Source: Halostella salina (lineage in GTDB: Archaea > Halobacteriota > Halobacteria > Halobacteriales > Natronoarchaeaceae). Taken from it: 64,000 bases of DNA. How positions within the stretch are numbered: the first letter of the stretch is position 1; every line of letters starts with the position of its first letter. The translations under genes were made by a program, and so were the position numbers. The notes below the pieces were generated by a model. The model searched no databases and was not told the origin of the DNA. It saw only the letters and a program-made list of their open reading frames with translations. Location of the stretch: assembly GCF_003675855.1 (NCBI RefSeq), contig NZ_RCIH01000009.1, positions 62,001 through 126,000 of the forward strand. Reading direction: 5' to 3'. Shown here one piece after another: positions 1 through 64,000 of the stretch.

Positions 1-240
1 GTCGAGAATCCGGCCGACGGCATCCACGGCGACGAGGAGTACCTCTACGTCGTCGAACTCCCGACGGAGAACCCGTTCGACGAGCCGACCGAGTGGACAG
101 TCAAAGTGAGCGGTCACTCCGCGTTCCCCCGCTGGGACGGCCCGACTGACGAGGCCTTCGAGCAGGCGAGCTGGCAGTTCCACGGGTCACTCGAGGACGC
201 GCTCGCAGAACTGGTCCGGGACGAAGCAGTCGTCAAGTAA
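1..240 (+). CDS. C-terminal end of an unidentified protein (5' end outside window)
   Basis: An open frame enters from the left edge and stops with TAA, giving about 79 acidic residues. It is rich in D and E and contains the run EYLYVVELPTENPFDEP, followed by WTVKVSGHSAFPRWDGPT. I do not recognise the family. Haloarchaeal composition and an unbroken frame support a real gene. The next gene starts 45 bases later behind its own TATA-like box, so the two are probably transcribed separately. Confidence 0.6.
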   Translation, partial: VENPADGIHGDEEYLYVVELPTENPFDEPTEWTVKVSGHSAFPRWDGPTDEAFEQASWQFHGSLEDALAELVRDEAVVK

Positions 241-251
241 AATCCCAAATC

Positions 252-263
252 GTATTTATATAG
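252..263 (+). promoter_or_regulatory. TATA-like promoter of the wHTH regulator
   Basis: The AT-rich stretch TATTTATATAG lies 22-33 bases before the ATG at 285, the spacing of haloarchaeal leaderless promoters. No Shine-Dalgarno sequence is visible before the ATG. Confidence 0.55.
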
Positions 264-284
264 TTAGGGTTTAGAAAGACCCGG

Positions 285-1235
285 ATGATTTCGAAGGCCG
301 GACTCGCTGTGCTTGACGCGCTGAGTACCGGCCGTGACGCAACACCTGAGGAACTCGCGGCCGAAACCGGATATTCACGAGAACATCTGTACGACGTACT
401 CGACGAATTGCTCGCAGCGGGATTGCTCACAGAAACCCGTGGGTCCAGCAATCAGCGTCGTGTCCGCATCGCGGAACATCCAGTTACCGAAGCGTATCGA
501 ACGCTGCAGTCGGAGTTCAGCCACGTGGAATGGACGGAACTGCTCTCCCCAGCCACACTCCGCGTGTGTTGGTATCTCGATAGACCACGTTACATCGCTG
601 ATATCGCAGACCGGCTCGGAATCACTCGCCAAGGTGTCCACAGCGCGTTATCGCCGCTCAAGCACCGAGCACTACTCTCCAGAGCCGATTCGAAGTACGC
701 CCTTCATGACGAAGTCTCGCCGCTGTTGGCGTTCGCCCGGGCTACTGTAGAGCACGAACATCGAGCCCGAGTCCGGGAAATCGCCCCCAGCGCCACGATC
801 GCGTGGTGCGATCCGAACCGATCCCTCGTCCGCGTACAGACCGCTGAGGATACGGACGCACTCCAAGCAGCTCCGGACTGGGAGATGACCGGACTGGGCC
901 GGTTTGCAGCGTATGGTCTACAGTTTTTCCTCGCCGGCGAGCCTCCGTTCTGGTATGCTCCGGACGAGGAGCTAACGGCTGCTGAAGTCGTATGCCATAC
1001 GCTCCTTCTGGATAGCGGATCTCGGCGGGTCAGCTATTCGATGCTGCTGATCGAGGCGGAGGACATCGATCAGGAGACACTCGTCGAGACCGCACAGTGG
1101 TACGACTTAGAACCCACTGCGAAAGCGTTGTATCGGCCACTTCGGGACAACTTCGACAGGACAGATGATCTGCCAGTCATCCTCCCAAAGAAGGACGAAT
1201 ATATCGCGCTCAAAGAGCAATACGGCGTCTCGTAA
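285..1235 (+). CDS. Two-domain winged-helix (MarR-like) transcription regulator
   Basis: The 316-residue protein has two predicted winged helices: residues about 5-65 (ATPEELAAETGYSREHLYDV) and about 85-140 (YIADIADRLGITRQGVHSAL). A C-terminal sensor-like region follows, with a FFLAGEPPFWYAP segment. Proteins of this architecture in haloarchaea usually sit next to a nucleotidyltransferase-fold gene (DUF6036-like) and are thought to work as an HTH/nucleotidyltransferase pair. Here the partner is missing: the next gene is a convergent nuclease. A related nucleotidyltransferase lies at the far end of the window. The ATG start is fixed by a TATA-like box in leaderless position. It may be an orphan repressor or the remnant of a pair. 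Confidence 0.75.
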   Translation: MISKAGLAVLDALSTGRDATPEELAAETGYSREHLYDVLDELLAAGLLTETRGSSNQRRVRIAEHPVTEAYRTLQSEFSHVEWTELLSPATLRVCWYLDRPRYIADIADRLGITRQGVHSALSPLKHRALLSRADSKYALHDEVSPLLAFARATVEHEHRARVREIAPSATIAWCDPNRSLVRVQTAEDTDALQAAPDWEMTGLGRFAAYGLQFFLAGEPPFWYAPDEELTAAEVVCHTLLLDSGSRRVSYSMLLIEAEDIDQETLVETAQWYDLEPTAKALYRPLRDNFDRTDDLPVILPKKDEYIALKEQYGVS

Positions 1236-1271
1236 CCCTAACCCCGCAGCCTGGCGGAAAATTACGACGGG

Positions 1272-2636
1272 TTAGATGATGCCGCCGATCACGAGTAGTC
1301 CGACGACGAGCAGCAGCGTCGCAACCACGCTCCCGCCAGCAAGCAGCTTGTTCTCCATCGCCTTCTCGTGGAGGGGCATCTCGGCGTACTCCTTGCGGAA
1401 CGCGCCGAGGTTCTCCTCGTCGTAGAAGTACTTCCTCTTCAGCGCGAACCGTTCGGTCACCGCACAGCCGGTACAGACCGGCTCCCCTTCGAGCCGTTCG
1501 GTCTTGATGTGGGTGTCGCAGGCGATCGCCCCGCAGTTCGGACAGTAGGTGTACGTCTCGTCGACGCCGCTCGTTTCGCAGTGGACGCAGCGATGAATCC
1601 CGTCCTCCAGAGTGACCCGTGAGGGGCCAGCAGCATAGTATTCGTACGGATACGAGTACTCCAGTATCTCTGTCGTCTGCCGAACCTCAGGGAGGTACAC
1701 CGGCTCAATCGATTGCACTGAGATGTCCGAGCGGTTCGGCTCACAGGTCTTGTTGTACGTGACGTTGTTGTCGCCGGTGTAGGTCACCGTCGTCGTGTGG
1801 TAGTCCTGGAGCCGCTCGACGGCCCATTCCTTGTACTCCGTCTGGGTCTGGCCGAAGCGGCGCTCCTCGACGTCGTCGAAGACCTCCCCGAACTGGTCGA
1901 CATCGAGGTCAACCGTCGCGTGGAGGTTCTCGGTGACCAGCGTCGCGACTTCGTCGTCGGCCACCTTCGGATGGCCGCGCTCAGCGTGGACAACGAACTG
2001 TGTGCGGTCGTTGATCCGGTGGATGACACCGACTGAGGTCTCGAAGACAGCGTTCGTGTCGGCGGTGATCGCAACCACCGGTCGGAACGTCACTTGCGAG
2101 TGCGGCACCGGCAGATCCGCGGCCTCAATATTCTCGATGTCGCGGAACGCCTCCTGGACAGGTGCGTCGACATCCGCCGCCGGATCGTACGGTCGGAGCG
2201 TCTCGTCACAGAGGATTTCGATGCGCCCGTTGTAGAGATCGAGACCGATTTCGTCGGCGATCTCCCGAAGGTCCTCGCCGTCGATCAGCTCGATGGGATA
2301 GGGATCGTCGTTCCGCTGGAGCCGGTCAGCGTACTCCTCGGCAGGGTTCGTAAATCGACCAGTGGTGGCGACCATCCCGCGCTTTGGACCGTCGAAGTCG
2401 AACGTCGCGATGGCCGAGTGCAGCTTCTGGACGACCGGTCGGCCGACCGTTCCAGTGTGCTTGCACTCGACGATTATCGCCCTTCGCGTGCCGTCGACGA
2501 CCTCCTCCATAATGATGTCCCGCCCCTCGTCGGCCGTCCGCTCTGCCTGGCGGACGTTTTCGTAGCCGAGGTTGCGGAAGACGTCCTCCATCAAGTCCTC
2601 GAACTCGAATCCAGAGAGGTCGTCCAGTACAGCCAT
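1272..2636 (-). CDS. Mrr-type restriction endonuclease-like protein with zinc ribbon and C-terminal membrane anchor
   Basis: The N-terminal 130 residues form a PD-(D/E)xK fold of the Mrr_cat type. GRDIIME supplies the Asp (about residue 40) and IIVECKH the E-x-K pair (57/59), so the nuclease centre looks intact. A middle region of unknown fold leads to a cysteine-rich zinc ribbon (CVHC, CPNC, CTGC) and a hydrophobic tail (LLVVGLLVIGGII), which implies membrane anchoring. Mrr proteins cut modified or foreign DNA. I chose the internal ATG (454 residues) over an upstream one 46 codons earlier, because a TATA-like box sits 26-39 bases before it and the extra residues look non-coding. The membrane-tethered nuclease layout suggests defence against incoming DNA. 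That is inference. Confidence 0.75.
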   Translation of the reverse strand: MAVLDDLSGFEFEDLMEDVFRNLGYENVRQAERTADEGRDIIMEEVVDGTRRAIIVECKHTGTVGRPVVQKLHSAIATFDFDGPKRGMVATTGRFTNPAEEYADRLQRNDDPYPIELIDGEDLREIADEIGLDLYNGRIEILCDETLRPYDPAADVDAPVQEAFRDIENIEAADLPVPHSQVTFRPVVAITADTNAVFETSVGVIHRINDRTQFVVHAERGHPKVADDEVATLVTENLHATVDLDVDQFGEVFDDVEERRFGQTQTEYKEWAVERLQDYHTTTVTYTGDNNVTYNKTCEPNRSDISVQSIEPVYLPEVRQTTEILEYSYPYEYYAAGPSRVTLEDGIHRCVHCETSGVDETYTYCPNCGAIACDTHIKTERLEGEPVCTGCAVTERFALKRKYFYDEENLGAFRKEYAEMPLHEKAMENKLLAGGSVVATLLLVVGLLVIGGII

Positions 2637-2661
2637 CCGAATGTAATTGGACAGTATCTTG

Positions 2662-2675
2662 CTATAACTAAATAC
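2662..2675 (-). promoter_or_regulatory. TATA-like promoter of the Mrr-type nuclease
   Basis: On the minus strand GTATTTAGTTATAG lies 26-39 bases before the ATG at 2636. It supports a leaderless transcript and the shorter start. Confidence 0.45.
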
Positions 2676-2726
2676 GTTGCCGACGGTGGCGACGAAGTCG
2701 CAACGATGTGAGCACTGGTGTTGTTG

Positions 2727-2753
2727 TTCGTCCCGCAAGGGGTGCGGGACGAA
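2727..2753 (+). promoter_or_regulatory. Intergenic GC hairpin, copy 1 of a recurrent element
   Basis: TTCGTCCCGC pairs perfectly with GCGGGACGAA (10 bp) around the loop AAGGGGT. It sits 20 bases before the ATG of the next gene. The same arrangement recurs before other genes in the first 12 kb. Confidence 0.6.
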
Positions 2754-2773
2754 ACATCCGTCCCGGGTTACCA

Positions 2774-3549
2774 ATGAATTCTGAGAGCAACAGCGAGATC
2801 GCTCCCGACAACTGGTGGTTGCAACGCCGAACAGATGACGACCATTTCGTGTTCGCCTACGAGTTCTCGAAATCCGTGCTTTGCCACGTCCAGCACCCCT
2901 CGGACTGGCTGGTCCGGATCGATCGAGCCGATGGGACGATCCTCTTCAGTCAGCACGACCTTCGGTCGCGAGCAGCGGCGTTCGACCTCGCCAAGAGCGT
3001 CATGGAGCTCTGTACGATGCTCCATCGGGAGGTCGTCACGGAGCGAAGTCAAGCGCAAAAGCCGATGTACGTCGGTCCCCGACCAACCGGGGCCGCGAGT
3101 GCGAGCACTCGGCAAACCGGACGCAGTCCAGACACCGCCCGTCGACCATCGAATTCCCGGCCCCGCCAGCCCCCGACGCGACCACGAGGCCTGGGACACC
3201 GGCAGGGTGAGAGGAGTTCGTGCAGTACCTGCGTGAAGAACTCGAGGGCGACGAGTGGCGACTCCCGACCAGCGACATTTCGGCCGATATCTGGTCGCGG
3301 GACATCGACATCGCTGATGAAACGCCCTCACCCGAGGACGTCGACATCACAACGGTCGATTTCGACGAGATGACGTTCGCGGTCGAGCGAGCGCTCTGTG
3401 AGAAATACGACATCAGCATCCACCAGAGCGCCGACGATCGCCGCGAGGAACTGGAGGCCGCTCGCGAGACAGCCCAATCTGGGGCAGATGACTCCGAAGA
3501 GTCGCTCAACCAGACTGGTGGTTTCGAGTTCCCCGCAGCGTCTCAGTAG
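2774..3549 (+). pseudogene. Frameshifted hypothetical accessory protein
   Basis: Coding character starts at the ATG just after the hairpin, with a frame containing DNWWLQRRTDDDHFVFAYEF and ILFSQHDLRSRAAAFDLAK. It appears to shift into a second frame near 3090 (VDHRIPGP then DHEAWDTGRV). It shifts into a third near 3208, where QYLREELEGDEWRLPTSDIS continues to TAG at 3549. The joined product would be about 257 residues, acidic at its C-terminus. I do not recognise a function. Both shifts go the same way, so genuine decay or sequencing error are both possible. If the shifts are real, only the N-terminal or C-terminal half (from ATG at 3220) could be made. Confidence 0.55.
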
Positions 3550-3569
3550 GACCAAACGATTCCCAAACG

Positions 3570-3902
3570 TTACCGATACGGTGGCTCCACGGTAGCCACG
3601 GCCCGAACCTCGGACTCCTCATAGACGGGTTCGTGGATCGTTTCGTTCCCCGTCAGGGACTCTGACTTCATTCGGGCACCACGGACATACTCCCACAGAA
3701 TCTCCCCGGTCGTACGTTCATAGCGAAGCCACTGTCGTTCGTCGTCACCCATCCCATGATAGATAACGACGTCAAAGGTCCCATCGTCCCAGAGACGTAT
3801 CTTGCACGTTCGCGGCCCTGGTAGTTCTTCTAACGCGAGGTCGCGCATACGATCGACAAGCGGTGCGAGCGGTGCCATCGGTGAGATTCCGTCGGTGTAC
3901 AT
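3570..3902 (-). CDS. Hypothetical protein of 110 residues
   Basis: The protein contains GPRTCKIRLWDDGTFDVVIYH and WLRYERTTGEILWEYVRG, which suggests a small beta-rich domain. I do not recognise it. I prefer the start at the internal ATG reading MYTDGISPM to one 23 codons upstream, because a GC hairpin of the recurrent intergenic type lies directly before it. It converges with the frameshifted gene at 2774-3549. Confidence 0.55.
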   Translation of the reverse strand: MYTDGISPMAPLAPLVDRMRDLALEELPGPRTCKIRLWDDGTFDVVIYHGMGDDERQWLRYERTTGEILWEYVRGARMKSESLTGNETIHEPVYEESEVRAVATVEPPYR

Positions 3903-3919
3903 AGTTGTGCTGTCCCGTC

Positions 3920-3939
3920 CTCCCGCAGCCACGCGGGAG
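3920..3939 (-). promoter_or_regulatory. Intergenic GC hairpin, minus-strand copy
   Basis: CTCCCGC pairs with GCGGGAG (7 bp) around GTGGCT, about 18 bases before the ATG at 3902. Position and stem resemble the plus-strand copies, but the loop lacks GAGGGG. Confidence 0.45.
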
Positions 3940-4086
3940 CAACGGTCAACAAACTGAACGGATTTAGTCACGTCTCTACCGGGCGATTAGCAGGCGAGAG
4001 CCGTACCCGGGACTGCGAGAAAACGTGACGGAATCGACTGCGAAGAGCACCATGAAAAGCCTACCGGCGGGGTTGTGATGGCCTGG

Positions 4087-4116
4087 TTTTTGTACCCCCG
4101 AGAGGGGTGCGGGGGT
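4087..4116 (+). promoter_or_regulatory. Intergenic T-run and GC hairpin, copy 2
   Basis: TTTTT is followed by ACCCCCG and CGGGGGT (7-bp stem) around AGAGGGGTG, 20 bases before the next ATG. The T-run could terminate upstream transcription. The hairpin would lie in or before the leader of the following gene. Confidence 0.6.
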
Positions 4117-4136
4117 CACCACCCCGCGACGTACTG

Positions 4137-4346
4137 ATGAACGGAAAGGCACGACGCCCCACGTCGAACGAAGTCCAGGCAGAAGCACTTGCTAACCGTC
4201 GCGACGACTCCGTCGAATACGTCGGCTTTCGCGTCGACGGCCACGCCGTCGTTCTGAATCTCGCCGAACACCAGCGTCTCACTCCGGATCGAAGTCTCGA
4301 TCTGGTCAACCACAGTACAGTGAGTCAACCGAAGCTACTTACGTGA
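4137..4346 (+). CDS. Small hypothetical protein of 69 residues
   Basis: The short frame begins at the ATG after the hairpin element and contains EYVGFRVDGHAVVLNLAEH, a plausible small beta domain. Its TGA stop lies inside the operator palindrome of the next gene. The tail (STVSQPKLLT) looks unstructured, so the gene could be truncated. I do not recognise the family. Support is position, composition and the upstream element. Confidence 0.45.
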   Translation: MNGKARRPTSNEVQAEALANRRDDSVEYVGFRVDGHAVVLNLAEHQRLTPDRSLDLVNHSTVSQPKLLT

Positions 4347-4360
4347 TACAGACGTATCAC
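4343..4360 (+). promoter_or_regulatory. Inverted-repeat operator of the antitoxin gene
   Basis: GTGATAC and GTATCAC form a perfect 7-bp inverted repeat with a 4-base spacer, ending 5 bases before the antitoxin ATG. Ribbon-helix-helix antitoxins typically bind such repeats to repress their own operon. The pairing is seen; the binding is inferred. Confidence 0.6.
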
Positions 4361-4365
4361 AGCAT

Positions 4366-4644
4366 ATGAGCACCGACAGTGACGCCGGCGGCGACGGAGA
4401 AATGGAGAAGATCAACGTCCGGGTGCCACAGTCGCTGCTGGCACAGATTGACGAGGTCTGGGAGGAACGGGGATACGCGAACAAGTCCGAATTTATTCGC
4501 GATGCACTTCGGGATGCCGTCAACCCGCCGACCCAGCTGTCTGAGGAAGCACTCGAGCATCTGGCTGAGAGCCGCAAACAGCGCGAGCAGGGCGAGACGG
4601 TATCGCAGGACGACGTGAAGGACCGGCTGGGAATCGATGACTGA
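4366..4644 (+). CDS. Ribbon-helix-helix (CopG/ParD-like) antitoxin
   Basis: The 92-residue acidic protein has a central ribbon-helix-helix: the strand KINVRVPQSLLAQIDEV and the helices YANKSEFIRDALRDAV (about residues 15-52). A charged C-terminal tail (ALEHLAESRKQREQGETVSQ) would wrap the toxin. It overlaps the toxin frame by 8 bases, the usual coupled layout. The perfect inverted repeat just upstream is its likely operator. The frame is intact although the toxin is broken, so it may persist as a stand-alone repressor or as immunity against related toxins. Confidence 0.85.
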   Translation: MSTDSDAGGDGEMEKINVRVPQSLLAQIDEVWEERGYANKSEFIRDALRDAVNPPTQLSEEALEHLAESRKQREQGETVSQDDVKDRLGIDD

Positions 4645-4900
4645 GGTCGAGTGGACACCGAAAGCACTCGACTTGCTTGAGGGACTCGACACCGAAGCCA
4701 AAGAGCGACTGGTCAAGAAATTCGACGAGGCGAAAGACTGGGCCTCCCATCGCCTCGAAAAACTCAGCGGCTATCCGTACTACAAGCTCCGCGCCGGCGA
4801 CTACCGTGCGATCATCACGTGAGATTGAGACGAGGATATCCTCATCGTCGAGGCGGTTGGGCATCGGCGGAATATCTACGATCGCCACCTCCCGCCGTAA
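4637..4900 (+). pseudogene. RelE/ParE-superfamily toxin with two in-frame nonsense codons
   Basis: The frame encodes a RelE-type mRNA interferase fold: VEWTPKALDLLEGLDTEAKE, then LEKLSGYPYYKLRAGDYRAI. It is interrupted by TGA at 4820-4822 and 4826-4828. The same frame then reads EDILIVEAVGHRRNIYDRHL to a terminal TAA, which is the normal C-terminal strand and catalytic tail of the family. TGG and CGA are the likely ancestral codons, so both stops are single transitions. The 61-residue product lacks the active-site tail and is probably non-toxic. Confidence 0.85.
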
Positions 4901-4982
4901 CCTATCCTACTTACGGAGCTGCTCCGGTCGGTGACGAATCCGATCTGAAATTCAAGTACGATTCCGGTCGGTAGTGTTTATT

Positions 4983-5007
4983 GCCCCCGATAGGGGCGCG
5001 GGGGGGT
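4983..5007 (+). promoter_or_regulatory. Intergenic GC hairpin, copy 3
   Basis: GCCCCCG and CGGGGGG-type arms surround ATAGGGGCG, preceded by GTTTATT. It sits 21 bases before the ATG at 5029, matching the other copies. Confidence 0.55.
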
Positions 5008-5028
5008 TCCACTCCCCGTCATCGAGCT

Positions 5029-5457
5029 ATGACCGATTCAGAGTACCCCTGGCGAGACGAATCGCGCCTCTACGAACTCTACTGGAAACAAGAGTTGAGC
5101 ACGGTCAAGATCGCGGACGAACTGGGCTGTACACAACAGACAGTCTCGAAGTGGATACAGAAGTTCGACATCCCTCGTCGGGACGCACGCGAGGCGGCTC
5201 CGAACCAGCGACGGCATCCCGCCGTGTTCACAGACCGTGGCTACATCATCTGCGCCTCGAACTATCGTGGAACCACAGACTCCGTCGGGATTCACCGGCT
5301 CGTAATGGTCGCAGAGTGCGGGTTCGACGCTGTCGCGGACCACTTAGCCACCGTTAACCAAATTACGGGATCAACCAAAGGGAACGAAAATGAGCGAAAG
5401 AGTTCACCGCGGCTCTTCTGTCTATCAGCGAGAACGCGACAAAGCACTACGTCGTGA
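5029..5457 (+). pseudogene. Truncated HTH-HNH nuclease-like gene
   Basis: The N-terminus has a helix-turn-helix (LSTVKIADELGCTQQTVSKW), then the start of a haloarchaeal HNH-type homing-endonuclease-like core (YIICASNYRGTTDSVGIHRL, GFDAVADH). After about residue 106 the expected HNH metal-binding core is replaced by unrelated sequence (ATVNQITGSTKGNENE) that runs into the next nuclease gene. I read it as a 3'-truncated gene joined to a second broken nuclease. It retains the hairpin element upstream. Confidence 0.65.
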
Positions 5458-5927
5458 TGACTGGGAGTGTCAGTCGTGCGGGGGTAGCAGTCGGCCACAT
5501 CGGTGAACCAGAGGTATCTGTCGCACACGTCTATTGCAAGACACCACTATCCGACGGTGGCGTTCATAATGTGGACAACCTCACAACACTCTGCCCGGGC
5601 TGCCACGGCGACATCCACGGAAAAGACGTTGGCGAACGTCGTTTCGATGCGCAACCGTATCGAGATGCGGAGCGGTTGCGTGAAATGTATCATGGTGAGG
5701 AACTCACGCAGGCCGAAATCGCAGATCGGACCGGCTGTCATCGACGAACGATTGCGACGTGGTTCCGTCGGCACGAGATCGAAGAACGGCTTGCCGGCGT
5801 GCGGAAGATGGTAGGCAATAGTGGACCGTGGGACGATGAAGAGCTACTGAAGGGACTATACGTAGAGGAGAAACAGACGCTTACTGATATCGCAGATCAA
5901 CTCGGCACCTCAGAGGGCGTCACTCGC
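5390..5927 (+). pseudogene. Broken HNH endonuclease with HTH repeats
   Basis: From ATG at 5390 the frame reads YQRERDKALRRDDWECQSCG, the first half of an HNH zinc finger. It then hits a stop. A different frame supplies EVSVAHVYCKTPLSDGGVHN and LTTLCPGCHGDIHG, the His and second CxxC of the motif. Two HTH segments follow (ELTQAEIADRTGCHRRTIAT and QTLTDIADQLGTSEGVTRR), and then an insertion-sequence fragment cuts the gene. At least one frameshift near 5480-5500 and a 3' truncation are needed to explain this. Confidence 0.7.
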
Positions 5928-6477
5928 CGGCGAGACTCCCAATCTTCTCGATGTTGCGTAACGCGACTCGACGGCCCACCTGTGTATCGTGGGGGCAGTG
6001 TGCCGAACAGTGCAGGTCGAGGACGACACACGAGTCCGTATCGACCAGTACCGTCGTTTTCAGCGTCCGTATGTGGCGATCCGAGCAGTCATTGTAATGG
6101 CTGGATGCTGCTTGTCGATCGAAGAACCTGGCATCCACAGCGCCATGCTCGCCGGAATCATAGGCAGACGCTGACCGGGCAATTAGTTGTTGCCAGACAC
6201 GGGTGGGCACCCGCTCGAACGACCGCCACAGCGTCGAAGGTGCCGGAAACTCGGTTCGGGCCAACTGCAAGAGGGCGCGAACCCGATCCATCTCACTCGC
6301 CCAACCGACAATTTCGCGGTAGGTGGCATCCATGTGGACACGGAGAAAATGCAACGTGAGATGCTTCCAGCCGGCAAATCCGTTGCCAACCAGGTCACTC
6401 ACCACCGCCGTGGGGCTGGCAGCACAGCGCTTTTGAACGAGCGATACTGCTTGTTTAACGAAGCTGAAGAGTGGCAT
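5920..6477 (-). pseudogene. IS5-type transposase, N-terminal part only
   Basis: The minus-strand frame matches the N-terminal and central parts of haloarchaeal IS5-group transposases: the helical region YREIVGWASEMDRVRALLQL, the first catalytic Asp in VDARFFDRQAASSHY, and the strand LVDTDSCVVLDLHCSAHCPH. It breaks off after LRNIEKIGSLAG, so the C-terminal DDE residues are absent. It cannot be active. The truncation point is where the broken HNH gene begins. Confidence 0.75.
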
Positions 6478-6560
6478 GGTACACTCACTCTCTACTTCGC
6501 TCTTACCTTCAGAGCGATGCTATCCGCTCGCCGTCACCGGATTCAACGGAGCAGTTGAGA
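5928..6560 (-). mobile_element. Remnant of an IS5-family insertion sequence
   Basis: The 5' end of the element is probably preserved near 6535-6560, where the minus strand reads CTGCTCCGTTGAATCCGG, like terminal sequences of this group and about 70 bases before the transposase ATG. The other end and half of the transposase are missing. No matching inverted repeat is visible at the left boundary. Confidence 0.5.
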
Positions 6561-6742
6561 AGGAAATCAACGAAAAGTTCAGAGGCCCCCGGAGGACCTC
6601 TACTCCAGTATGCAGCAGGAAACGTGCCTCTTGTCCTACTTACCCCAATGTTACCACCTTGCTATATAGTAACAAGCTGTATGGACCAAGGAATACGCAT
6701 AGACTCAGATATTATCCACCAAATCGTGGTCGAAGAGAGAGG

Positions 6743-7107
6743 ATGACAAACCCGTATACTGAATTCGAGAAACTGGTCGACAAACTCAACGACATCAAAC
6801 CGTATCTTACCAAAATCGTTCAGAAGGAGCGGTATACAACCTATATGGAGACTGCTGAAGAGACAGGAGTGTTCACAGCGCATCAGTCACGAGTTCTAGG
6901 AACGCTTGGGCTCCACGAGGACGAACTCGGAAACCCTCCACCTCCAGCTGTGGTTGTCCAATCCCGAGATCCACCCATGGTCGGAGAGAAATACTTCAAC
7001 ATGATCGAAGCAGCTCGAAACCAGACAAACAACATCCCTGAAAAATGTCAGATCGAAAGGAGCTCTGGCAGCAGCACATCCAAGAGGCCAGAAACCACTG
7101 GCAGTAA
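6743..7107 (+). pseudogene. Hypothetical protein with a single-base frameshift in an A-run
   Basis: The frame starts MTNPYTEFEKLVDKL and continues through MVGEKYFNMIEAARNQT. At the A5 run at 7041-7045 a one-base shift joins it to SDRKELWQQHIQEARNHWQ, which ends in TAA at 7107 and looks like the natural C-terminus. The unshifted frame continues to 7186 with low-complexity sequence (SSGSSTSKRPETTGS). A lost A, or a homopolymer sequencing error, explains it. Function unknown. Confidence 0.6.
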
Positions 7108-7192
7108 CAACATCAGCAAACTGAAAGGTGGCCTGAACATTAGAGCACCGGCAGTAATTATTTACCAATACACTACCAGTTCTTAACCAGCA

Positions 7193-7372
7193 ATGGCAGT
7201 TGTGAATGTGGTGTGCCCGTACTGCGGAAAAGAAGCGAACGCATCGATTCCGCGTGACGCCAAGCTATATGACGTGAAGAAAAAGAGCAGATACTGCAGT
7301 GGAACCGGCACATCAACTACATCGTGCCAAAACTGCAGCGCAACGTTCGCAACTTCCTATACACGGGATTAA
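7193..7372 (+). CDS. Small zinc-ribbon protein of 59 residues
   Basis: The frame encodes CPYCGKEA near the N-terminus and a second cluster, YCSGTGTSTTSCQNCSATF, giving two cysteine knuckles for a zinc ribbon. It lies between the frameshifted gene and a hypothetical gene starting 7 bases downstream, so an operon is likely. Small zinc ribbons of this kind are common and mostly uncharacterised in haloarchaea. Confidence 0.6.
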   Translation: MAVVNVVCPYCGKEANASIPRDAKLYDVKKKSRYCSGTGTSTTSCQNCSATFATSYTRD

Positions 7373-7378
7373 CCCATA

Positions 7379-7912
7379 ATGCGGATTCCACAGCCCAAGT
7401 TCGGGTCTATGCCCGACCACCAAATGAAGCGGGAAATAGGGTTGATGGACGAGTTGGAAATCCAGAAAGCACTCAATCTCCCTGCAGCATACGACGCCGG
7501 CCCTCGAGCACAAAGAGCACTGAAGAAAGAACTGGATTGGCGGGAGCAAGAGAGAAAAGCTGCTCTCTATACCCAGCAGGACCAGCTTCGCAACTCGGGA
7601 TTCGATAATGGACTCTCCGTTGACCTCAATGACGGTCTACCTGACCCTGTAGCAGACCCACTCCCAGATCCCGTGGTAAACCACGTAGATAACGTCACAT
7701 TTGGGGATTTCCGACCTAAGAAAATAGAACCTCTTCCAGAGGAAGTGATAACCCCAGATACATCCCCGCTCAGTTCTGTTCCGTTTGTGGACTACGACTC
7801 GGCTTCACCGAGTTCCATCGATAGAGAAGAGAACGGTATTTCGGTCAAGTTTGAGGTGTCATTTGACGATAGTTTTGACGACGAATTTAGATCGGAGTTC
7901 AAGACAAAATAA
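7379..7912 (+). CDS. Hypothetical acidic protein of 177 residues
   Basis: The N-terminal half is helical and charged (ALKKELDWREQERKAALYTQ). The C-terminal half is proline/aspartate-rich and probably disordered (DGLPDPVADPLPDPVVNHV), ending in an FEVSFDDSFDDEF repeat. There is no recognised domain. It follows the zinc-ribbon gene by 7 bases. Base composition is more AT-rich than in the first 5 kb, which suggests separate acquisition. Confidence 0.55.
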   Translation: MRIPQPKFGSMPDHQMKREIGLMDELEIQKALNLPAAYDAGPRAQRALKKELDWREQERKAALYTQQDQLRNSGFDNGLSVDLNDGLPDPVADPLPDPVVNHVDNVTFGDFRPKKIEPLPEEVITPDTSPLSSVPFVDYDSASPSSIDREENGISVKFEVSFDDSFDDEFRSEFKTK

Positions 7913-7972
7913 TATATTTCAGCTTCGTCTCTGATTTGCAGTACGCATCACAGTTTGGAAACCACTTCCCTG

Positions 7973-8302
7973 ATGTTTCGTTCATACACCCAGTTCAGCA
8001 ACCTGAAAGCCGACTACAAATCTACAAGCGATCTCTGGAGAACAGATTATATCCTTGACCACACGATAGAAGGTGACGCCGTGGAACTAGCCGCGGTACT
8101 TGGTTCTCTATTAGCAGCACGAAGTATTCCGTTCCGGTATCTGACCGTACAGGCGGAAAGTGATTGCGTTGCACATTTCATGGTAGAAGCCTTGTTTGAA
8201 GAGGCAGATATGGAGAAGCTTCGGGGTGAGGCATCTTACTATTATCGCGGGGATTTTGAGGAGCTTGCTTGGAAAGATTATGAAGATGGCAATGGCTATT
8301 AG
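7973..8302 (+). CDS. Hypothetical protein of 109 residues
   Basis: An intact frame with a mixed alpha/beta pattern (ELAAVLGSLLAARSIPFRYL; DCVAHFMVEALFEEADMEKL). I chose the ATG reading MFRSYTQF rather than the TTG six codons upstream. A TATA-like AATATATTT lies about 60 bases before it. I do not recognise the family. It is low in GC like its neighbours. Confidence 0.5.
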   Translation: MFRSYTQFSNLKADYKSTSDLWRTDYILDHTIEGDAVELAAVLGSLLAARSIPFRYLTVQAESDCVAHFMVEALFEEADMEKLRGEASYYYRGDFEELAWKDYEDGNGY

Positions 8303-8544
8303 CTGCTGTGCAATCCTGCTGTTTCACAGGTTGTCAGCACTCAAAAGATAAAAAAGCGAAGCTTTATGATCTAGATCTGATGGCAGAATTTAATGGCACT
8401 CTGACATATTAAAAGACTACGTGTACCCAGAGTAAGCGACAAGAGAGTTGTCGAAATACTTGACGGGGAGGACAGGAACGTGTAGCAGCGGTGCTTCCCA
8501 CATCTCCCAAAAACTGATACCAATAGCTTGGATATACAAGACCA

Positions 8545-8844
8545 ATGCCTACAAATCTGCCGCCGGGCGAGGCCATTGATCCAGAACAAGAAGTGGGGAT
8601 CACACCGGACGGCGACCACTTCCACGCAATGGCGAACGACACGAATTCCTATTGTGGACTCCAGTACAAAGAGGCTCAAGAGAGCCGCGGTGAGAGCATC
8701 ATCTACAAAGTTCTTCCCGAGGTGAAGGTTTCAGCTGGGCATAGGTGGCCGTGCAGTCGGTGTATGGATTTGGGCGGTTTTCGCATCCTTGATGAAGACG
8801 AGATCGATTACAGTGCAATCTTTGAAAAATACGATATAGTTTGA
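8545..8844 (+). CDS. Hypothetical protein of 99 residues with CxxC
   Basis: It begins MPTNLPPGEAIDPEQEVGIT and carries a late RWPCSRCMDLGGF motif, a possible single zinc knuckle, plus an isolated YCGLQYK cysteine. There is no recognised domain. About 240 bases without a gene separate it from the previous gene. Confidence 0.5.
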   Translation: MPTNLPPGEAIDPEQEVGITPDGDHFHAMANDTNSYCGLQYKEAQESRGESIIYKVLPEVKVSAGHRWPCSRCMDLGGFRILDEDEIDYSAIFEKYDIV

Positions 8845-8928
8845 GAAGAGTTCACGCATTGTCTATCCTGATTAGAATTAGTAGTTTCTGTACCAATCCT
8901 AGATTTGCTTCTCAAATCTATATAATAT

Positions 8929-9549
8929 TCAATCCACGTTTTCCATAACTTTAATTGGCGGCTCCACAATTACCACCCAATCCGGATCATCCGATCCTTC
9001 GCCACTCCAATACTTTTCGCCATGGCTAAATATATGACCAAAATGCTCCAATTTTCACCAACTCCATATCCCGTTTATCAAAATTACTGCATTCGATCTT
9101 GACAATCTGAGAGCTCAAATCTCGATTTAATAACGAGAACTCTCTTGCATCGTCTAAATTCTCAAACCCAAAATAGCTTTGAAATCTTCAATTCTGGTCC
9201 TCGTATTCTAACAAACGATATAGTTCAAAGATGAACTCATAACTAACAGGAGTCGGGGTTAAATTTGTAGTAGAAATATCGTCTTCTTCCGAATTATACG
9301 CTTTCGACACGGCTGATCTCGCTTCCCAACGTTCATTTAATCGATCAACGTCCTCTGTGATCATTCCTGCCTGAGCATATCAAGCACCGTGACTCGATAA
9401 TCCTTCTGGGTATAACTCTTGCAATACTTCCGTATTATACTTCGGTGAACTGGCGACAAGGTTCTCACTAAACTGACCTGGAAAATGTAGCTCATCGTTG
9501 ACCCTTCTTGAAGCTCGCCGGTACGATCCACGTGGTAGAACGTCACCAT
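8929..9549 (-). pseudogene. Multiply broken hypothetical gene
   Basis: On the minus strand a start reading MVTFYHVDRTGELQEG is followed, in changing frames, by VDRLNERWEARSAVSKAYNS and SYEFIFELYRLLEYEDQN. A TGA at 9188-9190 interrupts, and the same frame continues RFQSYFGFENLDDAREFSLL. A last shift near 9035 leads to HGEKYWSGEGSDDPDWVVIV and EPPIKVMENVD, then a stop. These pieces read as one protein of about 200 residues with at least two frameshifts and one nonsense codon. It resembles haloarchaeal small proteins that begin MVTFYHVD, but I cannot name the family with confidence. Confidence 0.6.
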
Positions 9550-9625
9550 AGATAATTCAACTGGGACAGCATGAAAAGTGATGGCCATTGATCCAAGAGA
9601 TCTGCAATCCAGATCTCCTCTGAAT

Positions 9626-10030
9626 TTAGCTATGATCTAAACACGAATCAACGGCAAATTCTAATGCATCCGCTATGTTTTCCAGGTTATGGTCATCTCT
9701 TATTTGGGCGAGCCTCCTTCTCGTCTCCTTTTCCAACAAAATCTCCTCTTCTTCCTTTGAATTCAGATAATATGTTTTTTCTATTTTATAGTTTGTTTCA
9801 GGGATTGTAATCTCACTAGCCAGATTTATATAATTCTCATCCCGGATTGAGATATCATATGTACCGGGAGAAACAGACATTTCTATTTCAAACGTTTTTG
9901 TGAACTCCTCTTCCCCTATGATCACTTCGTCAGCTGTGACAAACTTCGGTCCATCACCTCGAGATATCTCTGTAATACTTGGTTGCTTGTAGATTCGGAC
10001 GGTCAATTCCGAGTCATTCTGCTCGATCAT
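9626..10030 (-). CDS. Hypothetical protein of 134 residues
   Basis: It is AT-rich and intact. The first half looks like a beta sandwich (FEIEMSVSPGTYDISIRDEN). The C-terminal third is a charged helix (EEEEILLEKETRRRLAQIRD). I use the ATG (MIEQNDSELTV) rather than the GTG three codons upstream. No family recognised. Composition differs sharply from the GC-rich genes that start at 10091. Confidence 0.5.
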   Translation of the reverse strand: MIEQNDSELTVRIYKQPSITEISRGDGPKFVTADEVIIGEEEFTKTFEIEMSVSPGTYDISIRDENYINLASEITIPETNYKIEKTYYLNSKEEEEILLEKETRRRLAQIRDDHNLENIADALEFAVDSCLDHS

Positions 10031-10090
10031 CAGCACCAATATTATATTCTACCTACAAATATACATGTGTGCCAACAAGTGACATTCTTT

Positions 10091-10396
10091 ATGCGCCAAG
10101 GCCTCGCTCGTGTCCGCGAGTTCTGGAACGCCCACGGTGTCTGGTCCGAAACGGCACCGCAAAACGAGGGGCTCAACGTCGAGTACGAGGGACCGAGTCC
10201 TGCCGATCTCGAGGACGCCGCCTGTACCGAGTACGGGACGAACGTCTGGCGAACTCGCCGCGGCCCGTACGTCGCCGAATACGATACCGGCGCAATCTGT
10301 GGATACTGCAGTTACGAGTGCTACTTTAGCCACCGTCATCGGAACAACCTGGAGGAGATCGCCGGCGAGCAGAGCGTCTCCCTCCCGCCGGCGTGA
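10091..10396 (+). CDS. Hypothetical CxxC protein, possibly 5'-truncated
   Basis: The 101-residue product reads RQGLARVREFWNAHGVWSE and ends with AICGYCSYECYFSHRHRNNL, a likely zinc site. Codon use and GC jump abruptly at the ATG: upstream sequence is AT-rich and lacks the hairpin element that precedes its neighbours. The original promoter and perhaps the N-terminus may therefore have been replaced. It is followed by a T-run and hairpins, then two further accessory genes. Confidence 0.6.
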   Translation: MRQGLARVREFWNAHGVWSETAPQNEGLNVEYEGPSPADLEDAACTEYGTNVWRTRRGPYVAEYDTGAICGYCSYECYFSHRHRNNLEEIAGEQSVSLPPA

Positions 10397-10408
10397 CTTC
10401 ACGACCTG

Positions 10409-10452
10409 TTTTTCGTGCCCCAGAGAGGGCGAGGGCTCCTTCGAGAGCCCTC
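10409..10452 (+). promoter_or_regulatory. Intergenic T-run and two GC hairpins, copy 4
   Basis: TTTTT follows the previous stop by 12 bases. GCCCCAGAGAGGGCGAGGGC comes next, and a perfect 8-bp stem GAGGGCTC/GAGCCCTC closes the element 14 bases before the GTG start of the next gene. Confidence 0.55.
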
Positions 10453-10466
10453 AGAAGTGACTTCCA

Positions 10467-10814
10467 GTGAGTCAACAACAGAGTCCCGATAACGTCTCGA
10501 TCGACGAGATCCCGGTCGATATCGACAACACGCAATCAGGGGAGGTCGATTCCGCCGACGTCCCCGACGAAATCGAATCCATCACCCGTGGGCTCGCCGG
10601 TGAGCAGCCGCCGACGAATCCCATAGTGGTTCTCAAAGCGGCCCGGTGGTGGTACATTCACGGCAAGGGCGGTACGGATCCCGCCTTCCAGTGGGCCATC
10701 GAGTGGGCGCGTCATCTTGCGACCGACACGCCCAGTGACGTCGAGCGGTTCGACGAGTTCCTCGAGTACCTCGTCTCGGTTGGCTTTGCGGACGAACGCC
10801 ACGAGCTCCGCTGA
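10467..10814 (+). CDS. Hypothetical protein of 115 residues
   Basis: A GTG start follows the hairpin element. The first 45 residues are acidic and probably disordered. The rest is helical (NPIVVLKAARWWYIHGKGGT; FDEFLEYLVSVGFADERHEL). I do not recognise it. It lies in a same-strand series of accessory genes, each separated by the recurring element, that ends with the ArdC-like gene. Confidence 0.6.
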   Translation: MSQQQSPDNVSIDEIPVDIDNTQSGEVDSADVPDEIESITRGLAGEQPPTNPIVVLKAARWWYIHGKGGTDPAFQWAIEWARHLATDTPSDVERFDEFLEYLVSVGFADERHELR

Positions 10815-10826
10815 CCGACAGAGCGG

Positions 10827-10870
10827 TTTTTTGGACGCCCCTGAGGGGTGCGGCGCGGTCTGAACAGACG
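10827..10870 (+). promoter_or_regulatory. Intergenic T-run and GC hairpin, copy 5
   Basis: TTTTTT is followed by GCCCCTGAGGGGTGCGGC and a GTCTG/CAGAC stem. It shares the 12-mer GGCGCGGTCTGA exactly with the next copy, at 11914-11925. Confidence 0.6.
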
Positions 10871-10901
10871 CAGTCGCTGTGAACTTGATTCGGTGAACAC
10901 A

Positions 10902-11849
10902 ATGGCTACGATCAGTGACTCGTCGGTCTCCTTCGACCAGACCGACACGCGATCAGACGAGATGAACAGTACCATCGAACAGTGGATCGACGACCTCGTC
11001 GCCGGCGTCGACGACGCGCAGGCCAGCGAAGAGTTCCAAGAGTGGCTCGATGTCCAGAGTCGTTTCCACGACTACTCCTACCGGAACACGCTCCTCATCA
11101 AGCGGCAGTGTCCCGAGGCGAGCCGGGTGGCGGGCTACCGGACGTGGCAGGAGGAGTTCGACCGGCACGTAAAGGAGGGCGAGTCGGCCATCTGGATCTG
11201 GGCGCCGATCATCACCAACCAGTGCCCGGAGTGCGAAAACTCGCCAAGCTACCACGAGGACAGCGACTGTGACTACGACGAGACACCGCCTGAAAAGTGG
11301 TCGGAGGGCCTCGTCGGGTTCAAGCCTGCGCCGGTGTTCGACGTCTCCCAGACCGAAGGTGAGCCGCTTCCCGACCTGGACACGGAAGCGACCGGGGACC
11401 CCGACGACCTCGTCGGTCGGCTGACTGGAGCCGCCGACGAACTTGGTGTGACGGTTCGGATCGTTCCCGACGAAGACTGGACCCACGGCGAGGCGAAGGG
11501 TATCTGTGAGCAGTTGAGCCTCGTCGACGTCCAACCGCTCGTAGAGGTGCGTGATCGGGCGAACGAGGCCGACCTCGCACGGACGCTGATTCACGAGTAC
11601 GCCCACGCCCTGCTCCACTTCGACGTCGACGACGACACCGAGCGGGCGAAACGCGAGGTCGAGGCCGAAGCCGTCGCGTACGTCGTCGGGCGCTACTGCG
11701 GGCTCGACACGAGCGGATCGGCGTTCTACCTCGCTGCGTGGGAGTCGGACGATCCCGAGGTCGTTCGCGAGCGCCTCGGGCGGATTAGTCGAACGGCAGA
11801 GGAACTCATCGACGTTCTCGAGGACGAATCCCCGTCCTCCCTCAGTTAA
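10902..11849 (+). CDS. ArdC-like protein with zincin domain
   Basis: Residues about 15-120 resemble the N-terminal ssDNA-binding domain of ArdC antirestriction proteins (FHDYSYRNTLLIKRQCPEAS, VAGYRTWQEEF). They are interrupted by a cysteine insertion (CPEC...CDYD). The C-terminal half is a zincin with LIHEYAHALLHF (HExxH) and a downstream Glu in EVEAEAVAYVVG, followed by YLAAWE. ArdC proteins protect plasmid DNA from restriction. The HExxH half is the family's metallopeptidase domain. The start is the ATG 40 bases after the hairpin element; upstream in-frame codons overlap that element. Presence in this zone fits plasmid or integrative-element origin. Confidence 0.8.
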   Translation: MATISDSSVSFDQTDTRSDEMNSTIEQWIDDLVAGVDDAQASEEFQEWLDVQSRFHDYSYRNTLLIKRQCPEASRVAGYRTWQEEFDRHVKEGESAIWIWAPIITNQCPECENSPSYHEDSDCDYDETPPEKWSEGLVGFKPAPVFDVSQTEGEPLPDLDTEATGDPDDLVGRLTGAADELGVTVRIVPDEDWTHGEAKGICEQLSLVDVQPLVEVRDRANEADLARTLIHEYAHALLHFDVDDDTERAKREVEAEAVAYVVGRYCGLDTSGSAFYLAAWESDDPEVVRERLGRISRTAEELIDVLEDESPSSLS

Positions 11850-11892
11850 CCAACGTAATGACGGATCCCTTCCGCTCTGTTGGTTAAGTTTT
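11846..11892 (+). terminator. Hairpin and T-run after the ArdC-like gene
   Basis: TTAACCAAC, overlapping the TAA stop, pairs with GTTGGTTAA (9 bp perfect) and is followed by GTTTTCTG. A stem plus T-run directly after the stop is a credible terminator. Confidence 0.55.
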
Positions 11893-11925
11893 CTGCGCCC
11901 GCGGAGGGGCGGAGGCGCGGTCTGA
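11889..11925 (+). promoter_or_regulatory. Intergenic T-run and GC element, copy 6
   Basis: TTTTCTGCGCCCGCGGAGGGG is followed by GGAGGCGCGGTCTGA, 13 bases before the ATG at 11939. The last 12 bases are identical to copy 5. Confidence 0.55.
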
Positions 11926-11938
11926 CCTCGGTCGACTC

Positions 11939-12064
11939 ATGACTGACGACTATCTCACAGCGGTTCTTGAGGAAGCCGAGTACGTCGCCGAGCAGCACGA
12001 CCAGATCGCTTGGACGCTTGACAATCAACCCTACAAGTACCTTCGGTACGCCATCCTCGGGTGA
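11939..12064 (+). CDS. Very small hypothetical protein of 41 residues
   Basis: The frame reads MTDDYLTAVLEEAEYVAEQH then DQIAWTLDNQPYKYLRYAIL, an acidic helical miniprotein. The start lies just after copy 6 of the hairpin element, as for its upstream neighbours. It ends about 65 bases before the TnpB element. It may be complete, or the 5' part of a longer gene cut when that element arrived. Confidence 0.5.
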   Translation: MTDDYLTAVLEEAEYVAEQHDQIAWTLDNQPYKYLRYAILG

Positions 12065-12129
12065 CAAAGTGAAGGACAGACCACGCGTAGAGAGCGATCG
12101 ACGGTGTTACTGTCGGCTACGGCAACGAG

Positions 12130-12330
12130 ATTGACATCCTCCTCCGCCTGAAGGCGGAGGAATCCCGAGCGTTGGGATATTACGGTTTGCAGTCTCCCTG
12201 TTCTCTCGGTGTGAACCGTCCGCTCTCGCGGTCGAACAGGAAGACTCCGGGCTGTGCCAACCAGCCGTTACTCATATCCCCCAACGGGGGACTCTGAGTT
12301 ATCTTTCTGCGAATGTTCACCGCACCGTTC
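12130..12330 (-). ncRNA. Probable reRNA (omega RNA) at the tnpB 3' end
   Basis: In TnpB elements the guide RNA overlaps the 3' end of tnpB and runs to the right end of the element. The sequence here between the last tnpB codons and the GC-rich hairpin has that position. Placement is by analogy; the 5' end is a guess. Confidence 0.35.
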
Positions 12331-13451
12331 ACGTCGGCGTTCATCGTCGTCTCGCACAACGAACAGACGTACAGACCACGTTCCACACGATTCGAGTCCC
12401 GAATCTGCCCACAACACGAACACGTCTTGCTCGTGTTCTCCTCGTCTACACGATCAACGAGGATACCGTGTGCCTCGGCCTTGTATTCGAGCAGATTCGT
12501 GAAGCGGTCGAACTCCCATCCGTGGAGTTTCTTGTTCCCCGACGCACCCCAGTTCCGCGAGTCTCCGTTCTCATCCTCGCGGATGTCACTGACGTCGCCA
12601 ACCGCTATCTTCTCCACGCCTTCTTCGACACACCGTTGCACGATGTGTTTGCTGAGGGTGTGGAGGAAGTGGTCTTTGCGCCGGGAGAGTTTCTGCCGAG
12701 CCTTCCTCGCACGCTCCGACGGCCCGTTCTCACCTTCGGTCTGGTACTCCTCGCAGGTGAAGTAGTGCTTGTCCTCTTTCAGCGTGTTCCCCGGATACAG
12801 TTCACTCTCGCCGTCTTCGTAGTCGATGGCGAGGTAGTTGCTGATACCGAGATCGATTCCCGCCGTGTTGTCGCCCGGTGCGTCTTCGACTGGAAATTCT
12901 TTCTTGCAGACGAGGTGGAGTTCCCACTCGTCGCCGTTCCAGACGGCACGCACTTGCTGGATGTTCTCGACTTCTACGTCGGGACGGGTTTCGTATTCTG
13001 CGAGGATGAAGTCAGACCGGCTCTCTTTCAGGTTGAAGCCTTTCGAGAGACGGAGTTGGCCGTGCTTGTTGTCGTGCTTGATGGCTCGTTTCTTCCACGT
13101 CACGGTGGAGCGAGGGTGTCGGTCGCCACGTTTCCGGTAGCCCGGTGGATTGTTGTCGTCGTCGGAGTTGTACCAGCCGATGAACGCCTCAGCAAGTTCT
13201 TCGAGAACTCGCTGACTTGACTGAGAATGGAGGTCATTGTAGCGTTCGTGGTCTTTCAACTCCGATTTCAGTTCGGCTTCGTCGGGTATCTCGCCGTCGT
13301 CATCCCACCGTTGTTGGATGTAGTAGTGTCCGACGTTCCACAGTTTCGAGGCGGAGAACCCGCACTGGTCGAGGTCGTCACGAACCTGTTGGTGGTTCGT
13401 GATGCGTGCGACGTAGGTGCGGGTTGTCTCCAGCATCGTTCTGCGGTACAT
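12180..13451 (-). CDS. tnpB: TnpB RNA-guided nuclease-like protein
   Basis: The 423-residue protein has the TnpB plan: an N-terminal OB/helical part, RuvC-I in AGIDLGISNYLAIDYEDG, RuvC-II near VEKIAVGDVSDIRED, a zinc ribbon (TCSCCGQIRD, YVCSLCETTMN) and RuvC-III in NADVNGAVNIRRK. RuvC Asp residues I and III are present. Where ISDra2-type TnpB has the catalytic Glu before Asp in strand II, this sequence reads Gly-Asp, so cutting activity is uncertain. No TnpA accompanies it. The far C-terminus (REQGDCKP) is conserved-looking and overlaps the guide-RNA region. It is GC-rich and intact. Confidence 0.9.
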   Translation of the reverse strand: MYRRTMLETTRTYVARITNHQQVRDDLDQCGFSASKLWNVGHYYIQQRWDDDGEIPDEAELKSELKDHERYNDLHSQSSQRVLEELAEAFIGWYNSDDDNNPPGYRKRGDRHPRSTVTWKKRAIKHDNKHGQLRLSKGFNLKESRSDFILAEYETRPDVEVENIQQVRAVWNGDEWELHLVCKKEFPVEDAPGDNTAGIDLGISNYLAIDYEDGESELYPGNTLKEDKHYFTCEEYQTEGENGPSERARKARQKLSRRKDHFLHTLSKHIVQRCVEEGVEKIAVGDVSDIREDENGDSRNWGASGNKKLHGWEFDRFTNLLEYKAEAHGILVDRVDEENTSKTCSCCGQIRDSNRVERGLYVCSLCETTMNADVNGAVNIRRKITQSPPLGDMSNGWLAQPGVFLFDRESGRFTPREQGDCKP

Positions 13452-13652
13452 AATCAGTTATGAAGTGTTCGTATTAAAGCCAACGACCGGGCGCTGAATA
13501 TCCGACGGGAGGGGCGTCGGTGGATTGCGGTCAGAGTGTCGGATTCATCCCGCGCCTAAAGGCGCGGGTATTCTCCTTGTTCTTTATAAGATGGTGAAAA
13601 GTTGATCTTGCTTTCTCTAAGTCAGAATATAAATTATTCTAAGAGGAGTAAG

Positions 13653-14399
13653 TCAGAATAATCTAATCGGGAAATCCGCATCACTGACCACGTTCAGTAG
13701 ATGCTTTTGAATCGTCGGTTCAGTAACCTGTCCAGTAATAATAGAGCGGGCACCAATTCCACATTCGTTAGTAGCAACCTCTAATGCGAATCTAAACGCG
13801 GCTACGTAGCAAAGATCGGGGAGTGTTTCAACGACCAAAGAGTCGAGGTCGTCGGAAGGGATCTGACGTCGCTTCCGTTCGATACGTTGCTTGTTTATTT
13901 CCATAAAGTCCGAGGCCAGCACGGTATCGTTGGCGACGATTCCGAGTGCGCCGTATAGTTCCTCTCTACTTCTTGTGTAAAAGAACTGTGGAACAGCACT
14001 CTCCGGACTACTGAAATCGATGCTCTCGAATTGCTGGCGGAACGACCACTCATCATGCATGTGGTCCCCAAGTAGGTGTGCAAATTCCTCCCAGGCCTGA
14101 TGCATCGGTAGTGGGCGATACTTCTCCCAGATGTGTTCAATACGTTCATGCGATGGACTGGCTCGGCTACGTAACTGTTGGATATTTGCCTGAGCAGTTT
14201 GGGGGCTCGAGAGGTATATTTCGCCGTCGGAATACTTTCCCACGTCGTCAACAAAGTTGACAACTATCGGACGTGGGAATGCGTGGGCATCGATCTCCCA
14301 CTGGTCAAGCAGCGAAGAGAATTCGTCGTCCAGAACAGAGAGATCGGATTGAGTGATAGTGTCCTCCTCTGTGTTCCCAAGTTTGAAATACCTCGACAT
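13653..14399 (-). CDS. Hypothetical protein of 248 residues
   Basis: An intact frame starting MSRYFKLGNTEEDT. It has an alpha/beta appearance with YRPLPMHQAWEEFAHLLGDH and AFRFALEVATNECGIGARSI. I recognise no domain. An upstream in-frame ATG adds only six residues. It lies immediately beyond the TnpB element with about 200 bases of AT-rich sequence between. It appears monocistronic. Confidence 0.6.
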   Translation of the reverse strand: MSRYFKLGNTEEDTITQSDLSVLDDEFSSLLDQWEIDAHAFPRPIVVNFVDDVGKYSDGEIYLSSPQTAQANIQQLRSRASPSHERIEHIWEKYRPLPMHQAWEEFAHLLGDHMHDEWSFRQQFESIDFSSPESAVPQFFYTRSREELYGALGIVANDTVLASDFMEINKQRIERKRRQIPSDDLDSLVVETLPDLCYVAAFRFALEVATNECGIGARSIITGQVTEPTIQKHLLNVVSDADFPIRLF

Positions 14400-14905
14400 T
14401 GGTCCGTAACTCCTCATTCAGAAAATACAGCTAACTTAGAAAAAATCAACGGGTGAAATACCCCCCTTTGATTCTAATAAACCGAATCGTTGCACTCCGG
14501 GAGTGTGTCCGGGAAACCATTGTTTGAATTGAGAGTTCATTGTATTGGCCGTTATGGCATGAGTCCAAGTGTTGCGTTGTTCCACTGAGGATCAAGAGTA
14601 AGCCATAGCGACTCACTGATGGGTATGCCAGAAATCGCCCGTCACCTCAGGGTAGCGATTTCTACGAGGTGGATTGCTCGGAGCGAGGGGCAAATCCGAG
14701 ATGGCGATGAAGCTTGATGCCCAGGTGCATCTGATAAGACGAATACACCGTACCAATCGATCCGTAATCTATTACAGCAAGAACGAACAGACACCGTTGG
14801 AGATCGGCTTCAAGCATCTCTTCGATGTAGAACCAGCTACTCCGAACACGACCCTATTACCAGCCATCATCTATTAGAACCCACGGAGTAGTGTGTGTAC
14901 TAAAG
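14400..14905. other. Intergenic stretch with one stable hairpin
   Basis: No convincing gene. AGAAATCGC pairs perfectly with GCGATTTCT (14630-14663, 9 bp). A 67-codon plus-strand frame starting at 14674 has no recognisable features, and I do not accept it. Confidence 0.4.
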
Positions 14906-15079
14906 ATGGAGTTCGTTCTTGAGAGTACAGTGGCGATGGCTACCATCTATGCCACGATTGCGCTAGTCTACGTCAGGGAATACGTCGAATGGGAGACTAA
15001 GTCGATAGTTCAGGCAGTAATGAGGATCGTTGGATACCCCGCTATTGGTTATACGCTTACATTTGTAGCTCTCGGATGA
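14906..15079 (+). CDS. Possible small membrane protein of 57 residues
   Basis: Two hydrophobic segments are visible: STVAMATIYATIALVYV and IVGYPAIGYTLTFVAL, separated by a short charged loop (REYVEWETKS). The ATG follows a stop in the same frame closely. No homologous family comes to mind. Composition and hydrophobic pattern are the only support. Confidence 0.4.
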   Translation: MEFVLESTVAMATIYATIALVYVREYVEWETKSIVQAVMRIVGYPAIGYTLTFVALG

Positions 15080-15106
15080 TATAGGGGCAGAGTACAGAAA
15101 TGAGGG

Positions 15107-15304
15107 GAGCAAAGCCCACGTAACGCCCAAGCCCAGCGCTGGCGGGTAAATGACGTCCGAAAGGCCGTTGACCAAGCTGACCCCAAAGCCGAGATCGGAT
15201 ACTTAGTTACTTTCAATGGTCCAGAATTGCTCCGCATATTGGATCGGCGTCGACAGATACCGATGCTTCGACGGGGGCAAACAGGTCCGAATCCCCACCG
15301 CTAG
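15107..15304 (+). pseudogene. Startless gene remnant
   Basis: A frame without a start codon reads AQRWRVNDVRKAVDQADPKA then EIGYLVTFNGPELLRILDRR up to TAG. The amino-acid pattern looks coding (amphipathic helix, then strand and helix). Function unknown. It lies head-to-head with another remnant, so this half-kilobase is a small gene graveyard. Confidence 0.35.
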
Positions 15305-15419
15305 TATCCGAGTGTGGAAGAACTAATATTGGCAGAAAAGAACTTTCTGCATTGGACTGGTCGGCGGCTCCGAACTGACCAAAACACTGAATTGCTCCAT
15401 CAGCGCCTACTATCTGTAT

Positions 15420-15530
15420 TTCAACCGGCTGTATCATTCGAGAGCCGTGACGACGGCGACGATCCGTTCGATCAGGCATCGTCGTCTCGACATAATTCAT
15501 CGCCCCCAGCGCCCGGTAATCACGATTCAC
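15420..15530 (-). pseudogene. Remnant of a DUF6036-like nucleotidyltransferase gene
   Basis: The minus strand encodes RDYRALGAMNYVE, which matches PDYRALGATSCVE in the nucleotidyltransferase at the right edge of the window. The match decays into other frames after this segment. It is too short to be functional. Confidence 0.45.
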
Positions 15531-15588
15531 CGACTAGACTAGGTACTAATTATTTATTTGGCGCGGCGGAATCAGTGGCTTGGACACA

Positions 15589-15903
15589 ATGGCACTTGCT
15601 GGAACTGAGGAGGTCACGTTTAAGGGACATACTGGAAAGACAACCATCACCTGCAAGATCGACACCCAAGCCCAACGTACGACAATTGATCACAAGATCG
15701 CCGCTCGAGTCGGGCCGGGCCCAGTCACAACAAGCGTGATTGTGAACGGCGAAGATCGACGGCCAGTCGCGAAAGTCTGGGTGGAGTTCAAGGACTTCGA
15801 AGAGATAGTGGAGGTCAGTCTCAGCGACCGGAAACAGAAGACCACCAACGCGCTGATCGGCCAAGACATCCTCGACGAATTCACCGTCGACCTCTCATCA
15901 TGA
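15589..15903 (+). CDS. Retropepsin-like (RimB-type) putative aspartic protease
   Basis: The 104-residue protein has the pepsin-lobe pattern of the RimK-associated protease family: CKIDTQAQRTTIDHKIAARV, then NALIGQDILDEFTVDL. The active-site triplet, normally D-T/S-G/A, here reads D-T-Q, so catalysis is doubtful unless Gln is tolerated. I chose the ATG (MALAGTEEV); a TTG lies three codons upstream. A TATA-like TTATTTATTT lies about 35 bases before the start. It stands alone without a RimK-type ligase. Confidence 0.6.
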   Translation: MALAGTEEVTFKGHTGKTTITCKIDTQAQRTTIDHKIAARVGPGPVTTSVIVNGEDRRPVAKVWVEFKDFEEIVEVSLSDRKQKTTNALIGQDILDEFTVDLSS

Positions 15904-16079
15904 TCGTAATCAAGACCACACGTCCATCACAAAAACCCCAGATCAGTTAGGCGTTTTCGCATTAAGGATTCTATCTGCTCTATATTCCCAGTATGATTGG
16001 TTGCGGCATGCTTGGTGTAGTGCTCGATAGAGAGATTGGCCAGTTGGAACCGTTCCTACCGACGAGGGGTCCAAGTAAC

Positions 16080-16454
16080 TCAGATACGCCGAAGTGGTTC
16101 GTCACGGGAGCGTTTCGTTTTCGATGTCACCGTGCAGTCCAGCGTCACTGGCTCACCGTCTGGCCCACCAAACTCCCAGGGCGGATCGGATGTAGGAACA
16201 TCAGCGTCGTAGATGGCTGGCAGTTCGACACCGAGCCAGACAGCGATCACGGGGAGCGAGAGATCGCTGTGGGTGTGAACGAGCGCACCGAACAGCGGCC
16301 CATCTTGCCAGTCCGAGACATCCCCTCGGTCTTGCAGCCACATTGCGAACAGCGATCCCAGTGACGATGCTCGATCAGCCCCGTGATACAGCGCATATTG
16401 GTTTCCATGATGGATCTCCCACTTGTAGGAAACCGGATCGTGATTATCGGCCAT
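16080..16454 (-). CDS. Hypothetical protein of 124 residues
   Basis: It reads KWEIHHGNQYALYHGADRAS, LFAMWLQDRGDVSDWQDGPL and LPVIAVWLGVELPAIYDADV. I do not recognise it. The ATG is the MADNHDP codon; an earlier in-frame start seven codons upstream is less likely. Its ATG shares the tetranucleotide CATG with an ATG on the plus strand. I treat that as a reason to place the plus-strand gene's start further downstream. Confidence 0.55.
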   Translation of the reverse strand: MADNHDPVSYKWEIHHGNQYALYHGADRASSLGSLFAMWLQDRGDVSDWQDGPLFGALVHTHSDLSLPVIAVWLGVELPAIYDADVPTSDPPWEFGGPDGEPVTLDCTVTSKTKRSRDEPLRRI

Positions 16455-16610
16455 GCGGATTCGTTCAGTCAGCAACGCTATATTTGAAAGTGCTGGTTTA
16501 GCAGGTCTTGAGCCGTTATTCGGACAAGCCGAGTCATCGGATTTCTCGTTTTTAACCCCAGATATATCATCACTGAGCAGGCCTGAGAGGAGGGTATACT
16601 TCCACAGAAA

Positions 16611-16616
16611 TTTTAA
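16611..16616 (+). promoter_or_regulatory. TATA-like box before the 402-residue HTH protein
   Basis: TTTTAA within AATTTTAACAG lies 26-31 bases before the GTG at 16642. It is the reason for choosing that start. Confidence 0.4.
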
Positions 16617-16641
16617 CAGTAGTGCGATAGTTGAAAGTCAC

Positions 16642-17850
16642 GTGACATCCTCACACTCACACTGGAAGCGGACGCTCCCCTTGTTTGACCGAAGTGATAT
16701 CCACGAACTAGATGATCTCATTACGGGGTTGCAACGCTGGACAAGTGACGTTGCGAAAGAAGAACTGGATCAGTTGGTGACGCTGGCCCGTCAAGATCGA
16801 CTTGTCACGGTGCGCCTTCATATCGGGGACGGACTACCAGCGACACTCCCGTTCCGTTCCGAAGTCGTAACTGATGCGAAAACAGTGTCCGGTCGGGTCT
16901 GGCAGAATGTTTCGGAGTTCGTATCGGGGGCCGGAGAGTGGGGGCAGATTCAGGACGAACTTCAGACACTCGGCAACCAAGCCTCCGATGCCAATCCAAG
17001 TGAGATCGGATTCGCATGGCAGGAAGTGCAGCCGACGCAGCAACGGACGAGTCAGATACGGCAGGATGCATACGAAGGGCCGCCGTGGGAACGGGTCCAA
17101 GCAGTTGTTGAGCAGGTATCAGAAACGGGTTTGATCGACCGAGATGCAACGCTCGCGGTTGTTGCATGCGACCTGTACGGGTTTACCGTCAATGACGTTG
17201 CCAACCGTACCCAGTACAAAGCGTCGACCGTGTCCGAGGCACGGGAGCGAGGACGAGAGCGATTGTGGGAGATTCGAACGGTCAAATCAGCGATCTCGAA
17301 GACCCGTCGGTGCGACTCACTGGTGACCTCGGTAAAGACGCGGATCCAGCCCGATATTCTCGATGATCCTGACGCAGTTGCATTCGAGGGGCAGGGACAC
17401 GATCCTGAGGATTCGCACGTCGGGAAGCTGTACAAGATCGAGGGGACTGACACAGAACCGGGGGAGGGCTTGGAGATCGTCGATAGTGTTGAACGGTTCG
17501 ATGGCGACCGGATAGGCGGGTACCTCACCCGACGGATCGGCAACCAAACTGAGGAACCTGAACGGTCCCTCATTGATGCGTCCGAACTCGACCGATTACG
17601 ACGGAGCAGCAGACTCAAAGAAAGTGAATTGACGTGGATCGCAGAGTCAATTGCGGACGCGATTCACATCTATACAACCGATGAGGCTGTCGAATCAGCA
17701 GCACCGAAATCGCTAGAAGCGACAGTAACGGATCTGCTTGCGGACGCAAACAAACAGTTCTCAGATGCCGTGGTGGAAGAGCTCGTTTGGTGGATGCGAC
17801 GAAATCCTGATATCGAGGTCAGCATTCCTCCTCATCTCGACCCTGAATGA
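16642..17850 (+). CDS. Hypothetical protein with central sigma-like HTH
   Basis: A 402-residue protein from the GTG start; an ATG at 16453 would add 63 residues but overlaps the divergent gene. The middle holds a helix-turn-helix resembling sigma region 4 or Sigma-70-like homeodomain segments: RDATLAVVACDLYGFTVNDV then NRTQYKASTVSEARERGRER. The N-terminal part (HWKRTLPLFDRSDIHELDDL) and C-terminal part (VVEELVWWMRRNPDIEVSI) match nothing I know. It probably binds DNA. Target and trigger are unknown. Confidence 0.6.
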   Translation: MTSSHSHWKRTLPLFDRSDIHELDDLITGLQRWTSDVAKEELDQLVTLARQDRLVTVRLHIGDGLPATLPFRSEVVTDAKTVSGRVWQNVSEFVSGAGEWGQIQDELQTLGNQASDANPSEIGFAWQEVQPTQQRTSQIRQDAYEGPPWERVQAVVEQVSETGLIDRDATLAVVACDLYGFTVNDVANRTQYKASTVSEARERGRERLWEIRTVKSAISKTRRCDSLVTSVKTRIQPDILDDPDAVAFEGQGHDPEDSHVGKLYKIEGTDTEPGEGLEIVDSVERFDGDRIGGYLTRRIGNQTEEPERSLIDASELDRLRRSSRLKESELTWIAESIADAIHIYTTDEAVESAAPKSLEATVTDLLADANKQFSDAVVEELVWWMRRNPDIEVSIPPHLDPE

Positions 17851-17971
17851 ACTGTTTGTGCCGTTTTTTCTCTGTGGCTACCGGAATGTATCGATCTAAA
17901 TCAAGCAGGAAATCGACAGGGAGACCGTGTGCAATGGCACGTTCATGCGGCACAAAGTGTACAAACGCCAT
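17819..17971 (-). CDS. Possible small protein of 50 residues
   Basis: The minus-strand frame reads MAFVHFVPHERAIAHGLPVD then FLLDLDRYIPVATEKKRHKQ, a plausible compact protein with a basic tail. It overlaps the end of the convergent gene by 32 bases. No family recognised. Support is the amino-acid pattern only. Confidence 0.3.
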   Translation of the reverse strand: MAFVHFVPHERAIAHGLPVDFLLDLDRYIPVATEKKRHKQFIQGRDEEEC

Positions 17972-18119
17972 TAGACGATACTAATCGCATAGCAATCGTC
18001 AGCACAACCCCGTGTTCCAATACTTTCAGAGGTACAGATGCTGCGTCTGAGCCCTCGACAAGGCTGTCGTACTGAGGCACGACACGTACGTATCCAAATT
18101 TGAGTCCGCTGAAACACGA

Positions 18120-18413
18120 TCAGGTCTCTATCGTTTCTCTATTATCTAGATACTGCTGTTCCCACTCCAGTCTGTGCTCTATTTCTCGCTCGCCCCGAGT
18201 CGTCAATACGTACTCGTTGGTCCGCCTATCCTTCTCGGATTTGTTGATCAATCCTTTGTCCACCAGTGTATCCAGGTTCGGGTAGAGCCGTCCGTGGTGA
18301 ACTTCCGACTCGTAATAGTCCTCAAGTTCTGCCTTCAGTGCGAGACCATGTGGTTCTTCCAGTCCAGCAACTGTGTACAGCAGGTCACGTTGGAATCCGG
18401 TCAGGTCGTACAT
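18120..18413 (-). CDS. PadR-family transcription regulator
   Basis: The 97-residue protein is a single PadR winged helix: LTGFQRDLLYTVAGLEEPHG, then HHGRLYPNLDTLVDKGLINK and YVLTTRGEREIEHRLEWEQQ. PadR proteins are ligand-responsive repressors that dimerise through the C-terminal helix, here about 20 residues long. The haloarchaeal form is short like this one. The neighbouring minus-strand operon (18607-19493) is a possible target. Confidence 0.85.
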   Translation of the reverse strand: MYDLTGFQRDLLYTVAGLEEPHGLALKAELEDYYESEVHHGRLYPNLDTLVDKGLINKSEKDRRTNEYVLTTRGEREIEHRLEWEQQYLDNRETIET

Positions 18414-18606
18414 TGGTAATGTCTCTGTATGAAGATAGCAACATATTGGGGCTTAAGTATCGGGGATAACTCGGAGGCGGAGAAGTGAGAGCAAACACAT
18501 CGTGCGGTGGGATCGGTCATTCACCAACTCCGCTAGTAGGGCTAGACCTGATGAGTTCCATTTTGATATGGAGACAGAGCAACATCAAGCGGATCCAACC
18601 AACCTC

Positions 18607-18750
18607 TCATTCACATACAGGGCATTCGAAGACTTGACTGTGAGGATCGCGGTTGATCCATCGTTTTCGTTCCCCACAGTTACTGCAGAACTGTGCCTGT
18701 TCCTTGCAGGCATCGCTGCATCGACAGTCTTGGCCAGGCAGGGGATCCAT
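18607..18750 (-). CDS. Small zinc-finger protein of 47 residues
   Basis: The frame encodes QDCRCSDACKEQAQFCSNCG and ends FECPVCE, eight cysteines that can form two zinc sites. The ATG lies two bases after the stop of the coiled-coil gene, so the two are translationally coupled. No plus-strand frame here has a comparable motif pattern. Confidence 0.65.
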   Translation of the reverse strand: MDPLPGQDCRCSDACKEQAQFCSNCGERKRWINRDPHSQVFECPVCE

Positions 18751-18752
18751 GA

Positions 18753-19064
18753 CTAATCATCTCCAAAATCCGGGTTCCGAAAGTTTTCTTGCATCTCGTC
18801 AGTATCGGGTGTACCATCCCAATCGGTACCTTCCAATCGATTTATACATTCCTGAACGGTACTGCGGACGTGTTCCATCTCCTCGTTTCTGGCTGAGATC
18901 CGGTCTTGAATCTCGTTCAAGTCCTGTTTCAGTTTCTGGTTCTCCTCCCGAGTCGTTTCAAGTTCTGCCTCAAGAGCCTCGATCTGGTTTTGGAGGCGAT
19001 CGACGTGCTGTTTGAGGTCCTCCTTCGAATCGTTCTTGTCCGGTGTGTCTAGAGTGTCAGTCAT
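18753..19064 (-). CDS. Small coiled-coil protein, paralogue 1
   Basis: The 103-residue acidic protein is almost entirely one coiled coil (LQNQIEALEAELETTREENQ). Its N-terminal block, TPDKNDSKEDLKQHVDRL, matches those of the proteins at 19125-19493 and 24621-24950. The shared plan is a D/E-x-P, then D/G-S-K/A-E, then a heptad helix. The C-terminus is unstructured. It lies in an operon with paralogue 2 upstream and the zinc-finger miniprotein downstream. It probably mediates oligomerisation; function unknown. Confidence 0.65.
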   Translation of the reverse strand: MTDTLDTPDKNDSKEDLKQHVDRLQNQIEALEAELETTREENQKLKQDLNEIQDRISARNEEMEHVRSTVQECINRLEGTDWDGTPDTDEMQENFRNPDFGDD

Positions 19065-19124
19065 GATTTGTCGTCGGTAGCGTCGAAGACAATACTCTGC
19101 TCCTTCGTGAATTCTTTTCTGTTC

Positions 19125-19493
19125 TCATTCATTTCCTAATTCTTCGCCGACGCCGTCCACATCTTGAGTCACATCGTAATCTAAAGCGTCGTTCAATGGG
19201 CTACGGTCCGGAAGACCGTACTCACTGTCCTCAGCTAGGTATCGTTCTTCAAACTCCTCTATCTGTTCCTGCACCGACTCCAATGATTCACGTATCGCTG
19301 CGAAGCTTTCGGGCCCGCCGCTACCATGTGTAGCCTTTGGTTCGATCTCGTTGAGTTCTTGTCTCAACTCCTCTTTCTGGGGCCCTTCTATGCGTTTAGC
19401 AAGGAGGTCGATCTGGGTGTGTAGTTGGGCAACGTAGGCCTTCACCTCTTCCTTGCTGTCGAACTCGTTAGGAATTTCGGGGTGATCACTCAT
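19125..19493 (-). CDS. Small coiled-coil protein, paralogue 2
   Basis: A 122-residue protein starting MSDHPEIPNEFDSKEEVKAY, which aligns with paralogues 1 and 3 over about 35 residues, then AQLHTQIDLLAKRIEG. A second helix (SLESVQEQIEEFEERYL) and an acidic tail follow. It is probably the first gene of the three-gene minus-strand operon, 60 bases before paralogue 1. Confidence 0.65.
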   Translation of the reverse strand: MSDHPEIPNEFDSKEEVKAYVAQLHTQIDLLAKRIEGPQKEELRQELNEIEPKATHGSGGPESFAAIRESLESVQEQIEEFEERYLAEDSEYGLPDRSPLNDALDYDVTQDVDGVGEELGNE

Positions 19494-19675
19494 TGCCTCT
19501 TAGAAAAGCTATGTGTATCGAATGGTTTGTGGTTTGGGTGTATTCGAGCCGTTATACAATATTAATTAAATACACGGTCTTGGACATCGAAAATAGGGGT
19601 GTAGTATTGATTTCTGACAATAATAAGAACACAAGTGCCGAGATGAAGAGATGACTGTGGAGTCTCGTTAGATAC

Positions 19676-20536
19676 TTACATCTGGTTTTGGATAACTGAA
19701 TAGATGGAGTCAACAGCTTTTTTCCGATACTTATAGCCAATAATAGGCTGCATCTCAACTTGTAGACCTCCTTCGTCGTTACAAAGCTTATTCACCAGAT
19801 TGCTGTCAGAAACACCTTCCCACCGCATGTTCTCATGGTTGTGTCTAAATTCGTATCTATCCTTTATTCTTTCATCCAGTTTGTCGCTAATTTTCTCTCT
19901 AAATCCTTCTTTGACACCTCCCCCTATACCAGTATAGCTTTTATTTTGAACGTGAAAAGAGATAACCAGATCATATGCCCTATCTCGTACTTTCCCAAGC
20001 CCAGGATAGTTGCCAGATGTCAATCCAGGTTTACTGGCATGCCACCGGTTGAAACTGTTTGGTCCAAACCCGTGTAGGCACCACAAACTTACATTGTAAC
20101 CGTTTTTATCAAGTTTTTTGTATAGACGTATAGCTGCATCATCAGTACCAAATTCGATATCACCGCCATGCGGAGCGTAGATCAGTATCTTATTTTGTTC
20201 GCCGTCATCCCAAACAGTCTCAGCTAATGAATTATTTTTCCGGGCTTCAATGTAGTCTTCCTGTGGGATGACTTTAGAGAGTGTTACCCGTTCGTGATGT
20301 TCAAGACCTGCCTTTTTGCGGGTCTTTTTCGGGACCCTGAGAGGATATTTTTCGTTTTTATGGATCTTCCTGATCCGGACGTAGCATGGACAACCGGAGT
20401 CTCGGTTAATGCGAATGTGGTCGTTTTCTCCTACATTGAGCTGGTTGGCGAGATCAGGTGAGAGGCTACAGCTCCATCTCTTGCCTATGACGCTACTGTG
20501 TCCGGATTTTGATTTATATACCTTTGTCGACACCAT
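19676..20536 (-). CDS. Poly-gamma-glutamate hydrolase-like (PghP superfamily) zinc enzyme
   Basis: The C-terminal 190 residues resemble the phage PghP/DUF867 zinc hydrolase fold: ILIYAPHGGDIEFGTDDAAI carries the first His and acidic ligand, LWCLHGFGPNSFNRWHAS the strand around the active site, and DLVISFHVQNKSYTGIGGG the position of the conserved SIHG. The N-terminal 95 residues (KRWSCSLSPDLANQLNVGEN, then RVTLSKVIPQ) look like a small beta-barrel, AbrB-like or double-psi. Family members cut poly-gamma-glutamate capsules or related amide bonds and are often phage-borne. The gene is AT-rich. Substrate here is unknown. Confidence 0.65.
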   Translation of the reverse strand: MVSTKVYKSKSGHSSVIGKRWSCSLSPDLANQLNVGENDHIRINRDSGCPCYVRIRKIHKNEKYPLRVPKKTRKKAGLEHHERVTLSKVIPQEDYIEARKNNSLAETVWDDGEQNKILIYAPHGGDIEFGTDDAAIRLYKKLDKNGYNVSLWCLHGFGPNSFNRWHASKPGLTSGNYPGLGKVRDRAYDLVISFHVQNKSYTGIGGGVKEGFREKISDKLDERIKDRYEFRHNHENMRWEGVSDSNLVNKLCNDEGGLQVEMQPIIGYKYRKKAVDSIYSVIQNQM

Positions 20537-20954
20537 TTGTATATTCGTTTATTATGAGTCAAGGAATATCTGGTGGTTAGTAAGAATGTGATCTGGGTGA
20601 TCATCAACTCCTCTATTTCTCAACCTGGATTGATAAGGTAGTTGTTTTGATATTCTCCCAATAACTGAAGTGGGGATGATCTTGGAGAGAAACTGTCTCT
20701 TAAGCTGAACCGACGATCTCTCCCTAGGTGGGGCGCATAGCAAGAACTATTTTCGACGAGACAACAATATCATCGCTTACAACGGAGAATAGGGGCGCTC
20801 AATATGTCGGAGAGCTACTTCGCGGCGGACAATCAGGGCATACAGATCGAGATGCCGAGGAGCGTTGCTCACAGGAAGTTTCACACGGTTCCAAAGGCGG
20901 TCGCTGACGTCTTCACGGAGCTTCTTTAGGCAGGCTTTCAGATACTGTATCAAT
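20537..20954. other. AT-rich divergent intergenic region
   Basis: It separates the hydrolase from the phosphoesterase copy. A 41-codon plus-strand frame (20804-20929, [20 protein letters not shown]) and an overlapping minus-strand open frame ([20 protein letters not shown]) are both possible. I cannot decide between them, so I annotate neither. Confidence 0.35.
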
Positions 20955-21623
20955 ATGAAGATCGGATTGATTTCCGATATCCATGGGAATCTCCCGGCAC
21001 TGCAGGCCGTGCTCGAAGATGTTCCCGACGATGTCGACGAACTCGTGTGCCTCGGGGATATCGTCGGATACGGCCCGTAGCCGTCCGAATGTGTGGAACT
21101 GATACAGGAGCACTGCTCGATAGTGATTCAGGGAAATCATGACCGTGAGGCCCTCGACCCAGAAGGCTACACGGAGAACGACCATGCAATGGCTGGCCTG
21201 CGGTATGCACAGGAAGAGTTGATCAAGGCGAATCTGGTGTGGTTACGGAGTCGGCCACGGAAGACGGAGTTCCGTGACGGCGAGATCCTTCTCGTTCACG
21301 ATCATCCGGAGTATATCGACCGATACGTCACCCCCCGACAGTTCCCCAAGATACGGTCGTACTTGGATGAGTACGCCGCCTGTTTCCTCGGGCATACCCA
21401 CATTCAACACGAGGCGATGATTGATGGCCGCCTGATCCTGAATCCCGGGAGTGTGGGCCAGCCCCGTGACGGAGACAGTCGAGCTGCCTACGTAGTTGTC
21501 GACACCAACTCCTGGGAATCTGAATTACATCGAGTCACGTACGACATCGGAAAGGTTCAGGAGAAAGTTGCGGAAGTGAATCTTCCCAGTGAGGTTGCGG
21601 AACGATTGGAGAGCGGCCGATGA
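20955..21623 (+). pseudogene. YfcE-like metallophosphoesterase with in-frame amber codon
   Basis: The frame carries all the metal motifs of a small calcineurin-like phosphoesterase: [39 protein letters not shown] and LGHTHIQHE, then LNPGSVGQPRDGD. TAG at 21078-21080 interrupts it after GDIVGYGP. The intact paralogue at 60223-60888 has Trp (TGG) at exactly this position, so a single G-to-A change explains it. The downstream part from about 21093 could be translated alone but lacks the first Asp-His pair. Confidence 0.85.
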
Positions 21624-21657
21624 TGAACCGCAAGACAAACTGCGATAGCATGGTGAA

Positions 21658-22266
21658 ATGACCCCGAACGTTGTCATTGACGACCTGAAGGCAGTCCTGC
21701 AGGGAGGGCACGGTATCCAGGAATCCGAGTACCGCGAAAAACGATTATCCGCAGCCCTCTCACTGCAGGGCATCGCCTGTACTGACACAGCAGAAGCCGA
21801 GAAGGCGTGGCGTGTTTTATCTGCCGCCGTAACTGAATCTGATTTCCGTGTAGCTCTGCAAGCGGCTCAGGCGCTGGCGTACGTCAGTGGTGGAAGGTCG
21901 GCTGACTGGCAGAAGGTCGTAGGAATTTACTCTGAAGCAGTCTCTTCCGGTGACCGGCTCCACAGAGTCGCAGCCGTCGAAGGCAGTCGCAGAGCGATAG
22001 AGCTGAATCCCGAGGTCACGGCTGATGTCGTGGGGATACTGGGTGATGCCGCTGAAAAAGGGCTCAGTCACATCGTTGAGAAAGACGCTGCTGCTGACGA
22101 TATGAGCGATATTACTGATGACATGGTGAGACAGGAGCGGAGCGCTTGGAAAGCCTTGGCTGGGCTGTCAGAGGCTTCTAGATACGATCCGGAGGCAGTG
22201 AAGCAGGCCGTGGACGAGGAGGTAATACAGCGTTTCTTGAATCCGAGTCTGTTGAAACCCTATTAG
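21658..22266 (+). CDS. HEAT-like alpha-helical repeat protein of 202 residues
   Basis: The protein consists of paired helices with HEAT-like spacing: REKRLSAALSLQGIACTDTA, SDFRVALQAAQALAYVSGGR and LHRVAAVEGSRRAIELNPEV. It is much smaller than the giant HEAT proteins in this window but shares their helix pattern. It follows the broken phosphoesterase on the same strand by 34 bases. Probably a scaffold or adaptor; partner unknown. Confidence 0.55.
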   Translation: MTPNVVIDDLKAVLQGGHGIQESEYREKRLSAALSLQGIACTDTAEAEKAWRVLSAAVTESDFRVALQAAQALAYVSGGRSADWQKVVGIYSEAVSSGDRLHRVAAVEGSRRAIELNPEVTADVVGILGDAAEKGLSHIVEKDAAADDMSDITDDMVRQERSAWKALAGLSEASRYDPEAVKQAVDEEVIQRFLNPSLLKPY

Positions 22267-22417
22267 TCAGATACTATCCGCCTTGTAACAGCCGATAAGT
22301 GGGTTGGCGAATCTATCGCAACTTCGTCTCAGGAGACGTTGAAGCCAATTTTCTAAAACTGTTCTATGCTACCTCTCGTGATGTACTTATTTGCATTACC
22401 CGGTGATTGAGTGGAGC

Positions 22418-22648
22418 ATGAGTGACGACGATTGCGACAATAAGAACAATATCACGGAGGACCAAGTCCGAAAAAGGTTCGAAGAGCTCTACGGTGTCAC
22501 TATTGAGGAAGTCATAGGAGCACTCAAACAGAGTTTAGAGGAGGACCATCGTCTCCTCGAGGAGATGGAAAAAGCAGGCTTCACAGAAGAGGAAAAAGAT
22601 TCGATGCGGGAAATCCAGAACTACGTTGACGAACGTGAGAGCTCTTGA
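22418..22648 (+). CDS. Small acidic coiled-coil protein of 76 residues
   Basis: It reads ITEDQVRKRFEELYGVTIEE, then ALKQSLEEDHRLLEEMEKAG, a highly charged helix. The ATG is chosen over an upstream non-ATG start. It lies in the same-strand series with the HEAT-like gene. Function unknown. Confidence 0.55.
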   Translation: MSDDDCDNKNNITEDQVRKRFEELYGVTIEEVIGALKQSLEEDHRLLEEMEKAGFTEEEKDSMREIQNYVDERESS

Positions 22649-23019
22649 AACTGGTATAAATAACTGATCTGTACTCCCGCGGACAGTGGCAAATCCATCA
22701 TTTTTGAGGCGTTCACTAGGTTCTTTAATTCGAAGTCTAACGGACGGGAAACCAGGGACAGTACCACCGGATGACTCTCGGCAGTAAACAGGGATAGCTG
22801 AGTATCCGGGCGTCTACAGGCGGAACAGGCCGAGTCTCTCGGATCTCGACCGGTGGCGGTTCTCAGTCACAGGCAGAATCATCAGCAGATCACCGAACAG
22901 AAGTTCGGCAAGTGGTGGAATAGACTCATTGAGACTCTCAGCATAGCATGGTTTCAGGGATCGGCACACAACTCCAGTTTTGGCAGTAATGATAAATATT
23001 GTATAGCGTACTAATGGAC
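22649..23019. other. Intergenic stretch without recognised gene
   Basis: No frame with coding character. AAATATTGTATAG at 22994-23006 is a possible TATA region for the following gene, 14-26 bases before its ATG. Confidence 0.4.
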
Positions 23020-23466
23020 ATGGATACAGAGGATACTCGGTTTGAGACCGTTTGCCGGTTGATAAACAAGATGTTAGAACAGCGGACCGGGAACTCGATT
23101 GAGTTCGTGTTCGAAGAGGATGAGGTGGAGGAACTGCTCGCTGCACTTGAATATTATCGGGAAGCAGTAGACCCCAGTTCAGGTGATATCATAATCAAGA
23201 CCGAGTACCGATGTCCGTGTTGTGGCAGCGATGAAGAGTTTCGAGCGCAGGACGGACAGGTTTCGGTGGCGGAGGAACGCCCAGAGATCGGTGTCGAGAT
23301 CGCCAGGGTACACGGCATTACGCAGTGCAGCGAGTGTAAGTTCCAGATCAAGTTGAAACAATACAAACCACTCAAACGGGACGGTTTCAATGCGAATGTC
23401 TGGGAAAACCTGTACGAAAAGAAGTACCGGCAAAGGGAAGCGGTAGCGAAACTGCAACCGTGGTGA
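23020..23466 (+). CDS. CxxC zinc protein of the window's duplicated family, intact copy
   Basis: The 148-residue protein starts MDTEDTRFETVCRL, with an acidic helix (FEEDEVEELLAALEYYREAV). DPSSGDIIIKTEYRCPCCGS follows, and a second zinc half, VHGITQCSECKFQIKLKQYK, so the four cysteines form one ribbon. The C-terminus is basic. The second ATG of two adjacent ones matches the start of the paralogue at 58797-59102, which is broken. Function unknown. Its duplication at both ends of the MoxR/tubulin block ties it to that region. Confidence 0.7.
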   Translation: MDTEDTRFETVCRLINKMLEQRTGNSIEFVFEEDEVEELLAALEYYREAVDPSSGDIIIKTEYRCPCCGSDEEFRAQDGQVSVAEERPEIGVEIARVHGITQCSECKFQIKLKQYKPLKRDGFNANVWENLYEKKYRQREAVAKLQPW

Positions 23467-23665
23467 AATACCCCTGCCTACTCGCTCGCGCTGACGTGGT
23501 CGCTCCTTGAGGAAGGGGTCTTACCCGCCTGCATTTTAGATAACTATTATTGGGTGGTGTACACAATCTCACAAGTCACCATGGTCCGTAACAGCAGTTC
23601 TGCTAGCATCACAAGGTGTCGGATTTCATACGATAGGTCGGCTTTCCGGCGGTTCATTCCTGGAG

Positions 23666-24043
23666 ATGAGTGAGGACATAATTGAGGAGTACCCGAACGG
23701 CTGCCGAATTGTTCATGAAGAGCGGAACTACCCCGATCTGTATCACTTTGAACGGCCGGATAGAAGAGTCAGATCTTTCAAAAACCTTGAAAAAGCCCGT
23801 CTGTACGCCGATGTGTACGAGGTGACGGACGGGTTCAACGAAAAGGACACCGGAACACTAGGCGTCCCCCCAACGGTCGCCCGCGAACGTGACGACATCC
23901 GGATGGCGTATTTTGCAGCGACAATGTCAGTGACTTATGCGGCGCGTGCATTCGAAATCGATGTGGAGAGTACCCTCCACCACGTACAGTGTGTACGTGA
24001 ACGTGCCGACGAACAGCGTTCTCAGGAGACAAACGACAAGTAG
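23666..24043 (+). CDS. Hypothetical protein of 125 residues
   Basis: It begins MSEDIIEEYPNGCRIVHEER and has SFKNLEKARLYADVYEV and MAYFAATMSVTYAARAFEID. The last segment could be a degenerate helix-turn-helix (VTYAARAFEIDVESTLHHV). I recognise no family. About 200 bases of non-coding sequence precede it. Confidence 0.5.
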   Translation: MSEDIIEEYPNGCRIVHEERNYPDLYHFERPDRRVRSFKNLEKARLYADVYEVTDGFNEKDTGTLGVPPTVARERDDIRMAYFAATMSVTYAARAFEIDVESTLHHVQCVRERADEQRSQETNDK

Positions 24044-24182
24044 CGACAGCGTGGTACTACAGCCTCTATGTCTACGCCAACATCAAGAAACTCCGAATGG
24101 ATATTCGTCCAGCCGGGTCGTATCTGATGCTAATTTTCCCTGTTCCGGATGTTCATCATAACCGACAACCGAACCCAGATCT

Positions 24183-24617
24183 TCATTCCCCAATGAATTC
24201 TAATGTCTTCTGATCAACTTCTCCGTTGTAATACCGGTCCAGAGCTGTTCTGAACGGGTCTGGATCATCTGCAACCGCTTCAAACAGCGTCATAGATGAC
24301 TGAAATTTCAAGTCATCCGGATGTCCGAAGATGTCGTTTGCCGACCGTGCTTCGATTCCGTTCACTATCTCTGTACAGTCATACAACCGTCGGCCTAATG
24401 TCGAATGTGATAGATAGGCTTCGGCCTCGTCTCGTGACGATATCGCATAGCGCTGGGCCATCTGGCTATTGCCGAGACCCGCGACTTGCGGGAAAACGAA
24501 CCACATCCAGTGGGTGCGCTTACGACCCGACCGCAACTCTTCTTTCACCTGTTCTATCACGGGATCCTGTGCCTCAACGAACCGTTGTAGATCATAGGGA
24601 TCGGCTGAATCAGCCAT
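24183..24617 (-). CDS. DUF1810 family protein
   Basis: The protein matches DUF1810 along its whole length of 144 residues: DLQRFVEAQDPVIEQVKEEL, then the diagnostic KRTHWMWFVFPQVAGLGNSQ, AYLSHSTLGRRLYDCTEIV and DDLKFQSSMTLFEAVADDPD. The family is widespread and uncharacterised biochemically. Its fold has been linked to nucleotide or ADP-ribose chemistry only by inference. It starts three bases after the coiled-coil gene stop, so the two are co-transcribed downstream of the VWA and MoxR genes. Confidence 0.85.
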   Translation of the reverse strand: MADSADPYDLQRFVEAQDPVIEQVKEELRSGRKRTHWMWFVFPQVAGLGNSQMAQRYAISSRDEAEAYLSHSTLGRRLYDCTEIVNGIEARSANDIFGHPDDLKFQSSMTLFEAVADDPDPFRTALDRYYNGEVDQKTLEFIGE

Positions 24618-24620
24618 CCT

Positions 24621-24950
24621 TTATCGAGAATAGTCGTTTCCGGTGATATCACTAACCGTATCAGCGACGCTCGAGTCAAGACCGCCTCTGTCGCTTCGTG
24701 TGTGTTTGATCTCAGAGAGTCTGTTGGACAGCTGATTTAGCGTATCGATGATTGTATCAACCTCTTGTTGCTGGGTCATCGGTGAACCATCGCGGTCCTG
24801 GTCCAGTTCCTCAATCAAGTTTTGATCGTCTATCTCGGACCGTTTTAGCGCCGCTTTCAGGTCATTCATCTCTTGTGATAACTGTTCAATGTGTTCGGAA
24901 GCTTCTCTTGCAGAACCAAACTGGTCTGGGATGTCCAATCCGTCGGTCAT
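24621..24950 (-). CDS. Small coiled-coil protein, paralogue 3
   Basis: The 109-residue protein starts MTDGLDIPDQFGSAREASEH, aligning with paralogues 1 and 2. Coiled-coil segments LSQEMNDLKAALKRSEI and IIDTLNQLSNRLSEIKH follow. It lies between the VWA gene (70 bases upstream) and the DUF1810 gene. That suggests the paralogue family serves the MoxR/VWA module, perhaps as an adaptor. The role is inferred. Confidence 0.65.
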   Translation of the reverse strand: MTDGLDIPDQFGSAREASEHIEQLSQEMNDLKAALKRSEIDDQNLIEELDQDRDGSPMTQQQEVDTIIDTLNQLSNRLSEIKHTRSDRGGLDSSVADTVSDITGNDYSR

Positions 24951-25019
24951 CGGTATTGTACAGATGTATCTCCCTATGCTATTGTATCTGTTCTCTGTTT
25001 AGCTCACTCACAGGAGGGT

Positions 25020-26894
25020 TTAGGATATTAGTTGGCGAGCGAGTTCCCGGACTGTCGCATCGATCGTACCGGTATCGGTGTACACGATCCGATCGAAATA
25101 CTGTGCGTGCTCGCCCGGCTCACCCTGTATGTAGACCGCATAGACGTTGAAGTTGCAACGGTCGATTTGCTCGAAGAACGCCTCCGTATCACCGGGTTCA
25201 CCGTCCGTGACGACGATCATGAACGAGTGGTCGCCCGAGCCGGTTGAGATCCGGTTTCGGGCGATCTCGACGGTCTCTGCCAGCGGAGTTCCCCCAGTAG
25301 CCCGCCCGGACATGATGTGATCGGCGAAGCGTTCGGGCGCTCCACCGAACGGGAGTTCCAGCCACGGAATGTTTTGCCAGAGCGAGAGCACGGACACGTC
25401 GATCCCCACAGCATGAAACGCATGGACGAGCTGTGCAGTTGCGATTTCCGCGGCCTCGATCTTGGACCGCACCATCGATCCTGACCGGTCGAGCACGAGC
25501 AGACAGCTGTAATCCCGCTGGTCGCCACGGACACGGCGCTTGAAGACGCGATCGCGCCCATGCGCTGCGCTGACGAGCTGTTGGGGATCTATCTGCCCCG
25601 TTCGGTGCCCGGATTGTTTGTCCGCTCGGCGACGTCGGCGCAGGGAGGATCGGAGGTCGTTTGCTAACGGTTGAGCACGACGCTTCGCCTGCTCCCATCG
25701 CTGTCTCTCCCCGTCCCCTTCATCGATTTCCGTTACGCCGACTCGCTGGAGGTCCGACTCGCTCGACTGCACGAGGTCGAGTAACTCCTCCGCTTCGCGT
25801 TGGAGTGAGGACGTAGATCCGTCGCTGTCGAGGAGCAGGTGTGGGCCTGTTGTACGCGAGGTTGGACTGACCTCCGAATGGGGTACCGGACGTTGGTCAG
25901 CCTCTCCTGAGCCAGGAGAGTAGTTCGACCGGTGATCCCCAGTATCGTCGGGGCTGGTACCCGATGCCCCCGGTTGCGTTGTGCGTTGGGTCGGGTCCGG
26001 GAGCGCCGTTGCCCGCTCCGATCGGTTGAGCACGTAGTCGCCCGCTTCCACAGGCCTGAACGGCTCTGTCTCGATCCTGATTGACTGGATGGTCGGTAAT
26101 TCGACCAGCCTGTCACGGACCGTCTCGAAGAACTCGTAGCCGCGGTCGACACGGTCACGGCCACTGGGGAGCGTCAACAGGTCGTCGATAAACTCCGGGA
26201 TCCGGTCAGCGAGGGCCGTCACCACGTCTCGACGACCACCGTGGACGTGGTGGGACTGGTTTTGCGGATCCACGATCGCTTGAAACCGTGGGTCGGAGCC
26301 GAACCCCTGTTCGAGAACACCGATCAAGAGCGCCTCGTAAACCGTGTACGTGAATCGGTCCTCGCCCTCATCGGCGAACTGATCGAGATATCGTTGATGA
26401 TCCCGTTGCTGTGACTGCCGGAACGTGTTGTTGAGCGTTCTGAAATCGTCTTCCAATGCGAACTCTCGCGCGAGCTGTGCCTCGATGACGACGTCTTCGG
26501 CGGCGTTGTAGAGCGTCCGGAAAAGGGTACGGTGACGGGGGATGATCTCGGACTGGCGCTGTTCGAACCGTTCGAAATCGGAGTACAAAACGTGCCCGAG
26601 TTCGTGAAACAGGAGCCCCATCTGGACACGCCGGTCCCACGTCGCTTCCGGAAGGTCCGTTTCGACCTGATCGTACTTTTCGACGGGGACGTGTATCTCG
26701 AAGTCGTGTGGATCTGACTCCGCCGCCGTATGTGCAAATGCGCCCGTTTGCTGGAACGTGACCCTGACCTGAAGAGCCGAGTCAGTAAGTACGTTCGCCA
26801 GCCGCTGTAGTTCCTCTCGTCGACGCTCCGACCGCCGGTCCGTGGTTGACAGCCGTGCAAGCGCACTGCGGGAGGTGTTCGGCGTTATTTCCAT
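25020..26894 (-). CDS. VWA-domain protein with N-terminal HExxH domain, module A
   Basis: Residues 97-101 are HELGH inside GLLFHELGHVLYSDFERF, followed by YNAAEDVVIEAQLA (Glu133/138), a zincin-like arrangement seen also in CobT and DUF2201 type VWA proteins. A disordered Ser/Pro/Thr-rich linker (about 300-370) and a basic helix (RRRRRADKQSGHR) lead to a C-terminal VWA domain. Its MIDAS is complete: DRSGS at 469-473, Thr in GGTPLAE (536) and Asp in VTDGEPG (564). MoxR/VWA pairs act as ATP-driven remodelling or metal-insertion machines. The gene starts two bases after the MoxR stop. It is a paralogue of 41356-43266. Confidence 0.85.
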   Translation of the reverse strand: MEITPNTSRSALARLSTTDRRSERRREELQRLANVLTDSALQVRVTFQQTGAFAHTAAESDPHDFEIHVPVEKYDQVETDLPEATWDRRVQMGLLFHELGHVLYSDFERFEQRQSEIIPRHRTLFRTLYNAAEDVVIEAQLAREFALEDDFRTLNNTFRQSQQRDHQRYLDQFADEGEDRFTYTVYEALLIGVLEQGFGSDPRFQAIVDPQNQSHHVHGGRRDVVTALADRIPEFIDDLLTLPSGRDRVDRGYEFFETVRDRLVELPTIQSIRIETEPFRPVEAGDYVLNRSERATALPDPTQRTTQPGASGTSPDDTGDHRSNYSPGSGEADQRPVPHSEVSPTSRTTGPHLLLDSDGSTSSLQREAEELLDLVQSSESDLQRVGVTEIDEGDGERQRWEQAKRRAQPLANDLRSSLRRRRRADKQSGHRTGQIDPQQLVSAAHGRDRVFKRRVRGDQRDYSCLLVLDRSGSMVRSKIEAAEIATAQLVHAFHAVGIDVSVLSLWQNIPWLELPFGGAPERFADHIMSGRATGGTPLAETVEIARNRISTGSGDHSFMIVVTDGEPGDTEAFFEQIDRCNFNVYAVYIQGEPGEHAQYFDRIVYTDTGTIDATVRELARQLIS

Positions 26895-26896
26895 CG

Positions 26897-28072
26897 TCAG
26901 AGGCTCTTTTCGAGAAGCGTCGCAACGAGCGAGGTGTCGTGGTCGTCGACTCGTGCGAGCAGTTCGCTCTCGGCGGCTGTCCGCAGGTCCATGAATCCCG
27001 TTTCCATGAACGTCGCTATGCGGACGAGCTCCCGGGTCGTGATCGGTGTTGTGAGCTCACCGTTCAGATACGCCTCACGGAGCCGTGTGGCGAAGTCCAC
27101 GAGGTCCTTGACCTGCTCTTCCTTTCGCCGGTCGATGTCCGTCCGCTCGAAAATGATCTCGACCTCGATCTCCGGCGGGACGTAATCGAGTTCGATATGT
27201 CTGAACCGGCCTTCGAAGGCGGCGTTCTGTTCGTAGGTGCCCTGATAGCCGGGATTGGCGGTTGCGATCACGCGGAACTGCTCGTGTGGCGTTATCACTT
27301 CGCCGGTCTGTGGGATGGTCAAAGACCGCGTGTTCTCCCGTTCCATGACGGCGTTGAGTGCGGCTGCCGTGTTCGCATCGGCCGCATTTATCTCGTCGAG
27401 CAACAGGACCCCGCCCTCGCGCACGGCCCGCGTAAGCGGGCCATCGACCCAGGAAGTCACACTCTCACCGCCGGGTGCGGAGACGAGCTGGAGATGGCCG
27501 AGCAGGTCCTCACGGTACGTCGTCTCCGACAGCGTGACTCGGTACAGCGGCCGGTTCGTCTGGGCACAGATGTACTTCGCCAAATAACTCTTGCCAACGC
27601 CCGGTGGCCCCTTCAGAACGACGTTCATGCCCGCATCGAGCGCCTTCGTGACGACTTGAACGTCAGTCTTGTCGGCGGCCGTCGTGCGCTCATAGTAGGC
27701 GTCTGCCGCGATATCGGGCACCTCCTCGTGGCCGACATCTTCCAACACGGGGAGTCGACCGAATCGCTCGTCAGTCGGTTGGCCAGCCTCGTCGACGGAC
27801 TGTGATACCCTCGATGGGCCCGAAAGTTCGTCACTTGAATGGGCGGCAGCCTCAGCTTGCGGGCCCGTGCCCCGGAGTCGCACGTAGATAGTCCCGTCGG
27901 AGCGGTCTTCCACACACAGAATGGCCAGACAGTCCAGGATCGCTTCCTCGCTCGCGCCGTCGACCGCATTCGAGATCCGGTCGACGACATCGCCTCTTGC
28001 CGGCGGCTGTGGCGCATCGCTGATGATGGCAGTCGCAAGGGGTGCGATCACATCTGACTTGATATCCGACAT
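26897..28072 (-). CDS. MoxR-type AAA+ ATPase with N-terminal helical domain, module A
   Basis: Walker A is GPPGVGKS (155-162) and Walker B is GVLLLDEINAAD (221-232). Sensor-1-type Asn lies in FRVIATANPGYQGTYE, and the arginine finger region is FEGRFRHIELDY. The order and the long insert before Walker B (LGHLQLVSAPGGESVTSW) are those of the MoxR/CbbQ group. Compared with module B it has 75 additional N-terminal residues that resemble a small winged helix (EEAILDCLAILCVEDRSDG). It is coupled to the VWA gene and follows the HEAT-propeller gene by about 125 bases. Confidence 0.9.
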   Translation of the reverse strand: MSDIKSDVIAPLATAIISDAPQPPARGDVVDRISNAVDGASEEAILDCLAILCVEDRSDGTIYVRLRGTGPQAEAAAHSSDELSGPSRVSQSVDEAGQPTDERFGRLPVLEDVGHEEVPDIAADAYYERTTAADKTDVQVVTKALDAGMNVVLKGPPGVGKSYLAKYICAQTNRPLYRVTLSETTYREDLLGHLQLVSAPGGESVTSWVDGPLTRAVREGGVLLLDEINAADANTAAALNAVMERENTRSLTIPQTGEVITPHEQFRVIATANPGYQGTYEQNAAFEGRFRHIELDYVPPEIEVEIIFERTDIDRRKEEQVKDLVDFATRLREAYLNGELTTPITTRELVRIATFMETGFMDLRTAAESELLARVDDHDTSLVATLLEKSL

Positions 28073-28198
28073 ACAGGTCTCCGTGTACTCACCATTTGAA
28101 GCAACCCACTTAAGTTACTGTTCGCGGACCGGTGTCGTTCGGAAACACTCTTGTCACCCCCCGACCCGATCATCTCCGGTGCGACTCCCGCTTGGCTC

Positions 28199-31100
28199 TC
28201 ATTCGATTGCGATCACCGTCCCAGTCGCGGTAGCAACGTAGACCGTGCCATCCACAAGAACCGGACGCGCATCTATCGGCTCACGGGTCTGGACCCGCCA
28301 CAGTTCCTCCCCGTTCGACTCACGGACACCATATAGAGTCCCACTTGCGGTCCCAACCACGACGGTCTCGCCGACGACTGTGGGGAATAGCGGACCGTCG
28401 TCGAACGGTACGCGCCACTCCTCACTACCATCGGTAGTGTCTATCGAATGTAAAACGCCAGTATCGGTGCCAGCGAAGAGTTGCGATGCAGTGACTGCTG
28501 TGGAGACGTTGTTCGCATCGCCCAGTTCCGTTCGCCACCGGACGGTCCCGTTCGAACTGTCAAGCGCAGCGATCCCGGCGTTCAGTGGGAACGCATACAC
28601 GGTATCCTGAAGGACTGCAGGTGGCGACCGGATCTGTTGACTGTCGCTTTCGAGTTCAGTAGCCCAGTACTCGCCCCCGTCAGTCGGGTCGATCGCGTGG
28701 ACGTGGTTTCCGCCGGACGTGACAAAGACGGTCTCGCCGTTGGTTGCGGGAGTAGAACAGTTGGACGTGGCTGTCTCGAAGGTCCAGCGTTCGGATCCAT
28801 CAGAGGTAGTCCGAGCGAGAAGTTTCCCGTCGCCGGTCCCTACGAGAACCGTTTCATCGATAACCGATGGTGTGGTGTTAACGGGACAGCCCGTCTCTAG
28901 CGTCCAGTTCTCAGTGCCGCTCTCGGTATCAAGCGCATAAACTTCGGCCGATTCGGAACGGATGTGGCCGACGTAGAGTGAACCATCGGACAGCGTCGGT
29001 GACGATCGGACCGTGTGGGTACCGCCGTCGCCGAACAGCTGACCGAGTCCTGTCTCGAACTCGTCACCGCGTCTGTACTGCCACCGCTTGTCGCCCGCAC
29101 CCGCGGATAGTGCCCAGATGTGGTACTCCCCGGCGATAAAAACGGTTCCATCGACCACGGCCGGGGATGCGTGTATCTGTTCACGGGTATCGAACGCCCA
29201 GCTTCTCGTTGTGCCGGGATCTGGCTGTGCTCCTCTCTGAACCGCTGTTCTGGCGTGGTTGTACTTGTTTGTGGGGACGCCAGCCGATCGAGCCTGCGGC
29301 GGCAACTGATCCTGGCTAAGCGCCCGCTCGATCCGGCGTTTTGCCTCCGTTGCCGCGGCTCGAACATCCGGGTGTGGATCGCTTTTACGAACTGTGATCC
29401 TGCGGAGATCCGCGTCCGTCCCGACGTAGCTCAGCGAACGGATGGCTGCAGCACGCACAGCTGGGTTGGGATCGTCAACCCGGCTGCGAATCCGTTCAAC
29501 GAGAGCGGCCTTAAGCGATACATGCACACTGAGAATCTCCGCCAGGGTTTCGGCGCATGTCGCACGTATTCGGCTCCGCTCCACGTCGAGTGATACCGCA
29601 AGCGCCCGGGAAACAGGTTGGCGAAAGCGTTGGGTGTGTCCGATAGTTGCCAAACACTCGATCGCCGAGCGCTGTACTGACGGTTCGATGTCACCGATCC
29701 GCTCAGCAATGTGACCGATCCTGTCCGAGACAGCCGCAGCCTCCGCATCTGCAACGGCCTGAAATGCCTCTACCCCGTGCTGGCGGAGCTTCGGGTCGTC
29801 CGCCGAGAGCGTACTGTCTAGCGTCTCCAGAGTTCGCTCTCGAAGCCCGGGTTCCCCGGCCGCGATCAACCCGAGTGCGATAGTGCTTCCACGCCGCCGT
29901 TCCAAGCATGACTCGTCCGACGTGACTGCTTCTCCGAGGTCGTCGACGACCGGCTCGATATCGACGATCGATTCGAGGCAAACCGTTGCAATACCCTCAG
30001 CAGCTCGGCGTCGTACCGTCGGTGCAGGGTCCCCGAGCTGGTCCGTTAGCAATTCGATGGCTATGGCGGAAGGGAAGTCAGCTGACTGTCCCAGCGAAAC
30101 CACTGCTTGGAGCGCTGCGAGTTGGATCTCCCACTCGTCGGTCAGGGCCTGTTCGATCGCCGCCCAGATCTCGCTGCGCGCGCTGTCAGTCGAGATAGCG
30201 GCGATGAACTGAGGCAACACCGCAAGAACCCGTTGCTGGCGGTCATGCGGCCCCTCTCCGAGCGTCGCCGCCATTTCGGCTGCGACATCCTTCGTGTATT
30301 CGGGACTGGCGTGCTCACAGATCGTCTTCGCAGCACGTTCGCGGAGGTCCGCATCGGCTGACCGTCTGAGCCAGGTCGTGACTTGCTCCGGGCGTGGCGT
30401 GACCACAGGGCCGGATGTCTGGTACGGTTCAAGCACTCGGAGAAACTCGGCGTGGCCGAGTTCGGTCAGGGTCGAGATCAGGATCGACTTGGCCTGTCGG
30501 CCCGTCTCAGATGTGCCTTCGAGACCGATGCGCGTGACACCTCGGTCGACACTATCGACTGCGTCCTGCGCTCGCGTCACATCCGTTGCCGGGTCGAAGA
30601 CGTTCCCGATATCGATAAGCGGGTAATCCAGTCGCTTGTCACCCTCCGTGAGCCCGATTTCGAGGGCCCGCAAATAATGGAGCAGGCCCCCGCTGCGCAT
30701 TGGTGGGAGCGTGTTTTCGTCCTCATCGTCGAGTGCACCACGAACCGCCGCAGGGGCCGACTCCGCAACCCGCAGTAATCGATCAGCGACGATCCCGTAT
30801 CCGTAAGCGCTCTCCGTCCCGCGGAGATTCGCGAGAAGCGCCTTCGTTCCCCCATCGGTCGCCGCGATCACCTCTCCGGACAGTTGTCCGACTATTTCCA
30901 AAACACCGTTCGGAACCTCGTCTTCAGTAGCGAGTTGGTCGAGTATCCGCTCGGCAAACAGCGTCTCGCATTCCGGTGCCGCCGTGATCACATCTCGGAT
31001 CGTTACTCTGGCGTGCTGCCGGTCGAACGGCGTCCAGTCCAGGAGCCCGGTGAGCGACTCCGCGATCGGAACAACCGTGTCAGGTGCCGCCTTTGCCAGC

Positions 31101-34036
31101 TCACCGACTGCGAACGTCGCGTGCGGAACTACCGGATGGGGGTTGAACAGTCTCGGTTCAAGCGTCTCCGTGACTGCGATCGAATCCACCGGTAGGAGGT
31201 CCGCCAGCTCGCCGATGGCTCGGATCGAACGCGCTTGGACGAACTGTGCATCCGCTTCGACTCCCGCTTCGAGATGGTTGAGGACCCTGGTACTTGCGAA
31301 CTCCGGGTTTCGACGGACCACAGCCTGGATCGCCGTGACTGCCTGGCCACGTACCAGATCGTTTTCGGAGTCAGTAAACAGGCCAAGTAGCTCTGCCAGC
31401 AGTTGCAGATCTATGTCGTCGCCAGGGTGGGTCTCAGGGATGGCAACTGCAGCCCCATCCGGCGAGAAGCGAGAGACGATCTCGGGAGTGATTGGATCTG
31501 GTTGATCGACGGCGGTAATATAGCCGAGCACGTGGCTGATGCTGCGCGTACGCAGATCCGGCCGTTCACCCGCGATGCGCTGAAGTCCATCGAGAGCAAC
31601 TGCGGCGTCACCGTTCGAATGGTTCACCAGTCTCCGGGCCACCCGGTCGACATCAGCCGTGGATACGTTCGCCACATCGATCTCGGAGACGAACCGGGGA
31701 TTCGGCGGCCGATCCGGGTCGTTGTGTTCGGACCGGGCTCGCTCTGCAGCACGCCGGACAGCTGTGTTCGGATGACCTGCCAGCTGGTCGAGTGCGGTCC
31801 TGGCAGCAGCCGATTCGAGTTGCGACAGCGGGGCGGCGAGATGTGTGAGTGTCCGAGGCCCCGCTACATCTAAACAGTTCACCATCGAATCCGCAGCCAG
31901 CGGTGTCAGATACGGCCATTCAGTCAGCGCTTCTTCGAGCACCGGCGCAGCAGCGTCGCGTGCTTCCGGCTGTTCAAGCACAGTACAGAGCGTTCGGACA
32001 ACGGCGGGGGCGACAGTAGGATGACTACCAACGAGACGGCCCAGAATCCGCTCTGTTGCGGCCTCCGTTTCCAGAACCTCATCCGATTCCGGGATTCGTC
32101 TGATCGTCGCTACGATACTCTCGATGGGTGGAAGCGCGGTCTCGGGATGATCCTCAGTAACGGCCGCAAGCGCCGCTCCGAACGCCAGCGGCGCCTCGGA
32201 GAATCGCTTTCGGAGCCATTCCACCGGCGGTGCCGCGTCCGTGGCGCGATATTCAGCGAGCGAATGCGCAGCAGCGAGTGCCGCCCACTGTGCTGGCTCC
32301 ACCCGGTCTGTCTCAAGTACCGCCAGTATTTGATCACTCACTTCGGCAACTCGGTCAGGTGCCTCCTGTGCCACCGAGAGCAATGCTTCCGCCGCGTCCC
32401 GCCCACCCGCATCACTCGGATGACCAGCCCATTCAGCCAACGCTTCCAGCGAATCCGTAAGCTCTCTGGGCGACTTCGTCGCGAAGACACGGAGACAACA
32501 GCTCGCAGTTGCACGGGAGATACCGCTTTCATCGGCACTCCGTCGCAGTTGATCGCTGATAGCCGGGATCGCCCGGGGAAACGTGTCGTTGATGTCCACC
32601 AATGCGTTAGCGACAGCCTCAGCATTGCCTGGGTACTGGGAGAGCTGTTCCAGGAGGGAGGCGGTCACTTGCGGCGTCGTCGCGGGCCACAGCTGTCCCG
32701 CGGTTCCCAGGGCCCGAAGAGCTCGCACCTGCACGTCTGCAGTCTCATCATGACGGGCCCACCGGAGCCACCGGACGATCTCGGTTCGATGATCCGGTGA
32801 CGCCATGCCGATGCTGAGAAGTGTGTCAACCGCCTGCTCGCGGACCCGGTCCGACTCGTGCCCGAGATGCACGGCGATGACAGCCAGATCGATCGCTTCG
32901 GCAGCAACCTGCCCGTGGGCTTCGATCGTTGTGAGCAGTTGCACCACTTCTTCGGGGTCGAAACCACTCTCTAGGAGCGCGGCGAGCCGGATGACCGTGG
33001 CACGTTCCCGAAGCGATGGAGTGGTCGAGACCACTGTATCGATCGCCGCAACCTTCGTTCGCAATCCGGTTGGGGTGTGGGCTGTGATACTGCGGATGAG
33101 TGCGTTCAGTCCGGCGACTGCTATGGCGTCGTCCAGAACTGCTACCGCCCCCAGTGCTTGTGCCGCAGCGTTGCGCTGTGCCCGATCAGCTGCGTGGACG
33201 CCGTCGATCAAGTGGCTACCGATCGTATCGATGTCGATCCGCTCCAGATACGATCGGCGTGCCTGTGTGGCGAGCTTCGCAATGCCGTTCGTAGCACGCT
33301 GTCGAGTCTCGTCGTCGAGGTGGGTCAACAGCTGCTCGTAGTCGGCCGACGGAGCGACATGGTCAGGGAGGATCGGCTCAATATTGGTGAACGTTCTGAC
33401 AGCCGTCGGGACAGAATTGCCCTCTTCAAGCCCCTGTTCGATAGTCCAAACGGTATTGGCCGCGTGTCTGCGAACCAACGCCGGTTCGACGGTCGCAAGT
33501 CGGGTCATCGACCACCGTATCTGCTCCTCTTCGTCCATCTGTGCTGCCAACGTCGATATGATGGGTTTCAGCAGCGCTGGATCCCGTCCAGCGACTGCAC
33601 ACACTGAGTCGACAATCGTCGTCTGGGGGTTATGCCGTATGACCGTGGCGAGTTGCTCCAGCATGGACGTGATTCCCGGCGGATCCACTCGGAGGGTCTC
33701 CAGCAGTAGCTGTCCTTCCGAGGGCCGTCGACCCTGTGCTCGGGGCCCTCCGGCGGTCACGTCGTAGTTCTCAAGGGGTGCGGCCGGAGCCGACAGGTCC
33801 GCACCCAGGTCCAACAGAAAGGAGAGCCCGGCTGTACGGATAGCCGGGTTTGCAGATGTAACTGCAGATGCGACAGCCTGTCGTGCCGTCTCAGCCGACC
33901 TATCGCTGCGACAGTATTCTAAGTGAGACTGCCGGAGGGTCCGGTGGTCAAGAAGTTCGACAGGGGAGCGTTCAGAACCGTCGCGTTTGGGTGTGTCCTC
34001 AGAGATGAGTGGAACAATTGGTTCGCAAATAATCAA
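28199..34036 (-). CDS. Giant HEAT-repeat protein with C-terminal PQQ-like beta-propeller, module A
   Basis: At 1945 residues this is the largest gene in the window. Residues about 40-1580 are tandem HEAT repeats (such as DPNPAVRAAAIRSLSYVG and DPHPDVRAAATEAKRRI). From about 1610 to the end is a PQQ-type propeller with repeats like SPAVVDGTVFIAGEYHIWAL and VYALDTESGTENWTLETG; VGTGDGKLLARTTSDGSERW is another blade. It has no signal peptide or TM, so it is probably cytoplasmic. The first possible start is TTG at 34036 after an in-frame TGA; no ATG occurs before residue about 128. The propeller could sense a ligand or partner and the HEAT solenoid could scaffold the MoxR/VWA pair. Both roles are inferred. 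Confidence 0.85.
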   Translation of the reverse strand: MIICEPIVPLISEDTPKRDGSERSPVELLDHRTLRQSHLEYCRSDRSAETARQAVASAVTSANPAIRTAGLSFLLDLGADLSAPAAPLENYDVTAGGPRAQGRRPSEGQLLLETLRVDPPGITSMLEQLATVIRHNPQTTIVDSVCAVAGRDPALLKPIISTLAAQMDEEEQIRWSMTRLATVEPALVRRHAANTVWTIEQGLEEGNSVPTAVRTFTNIEPILPDHVAPSADYEQLLTHLDDETRQRATNGIAKLATQARRSYLERIDIDTIGSHLIDGVHAADRAQRNAAAQALGAVAVLDDAIAVAGLNALIRSITAHTPTGLRTKVAAIDTVVSTTPSLRERATVIRLAALLESGFDPEEVVQLLTTIEAHGQVAAEAIDLAVIAVHLGHESDRVREQAVDTLLSIGMASPDHRTEIVRWLRWARHDETADVQVRALRALGTAGQLWPATTPQVTASLLEQLSQYPGNAEAVANALVDINDTFPRAIPAISDQLRRSADESGISRATASCCLRVFATKSPRELTDSLEALAEWAGHPSDAGGRDAAEALLSVAQEAPDRVAEVSDQILAVLETDRVEPAQWAALAAAHSLAEYRATDAAPPVEWLRKRFSEAPLAFGAALAAVTEDHPETALPPIESIVATIRRIPESDEVLETEAATERILGRLVGSHPTVAPAVVRTLCTVLEQPEARDAAAPVLEEALTEWPYLTPLAADSMVNCLDVAGPRTLTHLAAPLSQLESAAARTALDQLAGHPNTAVRRAAERARSEHNDPDRPPNPRFVSEIDVANVSTADVDRVARRLVNHSNGDAAVALDGLQRIAGERPDLRTRSISHVLGYITAVDQPDPITPEIVSRFSPDGAAVAIPETHPGDDIDLQLLAELLGLFTDSENDLVRGQAVTAIQAVVRRNPEFASTRVLNHLEAGVEADAQFVQARSIRAIGELADLLPVDSIAVTETLEPRLFNPHPVVPHATFAVGELAKAAPDTVVPIAESLTGLLDWTPFDRQHARVTIRDVITAAPECETLFAERILDQLATEDEVPNGVLEIVGQLSGEVIAATDGGTKALLANLRGTESAYGYGIVADRLLRVAESAPAAVRGALDDEDENTLPPMRSGGLLHYLRALEIGLTEGDKRLDYPLIDIGNVFDPATDVTRAQDAVDSVDRGVTRIGLEGTSETGRQAKSILISTLTELGHAEFLRVLEPYQTSGPVVTPRPEQVTTWLRRSADADLRERAAKTICEHASPEYTKDVAAEMAATLGEGPHDRQQRVLAVLPQFIAAISTDSARSEIWAAIEQALTDEWEIQLAALQAVVSLGQSADFPSAIAIELLTDQLGDPAPTVRRRAAEGIATVCLESIVDIEPVVDDLGEAVTSDESCLERRRGSTIALGLIAAGEPGLRERTLETLDSTLSADDPKLRQHGVEAFQAVADAEAAAVSDRIGHIAERIGDIEPSVQRSAIECLATIGHTQRFRQPVSRALAVSLDVERSRIRATCAETLAEILSVHVSLKAALVERIRSRVDDPNPAVRAAAIRSLSYVGTDADLRRITVRKSDPHPDVRAAATEAKRRIERALSQDQLPPQARSAGVPTNKYNHARTAVQRGAQPDPGTTRSWAFDTREQIHASPAVVDGTVFIAGEYHIWALSAGAGDKRWQYRRGDEFETGLGQLFGDGGTHTVRSSPTLSDGSLYVGHIRSESAEVYALDTESGTENWTLETGCPVNTTPSVIDETVLVGTGDGKLLARTTSDGSERWTFETATSNCSTPATNGETVFVTSGGNHVHAIDPTDGGEYWATELESDSQQIRSPPAVLQDTVYAFPLNAGIAALDSSNGTVRWRTELGDANNVSTAVTASQLFAGTDTGVLHSIDTTDGSEEWRVPFDDGPLFPTVVGETVVVGTASGTLYGVRESNGEELWRVQTREPIDARPVLVDGTVYVATATGTVIAIE

Positions 34037-34122
34037 TTTTGGCCTGCTTCACTCGCTCCATGCTTGCACACAATATCATCGAGGGCCAAACAGTCATGTA
34101 GCCTCAGTTGCATTGGCACAGT

Positions 34123-34431
34123 ATGTCGAAGGAGGGAGGAGAGGACGAGGAAGAGGAAGACATCGATGTTGACGATCTTCTGGCGGAGATCGATCAGGGT
34201 GAAAAGGAATTGCTGGAATTGGTCGAGTCCCCGGAGGATAACACCGAAGAGATCAAGGCGGAGATAACGGCATTAGCAGGACTCGCAAAGAAGACGCTCA
34301 GGTCGTACGACACGCTGACGACTAGGATAGAGCAGATGACCGAGCAGATGGAAGAAGAAACGAACCAACTGCAGGAACGATCAGGGGAAGCAATGGAAAG
34401 ACTTGGTATGGACGACTCGGACAGCAATTGA
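34123..34431 (+). CDS. Very acidic coiled-coil protein of 102 residues
   Basis: It starts MSKEGGEDEEEEDIDVDDLL and continues as heptad helices: AEITALAGLAKKTLRSYDTL then IEQMTEQMEEETNQLQERSG. It is divergent from the giant HEAT gene with 86 bases between starts, so regulation may be shared. It resembles the other coiled-coil proteins in plan but lacks their D/E-x-P N-terminal block. Function unknown. Confidence 0.6.
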   Translation: MSKEGGEDEEEEDIDVDDLLAEIDQGEKELLELVESPEDNTEEIKAEITALAGLAKKTLRSYDTLTTRIEQMTEQMEEETNQLQERSGEAMERLGMDDSDSN

Positions 34432-34439
34432 CGGTGCCC

Positions 34440-34595
34440 TCACTCCGAAAGTTCGTACCGCGAAAATTCCTGTCCCCCACAATCGGGACAAATTTCCGTT
34501 CGTTGGTCAACTGACCGCCCACAGCGACGGCATTCGACAATGGTCTCCGTGCGACCGCCAGATAGTAACTGATCGAGGACTGCACGGATACCCAT
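34440..34595 (-). CDS. Small zinc-ribbon protein of 51 residues
   Basis: The frame reads MGIRAVLDQLLSGGRTETIV, then ECRRCGRSVDQRTEICPDCG and ends SRYELSE. Two CxxC knuckles 13 residues apart form a rubredoxin-like ribbon. This layout is common among haloarchaeal miniproteins. It is convergent with the coiled-coil gene, with 8 bases between the stops. Confidence 0.7.
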   Translation of the reverse strand: MGIRAVLDQLLSGGRTETIVECRRCGRSVDQRTEICPDCGGQEFSRYELSE

Positions 34596-34799
34596 CGATC
34601 CCGGTATCTGACGGCTTGGTCTTAATCGTGATGGCTGTGGGCAGTCTCCATTCCGATCGGTGGGTTGCTGGTTCTGCCAGAAGCCTTACATGGCATGTAG
34701 ATCAACCAACTAGTGGAAGGAACCTGTCACACGCTCCTTCCATCCCCTTGTGTGAGGATCCTCACAAACTGTTCCAGTGGTGACCAAAACGGGGTTCGC

Positions 34800-35372
34800 C
34801 TACTGGTCGGTCAACAGATCGGCTGCCTCGTCGATGTCTCGAAGACGGACTTGGGCAGTACAGGCATCGATGAGCTCGGAGATCTGAGCGAGACTCAGCG
34901 GCCGATAGTTCAGGAGTTCAGCGCTGACGTTGATTCGCTTCGCGTCGGTTCGGAGCAACGGGTATTCGTCGGTATCGTTGTTGTGCTCGTGTCCGTGAAT
35001 CGCCCAGCCAGCCCAGCTGTTCGGAATGTTCTCCGGGCGGTGAGTGCAGTAGAAGTCCCGCTCCGGCCCCGAAAGCACGCACGACTCGACGACGGGGAAG
35101 GGCGCATCGCGCGGGTCAAGCCCCATGTCATGGTTTCCGCGGACGAGAAGGTCACCACTGAGCTGATCGAACCGTTCTATCGTCTCCGTACCGTCCCGCA
35201 TATCCATAGCGACATCGCCGAGATGGATGAGAGTATCATCCGGATCAACTATCTCATAGTAGCGGTCGAGCATAGTTGAATCCATTTCACCGGGGGAACT
35301 GAACGGGCGGTCACAGTACTTGATGATGTTCGTATGCCCGAAATGGTGGTCTGAAATGAGATACCGAGTCAT
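34800..35372 (-). CDS. Calcineurin-like metallophosphoesterase
   Basis: All family motifs are present in 190 residues: YLISDHHFGHTNI (Asp, His), LIHLGDVAMD (GD), LLVRGNHDMG (GNHD), FYCTHRPEN (His) and AIHGHEHNND (GHxH). The start is the ATG of MTRYLISDHHF; an upstream start would add 28 residues without motif content. It resembles phage and archaeal phosphoesterases acting on small phosphodiesters or nucleic-acid ends. The C-terminal third (PLSLAQISELIDACTAQVRL) is family-typical. It sits between the two MoxR modules. Confidence 0.85.
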   Translation of the reverse strand: MTRYLISDHHFGHTNIIKYCDRPFSSPGEMDSTMLDRYYEIVDPDDTLIHLGDVAMDMRDGTETIERFDQLSGDLLVRGNHDMGLDPRDAPFPVVESCVLSGPERDFYCTHRPENIPNSWAGWAIHGHEHNNDTDEYPLLRTDAKRINVSAELLNYRPLSLAQISELIDACTAQVRLRDIDEAADLLTDQ

Positions 35373-35527
35373 TTGTGTTCCGATATCGACTGTCAAACAT
35401 GTAAGAATATCGGCTGAAAGTCCGTCAGCGTAGAGGCTTCCGAACGGCTTCTCCACTTTTTCTGTGGCAGGACCTTACGTTCCTCTTACGCTTCAAAGTC
35501 TTGGGCCGTAGTTTCGCTTAGTAGAGT

Positions 35528-35863
35528 TTATTTGCCGTCGTACACGTCCGACAGATCCTCAGTGAAGTAAACATACTCCCGATCCACCGTCTTGAACTCG
35601 GTATCGTTGAAGTTGACCGGTCCGGCGGAGATATCACCGGGATCGCGGATCGTTTCTCTGACTGTCTCGGTGTAGGCCAAGTCTTTCTCCTGTAAACTCG
35701 TCGTGACAGCATCAATACTGTACTCGAATGCCGAACTACGGAACAGATCCACAGCGAGACCCTCCTCCATCATGAGCTCGTGTGTATCTTGTTCCAATGC
35801 TTGGCCTGCGGTGAACACATCGTCCAGATACTGTTTTTCGTTGTCGTTCAGCGGCGTCGTCAT
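35528..35863 (-). CDS. Hypothetical protein of 111 residues
   Basis: It starts MTTPLNDNEKQYLDDVFTAG with ELMMEEGLAVDLFRSSAFEY and ends DREYVYFTEDLSDVYDGK. Mostly helical and acidic. No domain recognised. It lies upstream of the phosphoesterase on the same strand with a 155-base gap, and divergent from the Fic pseudogene. Confidence 0.5.
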   Translation of the reverse strand: MTTPLNDNEKQYLDDVFTAGQALEQDTHELMMEEGLAVDLFRSSAFEYSIDAVTTSLQEKDLAYTETVRETIRDPGDISAGPVNFNDTEFKTVDREYVYFTEDLSDVYDGK

Positions 35864-36027
35864 AGCAGGCGTTATTGCCAGGACCCTCTTGTACTTAATT
35901 CCGATTCGGCGCTCGATCCCGTTTCGACGCACCTGTCAACGGCGGTCAAATACGTATTCGGCTGTCCGTAGTATCAGGTGTTTTTACCTACACACCGCGC
36001 AAACCGGATTGCAGGGTGAGTTAGAGC

Positions 36028-36509
36028 GTGGCCACTGTAGAAGAGTTCTTTCGGGAGTCCAACGCGATAGAAGATGTCTACAGCGACGCAGCCCTCGAAG
36101 ACAGTTTCGATGCCTGGAACTACCTGACCCAGCAGGATGAGTTGACTCACGAAGTCGTTCAGGAAGGCCACCGGTTGATCCTTACGAACCGCCAACCAGA
36201 AATAGCGGGCCAATACCGTGACAGCCAGGTCTACGTGGGGGACCACGTCCCTCCCGACCCCGCGGTGGTTCATCTGAAGATGGAGAACTGTTGGGAGAGG
36301 TTCCGAAGACAGGTGCGGAAGCTGTGAAGTGGCACGTGTCCTTTGAGACAATTCATCCATTTCCAGACGGCAACGGGCGGATCGGACGCATGCTCTACCT
36401 TTGGCAGTGCCGTCAGATCGACGTGGAACCCGAACTGTGGACCGCGGAGGAGCGCCAACAGTACTACAGCCTCTTCGACGGACGGGACGGCATACTGGAA
36501 TCCGAGTAG
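36028..36509 (+). pseudogene. Fic/Doc-family gene split by a frameshift
   Basis: The first frame has the Fic N-terminus (FFRESNAIEDVYSDAALEDS, then LTHEVVQEGHRLIL and the flap-like IAGQYRDSQVYVGDHVPP) and stops early. In the next frame TGAEAVKWHVSFETIHPFPD continues into GNGRIGRMLYLWQCRQ, a perfect HPFxxGNGRxxR catalytic motif. The junction lies near 36305 and needs a one-base change. Fic proteins transfer AMP or other nucleotides to target proteins. As read, the catalytic part has no N-terminus. The GTG at 36028 is the only plausible start. Confidence 0.85.
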
Positions 36510-36626
36510 GGAACGAAATCTCACCCGGTTCACGGGGGATTGAACCCCGGGAGACCCGGTGACTTGTCTCTCGGCAGATCCATATTTTGATGGAGGGAGA
36601 GCAATTTTGACTCGCTGAGAGATCGT

Positions 36627-36851
36627 ATGAGAAACATCGTGAACTGCCCCCACTGCGGAACGGAAGTCCAGGTATCAACAACCGTCGAGGAGACTGGCGT
36701 AGAGTACCACGTCGCTGGAACGCGGAAGGAGGCGAAATACGCGACAGCGTACCCGGTAGGCGAACCGCCGTTCAAGATTGCTACGACCTGTGGCAATGGA
36801 CATCGGTTTTTCGCGCTGTACACCGCGTCGGGTAGTCCAGTAATCGAATAG
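36627..36851 (+). CDS. Small zinc-binding protein of 74 residues
   Basis: It reads MRNIVNCPHCGTEVQVSTTV and later FKIATTCGNGHRFFALYT, giving CxxC and C-x3-H zinc ligands around a short beta domain. The gene is convergent with the giant HEAT gene of module B, 35 bases apart. Such ribbons occur widely in haloarchaea without assigned role. Confidence 0.6.
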   Translation: MRNIVNCPHCGTEVQVSTTVEETGVEYHVAGTRKEAKYATAYPVGEPPFKIATTCGNGHRFFALYTASGSPVIE

Positions 36852-36886
36852 TGCGGGCAGTTCCGCTCCCCGGACGGTGGAGCGGC

Positions 36887-39800
36887 TTACCCCCCGGAGT
36901 CAAGTCGTGCCAAACATTGGGACGCGTAATGGCGAACGTTCGGGTCGGGGTCGGACGTGAGTGCCTCTATCTGTGTGGCCACGGCACCAACGGAATTAGG
37001 GGCGGTATCAGCCAACTCGATCAACGCCTGCAGTGCCGCTTTCTGCACCGCAACGCCAGCTTCCGAGGCAAGTGTGACTAATTGGTCGACGGCGGTCGAA
37101 CGGACGCGCAGATACCGGATTCCAAGCGTTTTGATGGCCGTACAGCTCTCACTGGGTTGTTCAGCATTCTGTGCCTGCTCGAAGAGTGCCGTGATGAGGT
37201 CCCGTGGTGACATTTCACCGCTGTTACAGAGTGGGATCAACTGGTCGTGAGCAACAGTGGCGACCTTGTCATTCGTGTCCGTGACCATCGAAAGTAGGCG
37301 GTCAATGGCGTCGTCCGGCGGGATGGCCCCCGACCGCCCCAGGTCACCGATAGTGTTCGTGGCGAGGCGACGCGTCAGCCACGCGTCCGCGGAGAGGGAG
37401 TTTGCTATCACCTCGAGTCCGGTATCTCGGGCCGACTCGTCAGCGACCACCGGCACTAACCGATCGAGGGCTGCGATTCGGGAGCGCTCGTCGCGCTCGG
37501 CCGGGGAGAGTTCAGCTATCGCCTCCGTGATCCGCTCACAGGACTGAACGCCGAAGTCATCGACGACGATGTCGAGCGCTTCCGTCCGGTCGTCGCCGCT
37601 CGCTCGAACCAGGAATCGAGCCGTGGCCGCCGGGGTCGGTTCCGGCCGCCCGACCAGATCGGGGAATTCCTGCAGAGCAGTCAGGTACTTGCCGTTCCCC
37701 GCGGAGGCGGCGGCGTTCGCCGCTGCCTCGTGGACCAACCGGTAATGGGAATCATCCCCTTCCTCGTCCGTGTTGGTGTACCCTCCAACGGTCACCGACC
37801 GGGTTGCTTTCTCGAGTACCGATTCGAAGCCGCTGCGACACGCCGATAACGCATCCGCATCACCGTGTTGCTCTCTAAGGACGACGGCGGTTCGGTAAAT
37901 GGCGTACTCAGCGCGAATGAGGGGAATAGAGTCTTCGGTGATTGCTTTCCCAGCGTCCGCAAGCGGCTGGCTGACCGCATCGGGATGTTCTCGTGCGAGC
38001 CGATCCAGCAGTACGGTGGCGTGATGACACGCGAACGGCCTGGTCGTCGAACACAGAAACGACAGAAGCGTGTCAACGAATGGTTGAGCGTGATCGAGAT
38101 CGTCAGAGGGGGTTGCGACGAGTGCCCGAAGAATACTGAGGTCCAGATGCGGTTCCTCGTCGTCGAGATACGGGAGATGGGGGAACACCTCCATTATCTC
38201 CGGCATATCGTGTCTGATGCGTCTGAGGCTGCTGATCGCGTTCTCTCGGCGGGTTCCATCGGCGCATTCGCCGATGGCTGCGATAGCGGGCGCAAACGGA
38301 CCTACCGTTTCGGGATGCTCAATTGCGACAGAATCGATCGTAGCAAGCGCCGTGTCAGCAACGAACCGGAGATCATTCGTAAGCCACAGCAAGCGTGCAC
38401 ACAGTCGTTCAGGGTCGTCGTAGAGCGAGGTGTCGGCGCCGATGAACGCTGCCGTCTCCTTTCGCACGATCGGGTCCGGGTCGCCGAGAAGAACGTACAG
38501 GTGGGCTTTTGTCTCTTCATTGACCGTCTCGATATCGGATCCTTGAACCAGCGTGCGAAGCGATCGCACTGCCTGGCGTCGGATGATTGGGTCGGGGTCG
38601 TGTGCGAACGTGCGGAGATGGTCCGCTGTCTCTGCTGTCGCCAGGTCCAGCGAGGTGACGTTCGTTTCCTCAGGTAGTGGTTCCGTCAGCGTACTCGCTC
38701 GAACCAGGAGGTGCAGGACGGTCCTGTCCCGAAGGTCGGGTGACTCCTCTGCAACAGCCACGAGGCGGTCCGCGACGGCAGTTTCTCGCTCTTGCCGAGG
38801 GGTTGCGAGTTCGGTCGCAAGGGCATCGACGGCGTTGGTGCCGTCGATCGCCTCCACCGAGGGGAGTCCTGCCGTCGTCTCCGAACCTGTTTTACCGGAT
38901 GTGTTTGCAGCCTCAGTTCCAGTAACGCGCTCCGCGAGACTGGTTGCGGCGTCCCGCACCGACGCCTTCGGATGGAACTGGAGGCGAGCAAGCTGATCGT
39001 GTGCGACTGTGCCGTGTGCCGCTGCCGCTGTGAGCCAGTCGACGATGGTCTCATCCTGCCCGTACGGGAGGATCGAAAGCGGGAACGAACAGGTATCGGG
39101 GAGAGCATGCGGAACGTTGTCCGCGACAGCGGTCAGCAGGTTGACCGTGGTGACGTTGCCGAACTGCTTCACGATACCGTAGACGTCGTCGTGGTACGAG
39201 GCCGCGATCAGCGACGCGGACTGTGGCTGCGAGACAAGTTGATCGAGCACGGGGTCGGGCAGTTCGGTGATGGCTCCCTCACACACCGAAGCGATACTCG
39301 ATCCAAGCAGCTCATCGTGTTCAAGGAGGCCCCCCATGCCACGGAGGATCCCCGGGTCGTCGTTGACGAGGTGGAGAACCATCAGACGGGCGAACACAGC
39401 CACACGAGCCGGTGTCTCCGCGTACAGTAGCGCTCCCGCGACATGTCCCCGCAGAGCGTCCGACCGCTCCTCATCCCCGATCACGTGGAGCAGCGCCCGC
39501 TGGTGGGCCCCATTCAGCGTCACGCCCCCGTCGGCGACCCCGGATTTGAGCGCGAGCCCGAGTTCGGGTTGATCGACCCTGCCTATCTGCTCGATGAGGC
39601 GACCCGTAACCGGCGCGACAACACCGGGACAGCACCTGCAGATCTCGCCGATCGCTTCGGTGATACGGCCTTCCGATGGACCAGTTCTGTCCACCGTCGC
39701 AGCACTGGCGGCCAAGTAATCACACAGCCGTTGGACGGTCGCTTTAGCTGTTTGATCGTCCGGCCCTCCCGAAGCGGCGTCACCTGCCGCACTGACTACG

Positions 39801-41359
39801 TCCAGTGCTGATGGCCAGTGGGCAGCAGCGGCTGGATCTGTGAAGACAGAGAGCGCTACCGTCGCAGGATCAGTGTCCCGAGTTGCATCGGTGCGTTGGA
39901 TTCGTCGCAATCCATGGAGTGCGTACTCGGGTGCAGTCAGGTCGGCAAGCAACTTCTTCAGAAAGTCGATCGAACGGGTCGCGCTGTCGGGGTGTTCAGT
40001 GCCGATATGCGTGACCAGCGCCACTACGGTCCCGAGCTCGGCCTCGTCCAACTGGTCGATATCGAGCCGTTCGACCGCATCGAGGAACGACTCACACGCG
40101 TTGCTCTCGATGAGTGCGTCGCCAGCGGCGGTCACGACATCCGCGGTGATGTCCTCGGCATCGTTGACCGGGGAGTTCTCAGCGAGGAGCGACCAGCAGG
40201 CCAGCTCTGCGCAGTGGCGGGCGGTTCGGGCGGGCGGGGACTGCGTGAGGCTCGCGCTCAGATACCGCACAGCGCTGTCTCTGACTGCCTGGGGAGCCGC
40301 AAGCGAGCGGCGGAGTGTAACTCGGTCGAGTGCTGTATCGCTCCCACCGTCAGCCATCAGTTCCAGAGTGGCGAAGGTGGTCTGTCGAACGTCGTCGGAC
40401 TCGGCAGTCGCGCCCGATCGAAGGGTAGCCCGGTATTTTTCGCCCACGGTGGGCCCTCCACTGACCAGTCGACGAATGCTCTCGTATGCCGTGAGCCGGA
40501 CGTCTTCGATCCGGTCACGGGCCGCGTCAGCCAGCGCCTCGTGGACGGCTGCAGGCGCTGTGTCCGGGATTCCGATGACCTCCTCTTCGACTGTCTCGAC
40601 GCCGTAGAGCCGTCCAGTCGCTCGTGCTGCGGCGGTGCGAACCTGTTCAGACGGGTGGGACAGTAGTTCCGGAAGGGTATCAGTTGGAGGCACGAGCCAC
40701 GGGAGGACGAGGCCGACTCGGCCGAGGTTGTCGAGTGAGCCCGCGATCGCATCCGTGCTGTCGGCATCCAGTCCCCACACCTGTTGAGCAACGAATGGAC
40801 GCACGACCGCAGGCTCGTTCGCGCCGATGCGGGCCAGGGCGGAGGCGATCTCGACAACCTCGAACGCACCACGGGACTGACCGAACAAACCTTCCGCCTC
40901 GCGGTTCACGTCGACCCCCTCCGCGAGCGCAGGAACGCTTCGCCGCACGATCCCCGGCGCGTGGCTACCAAGGAGCCCGAGGACGGCACTCGCCGTGATC
41001 ACCGATGCACCACGCTGCTCCTCATCTCGGAGAACGTTCTCCAGATGCGGGAGGACAGGATCGAGTCCAACCGGTTCGTTCACACAGACCCGCTGTAAGT
41101 CCGTCGCAAGACCGAATCCGATCGGGTAGCCGTCAGCAAGTGTGTCCGCGAGCGATTTGCCGGCCGCCAGATACTGCTCCTCGCTGTCCGCCACGTAGAG
41201 TACCCGGTGGAACGCCGTCCTGGCGACCGCTGGATCCTCCGCGGAAAGATACTGACACAGCCGATCAACTGCTCTCTCCGTCTCGAGTTCAGATCGTTCG
41301 TAGTCCCGGATTAGCTCCCACGTATCGGCGACACTCGCCAGGGGAGTATCGGGATTCAC
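36887..41359 (-). CDS. Giant HEAT-repeat protein, module B
   Basis: The 1490-residue protein is HEAT repeats along almost its whole length (HPSEQVRTAAARATGRLYGV, DPDPIIRRQAVRSLRTLV, DPDPNVRHYASQCLARL), with no propeller. A disordered Thr/Ser-rich insert (TEAANTSGKTGSETTAG) lies near residue 830. The ATG overlaps the VWA stop by 4 bases, so all three module-B genes form one tight operon in the order MoxR, VWA, HEAT. In module A the HEAT gene is upstream of MoxR, so order is not conserved though content is. Likely the scaffold or target-recognition subunit of the ATPase/VWA pair. Confidence 0.8.
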   Translation of the reverse strand: MNPDTPLASVADTWELIRDYERSELETERAVDRLCQYLSAEDPAVARTAFHRVLYVADSEEQYLAAGKSLADTLADGYPIGFGLATDLQRVCVNEPVGLDPVLPHLENVLRDEEQRGASVITASAVLGLLGSHAPGIVRRSVPALAEGVDVNREAEGLFGQSRGAFEVVEIASALARIGANEPAVVRPFVAQQVWGLDADSTDAIAGSLDNLGRVGLVLPWLVPPTDTLPELLSHPSEQVRTAAARATGRLYGVETVEEEVIGIPDTAPAAVHEALADAARDRIEDVRLTAYESIRRLVSGGPTVGEKYRATLRSGATAESDDVRQTTFATLELMADGGSDTALDRVTLRRSLAAPQAVRDSAVRYLSASLTQSPPARTARHCAELACWSLLAENSPVNDAEDITADVVTAAGDALIESNACESFLDAVERLDIDQLDEAELGTVVALVTHIGTEHPDSATRSIDFLKKLLADLTAPEYALHGLRRIQRTDATRDTDPATVALSVFTDPAAAAHWPSALDVVSAAGDAASGGPDDQTAKATVQRLCDYLAASAATVDRTGPSEGRITEAIGEICRCCPGVVAPVTGRLIEQIGRVDQPELGLALKSGVADGGVTLNGAHQRALLHVIGDEERSDALRGHVAGALLYAETPARVAVFARLMVLHLVNDDPGILRGMGGLLEHDELLGSSIASVCEGAITELPDPVLDQLVSQPQSASLIAASYHDDVYGIVKQFGNVTTVNLLTAVADNVPHALPDTCSFPLSILPYGQDETIVDWLTAAAAHGTVAHDQLARLQFHPKASVRDAATSLAERVTGTEAANTSGKTGSETTAGLPSVEAIDGTNAVDALATELATPRQERETAVADRLVAVAEESPDLRDRTVLHLLVRASTLTEPLPEETNVTSLDLATAETADHLRTFAHDPDPIIRRQAVRSLRTLVQGSDIETVNEETKAHLYVLLGDPDPIVRKETAAFIGADTSLYDDPERLCARLLWLTNDLRFVADTALATIDSVAIEHPETVGPFAPAIAAIGECADGTRRENAISSLRRIRHDMPEIMEVFPHLPYLDDEEPHLDLSILRALVATPSDDLDHAQPFVDTLLSFLCSTTRPFACHHATVLLDRLAREHPDAVSQPLADAGKAITEDSIPLIRAEYAIYRTAVVLREQHGDADALSACRSGFESVLEKATRSVTVGGYTNTDEEGDDSHYRLVHEAAANAAASAGNGKYLTALQEFPDLVGRPEPTPAATARFLVRASGDDRTEALDIVVDDFGVQSCERITEAIAELSPAERDERSRIAALDRLVPVVADESARDTGLEVIANSLSADAWLTRRLATNTIGDLGRSGAIPPDDAIDRLLSMVTDTNDKVATVAHDQLIPLCNSGEMSPRDLITALFEQAQNAEQPSESCTAIKTLGIRYLRVRSTAVDQLVTLASEAGVAVQKAALQALIELADTAPNSVGAVATQIEALTSDPDPNVRHYASQCLARLDSGG

Positions 41360-43266
41360 GTATACCCCCGGAACAGGTTCCGGACCAGATCCATCAGCGT
41401 TGGCCCGACATCGCCCGCCCCGGTGTACACGACGCGGTCGAAGTACGTGTCGTGGTCGTATTCGTCGTCAAGGTACACCCCAAACACGGGACAGTGGCAC
41501 TGATCGACGGCACGTTCGTACGCATCGATGTCGTCCGCACGGCCGTCGGTGACCACCACGACGAACGGAACCGTACCGCTACCGTGGCCTGCACGGTGAC
41601 GGGCTACGGTAATCGCATCCGACAGCGGGGTACTGCCGGCTGCCCGTCCGGACACTAACCGATCGGACCAGGCGGCGGGGCGCGCACCGAACGGGAGTTC
41701 CAGATTCACGACCGACTCGTAGAGCGAACACACGGATACGTCGACGCCGACCGAGTGAAGTGCCACCGCTAGCTGACAAACGGCGTCCTCCGCGGGGATG
41801 ATACGGTTCGCCATCGTTCCGGACCGATCCAGAAACAGCTGGCAGGAGTAATCCTTGTCCTTTCCGGGTGTGAGCCGACTGAAGACCCGGTCTGACCCGT
41901 GGACTGCACTAACGAGCTCGCGGCTGTCGACGGTTCCTCGACGTGACCGCGGCTGTTTCCTGGGCCGTCGCTCCTTGCGGAGCCGTGAGTGCAACTGGTG
42001 TTCGAGTCGTCGAGCGCCCTTGCGTATCTCCGCCCATCGATCCGCCGGGCCACCCTCGTCCGTGGGTTCGAGAACCCGGATCCGGTCGACGTCCATGTCG
42101 TCGTCGGTGACCATCGTGACCAGGGTGGTCACGTCCTCCCGGACCTGTGCGTCCGGACTGAACCCGCCGCTTGCGTGGCGCCGGCGTACCCCGTCGACAT
42201 CAAGATTCGTGATTCCCGGGTCGGGGTCCGTCGGGTCGATCGCCACACTACCGCTCTCGTCACCGCTCACCGTTTTGCCGGCACCGTTGCCGTCCGTGTC
42301 GAGTCGTGCCGCCTCCTGTGGCGACCAGTCGCTCGCAGCGACCACGTCCGAGGGCTGTACCTCCGGCGTCTGGATGCGGCTCCGCTGCAACGAAGGGAGA
42401 TTCCGGAATATCGGACGGATCGTTTCAAAGAAGGTTCTGGCGCGCTCGACTCGCCTTCCGGGGTCGGGTTCGTTCCGCATCTCCGCCATGTACTCGTCGA
42501 CCAGCGCATCGATCTCGACGGCGGTGTCTCGATACTCCCCTTTGAGCTGCCGCCAGGAACAAGCCGGGTCCAACAGCTCTCGACAGCGGCCACTATCGAC
42601 TGTACCACGGTCCAGTAACGACAGCGAAAGCGCCTCGTAGACGGTGTACTCCTGAACTGGCGTTGCCCCGTCGCCCCCGCGCTCAACGGCCATTGTCAGG
42701 TTCGCCTCGACCGGCAGAACGGTCCGCACCGAGTCTGGGACAGCCGTCTCACTGAACTCCGCGACGAACTTGCGGTGACGGCGGTCTGCGATCCGAAACA
42801 GCGACGCACTCTTGAGGACGAAATCGTCGTGAATCCGGAATGCATCCGCCATCTGGGCCTCGATAGCGGCGTCCTCGGCTGCATTGTAAACGTGTTTGAA
42901 CAGCGACTGCCAGCGCGGGTGTATCTCGTCGATATGGGTGGCAAAGCGGTCGAAGCCGGAGTACAACACGTGTCCGAGCTCGTGGAACAGGAACGCCACC
43001 TGCATCAAGCGATCCCAGACGACAGGGTCAACGTCCGACAGGACCTGTTCGTACCGTCGTGTCGGGATCCGGATCTCATAGGAATCGGGGGCTTCCTTCG
43101 GCCGACACGAAGCCTCCGACGATGTGAGTCGAACGTGGATATCCGTCTCTCGGGGTGTACAGAGCGACGCGATCCGCTCTAACTCCTTCCGGCGGGCCTG
43201 TGATGACCGACGTGGGGTCAGCGACGCGACTGCCGCGTCCGGATCCGTCTCCTCAGTCAGATACAT
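41356..43266 (-). CDS. VWA-domain protein with N-terminal HExxH domain, module B
   Basis: The 636-residue paralogue of the module-A VWA protein. HELGH (95-99) lies in FLFHELGHVLYSGFDRF and is followed by YNAAEDAAIEAQMADAF. The C-terminal VWA has the MIDAS residues LDRSGTM, AGSTPLSD and VVTDGRADD. The linker is disordered (DPTDPDPGITNLDVDGVRRR) and a basic patch RLRKERRPRKQPRSRRG precedes the VWA, as in module A. The gene overlaps MoxR by 14 bases and the HEAT gene by 4, so strict stoichiometric expression is likely. The HExxH Glu and His residues are conserved in both copies, which argues for a metal-binding role. Confidence 0.85.
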   Translation of the reverse strand: MYLTEETDPDAAVASLTPRRSSQARRKELERIASLCTPRETDIHVRLTSSEASCRPKEAPDSYEIRIPTRRYEQVLSDVDPVVWDRLMQVAFLFHELGHVLYSGFDRFATHIDEIHPRWQSLFKHVYNAAEDAAIEAQMADAFRIHDDFVLKSASLFRIADRRHRKFVAEFSETAVPDSVRTVLPVEANLTMAVERGGDGATPVQEYTVYEALSLSLLDRGTVDSGRCRELLDPACSWRQLKGEYRDTAVEIDALVDEYMAEMRNEPDPGRRVERARTFFETIRPIFRNLPSLQRSRIQTPEVQPSDVVAASDWSPQEAARLDTDGNGAGKTVSGDESGSVAIDPTDPDPGITNLDVDGVRRRHASGGFSPDAQVREDVTTLVTMVTDDDMDVDRIRVLEPTDEGGPADRWAEIRKGARRLEHQLHSRLRKERRPRKQPRSRRGTVDSRELVSAVHGSDRVFSRLTPGKDKDYSCQLFLDRSGTMANRIIPAEDAVCQLAVALHSVGVDVSVCSLYESVVNLELPFGARPAAWSDRLVSGRAAGSTPLSDAITVARHRAGHGSGTVPFVVVVTDGRADDIDAYERAVDQCHCPVFGVYLDDEYDHDTYFDRVVYTGAGDVGPTLMDLVRNLFRGYT

Positions 43267-44203
43267 CGCTGAGTTGTCTGTCGATGAGCGTCCGGATCAG
43301 CGACTCGTCGTACTCGTCGACGCGCGCGACGAGTTCACTCCGCGCAGCCTCGGTGAGCGTCATGAACTCGTCCTCCATGAACCGGGCAATCCGGATGATC
43401 TCTCGGCTGGTGATCGGCGTCGCTAGTTCCCCGTCGGAATGGGCTTCCCGGAGCCGCTGTGCGAACGACACCAGCCGTTCGATCTCCGGTTCTCGCTCCC
43501 GGGCGAGGTTCGTCCGGTCGAACACGAGATCAACCTCGATCGATTCGGGCAGGTAATCGAGTTTGATGTGGCGAAAGCGGTCCTCGAAGGCGTCGTTCAG
43601 TTCGTAGGTCCCCTGATAGCCTGGGTTCGACGTTCCGACGACGCGGAACTGGTCGTGTGGCTGGATCTGCTCGCCCGTTTGAGGCAACGTCAGCGACCGC
43701 GTCCCGCGCTGTTCCATAACCGCGTTCAGCGCCGCCGCGGTGTTGGCGTCGGCCGCGTTGAGTTCGTCGAGGAGCAACACACCACCGACACGCGCAGCCC
43801 TGGTGAGCGGCCCGTCAACCCACTCCGTGACCGTCTCACCGTCGTCGCCGCTGACGAGGTGAAGCGAACCCAGCAGGTCCTCGCGGAACGTCGTTTCGGA
43901 GAGCGTGATCCGGTACAGGGGACGGTTTGTCTGCGCACAGACGTACCGAACCAGGAAGCTCTTGCCGACACCCGGCTGTCCCTTCAACACGACGTTCATG
44001 CCGAGGTCGAGGGCACGCGTGACTACCTCGACGTCAGTCCGGTCGCTCTCGCCTGCACGCTCGTGATACGTCTCCTGTTCGATCTCCGGAACTCGATCGT
44101 GGCCGATATCGTTTAGAACCGTCAGTTCCCGGAACCTGCGATCCGTCGGTTCCCCGGCCGTCTCAAGCGCCGATCGGCGCTGACTCGTCTCCGCGTCACT
44201 CAT
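43253..44203 (-). CDS. MoxR-type AAA+ ATPase, module B
   Basis: The 316-residue protein has Walker A GQPGVGKS (75-82), Walker B GVLLLDELNAAD and FRVVGTSNPGYQGTYELND in the sensor-1 region, followed by FEDRFRHIKLDY. It is closely similar to module A across the AAA core but lacks the N-terminal winged-helix-like extension, so the extra domain is the main difference. Walker A has Gln in place of the usual Pro at the second position. As first gene of the operon it starts about 15 bases inside GC-rich leader sequence; a promoter is not obvious. Confidence 0.9.
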   Translation of the reverse strand: MSDAETSQRRSALETAGEPTDRRFRELTVLNDIGHDRVPEIEQETYHERAGESDRTDVEVVTRALDLGMNVVLKGQPGVGKSFLVRYVCAQTNRPLYRITLSETTFREDLLGSLHLVSGDDGETVTEWVDGPLTRAARVGGVLLLDELNAADANTAAALNAVMEQRGTRSLTLPQTGEQIQPHDQFRVVGTSNPGYQGTYELNDAFEDRFRHIKLDYLPESIEVDLVFDRTNLAREREPEIERLVSFAQRLREAHSDGELATPITSREIIRIARFMEDEFMTLTEAARSELVARVDEYDESLIRTLIDRQLSDVSD

Positions 44204-44427
44204 CGCGGCCGAACACGCTCCATTTGGCGATGTTCGTCCTCAACAATAGCCACACACACAGTCGTCGCCCTCGTACTGTCCATGGATTGGGATGTCAACA
44301 GGTAATAATAAAGGTTATCGGTGCCCCTGTTTCACACGCAGCTGGAATCGATCGATAACGCCGTCTCGAATATATTCGCAGTCATGACACGATGATACTG
44401 AAGCAATTGATTCAGAAGTGTGGGGAC

Positions 44428-44982
44428 CTAGAGGATATCTACTATCGCCGGCAGGATCGAATAATAGAGTTCGTGGACAACAGCAGCACCGAATGCCATC
44501 GCGCCTGCCGCCAGTAGTGCGGCATTCCAGGCTCTGTCATCCCATGTACAACGTTGGAGAGCAACTGTCCGTGAGCTCACCGGCCACAACGGTTTTACTT
44601 TGAACCCCCCACCAACACTTAGTGCATCCGTTGCGATATGGCCGACGAGACCGAGTGCGACTGTTCCACCGAAAAACAGCCACACATCAACTGGATGAAC
44701 CACCCAAGACGAGAGTAAACCGTTCCTGATTGCCGTTAGCTGAATGAATCTTGTCGGATATGCGATTGTGCTCGCCAATATTACCGCGACTATAATAACA
44801 AACCAAATACTGTGTGTGAAGCCTCGGTGCTCTACAACAGGAATATTATGGTCCTGATCAGGGAGTTGCATGATGACTAACATAATCATAGTTGCCACAA
44901 TCCCTAGCGGAAGTCCTAACCCGACAACTACGATTCCGCCTATGAATAATGTAGTTCCAAGATGCCCTTTGTATTCCATCAA
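44428..44982 (-). CDS. YdjM-type membrane-bound metal-dependent hydrolase
   Basis: The protein has at least four hydrophobic segments (LFIGGIVVVGLGLPLGIVA, FVIIVAVILASTIAYP, WLFFGGTVALGLVGHIATDA, AALLAAGAMAFGAAVVHELY) and the family signature LPDQDHN...HRGFTHSIWF. The His and Asp residues of that signature are the presumed metal ligands. This fits the YdjM/DUF457 family, which has no firm physiological substrate. It lies between the MoxR module B and the first tubulin-like gene on the opposite strand from the latter. Confidence 0.75.
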   Translation of the reverse strand: MMEYKGHLGTTLFIGGIVVVGLGLPLGIVATMIMLVIMQLPDQDHNIPVVEHRGFTHSIWFVIIVAVILASTIAYPTRFIQLTAIRNGLLSSWVVHPVDVWLFFGGTVALGLVGHIATDALSVGGGFKVKPLWPVSSRTVALQRCTWDDRAWNAALLAAGAMAFGAAVVHELYYSILPAIVDIL

Positions 44983-45065
44983 TAGCAGGTGTGGAACTCC
45001 TTAAATGTAAATTCTATTGCCATTTTGTCTCGGTTGCTCATCGTGTAATGGTGTGAAAATACATA

Positions 45066-45083
45066 TTATAATTTAAATTATAA
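45066..45083. promoter_or_regulatory. 18-bp perfect AT palindrome upstream of tubulin-like gene 1
   Basis: TTATAATTTAAATTATAA is its own reverse complement. It lies about 70-87 bases before the ATG at 45153. It could hold the TATA box, an operator, or simply be low-complexity sequence. Confidence 0.4.
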
Positions 45084-45152
45084 ATATAATAAACACAGAT
45101 CCTCTTTGGCGTTCACCCCAACTCTTATGACATCTATCCATAATGATCTGGT

Positions 45153-46523
45153 ATGGCCTCAACACAGAACTGGCAAGGTCTTGGAGGCGGTGGACTCCGA
45201 ATTATGTTCAAGATCGTTGAAGATCTTTACGAGAAACCGGGCTATGTCGTGGAAGTCGATACTGAACAAACACTTAAAGACGATCCAGTGTCTTCCCCAT
45301 ACACGCAAGGAAAAGAGGCAAAAGAAGAGGATAATGATAAACTGACCCCATATCTGCAGTCTGAGAACGGTGCTGCCGATATTTACTTAACCGGCTCAGA
45401 TACGAACACAACAATACTGAGTGAACTCCGAGACGAGCACGATCATATAAATGATATTACCCAGGGACGAGGAAACTATTTTAAGACTATTGTGAAGGGT
45501 GTTACTGGGTCTGGTACGGGAGCCACGCCCGAACAGATGGTGGATATTATTGAATCTAACCCCGAGGTCAAAGAGAAAATACTCGAGATCATTCCTGAAA
45601 ACGTCGGATTGTACGTGCCGGTTTTCTCATTAGATGGCGGATCTGGAAACGGAACATTCCGTAAAGTATTGGACTTCATGGACAAAGATGGAGAAATGGA
45701 ACGCCGGAACTCGATGCCCTCTCAGACGATTCCAGTCGCTATTGCTCCTCACGAGATCGATCAGCGGGAAGCAGAGTCGCATCGAGTCTCCGAAAATATG
45801 GTCAAAACCCTCGAATTGGTCGAGTCAAGGCTCGATAGTGCAGGTTCCTTGAGTTCCTGTATACTAGTTGATAACGATGCAGCGGCACTAAACACAATGT
45901 GTAATAACTTTAGATATACATTAGACGAACTCAAGTCAATCAAAGATCCAATTCTAATTGAAAAGAACTTTCGAGAGCTAATTAAAAACGCAGGTACTGA
46001 GATTGTTCCCTACGAACAAGCAAACCAAGCGATTCGAGAAAGCCTCTTTCCATTCTTTATCATGAATATGGAGGGGCCGCACGGAGTTGAATTTGGAAAG
46101 AGTGGTGGTGGGGGATACGAAATTAGTGATTACAGTCGGTTCTTTGATAACTACACCATCCCCTCATTCTTGGAGATTCCAACTCGGAGACACGCAGACG
46201 AACTTCTACCAAACTACCGGGTTGAGGACTTCGCAGATGAGGCACGCTTCCTTACATTCTATACATTCTTAGCATCGTGTGCACCAATGCACGGCCCCGA
46301 TATTAACAATATCAAGGTGTTCATTTGGACGGATCAAAACAACAAGATCGATAATGAGGTTAAAAGTCAAATTCGCAGCCAACTTGCCGAGATCGGGATC
46401 AACCGGAATAAAGTTACTGTAGACTCCGTTAAAGGGTTAACAGATCCGAAACACACGATGAAGATCTGGACGTATACAGGCGTCGATAACGCCGCTGAAC
46501 TCATGAAAAACAAGTTTGAGTAA
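45153..46523 (+). CDS. FtsZ/tubulin-superfamily GTPase-like protein 1
   Basis: The 456-residue protein has the glycine-rich first loop GLGGGGLRIMFKIVEDLYEK (9-28), a GVTGSGTGATPE segment (117-127) and the tubulin-signature-like loop VFSLDGGSGNGTFRKVL (157-173). ILVDNDAAALNTMCNNFRY resembles the Asn-Glu/Asp nucleotide contact helix. These are the marks of the FtsZ/tubulin superfamily, but overall sequence differs from FtsZ and CetZ, so it belongs to a divergent FtsZ-like group. It probably polymerises with GTP at or near the membrane, because the next gene encodes a TM protein. It is AT-rich and faces the convergent minus-strand operon with the second tubulin. Confidence 0.75.
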   Translation: MASTQNWQGLGGGGLRIMFKIVEDLYEKPGYVVEVDTEQTLKDDPVSSPYTQGKEAKEEDNDKLTPYLQSENGAADIYLTGSDTNTTILSELRDEHDHINDITQGRGNYFKTIVKGVTGSGTGATPEQMVDIIESNPEVKEKILEIIPENVGLYVPVFSLDGGSGNGTFRKVLDFMDKDGEMERRNSMPSQTIPVAIAPHEIDQREAESHRVSENMVKTLELVESRLDSAGSLSSCILVDNDAAALNTMCNNFRYTLDELKSIKDPILIEKNFRELIKNAGTEIVPYEQANQAIRESLFPFFIMNMEGPHGVEFGKSGGGGYEISDYSRFFDNYTIPSFLEIPTRRHADELLPNYRVEDFADEARFLTFYTFLASCAPMHGPDINNIKVFIWTDQNNKIDNEVKSQIRSQLAEIGINRNKVTVDSVKGLTDPKHTMKIWTYTGVDNAAELMKNKFE

Positions 46524-46524
46524 G

Positions 46525-46977
46525 ATGGTAGTGGAACAATCTCCTATTATACTCGGTTTGCTCTCACTGATATCTGTTGTTAGTCTTGTCTCCCTGTATT
46601 ATGCCATTCAGATCAACAATAGAGTGATTTATATAAGTGACAGCATGGAACCAGGGGGTAGCGAACAGGTCGATCCAGATACTCTTGAATCATTATCAAC
46701 GCAGGTGGAAAATCTAAATAAAAACACTGGGGATTCGGATACAGACATCACAGATATCAAACAGCAAATTAAAGAAGTAAAGGAGATAGTCGAAAATACG
46801 GATACACATCGGGCCGCCGATGATGATCCAGAGGGTGAAAGTAGTGCTACTACGGAAGAAGGCAAGCAAAAAGATATATCAGATGCAACAGAAAGTTACG
46901 CTGAAACCGAGACAGAGGAGGATGTCGGGTTCGAACCGGACCGAATACACATTGAGGATCAGGACGAACCTGGTTGA
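46525..46977 (+). CDS. Single-TM protein with coiled coil and acidic tail
   Basis: An N-terminal hydrophobic segment (IILGLLSLISVVSLVSLYYA) anchors the protein. A coiled coil follows (LESLSTQVENLNKNTG, IKQQIKEVKEIVEN), then a long acidic disordered tail. The ATG lies two bases after the stop of tubulin-like gene 1, so the two are co-translated. Acidic tails after a TM helix resemble membrane tethers for cytoskeletal polymers such as the FtsZ anchors. That role is inferred. 150 residues. Confidence 0.65.
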   Translation: MVVEQSPIILGLLSLISVVSLVSLYYAIQINNRVIYISDSMEPGGSEQVDPDTLESLSTQVENLNKNTGDSDTDITDIKQQIKEVKEIVENTDTHRAADDDPEGESSATTEEGKQKDISDATESYAETETEEDVGFEPDRIHIEDQDEPG

Positions 46978-47063
46978 TACTATATGATTCCTTGAGTATT
47001 GAAGTATCTCTCGTATAAATAAATTCATACCCATCTACTGAATTTTACTATATAGTATTTTAT

Positions 47064-50000
47064 TTATGCACTCCAGTCACTTATACTGTGTTCGGGCGGT
47101 TCAAGCACCACAGGTTTGCTTCGCCACTCAGTGAATTCAGCAGTTCCGTCGTCGGTTCGACGCCGAACGGCCGAAAGCTCCCTTACCTGTTTATTTGCTT
47201 CATCGTCGCACTCGTAGCGCGTGGTGACTTCGAGTTCGTACCGATGACCGAGACGGTCGATCGTCTCCATGATCGGTCCGATGGTCGTGTGTTCTCCCGA
47301 GTTCAGCGTCCGATTCACTGACTTCTCGGACGATACATCATCCCCGTTTACACCGAATTCCGTCAGTTCCACCTGTTGATCAGTAGTGTTCGTTATCCGG
47401 ATATCGAGTTCAACCCGAACGTCAGAGAGATCATCTGAATCATCCTGTTCGGTGAGCGTGGCGTTGTCGACTTCGACCGAGAGTGGGTAGCTCTCCGTTC
47501 GTTCCACCACCGACCACAGGCACATAGATGCGCTGGTGTTGTCTTTGAATTTCACTGCCATCCGCATCAGGTCTGGGTGTTCATCAGCGTCAGAAACAGC
47601 CGTTGAGAACGAGAACCGCTGTCTGTCGTTAGCGGCTACCTGTTGCGTTCGTGGTGTGTGTGACTCATCGAGTGCATCGACATATATTTCTTCGATCTGA
47701 TACTCCGTGTCCGTGTAATTCCATACTGTCACGTGGACTTTCCCACTAGGTCGGTCTTCCACCAACTGACCGAAAACTGCCAAGTCAGAGGAACGGGATT
47801 TGAGCGTCCGAGCATCTGTACGAGCACTCCCATCGCCATCTTCTATCCACAATTCCTGTAGGCCTGTTTGCTGACCCGGTTTGAGGTAATGGATCCGGTT
47901 CCATGTTTGCTGTTCACCGGGATGTATTGGCCCGATATCACTCAGACAACCTTCATCACTCAAGAGATCGAGGTCGGATGCAGTAAGATTTCCCTCGTTT
48001 TCGACCGTGACCTGTTCAACGATCATCTGGCCGGTAGTGTCCTCAATACCTGCTGTTTCAAGATGTGAAGTTAGCAACTCCTCCTCCTGATTGGAAAGCG
48101 ATGCTGTGACATTTCGCTTTGGACCAGGAACAGTCGTGGTTCGCCTGTTGACCGTTAGCTCCGTCGACGCATCCGAAGCTTGGATCTCACCAACCGCTTT
48201 TGTATTCCCCGTGTTCGGTCTCAATCCGATCTTTGTCGATCCTTTCGATAGAAGTCGTTGAATCCATTTTTCTTTGAAGGGGAGAACGAAATGTGTCCTT
48301 CCTGGCGGAAGCTTTGTATCGAGATGGTACTGTTGCCCTCCGACAGCTAATTGGAGATCGTCAGCTAGCGGACTATCGAGTGTGTTCCGTACGACAGCTC
48401 GAATCCCGTTCTCACTCTGGACGATTGCGCCGGAGATGTCAAGATCGATCGCCGGTATCGTCGCTTCGACCGACTCGACTGCCTGCCCATCAATATGTAC
48501 TTCGACATCGATATGTCGCTGTTGACGGTACGGAACTTGAATCGTGACAGAGACTTCGCCGTCCGTATCCAGTTCCTCGATCGAGTACTCTCGCACCTGC
48601 TCGTCCTCAAATCGGAGGTTGCCCGGACGTTTTCGGATTAGCGCTATATCGTTGATCTGTCGGTCGGTTTTGTTATCGACGTCCAGTTCGAGAATCGTTT
48701 CCTGATGGTCGATCCGAACGAGTGACAGATCGCAGTCAACGTTTGGATTCGTGAGATCTGAATTTGCTGTATCGGCACTATGAACATCCGACTTGAACGG
48801 GACCGAACGGCCCACTCCCAAGGTTTGTTCTGCATCCCCTGCCTCCTGAGAGCTTTCCGTCTGGGATTGTGAAGGGCCGGCAAAATCCACTAAGCTGTTT
48901 TCCGCTATTTCAGAGCTTTTTGTCTGTTCTGAGGCTGTACTTCCGCTTACCCTGTCTTGATTCGCGGTGGCCGTAGGCTTCAATTGTTGAGGTTCAACCG
49001 TGGCGTCGGTATCAGATTCTATCGAGCCTGACGGCTTCTCGTGCGTTGGAGTTGATCCCTCAACTCCATTCGAATATTTTGAGTCTTGGGGTGTAGCTTC
49101 TGAGTCTTCGTTGACAACCTCGAGAGGTTCGCGGTATACGGTAGTGTCAGTATGTGCAAGTCGCAACGCCACCGTCACTGTATTCCCAGCCTGCTGTTCG
49201 ATCGAATCCGGAAGCGGAAGCACGATCTCGCCCTCAGTCCCGTTGACTGATGTTCGAGATTGTTTGAGCTGCTCGTCTTCGTGTGTCAGGACTTCATACT
49301 CGAACAGAACGGCCGTCTCGGATGGTTTTGTGTATGATGTTTCGAGAGTATTCTGTGGGGTCGATATTCGGTCGTCAGTGAGAGTTATCTCCGGAGTTGG
49401 GTCAGCAACACCGTACCGGATCGCTTCGCCGTCTGCAAGCGCGATACATAACGTTCCGTCATGACTTTGAACGATCTCGTACGTATCATCCCCCAATGGG
49501 GAGTGTTCACCTGGAAGCGCTCCGACAGTGAGAAGTTGTTGTTCGCTTTGGCCGAGGATTTCGGTGCGTCCCCCAGCTCCGGCGAGTTCCACGCCAGCAT
49601 GATCACTGCTCGTTTTTACCAAGCCGTCTCTTCCGACCCAGTAGATCGCTGCATCAGTAGTCACGACGATACTATCTCCAAGCGCCGCAACGGAAACGAT
49701 CGGTGAGTCAAACGACCGATTGAACTGTATCACACCGGTTTCGTCGTAACAGCGGAGAGTCTCCTGGGACGTACATGCGAACCAAGACCCGAGATCAAAC
49801 AATTGACGGCGATTTGGCGTGAGTTCGACCCCATCAATCGGGAATCGGACGCTGCCGGATACCGTGTTGAGTCCAACCATACTCCCGTCCACGCGGAGCG
49901 CGACGAGGAGGTCGCTCTCGCTAAGGGCAACAAGTTCGGTAACGTCAGACTGCCAGTTGTCCTCCAGCGAACCAATATCCGTTATCGTTGAGATAGACCC

Positions 50001-50240
50001 ATCAAAGACGCCGTAAATTGAGTGATCAGCTGCGAGAGCGATTTCATCACACGTAGTCGACACCTCTGTCTCGTACTGTTCGACACCTCCCTCGTGAAAT
50101 ACGTGGATCCGATCAGCTTCAGTAGCGATAGCGATCCCATCACCGGTTGCCCCATACGCTGTCGGAACTCTAATTCGAGTCGTATTGATCCGACCGAAGC
50201 CGACGGTATCGAGCAATGAGTCGAGTTCAGGAGCAGTCAT
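47064..50240 (-). CDS. Beta-propeller and Ig-like repeat protein of 1058 residues
   Basis: Residues about 1-270 form a propeller-like series of blades (HSIYGVFDGSISTITDIGSL, SLRVDG-type turns, SIVVTTDAAIYWVGRDGLVK). A disordered Ser/Thr/Glu-rich stretch (about 390-490) follows, then four or more Ig-like beta sandwiches (LVRIDHQETILELDVDNKTD; VEVDNATLTEQDDSDDLSDV; VELDIRITNTTDQQVELTEF). No signal peptide or TM is seen, although such domains are usually extracellular. It may therefore be a cytoplasmic scaffold. It is the last gene of the minus-strand tubulin operon, 160 bases after its neighbour. Confidence 0.65.
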   Translation of the reverse strand: MTAPELDSLLDTVGFGRINTTRIRVPTAYGATGDGIAIATEADRIHVFHEGGVEQYETEVSTTCDEIALAADHSIYGVFDGSISTITDIGSLEDNWQSDVTELVALSESDLLVALRVDGSMVGLNTVSGSVRFPIDGVELTPNRRQLFDLGSWFACTSQETLRCYDETGVIQFNRSFDSPIVSVAALGDSIVVTTDAAIYWVGRDGLVKTSSDHAGVELAGAGGRTEILGQSEQQLLTVGALPGEHSPLGDDTYEIVQSHDGTLCIALADGEAIRYGVADPTPEITLTDDRISTPQNTLETSYTKPSETAVLFEYEVLTHEDEQLKQSRTSVNGTEGEIVLPLPDSIEQQAGNTVTVALRLAHTDTTVYREPLEVVNEDSEATPQDSKYSNGVEGSTPTHEKPSGSIESDTDATVEPQQLKPTATANQDRVSGSTASEQTKSSEIAENSLVDFAGPSQSQTESSQEAGDAEQTLGVGRSVPFKSDVHSADTANSDLTNPNVDCDLSLVRIDHQETILELDVDNKTDRQINDIALIRKRPGNLRFEDEQVREYSIEELDTDGEVSVTIQVPYRQQRHIDVEVHIDGQAVESVEATIPAIDLDISGAIVQSENGIRAVVRNTLDSPLADDLQLAVGGQQYHLDTKLPPGRTHFVLPFKEKWIQRLLSKGSTKIGLRPNTGNTKAVGEIQASDASTELTVNRRTTTVPGPKRNVTASLSNQEEELLTSHLETAGIEDTTGQMIVEQVTVENEGNLTASDLDLLSDEGCLSDIGPIHPGEQQTWNRIHYLKPGQQTGLQELWIEDGDGSARTDARTLKSRSSDLAVFGQLVEDRPSGKVHVTVWNYTDTEYQIEEIYVDALDESHTPRTQQVAANDRQRFSFSTAVSDADEHPDLMRMAVKFKDNTSASMCLWSVVERTESYPLSVEVDNATLTEQDDSDDLSDVRVELDIRITNTTDQQVELTEFGVNGDDVSSEKSVNRTLNSGEHTTIGPIMETIDRLGHRYELEVTTRYECDDEANKQVRELSAVRRRTDDGTAEFTEWRSKPVVLEPPEHSISDWSA

Positions 50241-50401
50241 CTGACGGTTATAGATGTTATAGATCTTATTTTAGATGTTTTTTGTGGTCTAGCGGTTTAC
50301 CATCTGGCCGTGAACCACATGGAAACGAGCCCCAAGTCATTCGATCTACTCCGTCAGGGTGGGGTCACAAAATGTTTTATTATACCAAATGACAAATACA
50401 G

Positions 50402-51979
50402 CTATCCTTGATGCTCAAGGCGTCTAAGTAGGTCCTTTGGTTTGGGGTCTTGGTACAGTTTGCGTACGGTCGTGAGCAACTTGTTGGCGCCGAAGATGAT
50501 CCCCTCTGCCTTGTCGGCGTTCCCCTTTGACGCTTCCTGTGATGCGTTCTCGATGAGTTCCTCGGCCAAGTTGGTGAACTGTTGTGGGATTAGGCTGTGT
50601 CGCTTGTCATCCCCGAAAATGTAGTTCTTCTTGATATTGTCGAGTCGGTCGCGGGTCTCTTCGACATCGGTCGGTTCATCGGGACCGCGACCCTTAATAT
50701 CGACGACCAGATCGTCGATCACCTGCAGTTTTTCACTTGCTATGAACCGATCAAGCGGATCGGGGTCCGCCGAACGGTCAAGGGATTCGGTTACAGTGTC
50801 GATCCGGCTTTTCAGCGTCGAACTTAAGACCTCGATCCCAAATTCACTGCACTCCTCTTTCACTTTCTCGGCGCGAGTTTCGAGACTATCGACATCCTCT
50901 GTCCCACGCTGAAGCCGGCGTTTCTGTCGCTCGTATTGATCCAGTTCGTCGAGGACGGTCCCAAGCGACTCTTCGAGTTGTTGCGGTTCAGTCTCCTCCT
51001 CGTTACGGAGATCGGTGAGAAGTGACTCTGCAGCAGAATTATGGACCGAACGCTCTGCGAGCGCATCAGCTGCTTTCCGTGCTTTTCGTTTGCCAAATCG
51101 TCCATCGTTGATATCCTCGTGTAATTTGTTAAGAATCGCGTCGGGACTTGCCATCGGATACATATCTCCGAAAATCCCTTCAATGGATTTGCGGAGCGTC
51201 TCTAGTTCCGTCGTGTACTGGTCGACCTCACTCTCTTTCTCCGCAAGCTCATCAGCAGCTTCCAGCATCAATTCCGAGAGGACACGCAGAGCATCGATCG
51301 AATCCGCCGAAGTATTATTTTGCTGCTTCTCAACAGCGCTTTGGATATCAGTACCAATAGCGTTAAGATCGGTTCCAAGATTTCCATTCCGGTTCGGCGG
51401 CTTTACATCATCGTCCAACGGGACATTGTCGAGGACTGCCCGTATTTCTTCAACCTCCTGTTCTTTGGTAGCGAGAGCATTGAAATCCTGTTCCAGAATG
51501 CGTTCGTACTGGGTGGGGACATTGGATCTACTGAGCTGATGTGCTAGATCATCAGTAGTCGTGTCTGACGGTAAATCGAGGCCAGTGACCGTTCTCTGAA
51601 TGCTCCGCATCTTGGTGGCCTCGCCCCCATCAGCGATCACTAGATCGCCAGCTTCAGCCATCTCGGTTAACTCTACCGACTTCTTGAACGTGGAGAGAGA
51701 CTCCGTTTCCTGGCGCTGTCTGGTATTCGTATTCTCCCAGATTGCCTCAATATTCGATTCGTACGCTTCCAGCGTCGATGTGTAGTCGTTTCGGGACAGG
51801 TGGATGTACCCCAATCTGCTCAAGAAAAGTTCCACTCCGAGAATAGCCACCGCACCGAAAACGAGTCCGAGAGCAACGGCTGGGACTCCTGCGGATCCAA
51901 ACACTTGACTCCGGACTAAATCGCCCTGTATAAGTAACTCATCCATCGCACTAAACTCGAGTAGCTGGGGTCCAATCAT
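50402..51979 (-). CDS. Membrane-anchored coiled-coil protein of 525 residues
   Basis: One N-terminal TM segment (AVALGLVFGAVAILGVELFL) is followed by about 450 residues of helix and coiled coil (ALATKEQEVEEIRAVLDNV; LAEKESEVDQYTTELETLRK; QYERQKRRLQRGTEDVDSLE). I chose the ATG reading MIGPQLLEFSAM, 4 bases after the stop of the zinc-finger tubulin gene; an ATG 11 codons later is also possible. Coupling to the tubulin gene suggests it recruits or spaces filaments at the membrane. That is inference from layout. Confidence 0.65.
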   Translation of the reverse strand: MIGPQLLEFSAMDELLIQGDLVRSQVFGSAGVPAVALGLVFGAVAILGVELFLSRLGYIHLSRNDYTSTLEAYESNIEAIWENTNTRQRQETESLSTFKKSVELTEMAEAGDLVIADGGEATKMRSIQRTVTGLDLPSDTTTDDLAHQLSRSNVPTQYERILEQDFNALATKEQEVEEIRAVLDNVPLDDDVKPPNRNGNLGTDLNAIGTDIQSAVEKQQNNTSADSIDALRVLSELMLEAADELAEKESEVDQYTTELETLRKSIEGIFGDMYPMASPDAILNKLHEDINDGRFGKRKARKAADALAERSVHNSAAESLLTDLRNEEETEPQQLEESLGTVLDELDQYERQKRRLQRGTEDVDSLETRAEKVKEECSEFGIEVLSSTLKSRIDTVTESLDRSADPDPLDRFIASEKLQVIDDLVVDIKGRGPDEPTDVEETRDRLDNIKKNYIFGDDKRHSLIPQQFTNLAEELIENASQEASKGNADKAEGIIFGANKLLTTVRKLYQDPKPKDLLRRLEHQG

Positions 51980-51983
51980 GAGC

Positions 51984-53765
51984 TCATCCCTTGTTTTCCC
52001 GTCCAAGCAGACTAAGTTGTGTCTGCATCTGGTCAACATACGGTCGGAGGCCCTGTTCTTCGTCTTCCTCAATAAGGTCCCCCAACCCCCGTGGATAGAT
52101 CTGTTCGTATGGACCCGACAGAGAATCTCCGTCTTCGGTCAGCAGTTTCGCCTTTGCACCGTCTTTGTCGGGGAGGATCTCCGTAAAAACCTCTTCGGCC
52201 GTTTGTTCAAGCCTGGGCATCTTCGGGTTCCACATGAGTCCCCACAGATAGAGCCGATCTCTCGATTCCTCCGGAACGTGGGTATGGTCTACGTTGATCT
52301 CCATATCAGAGAGCGACCCTTCGGCGTCAAAATCTTCCCGAAGAACCTCCTTAATTGTCGTTTCGATGCCTGCCTGCATTTCCCGTTCGTATTGATCCAT
52401 GATATTTTTAGAACCGTAGAAAATGAAGGCACCACCCCACGCTGAACCAGGGTCAAAGTCGATAAGCTGACCCAGATTCAGTGCTCGTCGGATGAATTTC
52501 TTGTTCCGGTTCGGGAACCGACCCCGCTTAGAATATAGGACAGGTGCGCCAATCACTGCCGGGAGGAAATCAAGCTGGGATATCGGGTAATTAGTCTTTG
52601 GCGGATTGATCAAGTCGGGGACGTCCAACCCGCGAGGGGATCGAGGGGCATCGTATTCTGGATTGGATGTCATAGACATTACTTCAAGGTAGTGGATCAA
52701 GGCCTTGTTCGCTTCCTGTAATCCAGCGGATGTAGACACCGAGAGATCCGGATTGTTCTGCAGTCGGTTGTAGCCAATATCAAACCGGATGAGATTTTCG
52801 TCGGTCTGTTTCAATCGGTTATTATCAAACAGTATGGCGAGATCCGAGAAACGTCCCAGTGTCCCTAACCCAAAGAGACTATTAACTTTGTTTTCATCAT
52901 TCCAGACTTCATCGCTGTCATCATCCGGGTCAGGCAGGATCGATGTTGTTAGGATCGGTTTATCAAGGTTGAAATTCGGAGTACCGTGTATTTCGTCCTC
53001 GTCATCACTCGCGTATTTGATTTGGTGTAACAGTTGTGTGATTAGCCCGGTTGCACCCGTCCCAGTACCTTTGGCGATACTATGTACCAACAGCAAGGCC
53101 TGAGCACTTTCTAGTGCCTCACGTTCGATATTGAACCGTTCGAAAATACTTCCACTGGAGATCTCCTGCCACATCTGGGTCCGACCAACAAAGGGACTCT
53201 CACCCGCGCCATCACCGTCTTGACCAATCACGTGATCCATCGGGTGATTTGAGTCCCGCTTGATGTAATAGGTCGATCCGAGTTCCTCCTGATTGGTATC
53301 AAGGAGCGTTTGTCCCTGGATTGCGCCGTCCCAGAGATCGGTTCTTGGGGACCGATCGTCAAGCGACTCTCGCCGGAGCAGAGTCGCGTCAACGACACCA
53401 CTCCCTGCACCGCCGACACCGATCAGATACCATTTGTTTCCGGTCTGAATTTCTTGCTGTTCCTCATTTGGGTTGCTATGCTGTGAGCCACTACTGTCCT
53501 GATCTGTGGTTCCAGTTGATTGCGTGCTGGTGGTCTCTTCGTCGGTGTCCTCAGACGACTCCCCGATGAAGTCATCAATGGAATCAACTTCTTCGTCGGA
53601 GCTCACTTCGTCGTCTGGGTCTGAATCCGCCTGGTCATGCCCAGACGACCCCATCGGAATGGCATCACCATCCGCGTCGTGTTCCTCAACTTTGTGCCGT
53701 TCGAACTTAACAATGTTATCGAATTCTTCACCGCACTCGGGACAGAAGTGTTCTTTTCCACTCAT
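51984..53765 (-). CDS. FtsZ/tubulin-superfamily protein 2 with N-terminal C2H2-type zinc finger
   Basis: Residues 5-30 form a C2H2-type finger: FCPECGEEFDNIVKFERHKV with Cys8, Cys11, His24 and His29. An acidic linker of about 80 residues follows. The GTPase-like core begins at WYLIGVGGAGSGVVDATLL (113-130), the FtsZ glycine loop. GQTLLDTNQEELG (151-163) matches the FtsZ Asn-Thr-Asp region. The tubulin signature is SIAKGTGTGATGLITQLLHQ (229-248). The C-terminal half is less familiar (GSAWGGAFIFYGSKN). A zinc finger on an FtsZ-type GTPase is an unusual fusion. The gene is third in a minus-strand operon after the kinase-like and multi-TM genes, with gaps of 3-4 bases on each side. Confidence 0.8.
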   Translation of the reverse strand: MSGKEHFCPECGEEFDNIVKFERHKVEEHDADGDAIPMGSSGHDQADSDPDDEVSSDEEVDSIDDFIGESSEDTDEETTSTQSTGTTDQDSSGSQHSNPNEEQQEIQTGNKWYLIGVGGAGSGVVDATLLRRESLDDRSPRTDLWDGAIQGQTLLDTNQEELGSTYYIKRDSNHPMDHVIGQDGDGAGESPFVGRTQMWQEISSGSIFERFNIEREALESAQALLLVHSIAKGTGTGATGLITQLLHQIKYASDDEDEIHGTPNFNLDKPILTTSILPDPDDDSDEVWNDENKVNSLFGLGTLGRFSDLAILFDNNRLKQTDENLIRFDIGYNRLQNNPDLSVSTSAGLQEANKALIHYLEVMSMTSNPEYDAPRSPRGLDVPDLINPPKTNYPISQLDFLPAVIGAPVLYSKRGRFPNRNKKFIRRALNLGQLIDFDPGSAWGGAFIFYGSKNIMDQYEREMQAGIETTIKEVLREDFDAEGSLSDMEINVDHTHVPEESRDRLYLWGLMWNPKMPRLEQTAEEVFTEILPDKDGAKAKLLTEDGDSLSGPYEQIYPRGLGDLIEEDEEQGLRPYVDQMQTQLSLLGRENKG

Positions 53766-53768
53766 GAT

Positions 53769-55880
53769 TTAATTTGTAATTTGGTTAGTCGCCCAGTTCT
53801 CGTACTCAGCTCCAAGATTCATCACTGCGGGGGACAGTCGCTGTCCCTCTGCAACAAGTGAACGTGTTCCCGCGAATCCGTTTGATGAGGTGATTTTAAT
53901 TCGTTCATCAGTTTCCGTCTCTTCTACCAGATCAACACTACTCCCTTCCGAGCGTAGGAACTCGATCAGTTGATTGATTGTTTCCTCTGTCGCGATATCG
54001 TTTTGATCGAGCGTGAGTTCTACAGGACGGCTGTTCGCGCTCCGCATCTCCATCTTTATTCTTTCTATGATATCGATAACCCCTTCGTTCATCGGTTCAC
54101 CGGGGTTTTCCTGTTCTTCCTCAGTTTCACCCGGATCCTGATCGGGGATCGAGGTAGTTTCCCGTTTCACGGTGATCTCATTATCCGACAGTTTGAATTC
54201 GAGATCCGTCACTGATGGGAACTGGTCCGTCACGGCGTTTGTAAACGCTGCTTGGAGTTCAGCGGTCCACACACTACCGAACGACGACCAGTCATCGACC
54301 TGAGTAATCGTGTCAGAATTGGAATCCAACTGATCGATGACGGAGTATTCGATGTCCTCAAGCACGACGAGGATATCTCTCGCCGTTTCGATCGACTCTT
54401 CTAGTTCCGTGACGAGTTCCTGAGGAACTCCTGTCGGATTGACTGGGTTCTCTCGACCCCCATGGAATCGCTCTATCACGCTGGACTTACGATTTTGGAG
54501 CTCAGCTGCAGACACTGTATAGTCACAAACGTCTTGAATCCAGTACCGATCGAGCGTTTCACCGATTGGACCGCCGATCGAGTCAACTGCGGACTCAACA
54601 ATCTCCAACTCGGATTCAAGCTTGTCGAGTTTCTCCTCGAACACCGCTTCACGTTGGTCGAGTTGTGAGTCAAGTTCGTTGATCCACTCATCGACTTCGG
54701 CAAGCGATGTTTCGATGTCGGTGATCGGTTCTGGATTGTGTCGAATGATCGCCACTAGTTGTTCACTAAGCGGTGGTTCCTCCTCGGATAGAACGATCGT
54801 TTCGTCGATAGAATTCAGAGAACGCTCCTCGTGGAGAGAGTACTGTTCGCCGAAACGGGAGTCGAATGCCGTTTTCGACCCATCAAATTGTTCCTCAACG
54901 GTGAACTCCATCGCATCTCGGATCTGGTCATCGATCATATTGCTGTAGAAGTTCACCGGGAACTCGTTGGCCTCCGCCTCAAGTTCGGCAGCTCGTTCTT
55001 CTAACTCGTCTGTGCCCAGCTCATCCCTATTATCTAATGCCTTCTCGGCGTCCCCGATAACGCGGTTCAAATTACTCGCGTGGTTCGCAATTGATCTTTT
55101 GGCCGGTTTCCATGGTTGCGATTGGCCATCTTTGTCATTGAAAAACACCTGCACTGGCGTTCCGACGTTCTGTTCGAAGTCCTGTTGGAACGACTGCTTG
55201 AGATTCGTTGCCTTGTTTTTCACCGTCACTATCCTGCGTAGGGCCTCTTTTCTGCGGACTCGTTCCCAAGGATGCAGCCGGTACGATGAGTACAGACTGC
55301 CCAGTACGATAACCGGTATTGTATAGAACATTGCAATCTGGCCAGCGGGAACGCCACGGTTGAACAGGTCAAGGTACATCAATGACAGCAGGACGTAAAC
55401 TATGCCTGACAGGCCAAACGCGAAGAAGGCCAATCGATCCCCCGGTGGGAACTGATCAAGGTCGTCCGTGAGCGTAGTGAACTGAGCAACAGCCTGCGTA
55501 CAGGAGGCAATCGCCGTGAGAGCAAACAGAATCAGAACGACGTACGACTGCGAGAACGTGATTGCTGCGACCTCACCCAGCACAGCCGTATCCCGAAGCG
55601 TTACGGCGATCGTTCCAATAAGTGGAATTGGGTCAACCAGATTGACTCCGGTGAGTGCGGAGAGCGCTTGCAACGTCGATGCAAAGATCGGTACTGCACC
55701 GATGACCCAGAGGAACAGCGGAATACGGGGAGCCCGACTGTCCTGATCAAGCTCCTCTACCGGCTCGGCATCGGTGCCATACGATTCCTCGTTGAAGGTG
55801 ACAGAGTCCTCAATGTCGCTTGTACCTCCATCTGTAGCTGTTTGCCTCCCGCGATCGGTGGTTTCGGATCTTCGTGTCAT
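53769..55880 (-). CDS. Multi-TM protein with large coiled-coil cytoplasmic region
   Basis: After an acidic 50-residue head, four or five TM helices are visible (IPLFLWVIGAVPIFASTLQA; SYVVLILFALTAIASCTQAV; LAFFAFGLSGIVYVLLSLMY; IAMFYTIPVIVLGSLYSSYR). About 490 residues follow, dominated by coiled coil (LDSQLDQREAVFEEKLDKLE, then SELEIVESAVDSIG) with a beta-rich C-terminal domain (VTDLEFKLSDNEITVKRETT). It ends 3 bases before the zinc-finger tubulin gene. It looks like a membrane platform for the complex. No transport motif is visible. 703 residues. Confidence 0.7.
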   Translation of the reverse strand: MTRRSETTDRGRQTATDGGTSDIEDSVTFNEESYGTDAEPVEELDQDSRAPRIPLFLWVIGAVPIFASTLQALSALTGVNLVDPIPLIGTIAVTLRDTAVLGEVAAITFSQSYVVLILFALTAIASCTQAVAQFTTLTDDLDQFPPGDRLAFFAFGLSGIVYVLLSLMYLDLFNRGVPAGQIAMFYTIPVIVLGSLYSSYRLHPWERVRRKEALRRIVTVKNKATNLKQSFQQDFEQNVGTPVQVFFNDKDGQSQPWKPAKRSIANHASNLNRVIGDAEKALDNRDELGTDELEERAAELEAEANEFPVNFYSNMIDDQIRDAMEFTVEEQFDGSKTAFDSRFGEQYSLHEERSLNSIDETIVLSEEEPPLSEQLVAIIRHNPEPITDIETSLAEVDEWINELDSQLDQREAVFEEKLDKLESELEIVESAVDSIGGPIGETLDRYWIQDVCDYTVSAAELQNRKSSVIERFHGGRENPVNPTGVPQELVTELEESIETARDILVVLEDIEYSVIDQLDSNSDTITQVDDWSSFGSVWTAELQAAFTNAVTDQFPSVTDLEFKLSDNEITVKRETTSIPDQDPGETEEEQENPGEPMNEGVIDIIERIKMEMRSANSRPVELTLDQNDIATEETINQLIEFLRSEGSSVDLVEETETDERIKITSSNGFAGTRSLVAEGQRLSPAVMNLGAEYENWATNQITN

Positions 55881-56028
55881 GACTCACTCAGCTACCGATC
55901 GATATCAGATTCGTCTTCTTCGGTGCCCTATTGCGATCCAACAATGGACAAAATACTAACACACCTCAAAACGAATATTTTGGAAATCATAAATCTGTTG
56001 GCCATACCAGTATTCGGGTATGGGCCGA

Positions 56029-58665
56029 TCATCGGTGAGATGCCGGTTCGTGGATCGACAGTAAATTCGAGAGATCCCGTTTAGTTGGGTCCGGGTGCAT
56101 CGCATTGACTACGTACTGATCGATCCACTCGGGGGCCGAAGAGGTGTATTCCGAGGGAAGTGGGAGATACTGATCGATTGTGTCGGGATGGATGACGATC
56201 CGATCGCCGACCGGATGAATGTGATGTGGGACGACCCCAGTAATCATTTCGTAGAGCAGAGCACCGGCACGATAGATATCAGTCGCGTGACTGGGAGTTG
56301 CCTCGACGGACTTGAACTCCTCAGGTGCCGCATATTCAAGATGCAATGGAAGGTGCAGCCGATCTCGATAGAATTCCCACAGACCCACATCGGCGAGTTT
56401 CGGCACGATCGAAGTGGTTTCGCCCTGTTGGCGGAAGTAGACGCGATCAGGGGAAAGACACCGATACTCGATGCCGTTATCATGCAGTTTCGAAAGGACC
56501 TCCGCCACGTTGCGGATGATAAAAACTGCATCTTCCCAAGGGAGCGGCCCATCGTCGAGATGTTGCCGAAGGGTTCCCCCGTCCGGAAACTCCGTCGCAA
56601 TATAGGCGTACTCGGCTGTCTGGGGGGAGGATCTGGGAAGCCAGTCGTAGAGGCTGACGATTCGGTCGTGCTCCATTGACTGCGCTTGCCAGCATTTGAG
56701 CGCATCTTCGAGCTGGATTAGTGGATCTTTCTCTTCCTCTTTGTCATAGTACAGGGGGAATTCCCGTACTGCAACGGGAGACGTTATCTCTGAAGTTCCG
56801 TTACTTGGAGCGGAACCATCGGGGGCGTTTACGCTTCCTCGCCAAATCTGCGGCTCAGTCGATAGCTCCGGCACATGTTCGACATCCTGAATCGACAGGA
56901 GAAGTCCCGCCCTCGGTGTGAACGGTGGTGCGATGAACTTACGATGACCGGAGGAATCCGAAGGTCCACCGTGGTAGTCTACGCGTCCGCTGTCAACGAG
57001 CCGATCGACCGTGTCAAGGACGGAAGTGAGGACGAAAACGTGGATAGCAAGGCTATTCGGATCTCTGCGGAAGCTCTCATAATTAATGGAATCCGGTATT
57101 GAATCGTTTGAGACCCTCGCCAGAGGATCAGAAGACAAGAGGTTAAGCAGTGTGAAGTGCGGAGGTGTCTCCGAGTACCCATACTCGGCTTCGACGCGGG
57201 ACTGGAGGCGGTTGTAGATCGCGGCATACTGGTGTCTCAGCTGTTCCGGTACCGAATAACCGATTTCATGGGATGTAACGGGGAGATGTTTAAACAGGTC
57301 ATGCGGATCGAACAGTTGGCTATCCTCAATCAGGTCAGTAGCCGATCCCTGTACGTCAACCATTTCTCCGGGGTAAACGATCCTGGCATCCCGTTCCCGT
57401 TCCAGCGCCTCATATACAAGTGGGGCTATGATCTCTGCCGAGAGTGCGAGCGAGTCGATGGTCGTAGCCGGATCTACCTCATGAGTAGCAAAGAGATCCC
57501 CTCGACTGCCGATCTCTTCTATTGTCTCGATTAGTTTAATCAGAAGATTCTGGTAGAACCGTCCGATATCGTTATTCTTGTCCGGAAGGTCCCCGATAGC
57601 CTTTGCTGCGGTTTCCGAGGGACTGTGTTGATCGACATCGTACTGGAACTCGATGGGGATGGAAATCGAATCTCGTGATCCCGCTTCAACCGTGGCAGTT
57701 ACAGTCGGTGCGTCGAACCACTGTTCGTTCTCAGGGACAGTCGCTTCGACAACGTATTTGCCCACTGGGAGATCAGCAGCAACTACTGTGCCTTTCGACC
57801 CAGTAGTTGTACTGTCGAATTCAATTCCTGTATCTGAGTGCGTGCAGGTGACATCAATACCGGCTGTCGGAATATCAGAGACACTCGTCTGGATCTTCAG
57901 ATCACCCGCCTCCAGACTGACCCCCCAATGAACGATCCGATCCCCACTATCGAGATCAATCTGCTTGGGTAGTGGATCAATTCCCCGTTGGAATTCCACT
58001 TGATCGCACTGTGCCGGGAGCTCAAACGTCAACTGTTCACCATGGGTCGTTTGGCGTTGGACTTCCCATCCATTCCCATCTTCGGTGAGTACGGAACAAT
58101 ACGAAGAGTTGATATCCAGGTCATCAGTCGGGATGATAACAAGCCCCTTCGGCGGCAAGGTTACAGACTTCTGAATTGGGTTATCTCTATCTGGATATAT
58201 GGTAAAATCCGTTGTTGTAGTGCATCCGTTTCGACTTACTGTTAGTTCATAATTCCCGGGAGGGAGTTCTAATTCAATCGATTTTTTCTCCCCACTTCGG
58301 ATGTCATAATTCAAAATGGCTTCTCTTTTGTTTCGATCAAAAACAACCTCTGCGGACTCTCTCTGTACCCTTCCGGAGAGAGTACCCTCTTCTTCATTCT
58401 GTAAATTGAGGGTGTATTCAGAAACGGCCTCATTGGAGCCGAAGACTAAATCTTCATTCTCTGTGACAGTAAGCAATAATGTACCTGTTTGCATATCAGT
58501 CGAATCGTTTTCATCATCGCTATCGGGATTATTCTCAACAGCCTCCCCTATCTCATTCCCCGTTTCAGTAGCGACAACTCGGTGAACAACTATCAACACG
58601 AAAGTTGCTAGTGAAGCGGCGAACATAACCCACAGACCCACTACCACTATACTGTCCGGTAACAC
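56029..58665 (-). CDS. Membrane-anchored protein with Ig/CarboxypepD-like domains and C-terminal pseudokinase
   Basis: A GTG start gives 878 residues with a TM segment at 4-28 (VVVGLWVMFAASLATFVLIV). Beta domains follow, including a carboxypeptidase-regulatory-like unit (GIDVTCTHSDTGIEFDSTTT) near 275-340, and then a helical region. Residues about 640-870 have the protein-kinase C-lobe: LSKLHDNGIEYRCLSPDRVY (HRD loop as YRC, catalytic Asp replaced by Cys736), LADVGLWEF (DFG as DVG, Asp759), YAAPEEF (APE) and HATDIYRAGALLYEMITG (subdomain IX). No clear VAxK lysine is seen. It is therefore probably a pseudokinase sensor or scaffold. It lies 150 bases upstream of the multi-TM gene. Confidence 0.75.
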   Translation of the reverse strand: MLPDSIVVVGLWVMFAASLATFVLIVVHRVVATETGNEIGEAVENNPDSDDENDSTDMQTGTLLLTVTENEDLVFGSNEAVSEYTLNLQNEEEGTLSGRVQRESAEVVFDRNKREAILNYDIRSGEKKSIELELPPGNYELTVSRNGCTTTTDFTIYPDRDNPIQKSVTLPPKGLVIIPTDDLDINSSYCSVLTEDGNGWEVQRQTTHGEQLTFELPAQCDQVEFQRGIDPLPKQIDLDSGDRIVHWGVSLEAGDLKIQTSVSDIPTAGIDVTCTHSDTGIEFDSTTTGSKGTVVAADLPVGKYVVEATVPENEQWFDAPTVTATVEAGSRDSISIPIEFQYDVDQHSPSETAAKAIGDLPDKNNDIGRFYQNLLIKLIETIEEIGSRGDLFATHEVDPATTIDSLALSAEIIAPLVYEALERERDARIVYPGEMVDVQGSATDLIEDSQLFDPHDLFKHLPVTSHEIGYSVPEQLRHQYAAIYNRLQSRVEAEYGYSETPPHFTLLNLLSSDPLARVSNDSIPDSINYESFRRDPNSLAIHVFVLTSVLDTVDRLVDSGRVDYHGGPSDSSGHRKFIAPPFTPRAGLLLSIQDVEHVPELSTEPQIWRGSVNAPDGSAPSNGTSEITSPVAVREFPLYYDKEEEKDPLIQLEDALKCWQAQSMEHDRIVSLYDWLPRSSPQTAEYAYIATEFPDGGTLRQHLDDGPLPWEDAVFIIRNVAEVLSKLHDNGIEYRCLSPDRVYFRQQGETTSIVPKLADVGLWEFYRDRLHLPLHLEYAAPEEFKSVEATPSHATDIYRAGALLYEMITGVVPHHIHPVGDRIVIHPDTIDQYLPLPSEYTSSAPEWIDQYVVNAMHPDPTKRDLSNLLSIHEPASHR

Positions 58666-58796
58666 GTATGTCGGATAGGTTTACATTCAAGAAAGTAAAT
58701 TGTTTGCTATGGCCACTAGTACACGATCCCAAATACGGAAGTCTTGTGAGAATTGGCACCACCCAGATTCGACCCTTGCCGCTCATTTGAACGACT

Positions 58797-59102
58797 GCAC
58801 TGAGCAATCCCATGAACCCGGACCACCTCAACGCCGATCTACGAGTGTACCTCCGCCATCGAAACCTGTGTGTCCTGTGCTCGGAACTCTTCATTGCTGC
58901 TACACTCCGGGCAACTGTACTCGATTCTGATCAAGACATCGCCAGAGCTGGGATCTAAGGCATCACGGTAGTACTTCAGAGCGGATATTAGCGCATCCAC
59001 TTCATCCTCCTCTAAATCAAGTACAATCCGGTGTTCACCTCGTTGGGTCAGAATAGTATTCATCAATCGACAAGCCTCCTCAAAGCGATCCTCAGTATCC
59101 AT
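58797..59102 (-). pseudogene. CxxC zinc protein of the duplicated family, broken copy
   Basis: The copy starts MDTEDRFEEACRLMNTILTQ and matches the protein at 23020-23466 closely (LKYYRDALDPSSGDVLIRIE; YSCPECSSNEEFRAQDTQVS). TAG at 58839-58841 falls where the intact copy has Glu. The same frame continues with IGVEVVRVHGIAQC, matching IGVEIARVHGITQC, before homology is lost. The 87-residue product lacks the second zinc half and the basic C-terminus. It sits just upstream of the kinase-like gene's promoter region, on the same strand. Confidence 0.8.
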
Positions 59103-59160
59103 ATGTGTGGAATATCCGCCCTCGTATTTATCTATAGTTTAATGGTAAAATAATGGACCG

Positions 59161-60120
59161 TCAGATGGATATTTCACCGAACGTCATTCCGAACTCATCC
59201 TCAACTTTAGCGATCAAAAACGCCTCGATAGCGTCCTGATCACCCGATTCGAGATGCGCGACGCCCGCGCCTGCGTGACCGCCACCGTCGCCGCCGAATT
59301 CCGCGGCGAGCGACGGTAGTAATGAGGCACCGAGGTTCATTCGGTCGGTGAATCGGGCCGAGGCCCTAGTCGCAACGCGCAACTGGTCACCCTGCTGGGA
59401 ACACACCACTGCGAGGTCGACACCAGCACTCCGAAGAGTACAGGCAGCCGCGGACTCGTGGCCGCCAACCCGTGATACCGCGATGACGATCTCACCCGCA
59501 CGATAGCCCCGTGCCCGAAGTACACCCAGCACTTTGGCCATCCGTTCACCGGGAGAAGGCGATCGATCGAGGAACTCCGGCAGGTCAGAGGCACGGTCGC
59601 CAAGCGTTCCGATCACACGTACTGCTGTCGTTACCGTCGCCGGCGACGCCGCAGCGAGAAAACCGGTATCGTCGAGGATCCCAACGAGCAGCGGGAGGGC
59701 TGCGTCCGGCGACAGAGTCCAGTCCGCAGTCTCCGCAAGACGGGCAACCAGTTCCGCCGTCGCTCCCGCGTCGGTATCAACCATGGTCGCGGCCGCCCGT
59801 TCCGAGAGATCAGCTGGTTCGTGGTGATCGACGAGGAGCGGAGCCGCGGGATCAACCGGAGCGATACGGTCCGATGAAGGGGTGTCGAGGACAACTATCG
59901 TATCGTACGCGGCTTCGTCGGGGGCAGTTACGGGCGTCTGCGCAGTAAGCGTGAGGAGCGACTGCGCCGGCGAAGCGATCCCGTCTGGGGTACAGAGCGT
60001 TCCACAACCTAGCAACGCCTGCAGGCCCATGGCCGCACCGAGACTATCCCTGTCCGCTTGGTGATGCGTGACGAGGAGCGGGTCGTCAGCGGTTTCGAGC
60101 GCAGAGATGAGATCCGACAT
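59161..60120 (-). CDS. DHH-family phosphoesterase
   Basis: Motifs of the DHH/DHHA1 family are complete: THHQADRDSLGAAMGL (motif I), TIVVLDTPSSD (motif II), LLVDHHEPADL (DHH) and GGDGGGHAGAGVAH (DHHA1). At 319 residues it has the size of NrnA/RecJ-like phosphoesterases that degrade short oligonucleotides or cyclic dinucleotide products. The ATG of MSDLISALE is used. The gene is GC-rich with chromosomal-type codon use and is divergent from the YfcE-like gene. A role in signalling-nucleotide turnover is possible but not shown. Confidence 0.85.
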   Translation of the reverse strand: MSDLISALETADDPLLVTHHQADRDSLGAAMGLQALLGCGTLCTPDGIASPAQSLLTLTAQTPVTAPDEAAYDTIVVLDTPSSDRIAPVDPAAPLLVDHHEPADLSERAAATMVDTDAGATAELVARLAETADWTLSPDAALPLLVGILDDTGFLAAASPATVTTAVRVIGTLGDRASDLPEFLDRSPSPGERMAKVLGVLRARGYRAGEIVIAVSRVGGHESAAACTLRSAGVDLAVVCSQQGDQLRVATRASARFTDRMNLGASLLPSLAAEFGGDGGGHAGAGVAHLESGDQDAIEAFLIAKVEDEFGMTFGEISI

Positions 60121-60222
60121 TGTGAGTTCTCTCAACGGATCGGTCTACAAACACAAATGGGTTGGTGCGACTCACTACGATCTCCGTTAGCCATTTTTGG
60201 TAGCTCAGTCATATTCGAGCAA

Positions 60223-60888
60223 ATGAAGATCGGACTGATTTCGGACATTCATGGTAACCTCCCGGCGCTTGAGGCCGTGCTCGAAGACATGCCAACAGTT
60301 GATAGCGTCGTCTGTGGAGGGGATATCGTCGGCTACAATCCCTGGCCCGCCGAGTGTGTCACTCGAGTGCAGGAAATTGCCGACGTCGTCGTGGAGGGGA
60401 ACCACGACACGTCCGTCGAAACGCCTCACCGGTACGAAGCGAACCGAATGGCCGAGGCAGGACTGGAATTTGCCAAAGCGAGGCTGAGTGACGACCAACT
60501 TGCCTGGCTCGACGGACTGCCCAGACGAACCACGTTCGCGGACGACGACTATCTCTTGATCCACGACCACCCGAAACACCAAAATAAGTACGTCCACCCT
60601 GAGGAGTTCGAAACGTTAAGTCGGTATCTCGCCGGCTTTGACGGGGTCGTGATCGGTCACACGCATATTCAGCATGCAGCGACAGTCGACCGGCGACTGA
60701 TCATCAATCCCGGAAGCGTGGGACAACCACGCGATGGCGATCCGGATGCAGCTTACGCCGTCCTTGATACTGCAGCGGAGTCGGTCGAAACGCATCGAGT
60801 CAGATACGATATCGACCGAGTCATTGCCCGTGTCGAGGAAGTCGGTTTACCCAAGAAGATCGGAACACGCCTCCTCGATGGGTCGTGA
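60223..60888 (+). CDS. YfcE-like metallophosphoesterase, intact copy
   Basis: The 221-residue protein has [55 protein letters not shown] and VIGHTHIQHAAT, the complete metal set of the YfcE/MJ0936 type. LIINPGSVGQPRDGD is the family's signature C-terminal loop. Members hydrolyse phosphodiesters. It is the intact partner of 20955-21623, where the Trp codon of GYNPWP is a stop. The ATG start follows an in-frame upstream extension that overlaps the divergent DHH gene's promoter and is unlikely to be translated. Confidence 0.85.
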   Translation: MKIGLISDIHGNLPALEAVLEDMPTVDSVVCGGDIVGYNPWPAECVTRVQEIADVVVEGNHDTSVETPHRYEANRMAEAGLEFAKARLSDDQLAWLDGLPRRTTFADDDYLLIHDHPKHQNKYVHPEEFETLSRYLAGFDGVVIGHTHIQHAATVDRRLIINPGSVGQPRDGDPDAAYAVLDTAAESVETHRVRYDIDRVIARVEEVGLPKKIGTRLLDGS

Positions 60889-61029
60889 ACGGGAGAAAAC
60901 AGGGCATTCACCTGACGAGAGTTTGGTCGTTAACTGAGGAAGAACTCCGGTTGTGCCGAGAGGTCCAGGCCGTCATCGGGGACGAAAAGCAAATACACTA
61001 CGAAAAACCAACCATGTTGACAGCAACCA

Positions 61030-62757
61030 GTGACTCGGAACGTATCTCTCGCTGCTCCCCCGACTCGCACGCTCGCTGACGATGTCTGGAGCGATGAAGT
61101 GTGGGAGACACTAACCCCGGTCTTAGAGAGCCAGACCGCAGATACCCCACCAGCGACCGCACCCAACACGATTCTCATCACGGGACCAGTCGGCGCTGGA
61201 AAGTCGCACCTAGCCACTGCGATCGCTGGTGAGATCGGAAACGATGTTTACGAGATCGAGTCGCTGACGCCTGATCAGATTGTAGATCTCACCCCAGATC
61301 TCGTCGACCAACTGGTGGCTGAGCGTCCGTGTACCGTGGTTTATGACATGCTGGAACCGCTGGAGCATCAGACAGTAGGGGCCGAAAAGGTTGATACGCT
61401 CACCCACTGCATCCAGCGTATCCGAGAAGTGGATGAATTGGTATTGGTCGCTACTGCACGCAACATAGCTGCGTTACCTCAGCGACTCACACACGCCGGC
61501 GTCTTCGATGTTCTCTGCCCGCTTGCTTATCCAGAACCGGAACGACGGGAGCACCTGTTGTCGGAGTTTTTGAACGCAGTCGAGGTCCGGGTTCAGTTGC
61601 CTGCGGACGACCGGGCGACCCTTGTGAATGAGCTAGATGGGTTTTCATCGGCCGATATTCGTACTGTTGTCCGCAGGGCGGTCGGCTACGCTCACGAAGA
61701 GACTCCGGCACTGCTTACTGTCTCCGAACTCGAACGCGCGATAGCGAGACTGACGGAGGACATCGATCTACAAGACGAAGCCGAGGCCGGGTTTTTCGGT
61801 GACAGCGAGTACGATACGTTCTATACGTATGATAGCAATCTGGCCTCCGATGAAGACGAAACGGAGGATGAACCCGTCGGATTCACGCTGTCAGACGATG
61901 ACAATGCGGAGGATCCACACATTGCTATCCAACAACTCGACGAGATCCCCTCCGTTTCGTACGACGATGTCGGCGGGCTCTCGGACGCCAAGCGTGTCCT
62001 CCGTGAATCGATCGAATGGCCGCGTGAACATCCCGAACTCTGTGCCGATCTGGATATCGATACGGCGAGGGGAATTCTACTCCACGGACCGCCCGGAAAC
62101 GGCAAAACGATGCTTGCAAAAGCCATCGCTCACGAGACCGAGAGTCGGTTTATTTCGGTCAAGGGGCCGGAGGTTCTCGACAAGTACGTCGGTGAAGCAC
62201 AGAAGTTCGTCGACACTCTCTTTGAGACGGCACGATCCCTTTCACCCGCGGTGATTTTTATCGACGAGATCGACTCGATAGCTGACCAGCGAGGCGGGCA
62301 AGGCTCAGAACGGGCCTCTGACCATGTGATTAACCAGCTCCTGATCGAACTCGACGGCCTCGATGAACTCTCGGATATCGTCGTCATCGGAGCGACGAAC
62401 CGCCCGGACATGATCGATAGCGCGCTCACCCGTCCCGGCCGCCTCGGACGGGAGATACATGTACCATTCCCGGGGGAGGAGGCTCAGTCCGAGATATTTC
62501 AGGTTCATACATCGAACAGATCGTTGGCTGCTGATGTTTCTATCGAGTGGTTAGTCCGCGAAACTCCGGACCGTATCTCCGGTGCACGGATCGCCGCGAT
62601 CTGTGAGGACGCCAGCCGGGCAGCGCTACGACGAACACTTGCAGAAACAGGCACCCCGAACAGTGACGAAATACAGATCCGGAGAGGTGACTTCGAACGT
62701 GCATTGGAAGACAATCAAAATGAAGAGAGCCATCCTAGAACCGCTGGTTTTCAGTAA
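61030..62757 (+). CDS. Tandem AAA ATPase of the Cdc48/proteasome-activator type
   Basis: There are two AAA domains in 575 residues. D1 has Walker A GPVGAGKS (52-59), but its Walker B reads CTVVYDMLEP, lacking the acidic pair, so D1 is probably structural. D2 is canonical: GPPGNGKT (353-360), VIFIDEIDSIADQRG, GATNRPDMIDSALTRPGRLG and the pore segment KGPEVLDKYVGEAQK. An acidic linker separates them. It should act as a hexameric unfoldase or remodelling ATPase. The GTG start is used; an ATG 16 bases upstream is in another frame (MLTATSDSERI), so a start-proximal frameshift is possible. Confidence 0.8.
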   Translation: MTRNVSLAAPPTRTLADDVWSDEVWETLTPVLESQTADTPPATAPNTILITGPVGAGKSHLATAIAGEIGNDVYEIESLTPDQIVDLTPDLVDQLVAERPCTVVYDMLEPLEHQTVGAEKVDTLTHCIQRIREVDELVLVATARNIAALPQRLTHAGVFDVLCPLAYPEPERREHLLSEFLNAVEVRVQLPADDRATLVNELDGFSSADIRTVVRRAVGYAHEETPALLTVSELERAIARLTEDIDLQDEAEAGFFGDSEYDTFYTYDSNLASDEDETEDEPVGFTLSDDDNAEDPHIAIQQLDEIPSVSYDDVGGLSDAKRVLRESIEWPREHPELCADLDIDTARGILLHGPPGNGKTMLAKAIAHETESRFISVKGPEVLDKYVGEAQKFVDTLFETARSLSPAVIFIDEIDSIADQRGGQGSERASDHVINQLLIELDGLDELSDIVVIGATNRPDMIDSALTRPGRLGREIHVPFPGEEAQSEIFQVHTSNRSLAADVSIEWLVRETPDRISGARIAAICEDASRAALRRTLAETGTPNSDEIQIRRGDFERALEDNQNEESHPRTAGFQ

Positions 62758-62788
62758 TTTGAATCGATAAAACACCATCGTCGACGTG

Positions 62789-63271
62789 ATGGCCACGCTC
62801 GGTGCCTGGCGCGTCTGGACCGGAAGCGCAGCCGCGCGCGGTTCCTACGACCATCGCGAGCGTCGTGAGGTCCACTACCTCTGGCCGGAAGGCCATCCGG
62901 TGGAGGAAGTGCTCCACGAGCGGCTCAGTGGTCCTGCGGAAGCCGTCGCTCCCGACGGTGGCCGAACAGGCGACGTTCGCGACCGACTGGTCGTCGACGA
63001 GAACGCACAGTCGGAGGACGATCTTGAGTCCCGCACGAAGCGTGCCGTCGCCGAAGCGATGGACGTCTCACTCCTCTCGAAGGGTGGCCGCTATGAGGTA
63101 CAGTCTGCGTCCGGGAACCGGTACGAAGTCGACGTCATCGACGAATCGTGTTCCTGTCCCGACTGGCAGCAACGTTCACCCGAAGGCGGCTGCAAGCACC
63201 TGCGCCGCGTCGATCACGAGATCAAACGGGGCCGCGTTCCCCGACCAGACGGCCGCCTTCCCTCCCCGTAG
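62789..63271 (+). CDS. SWIM zinc-finger protein
   Basis: The C-terminal half carries a SWIM motif: YEVDVIDESCSCPDWQQRSP then EGGCKHLRRVDHEI (CxC...CxH). The stretch preceding it, KRAVAEAMDVSLLSKGGRYE, matches the usual start of haloarchaeal SWIM miniproteins. The first 85 residues (GAWRVWTGSAAARGSYDHRE) are not typical and could be a fused or misread segment. SWIM domains bind DNA or proteins. It starts 32 bases after the AAA gene on the same strand. Confidence 0.7.
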   Translation: MATLGAWRVWTGSAAARGSYDHRERREVHYLWPEGHPVEEVLHERLSGPAEAVAPDGGRTGDVRDRLVVDENAQSEDDLESRTKRAVAEAMDVSLLSKGGRYEVQSASGNRYEVDVIDESCSCPDWQQRSPEGGCKHLRRVDHEIKRGRVPRPDGRLPSP

Positions 63272-63282
63272 TCGTGGCCAGA

Positions 63283-64000
63283 CTACTCCACGGGACGGAC
63301 TGTGTCGCCATCCCGACGGACCCGGTCGAACGTTGAGAGATACGCGATCCGGTCGTGAACCTCGTCAGTATCCAGCTCCAGTTTGGCGGCCAGTTCGTCG
63401 ACGGTCATCGGCTCGTCGAGTGCCTGGAGGACTTCGAGCCCCCGGTAGTACCTGTTCGTGAGCTCCTGGACGCGGTCCTCGATCGGTGTGGTCACTCCGT
63501 ACCGCTCCTCGAGTTCGACCAGCGCCTCATTCGCGAACGTGGCGAACTGATCGTCCCCCAGGCGTTCGATCTGGGCTTCGAGTTCAGCCCGGACGACGTC
63601 GTAATCGAGGCCGGCCTGCACGAGCATATTCATGTCCTCGATGTCGTCGTCGCGGCCGGCGATCGCCTTGAACAGGAAGATATCCTCGTTGCTGACTAGC
63701 CGGACCGTCAGTCGATCCGTGTCGAGGAACGGCTCGCTGCGCTCTTGCATCCCGTCGGTGAGCACGAGCTTGTTCGCGACCTGCTGGTTGAAGATGTCGA
63801 GGCGACACCCGTCGTCGTTCTCGACGCAGCTCGTCGCCCCCAGCGCCCGATAATCTGGATCCAGCGACTGGACCTCCGCATACCCGAGGTCCATCAAGAC
63901 GGCCCACAGCTGACCGTACGCGTCGCCATCCGGGACGACCAAGTCGATATCTTTCGTCGCCCCCTTGAGGTCGCGCAGCGACATCGCGCCACCACCAATC
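63283..64000 (-). CDS. DUF6036-like nucleotidyltransferase with C-terminal winged helix (5' end outside window)
   Basis: The frame reads IGGGAMSLRDLKGATKDIDL, the nucleotidyltransferase G-G/D-x-D core of this family, then LGYAEVQSLDPDYRALGATS and EDIFLFKAIAGRDDDIEDMN. A C-terminal winged helix follows (LDEPMTVDELAAKLELDTDE). The residues before the Met continue the conserved IGGG motif off the window edge, so the gene is incomplete here. In haloarchaea the family pairs with a two-domain HTH regulator like that at 285-1235. Such pairs resemble HTH/MNT toxin-antitoxin systems. Confidence 0.8.
   Translation of the reverse strand, partial: IGGGAMSLRDLKGATKDIDLVVPDGDAYGQLWAVLMDLGYAEVQSLDPDYRALGATSCVENDDGCRLDIFNQQVANKLVLTDGMQERSEPFLDTDRLTVRLVSNEDIFLFKAIAGRDDDIEDMNMLVQAGLDYDVVRAELEAQIERLGDDQFATFANEALVELEERYGVTTPIEDRVQELTNRYYRGLEVLQALDEPMTVDELAAKLELDTDEVHDRIAYLSTFDRVRRDGDTVRPVE

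Follow-up and report, generated by a model that had tools for sequence, protein, structure and literature searches.

To our knowledge, few roles have been established for the archaeal tubulin superfamily, namely division by FtsZ and shape by CetZ. Among the described groups closest to the locus considered here are the FtsZl1/Tubulin_2 proteins (PF13809), divergent FtsZ-like GTPases that are found near membrane proteins and kinases and for which membrane remodelling has been proposed (Makarova and Koonin 2010, PMC2875224). Another group is Halo.Tub, which the main text of a 2023 account describes as Halobacterota-restricted CetZ/tubulin-like proteins occurring in several quasi-tandem copies, with coiled-coil regions in their neighbours and a C-terminus unlike that of other families (Santana-Molina 2023, PMC9871819).

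The window analysed here is a whole stretch of 64,000 nucleotides from Halostella salina. Judged from its sequence, a run of genes on the minus strand represents a diverged and reduced version of a tubulin-GTPase cluster specific to haloarchaea. The tubulin family of this cluster (Z1, Z2 and Z3) is very probably Halo.Tub, the two being equated via the published description and not via sequence identifiers, and part of what the first-pass annotation had put forward as a candidate undescribed system was thus very probably noted in 2023.

The minus-strand run and its tubulin-like GTPase

The run comprises P0007-P0006-P0001-P0005-P0004. The ORFs and strands first given for the locus proved accurate, as did the description of the kinase-like, multi-TM, tubulin and coiled-coil genes and the propeller/Ig gene as a single minus-strand series, with two gaps of ~150 bases preceding P0006 and P0004. 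P0001 (51984..53765, minus strand, 593 aa) is a predicted Z1-type tubulin-superfamily GTPase, in which an N-terminal C2H2-like zinc finger is followed by an acidic linker, the GTPase domain and a C-terminal domain; GTP binding and polymerisation are predicted. It scored above the curated cutoff of PF00091 (36.9 bits, threshold 33; E=5.8e-9), and the motifs GxGGAG, HSxxxGTGxG, FxN and D381xxD384 (T1, T4, T6 and T7) are invariant across the 26-member P0001 family, the acidic pair D381/D384 aligning with T7 of the FtsZ and CetZ proteins of the same genome. The first glycines of T4 are missing from P0001; Z1 proteins carry xKGTGxG where GGGTGxG is usual, a change that might impair hydrolysis. The AF2 model of P0001 is only moderately confident (pLDDT 59); a Foldseek search with this model returned CetZ2 first (E=3.8e-15), and the best PDB fold matches were CetZ, OdinTubulin and FtsZ. 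In the Pfam and PHROG searches, P0001 matched neither PF13809 nor any PHROG, and no relative was found on the viral contigs searched. The CetZ_C domain (PF21011) was absent from P0001, Z2 and Z3 and detected in a control CetZ (L058), and the FtsZ equivalog model TIGR00065 gave P0001 20 bits, far below its cutoff of 295.2. Five further PF00091 genes are present in the same genome, two of them FtsZ-scoring and three CetZ-scoring.

Upstream of P0001, P0006 (53769..55880, minus strand) belongs to the TM6 family (4.1e-156 against the family HMM) and has ~4 N-terminal TM helices by hydropathy and a long cytoplasmic coiled coil; 3 bases separate its stop from the P0001 ATG. P0005 (50402..51976, minus strand), of the CC5 family (5.1e-27 against the family HMM), has a single N-terminal TM helix and a coiled coil, and likely starts at the ATG at 51976, preferred over the TTG at 52072, ~7 bases after the P0001 stop. 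These short distances, as well as the single base between P0002 and P0003 on the other strand, agree with the tight coupling to TM/coiled-coil genes that had been reported. P0007 (56029..58665, minus strand) is composed of an N-terminal TM segment, CarboxypepD_reg-like domains, a helical region homologous to c12 (c12 profile, E=1.6e-26, residues 99-421) and a C-terminal kinase domain, with Pfam matches to PF13620 and PF00069. By its motifs this domain is a pseudokinase, as had been read initially: the VAIK Lys is replaced by Arg (VAVRE), HRD by YRC and DFG by DVG, the VAIK Lys and HRD Asp being lost and the DFG Asp retained. P0004 (47064..50240, minus strand), which contains a beta-propeller and Ig/CARDB-like repeats, is a divergent c8 homolog, recognised over several stretches (E=7.7e-17) by a c8 profile from which it had been left out.

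A conserved haloarchaeal cluster and its reduced forms

A neighbourhood table was generated by six-frame profile searches of 26 Z1 loci besides the window, since the first gene calls had missed some cluster members owing to the longer antisense ORFs of high-GC DNA. The order TM6-Z1-CC5-Z2-c4-c2-Z3-c12-c7-c6 is fixed in 25 of the 26 other haloarchaeal loci, and a convergent beta-propeller gene (c8) and an AAA+ ATPase accompany the cluster. TM6, Z1 and CC5 occur together in all 26 of these loci, and Z2, c4, c2 and Z3 in 25, coiled-coil/TM genes being interspersed among Z1, Z2 and Z3 in 25 loci as well. A full cluster encodes three tubulin paralogs (Z1, Z2 and Z3), not the two filaments initially proposed; in one locus (L043), all three pass the PF00091 cutoff. 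They branch apart from CetZ in a tree that did not resolve a joint Z1/Z2/Z3 clade, and are publicly annotated as 'cell division protein FtsZ' or 'hypothetical protein'. The cluster was found in 40 of the 391 haloarchaeal genomes sampled (~10%), which indicates that the system is dispensable. Full clusters are carried by plasmid PHS2 of Halobacterium salinarum R1 and by a Natrinema plasmid.

The window contains homologs of TM6, Z1, CC5, c12 and c8, so that all five minus-strand genes have counterparts in the cluster, and lacks Z2-c4-c2-Z3 and c7-c6. In the window, the c12-type protein is fused to a pseudokinase, and P0002/P0003 lie alongside. Conservation of the minus-strand genes as a group across haloarchaea, which had been anticipated, was confirmed by the neighbourhood table; the expected co-occurrence of seven genes held for these five, P0002 and P0003 being found nowhere else. 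In a second reduced cluster (G080), an FtsZl1 gene adjoins. The minimal core suggested by the two reduced loci consists of TM6-Z1-CC5 and the propeller protein. An AAA+ ATPase at 61030-62757 was considered as the c9 of the window and rejected: the match is limited to the AAA core, the c9 N-terminal domain being unmatched, and the c9 profile also matches another AAA of the same genome, for which reasons the protein is treated as generic. The GC content is 0.51-0.52 in the cluster, 0.45 in P0002 and 0.61-0.63 in MoxR/VWA/HEAT modules nearby; the region is AT-rich and contains a transposase gene.

The P0002/P0003 pair and possible functions

P0002 (45153..46523, plus strand, 456 aa) is probably an extremely divergent member of the tubulin superfamily. 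Its FtsZ-like loops GLGGGG, VVEVDT, SLDGGSGNGT and ILVDN stand in the correct order and, together with the PF00091 match of P0001, bear out the loops first seen in both proteins. A Z2+Z3 profile gave P0002 15.0 bits and ranked it first against 668 unrelated real proteins and 5000 shuffles, the alignment spanning ~120 residues from T4 to the T6 asparagine, and with a mixed profile the alignment begins at T1. Superfamily membership, claimed at first for both proteins, was thus upheld for P0001 by PF00091 and fold, and for P0002 is only probable, from the custom profile. One base after the P0002 stop lies the in-frame ATG of P0003 (46525..46977, plus strand), a small coiled-coil protein with one TM segment by hydropathy and a candidate membrane anchor.

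Our best guess is that the cluster forms an envelope-anchored GTPase cytoskeleton. For the reduced cluster, it appears rather probable that a membrane-tethered Z1 filament organises membrane or envelope remodelling, with P0002 as a probable second filament. Z1 would bind GTP and polymerise, P0006 and P0005 would tether and space the filament at the inner face of the membrane, and P0007 and P0004 (propeller/Ig) might serve as scaffolds or sensors. Membrane or envelope remodelling would then be driven or organised by the turnover of GTP on the tethered filament; P0002 would probably be a second filament subunit, with P0003 as its own anchor. The remodelling role is argued from the anatomy of the partner proteins alone, and its separation from FtsZ-ring division is proposed because the FtsZ-scoring and CetZ-scoring genes lie elsewhere in the genome.

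It is rather unlikely that P0002 falls outside the tubulin superfamily, its glycine loops being coincidental and P0002/P0003 an unrelated orphan pair. P0002 is unrecognised by Pfam (PF00091 and PF13809 included), NCBIfam, PHROG and PDB, its hhalign probability is below 10%, its single-sequence AF2 model, made without aligned relatives, is useless (pLDDT 34), and its tree placement (branch length 4.19) is not interpretable; viral, genome-contig and whole-genome searches found no homologs, no homolog of P0003 was present at the other Z1 cluster loci, and the pair was seen in none of the other genomes examined. These observations are countered by the first rank and ordered landmarks described above and by a coupled TM partner like those of the other cluster tubulins. 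The first-pass annotation had instead viewed the locus as a haloarchaeal version of the FtsZl1/VWA membrane-remodelling system of Makarova and Koonin, with adjacent MoxR, VWA and HEAT modules as its ATPase arm. Two such modules lie within ~20 kb of P0002, kinases and pseudokinases also occur in haloarchaeal FtsZl1 loci (PMC2875224), and an FtsZl1 gene stands beside the other reduced cluster, but this view is very improbable, the neighbourhood table having largely refuted it. At none of the 26 other loci with Z1 was a homolog of the HEAT, VWA or second VWA-like proteins present, and only one of them had a MoxR-like protein nearby; VWA/MoxR were accordingly rejected as cluster partners. P0001 and P0002 both fail PF13809, P0001 being a Z1 protein instead, and P0002 was rejected as an FtsZl1 protein at -0.2 bits against a profile of haloarchaeal FtsZl1 N-termini. 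The Pfam-recognised VWA gene (25020-26894) is >18 kb from P0002 in a separate gene run, the bpMoxR model PF20030, which stands for MoxR-vWA-beta-propeller ternary systems, gave 26.9 and 26.1 bits, under its cutoff of 27, without linkage in other tubulin loci, and the modules differ in GC content from the cluster and P0002.

A TubZ/PhuZ-like cytoskeleton for plasmid or virus segregation would accord with the megaplasmids that carry several clusters and with the AT-rich, transposase-containing region, but is hardly probable: several clusters lie on contigs of ~3 Mb or more, the cluster is rich in membrane/envelope proteins without an obvious centromere-binding partner, and the viral and PHROG searches were negative. 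There is similarly little chance that tubulin filaments and a pseudokinase sensor constitute a conflict or defence system against viruses. The patchy distribution, the AT-rich island and the resemblance of P0007 to phage-defence kinase models favour such a system, but for the cluster proteins PADLOC returned only kinase models, no nuclease, toxin or other effector was recognised in the cluster, and a large set of genes is rigidly conserved.

Besides the tethered-filament reading, which we prefer, the cluster may tentatively, at somewhat less than even chances, be regarded as an envelope-spanning machine, in which three tubulin GTPases with dedicated membrane adaptors would be combined with extracellular Ig proteins, an AAA+ ATPase and a swappable second filament module; such a multi-tubulin apparatus would have no described counterpart. 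If so, the swapped second filament (an FtsZl1 pair in G080, P0002/P0003 in the window) would mean that cytoskeletal modules are interchangeable, and the two reduced loci indicate where interchangeable second filaments might be sought. About a tenth of the sampled haloarchaea hold a rigidly ordered cluster of further tubulin paralogs (usually three) with its own membrane, extracellular and AAA+ partners, and the full cluster on the Halobacterium salinarum R1 plasmid makes the idea of a new membrane-linked cytoskeleton directly testable.

Comparison with known systems

FtsZl1 proteins in the haloarchaeal loci examined are ~1040-1170 aa long, contain a coiled coil within the chain and are paired with a TM protein of ~480 aa. 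CetZ1 and CetZ2 of Haloferax volcanii (4b45, 4b46) provide the solved fold nearest to P0001, whereas P0001, Z2 and Z3 lack CetZ_C and occupy separate tree branches. The GTPase core and the T7 acidic pair are common to P0001 and archaeal FtsZ1/FtsZ2, from which P0001 is set apart by its TIGR00065 score (20 versus 295 bits) in a genome that holds two FtsZ-scoring genes elsewhere. Halo.Tub, as characterised in the main text of PMC9871819, has quasi-tandem tubulin copies and coiled-coil neighbours in common with the cluster; that text treats it as a phylogenetic group, without partner families, adaptors or function. Relative to Halo.Tub as described there, the window has a single clear Z copy, a c12-type protein fused to a pseudokinase and, as an orphan, P0002.

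P0001 and the conserved haloarchaeal tubulin cluster

The seven reading frames listed in the first-pass annotation were all recovered in place, and its assignment of P0001 (51984-53765, minus strand) to the tubulin family was confirmed by a PF00091 match of 36.9 bits (cutoff 33). Tubulins were also the top PDB sequence matches of this protein (E about 0.01), and a Foldseek search with its AF2 model (mean pLDDT 59, pTM 0.64) placed CetZ2 (E 3.8e-15), OdinTubulin, CetZ1, and FtsZ at the top. Direct search detected full-domain relatives (family Z1), 33-36% identical, in 26 further genomes. Among 391 genomes sampled across the class, 40 gave a strong match (E below 1e-100; 26-row alignment A1), and none of the four others from this genus did. 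By scanning contigs of 84,980 species with short peptide patterns, which distant relatives could escape, Z1 relatives were found in Halobacteria only, including Natrinema, Halorubrum, Halopenitus, Haloarchaeobius, Halorussus, Halobaculum, Natronomonas, and Haloquadratum. Invariant residues in the 26-row alignment comprise T1 GxGGAG, T6 FxN, a T4 signature of HSxxxGTGxG in place of GGGTGxG, and the acidic T7 residues D381 and D384, which line up with LDFAD of FtsZ and VDSSE of CetZ.

Within 20 kb around each Z1 relative, and on the downstream side of most, a single fixed gene order was observed: TM6-Z1-CC5-Z2-c4-c2-Z3-c12-c7-c6, then convergent c8 and an AAA+ ATPase, with two or three more genes beyond. 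Six-frame profile searches located TM6, Z1, and CC5 in all 26 other loci, Z2, c4, c2, and Z3 in 25, and c12 in 23, as well as c7 and c6 (18 loci each) and c8 (17 loci) where downstream sequence sufficed. Z1, Z2, and Z3 all passed the PF00091 cutoff in the one locus tested, where none has a CetZ_C domain; in the tree, which gives no firm grouping of the three, each forms one clade apart from FtsZ and CetZ. Among the partner families, most members of TM6, CC5, c4, and c2 have TM helices (some CC5 members have no clear one), while c12 contains CarboxypepD-type domains, c6 Ig-type domains, and c8 a propeller. Public records label the cluster genes 'cell division protein FtsZ' or 'hypothetical'. 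The full cluster is annotated on plasmid PHS2 of Halobacterium salinarum R1 (OE_RS12075 to OE_RS12005), and Z3 of this model strain (OE_RS12040; L161:14679-15902) is recorded merely as a hypothetical protein. In another genome, a second Z1 copy (G340:C2:21416-23031), whose position on its contig coincides with that of the Halobaculum halobium plasmid match, is split between two overlapping reading frames and apparently broken; an intact copy lies elsewhere on the replicon.

The window as a reduced variant

As judged from sequence, the window carries a reduced variant of this cluster, all five minus-strand genes being homologous to cluster genes. P0006 (53769-55880) corresponds to TM6 and P0005 (50402-51976) to CC5, residues 99-421 of P0007 (56029-58665) match c12 (profile E 1.6e-26), and P0004 (47064-50240) matches a c8 profile built without it (E 7.7e-17). 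Only 3 bases separate the P0006 stop from the P0001 ATG, and about 7 separate the P0001 stop from the likely ATG of P0005 (51976). Six-frame profile searches of 135 kb around the locus found no Z2, c4, c2, Z3, c7, or c6, and the only other PF00091 genes in the Halostella salina genome are five with FtsZ- or CetZ-like scores. Close to the cluster, a protein with two AAA-type P-loop regions (61030-62757) aligns to the cluster AAA+ protein over the AAA core only.

The altered motifs in the kinase domain of P0007 (VAIK to VAVRE, HRD to YRC, DFG to DVG) mark it as a predicted pseudokinase. Kinase-like proteins near the FtsZl1 (Tubulin_2, PF13809) gene of another locus (L145:7800-9500 and 16021-17922) also have degenerate catalytic loops (HASLSPDT, HGALSPET), which resemble YRCLSPDR of P0007. 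Pseudokinases recur next to divergent tubulins.

P0002 and the neighbouring modules

P0002 (45153-46523, plus strand), whose stop lies 1 base before the ATG of P0003 (46525-46977), had likewise been proposed as a tubulin, and this claim probably holds. Its loops (GLGGGG near the N-terminus, VVEVDT, SLDGGSGNGT, and ILVDN) favour membership, as does a score of 15.0 bits against a Z2+Z3 profile, which was exceeded by none of 668 unrelated proteins and none of 5000 shuffles, with an alignment that extends from the signature loop as far as the asparagine of T6. In the first profile test only one real protein outscored it, an FtsZl1 protein of genome G080, which is a true superfamily member. Family and PDB libraries gave no match. 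Counting against membership are an hhalign probability below 10%, the lack of homologs in viral, genome-contig, and whole-genome searches, and an unusable fold model. On balance, the loops and profile score make P0002 a probable member of the tubulin superfamily.

The suggestion that the adjacent MoxR/VWA modules serve as the ATPase arm of the system found no support. Two paralogous minus-strand modules (25020-34036 and 36887-44203), each consisting of MoxR, VWA-like, and HEAT(-PQQ propeller) genes, lie in one 20-kb stretch, and their MoxR proteins are mutually homologous, as are their VWA-like proteins. In none of the 26 other loci is there a homolog of the VWA, second VWA-like, or HEAT proteins, and a MoxR-like protein occurs near only one (G080). 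GC content also differs: 0.61-0.63 in the modules, 0.51-0.52 in the cluster, 0.45 in P0002, and 0.66-0.71 in chromosomal pieces from this genome. With an anti-restriction-like gene (phrog_7245) at 10848-11849 and a transposase-like gene (phrog_506) at 12180-13451, the first half of the window resembles a mobile region rich in AT.

Proposed role and comparison with known systems

Homology, gene order, motifs, and TM and coiled-coil content are established. Z1, together with Z2 and Z3 where present, would form GTP-dependent filaments on the cytoplasmic membrane face, which TM/coiled-coil adaptors may hold and c12-type and Ig/propeller proteins may link to the envelope. This account of membrane-held, envelope-linked tubulin-family GTPase filaments is somewhat favoured; membrane or shape remodelling is the likeliest use, with less confidence in the precise one.

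FtsZl1 was described with VWA, kinase, and GTPase neighbours (Makarova and Koonin 2010, PMC2875224). In nearly all haloarchaeal loci read (L141-L160), the FtsZl1 gene (~1040-1170 aa) precedes that of a conserved TM protein of ~480 aa, apparently a fixed pair amid varying neighbours. Outside G080 it is an independent pair in other surroundings. In G080, two different FtsZ-like systems adjoin: the FtsZl1 gene (44.5 bits to PF13809) and its ~490 aa TM partner (L086:15896-19330) lie directly beside the one other cluster reduced in this way, with TM6-Z1-CC5 and a convergent c8-like gene (L046:2351-7312). P0002 and P0003 occupy the corresponding end of the cluster in the window, although the profile test did not place P0002 with FtsZl1. 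Beyond Santana-Molina et al. 2023 (PMC9871819), no description of the cluster was found in the literature; compared by description, the cluster fits the tubulin group (Halo.Tub) reported there.
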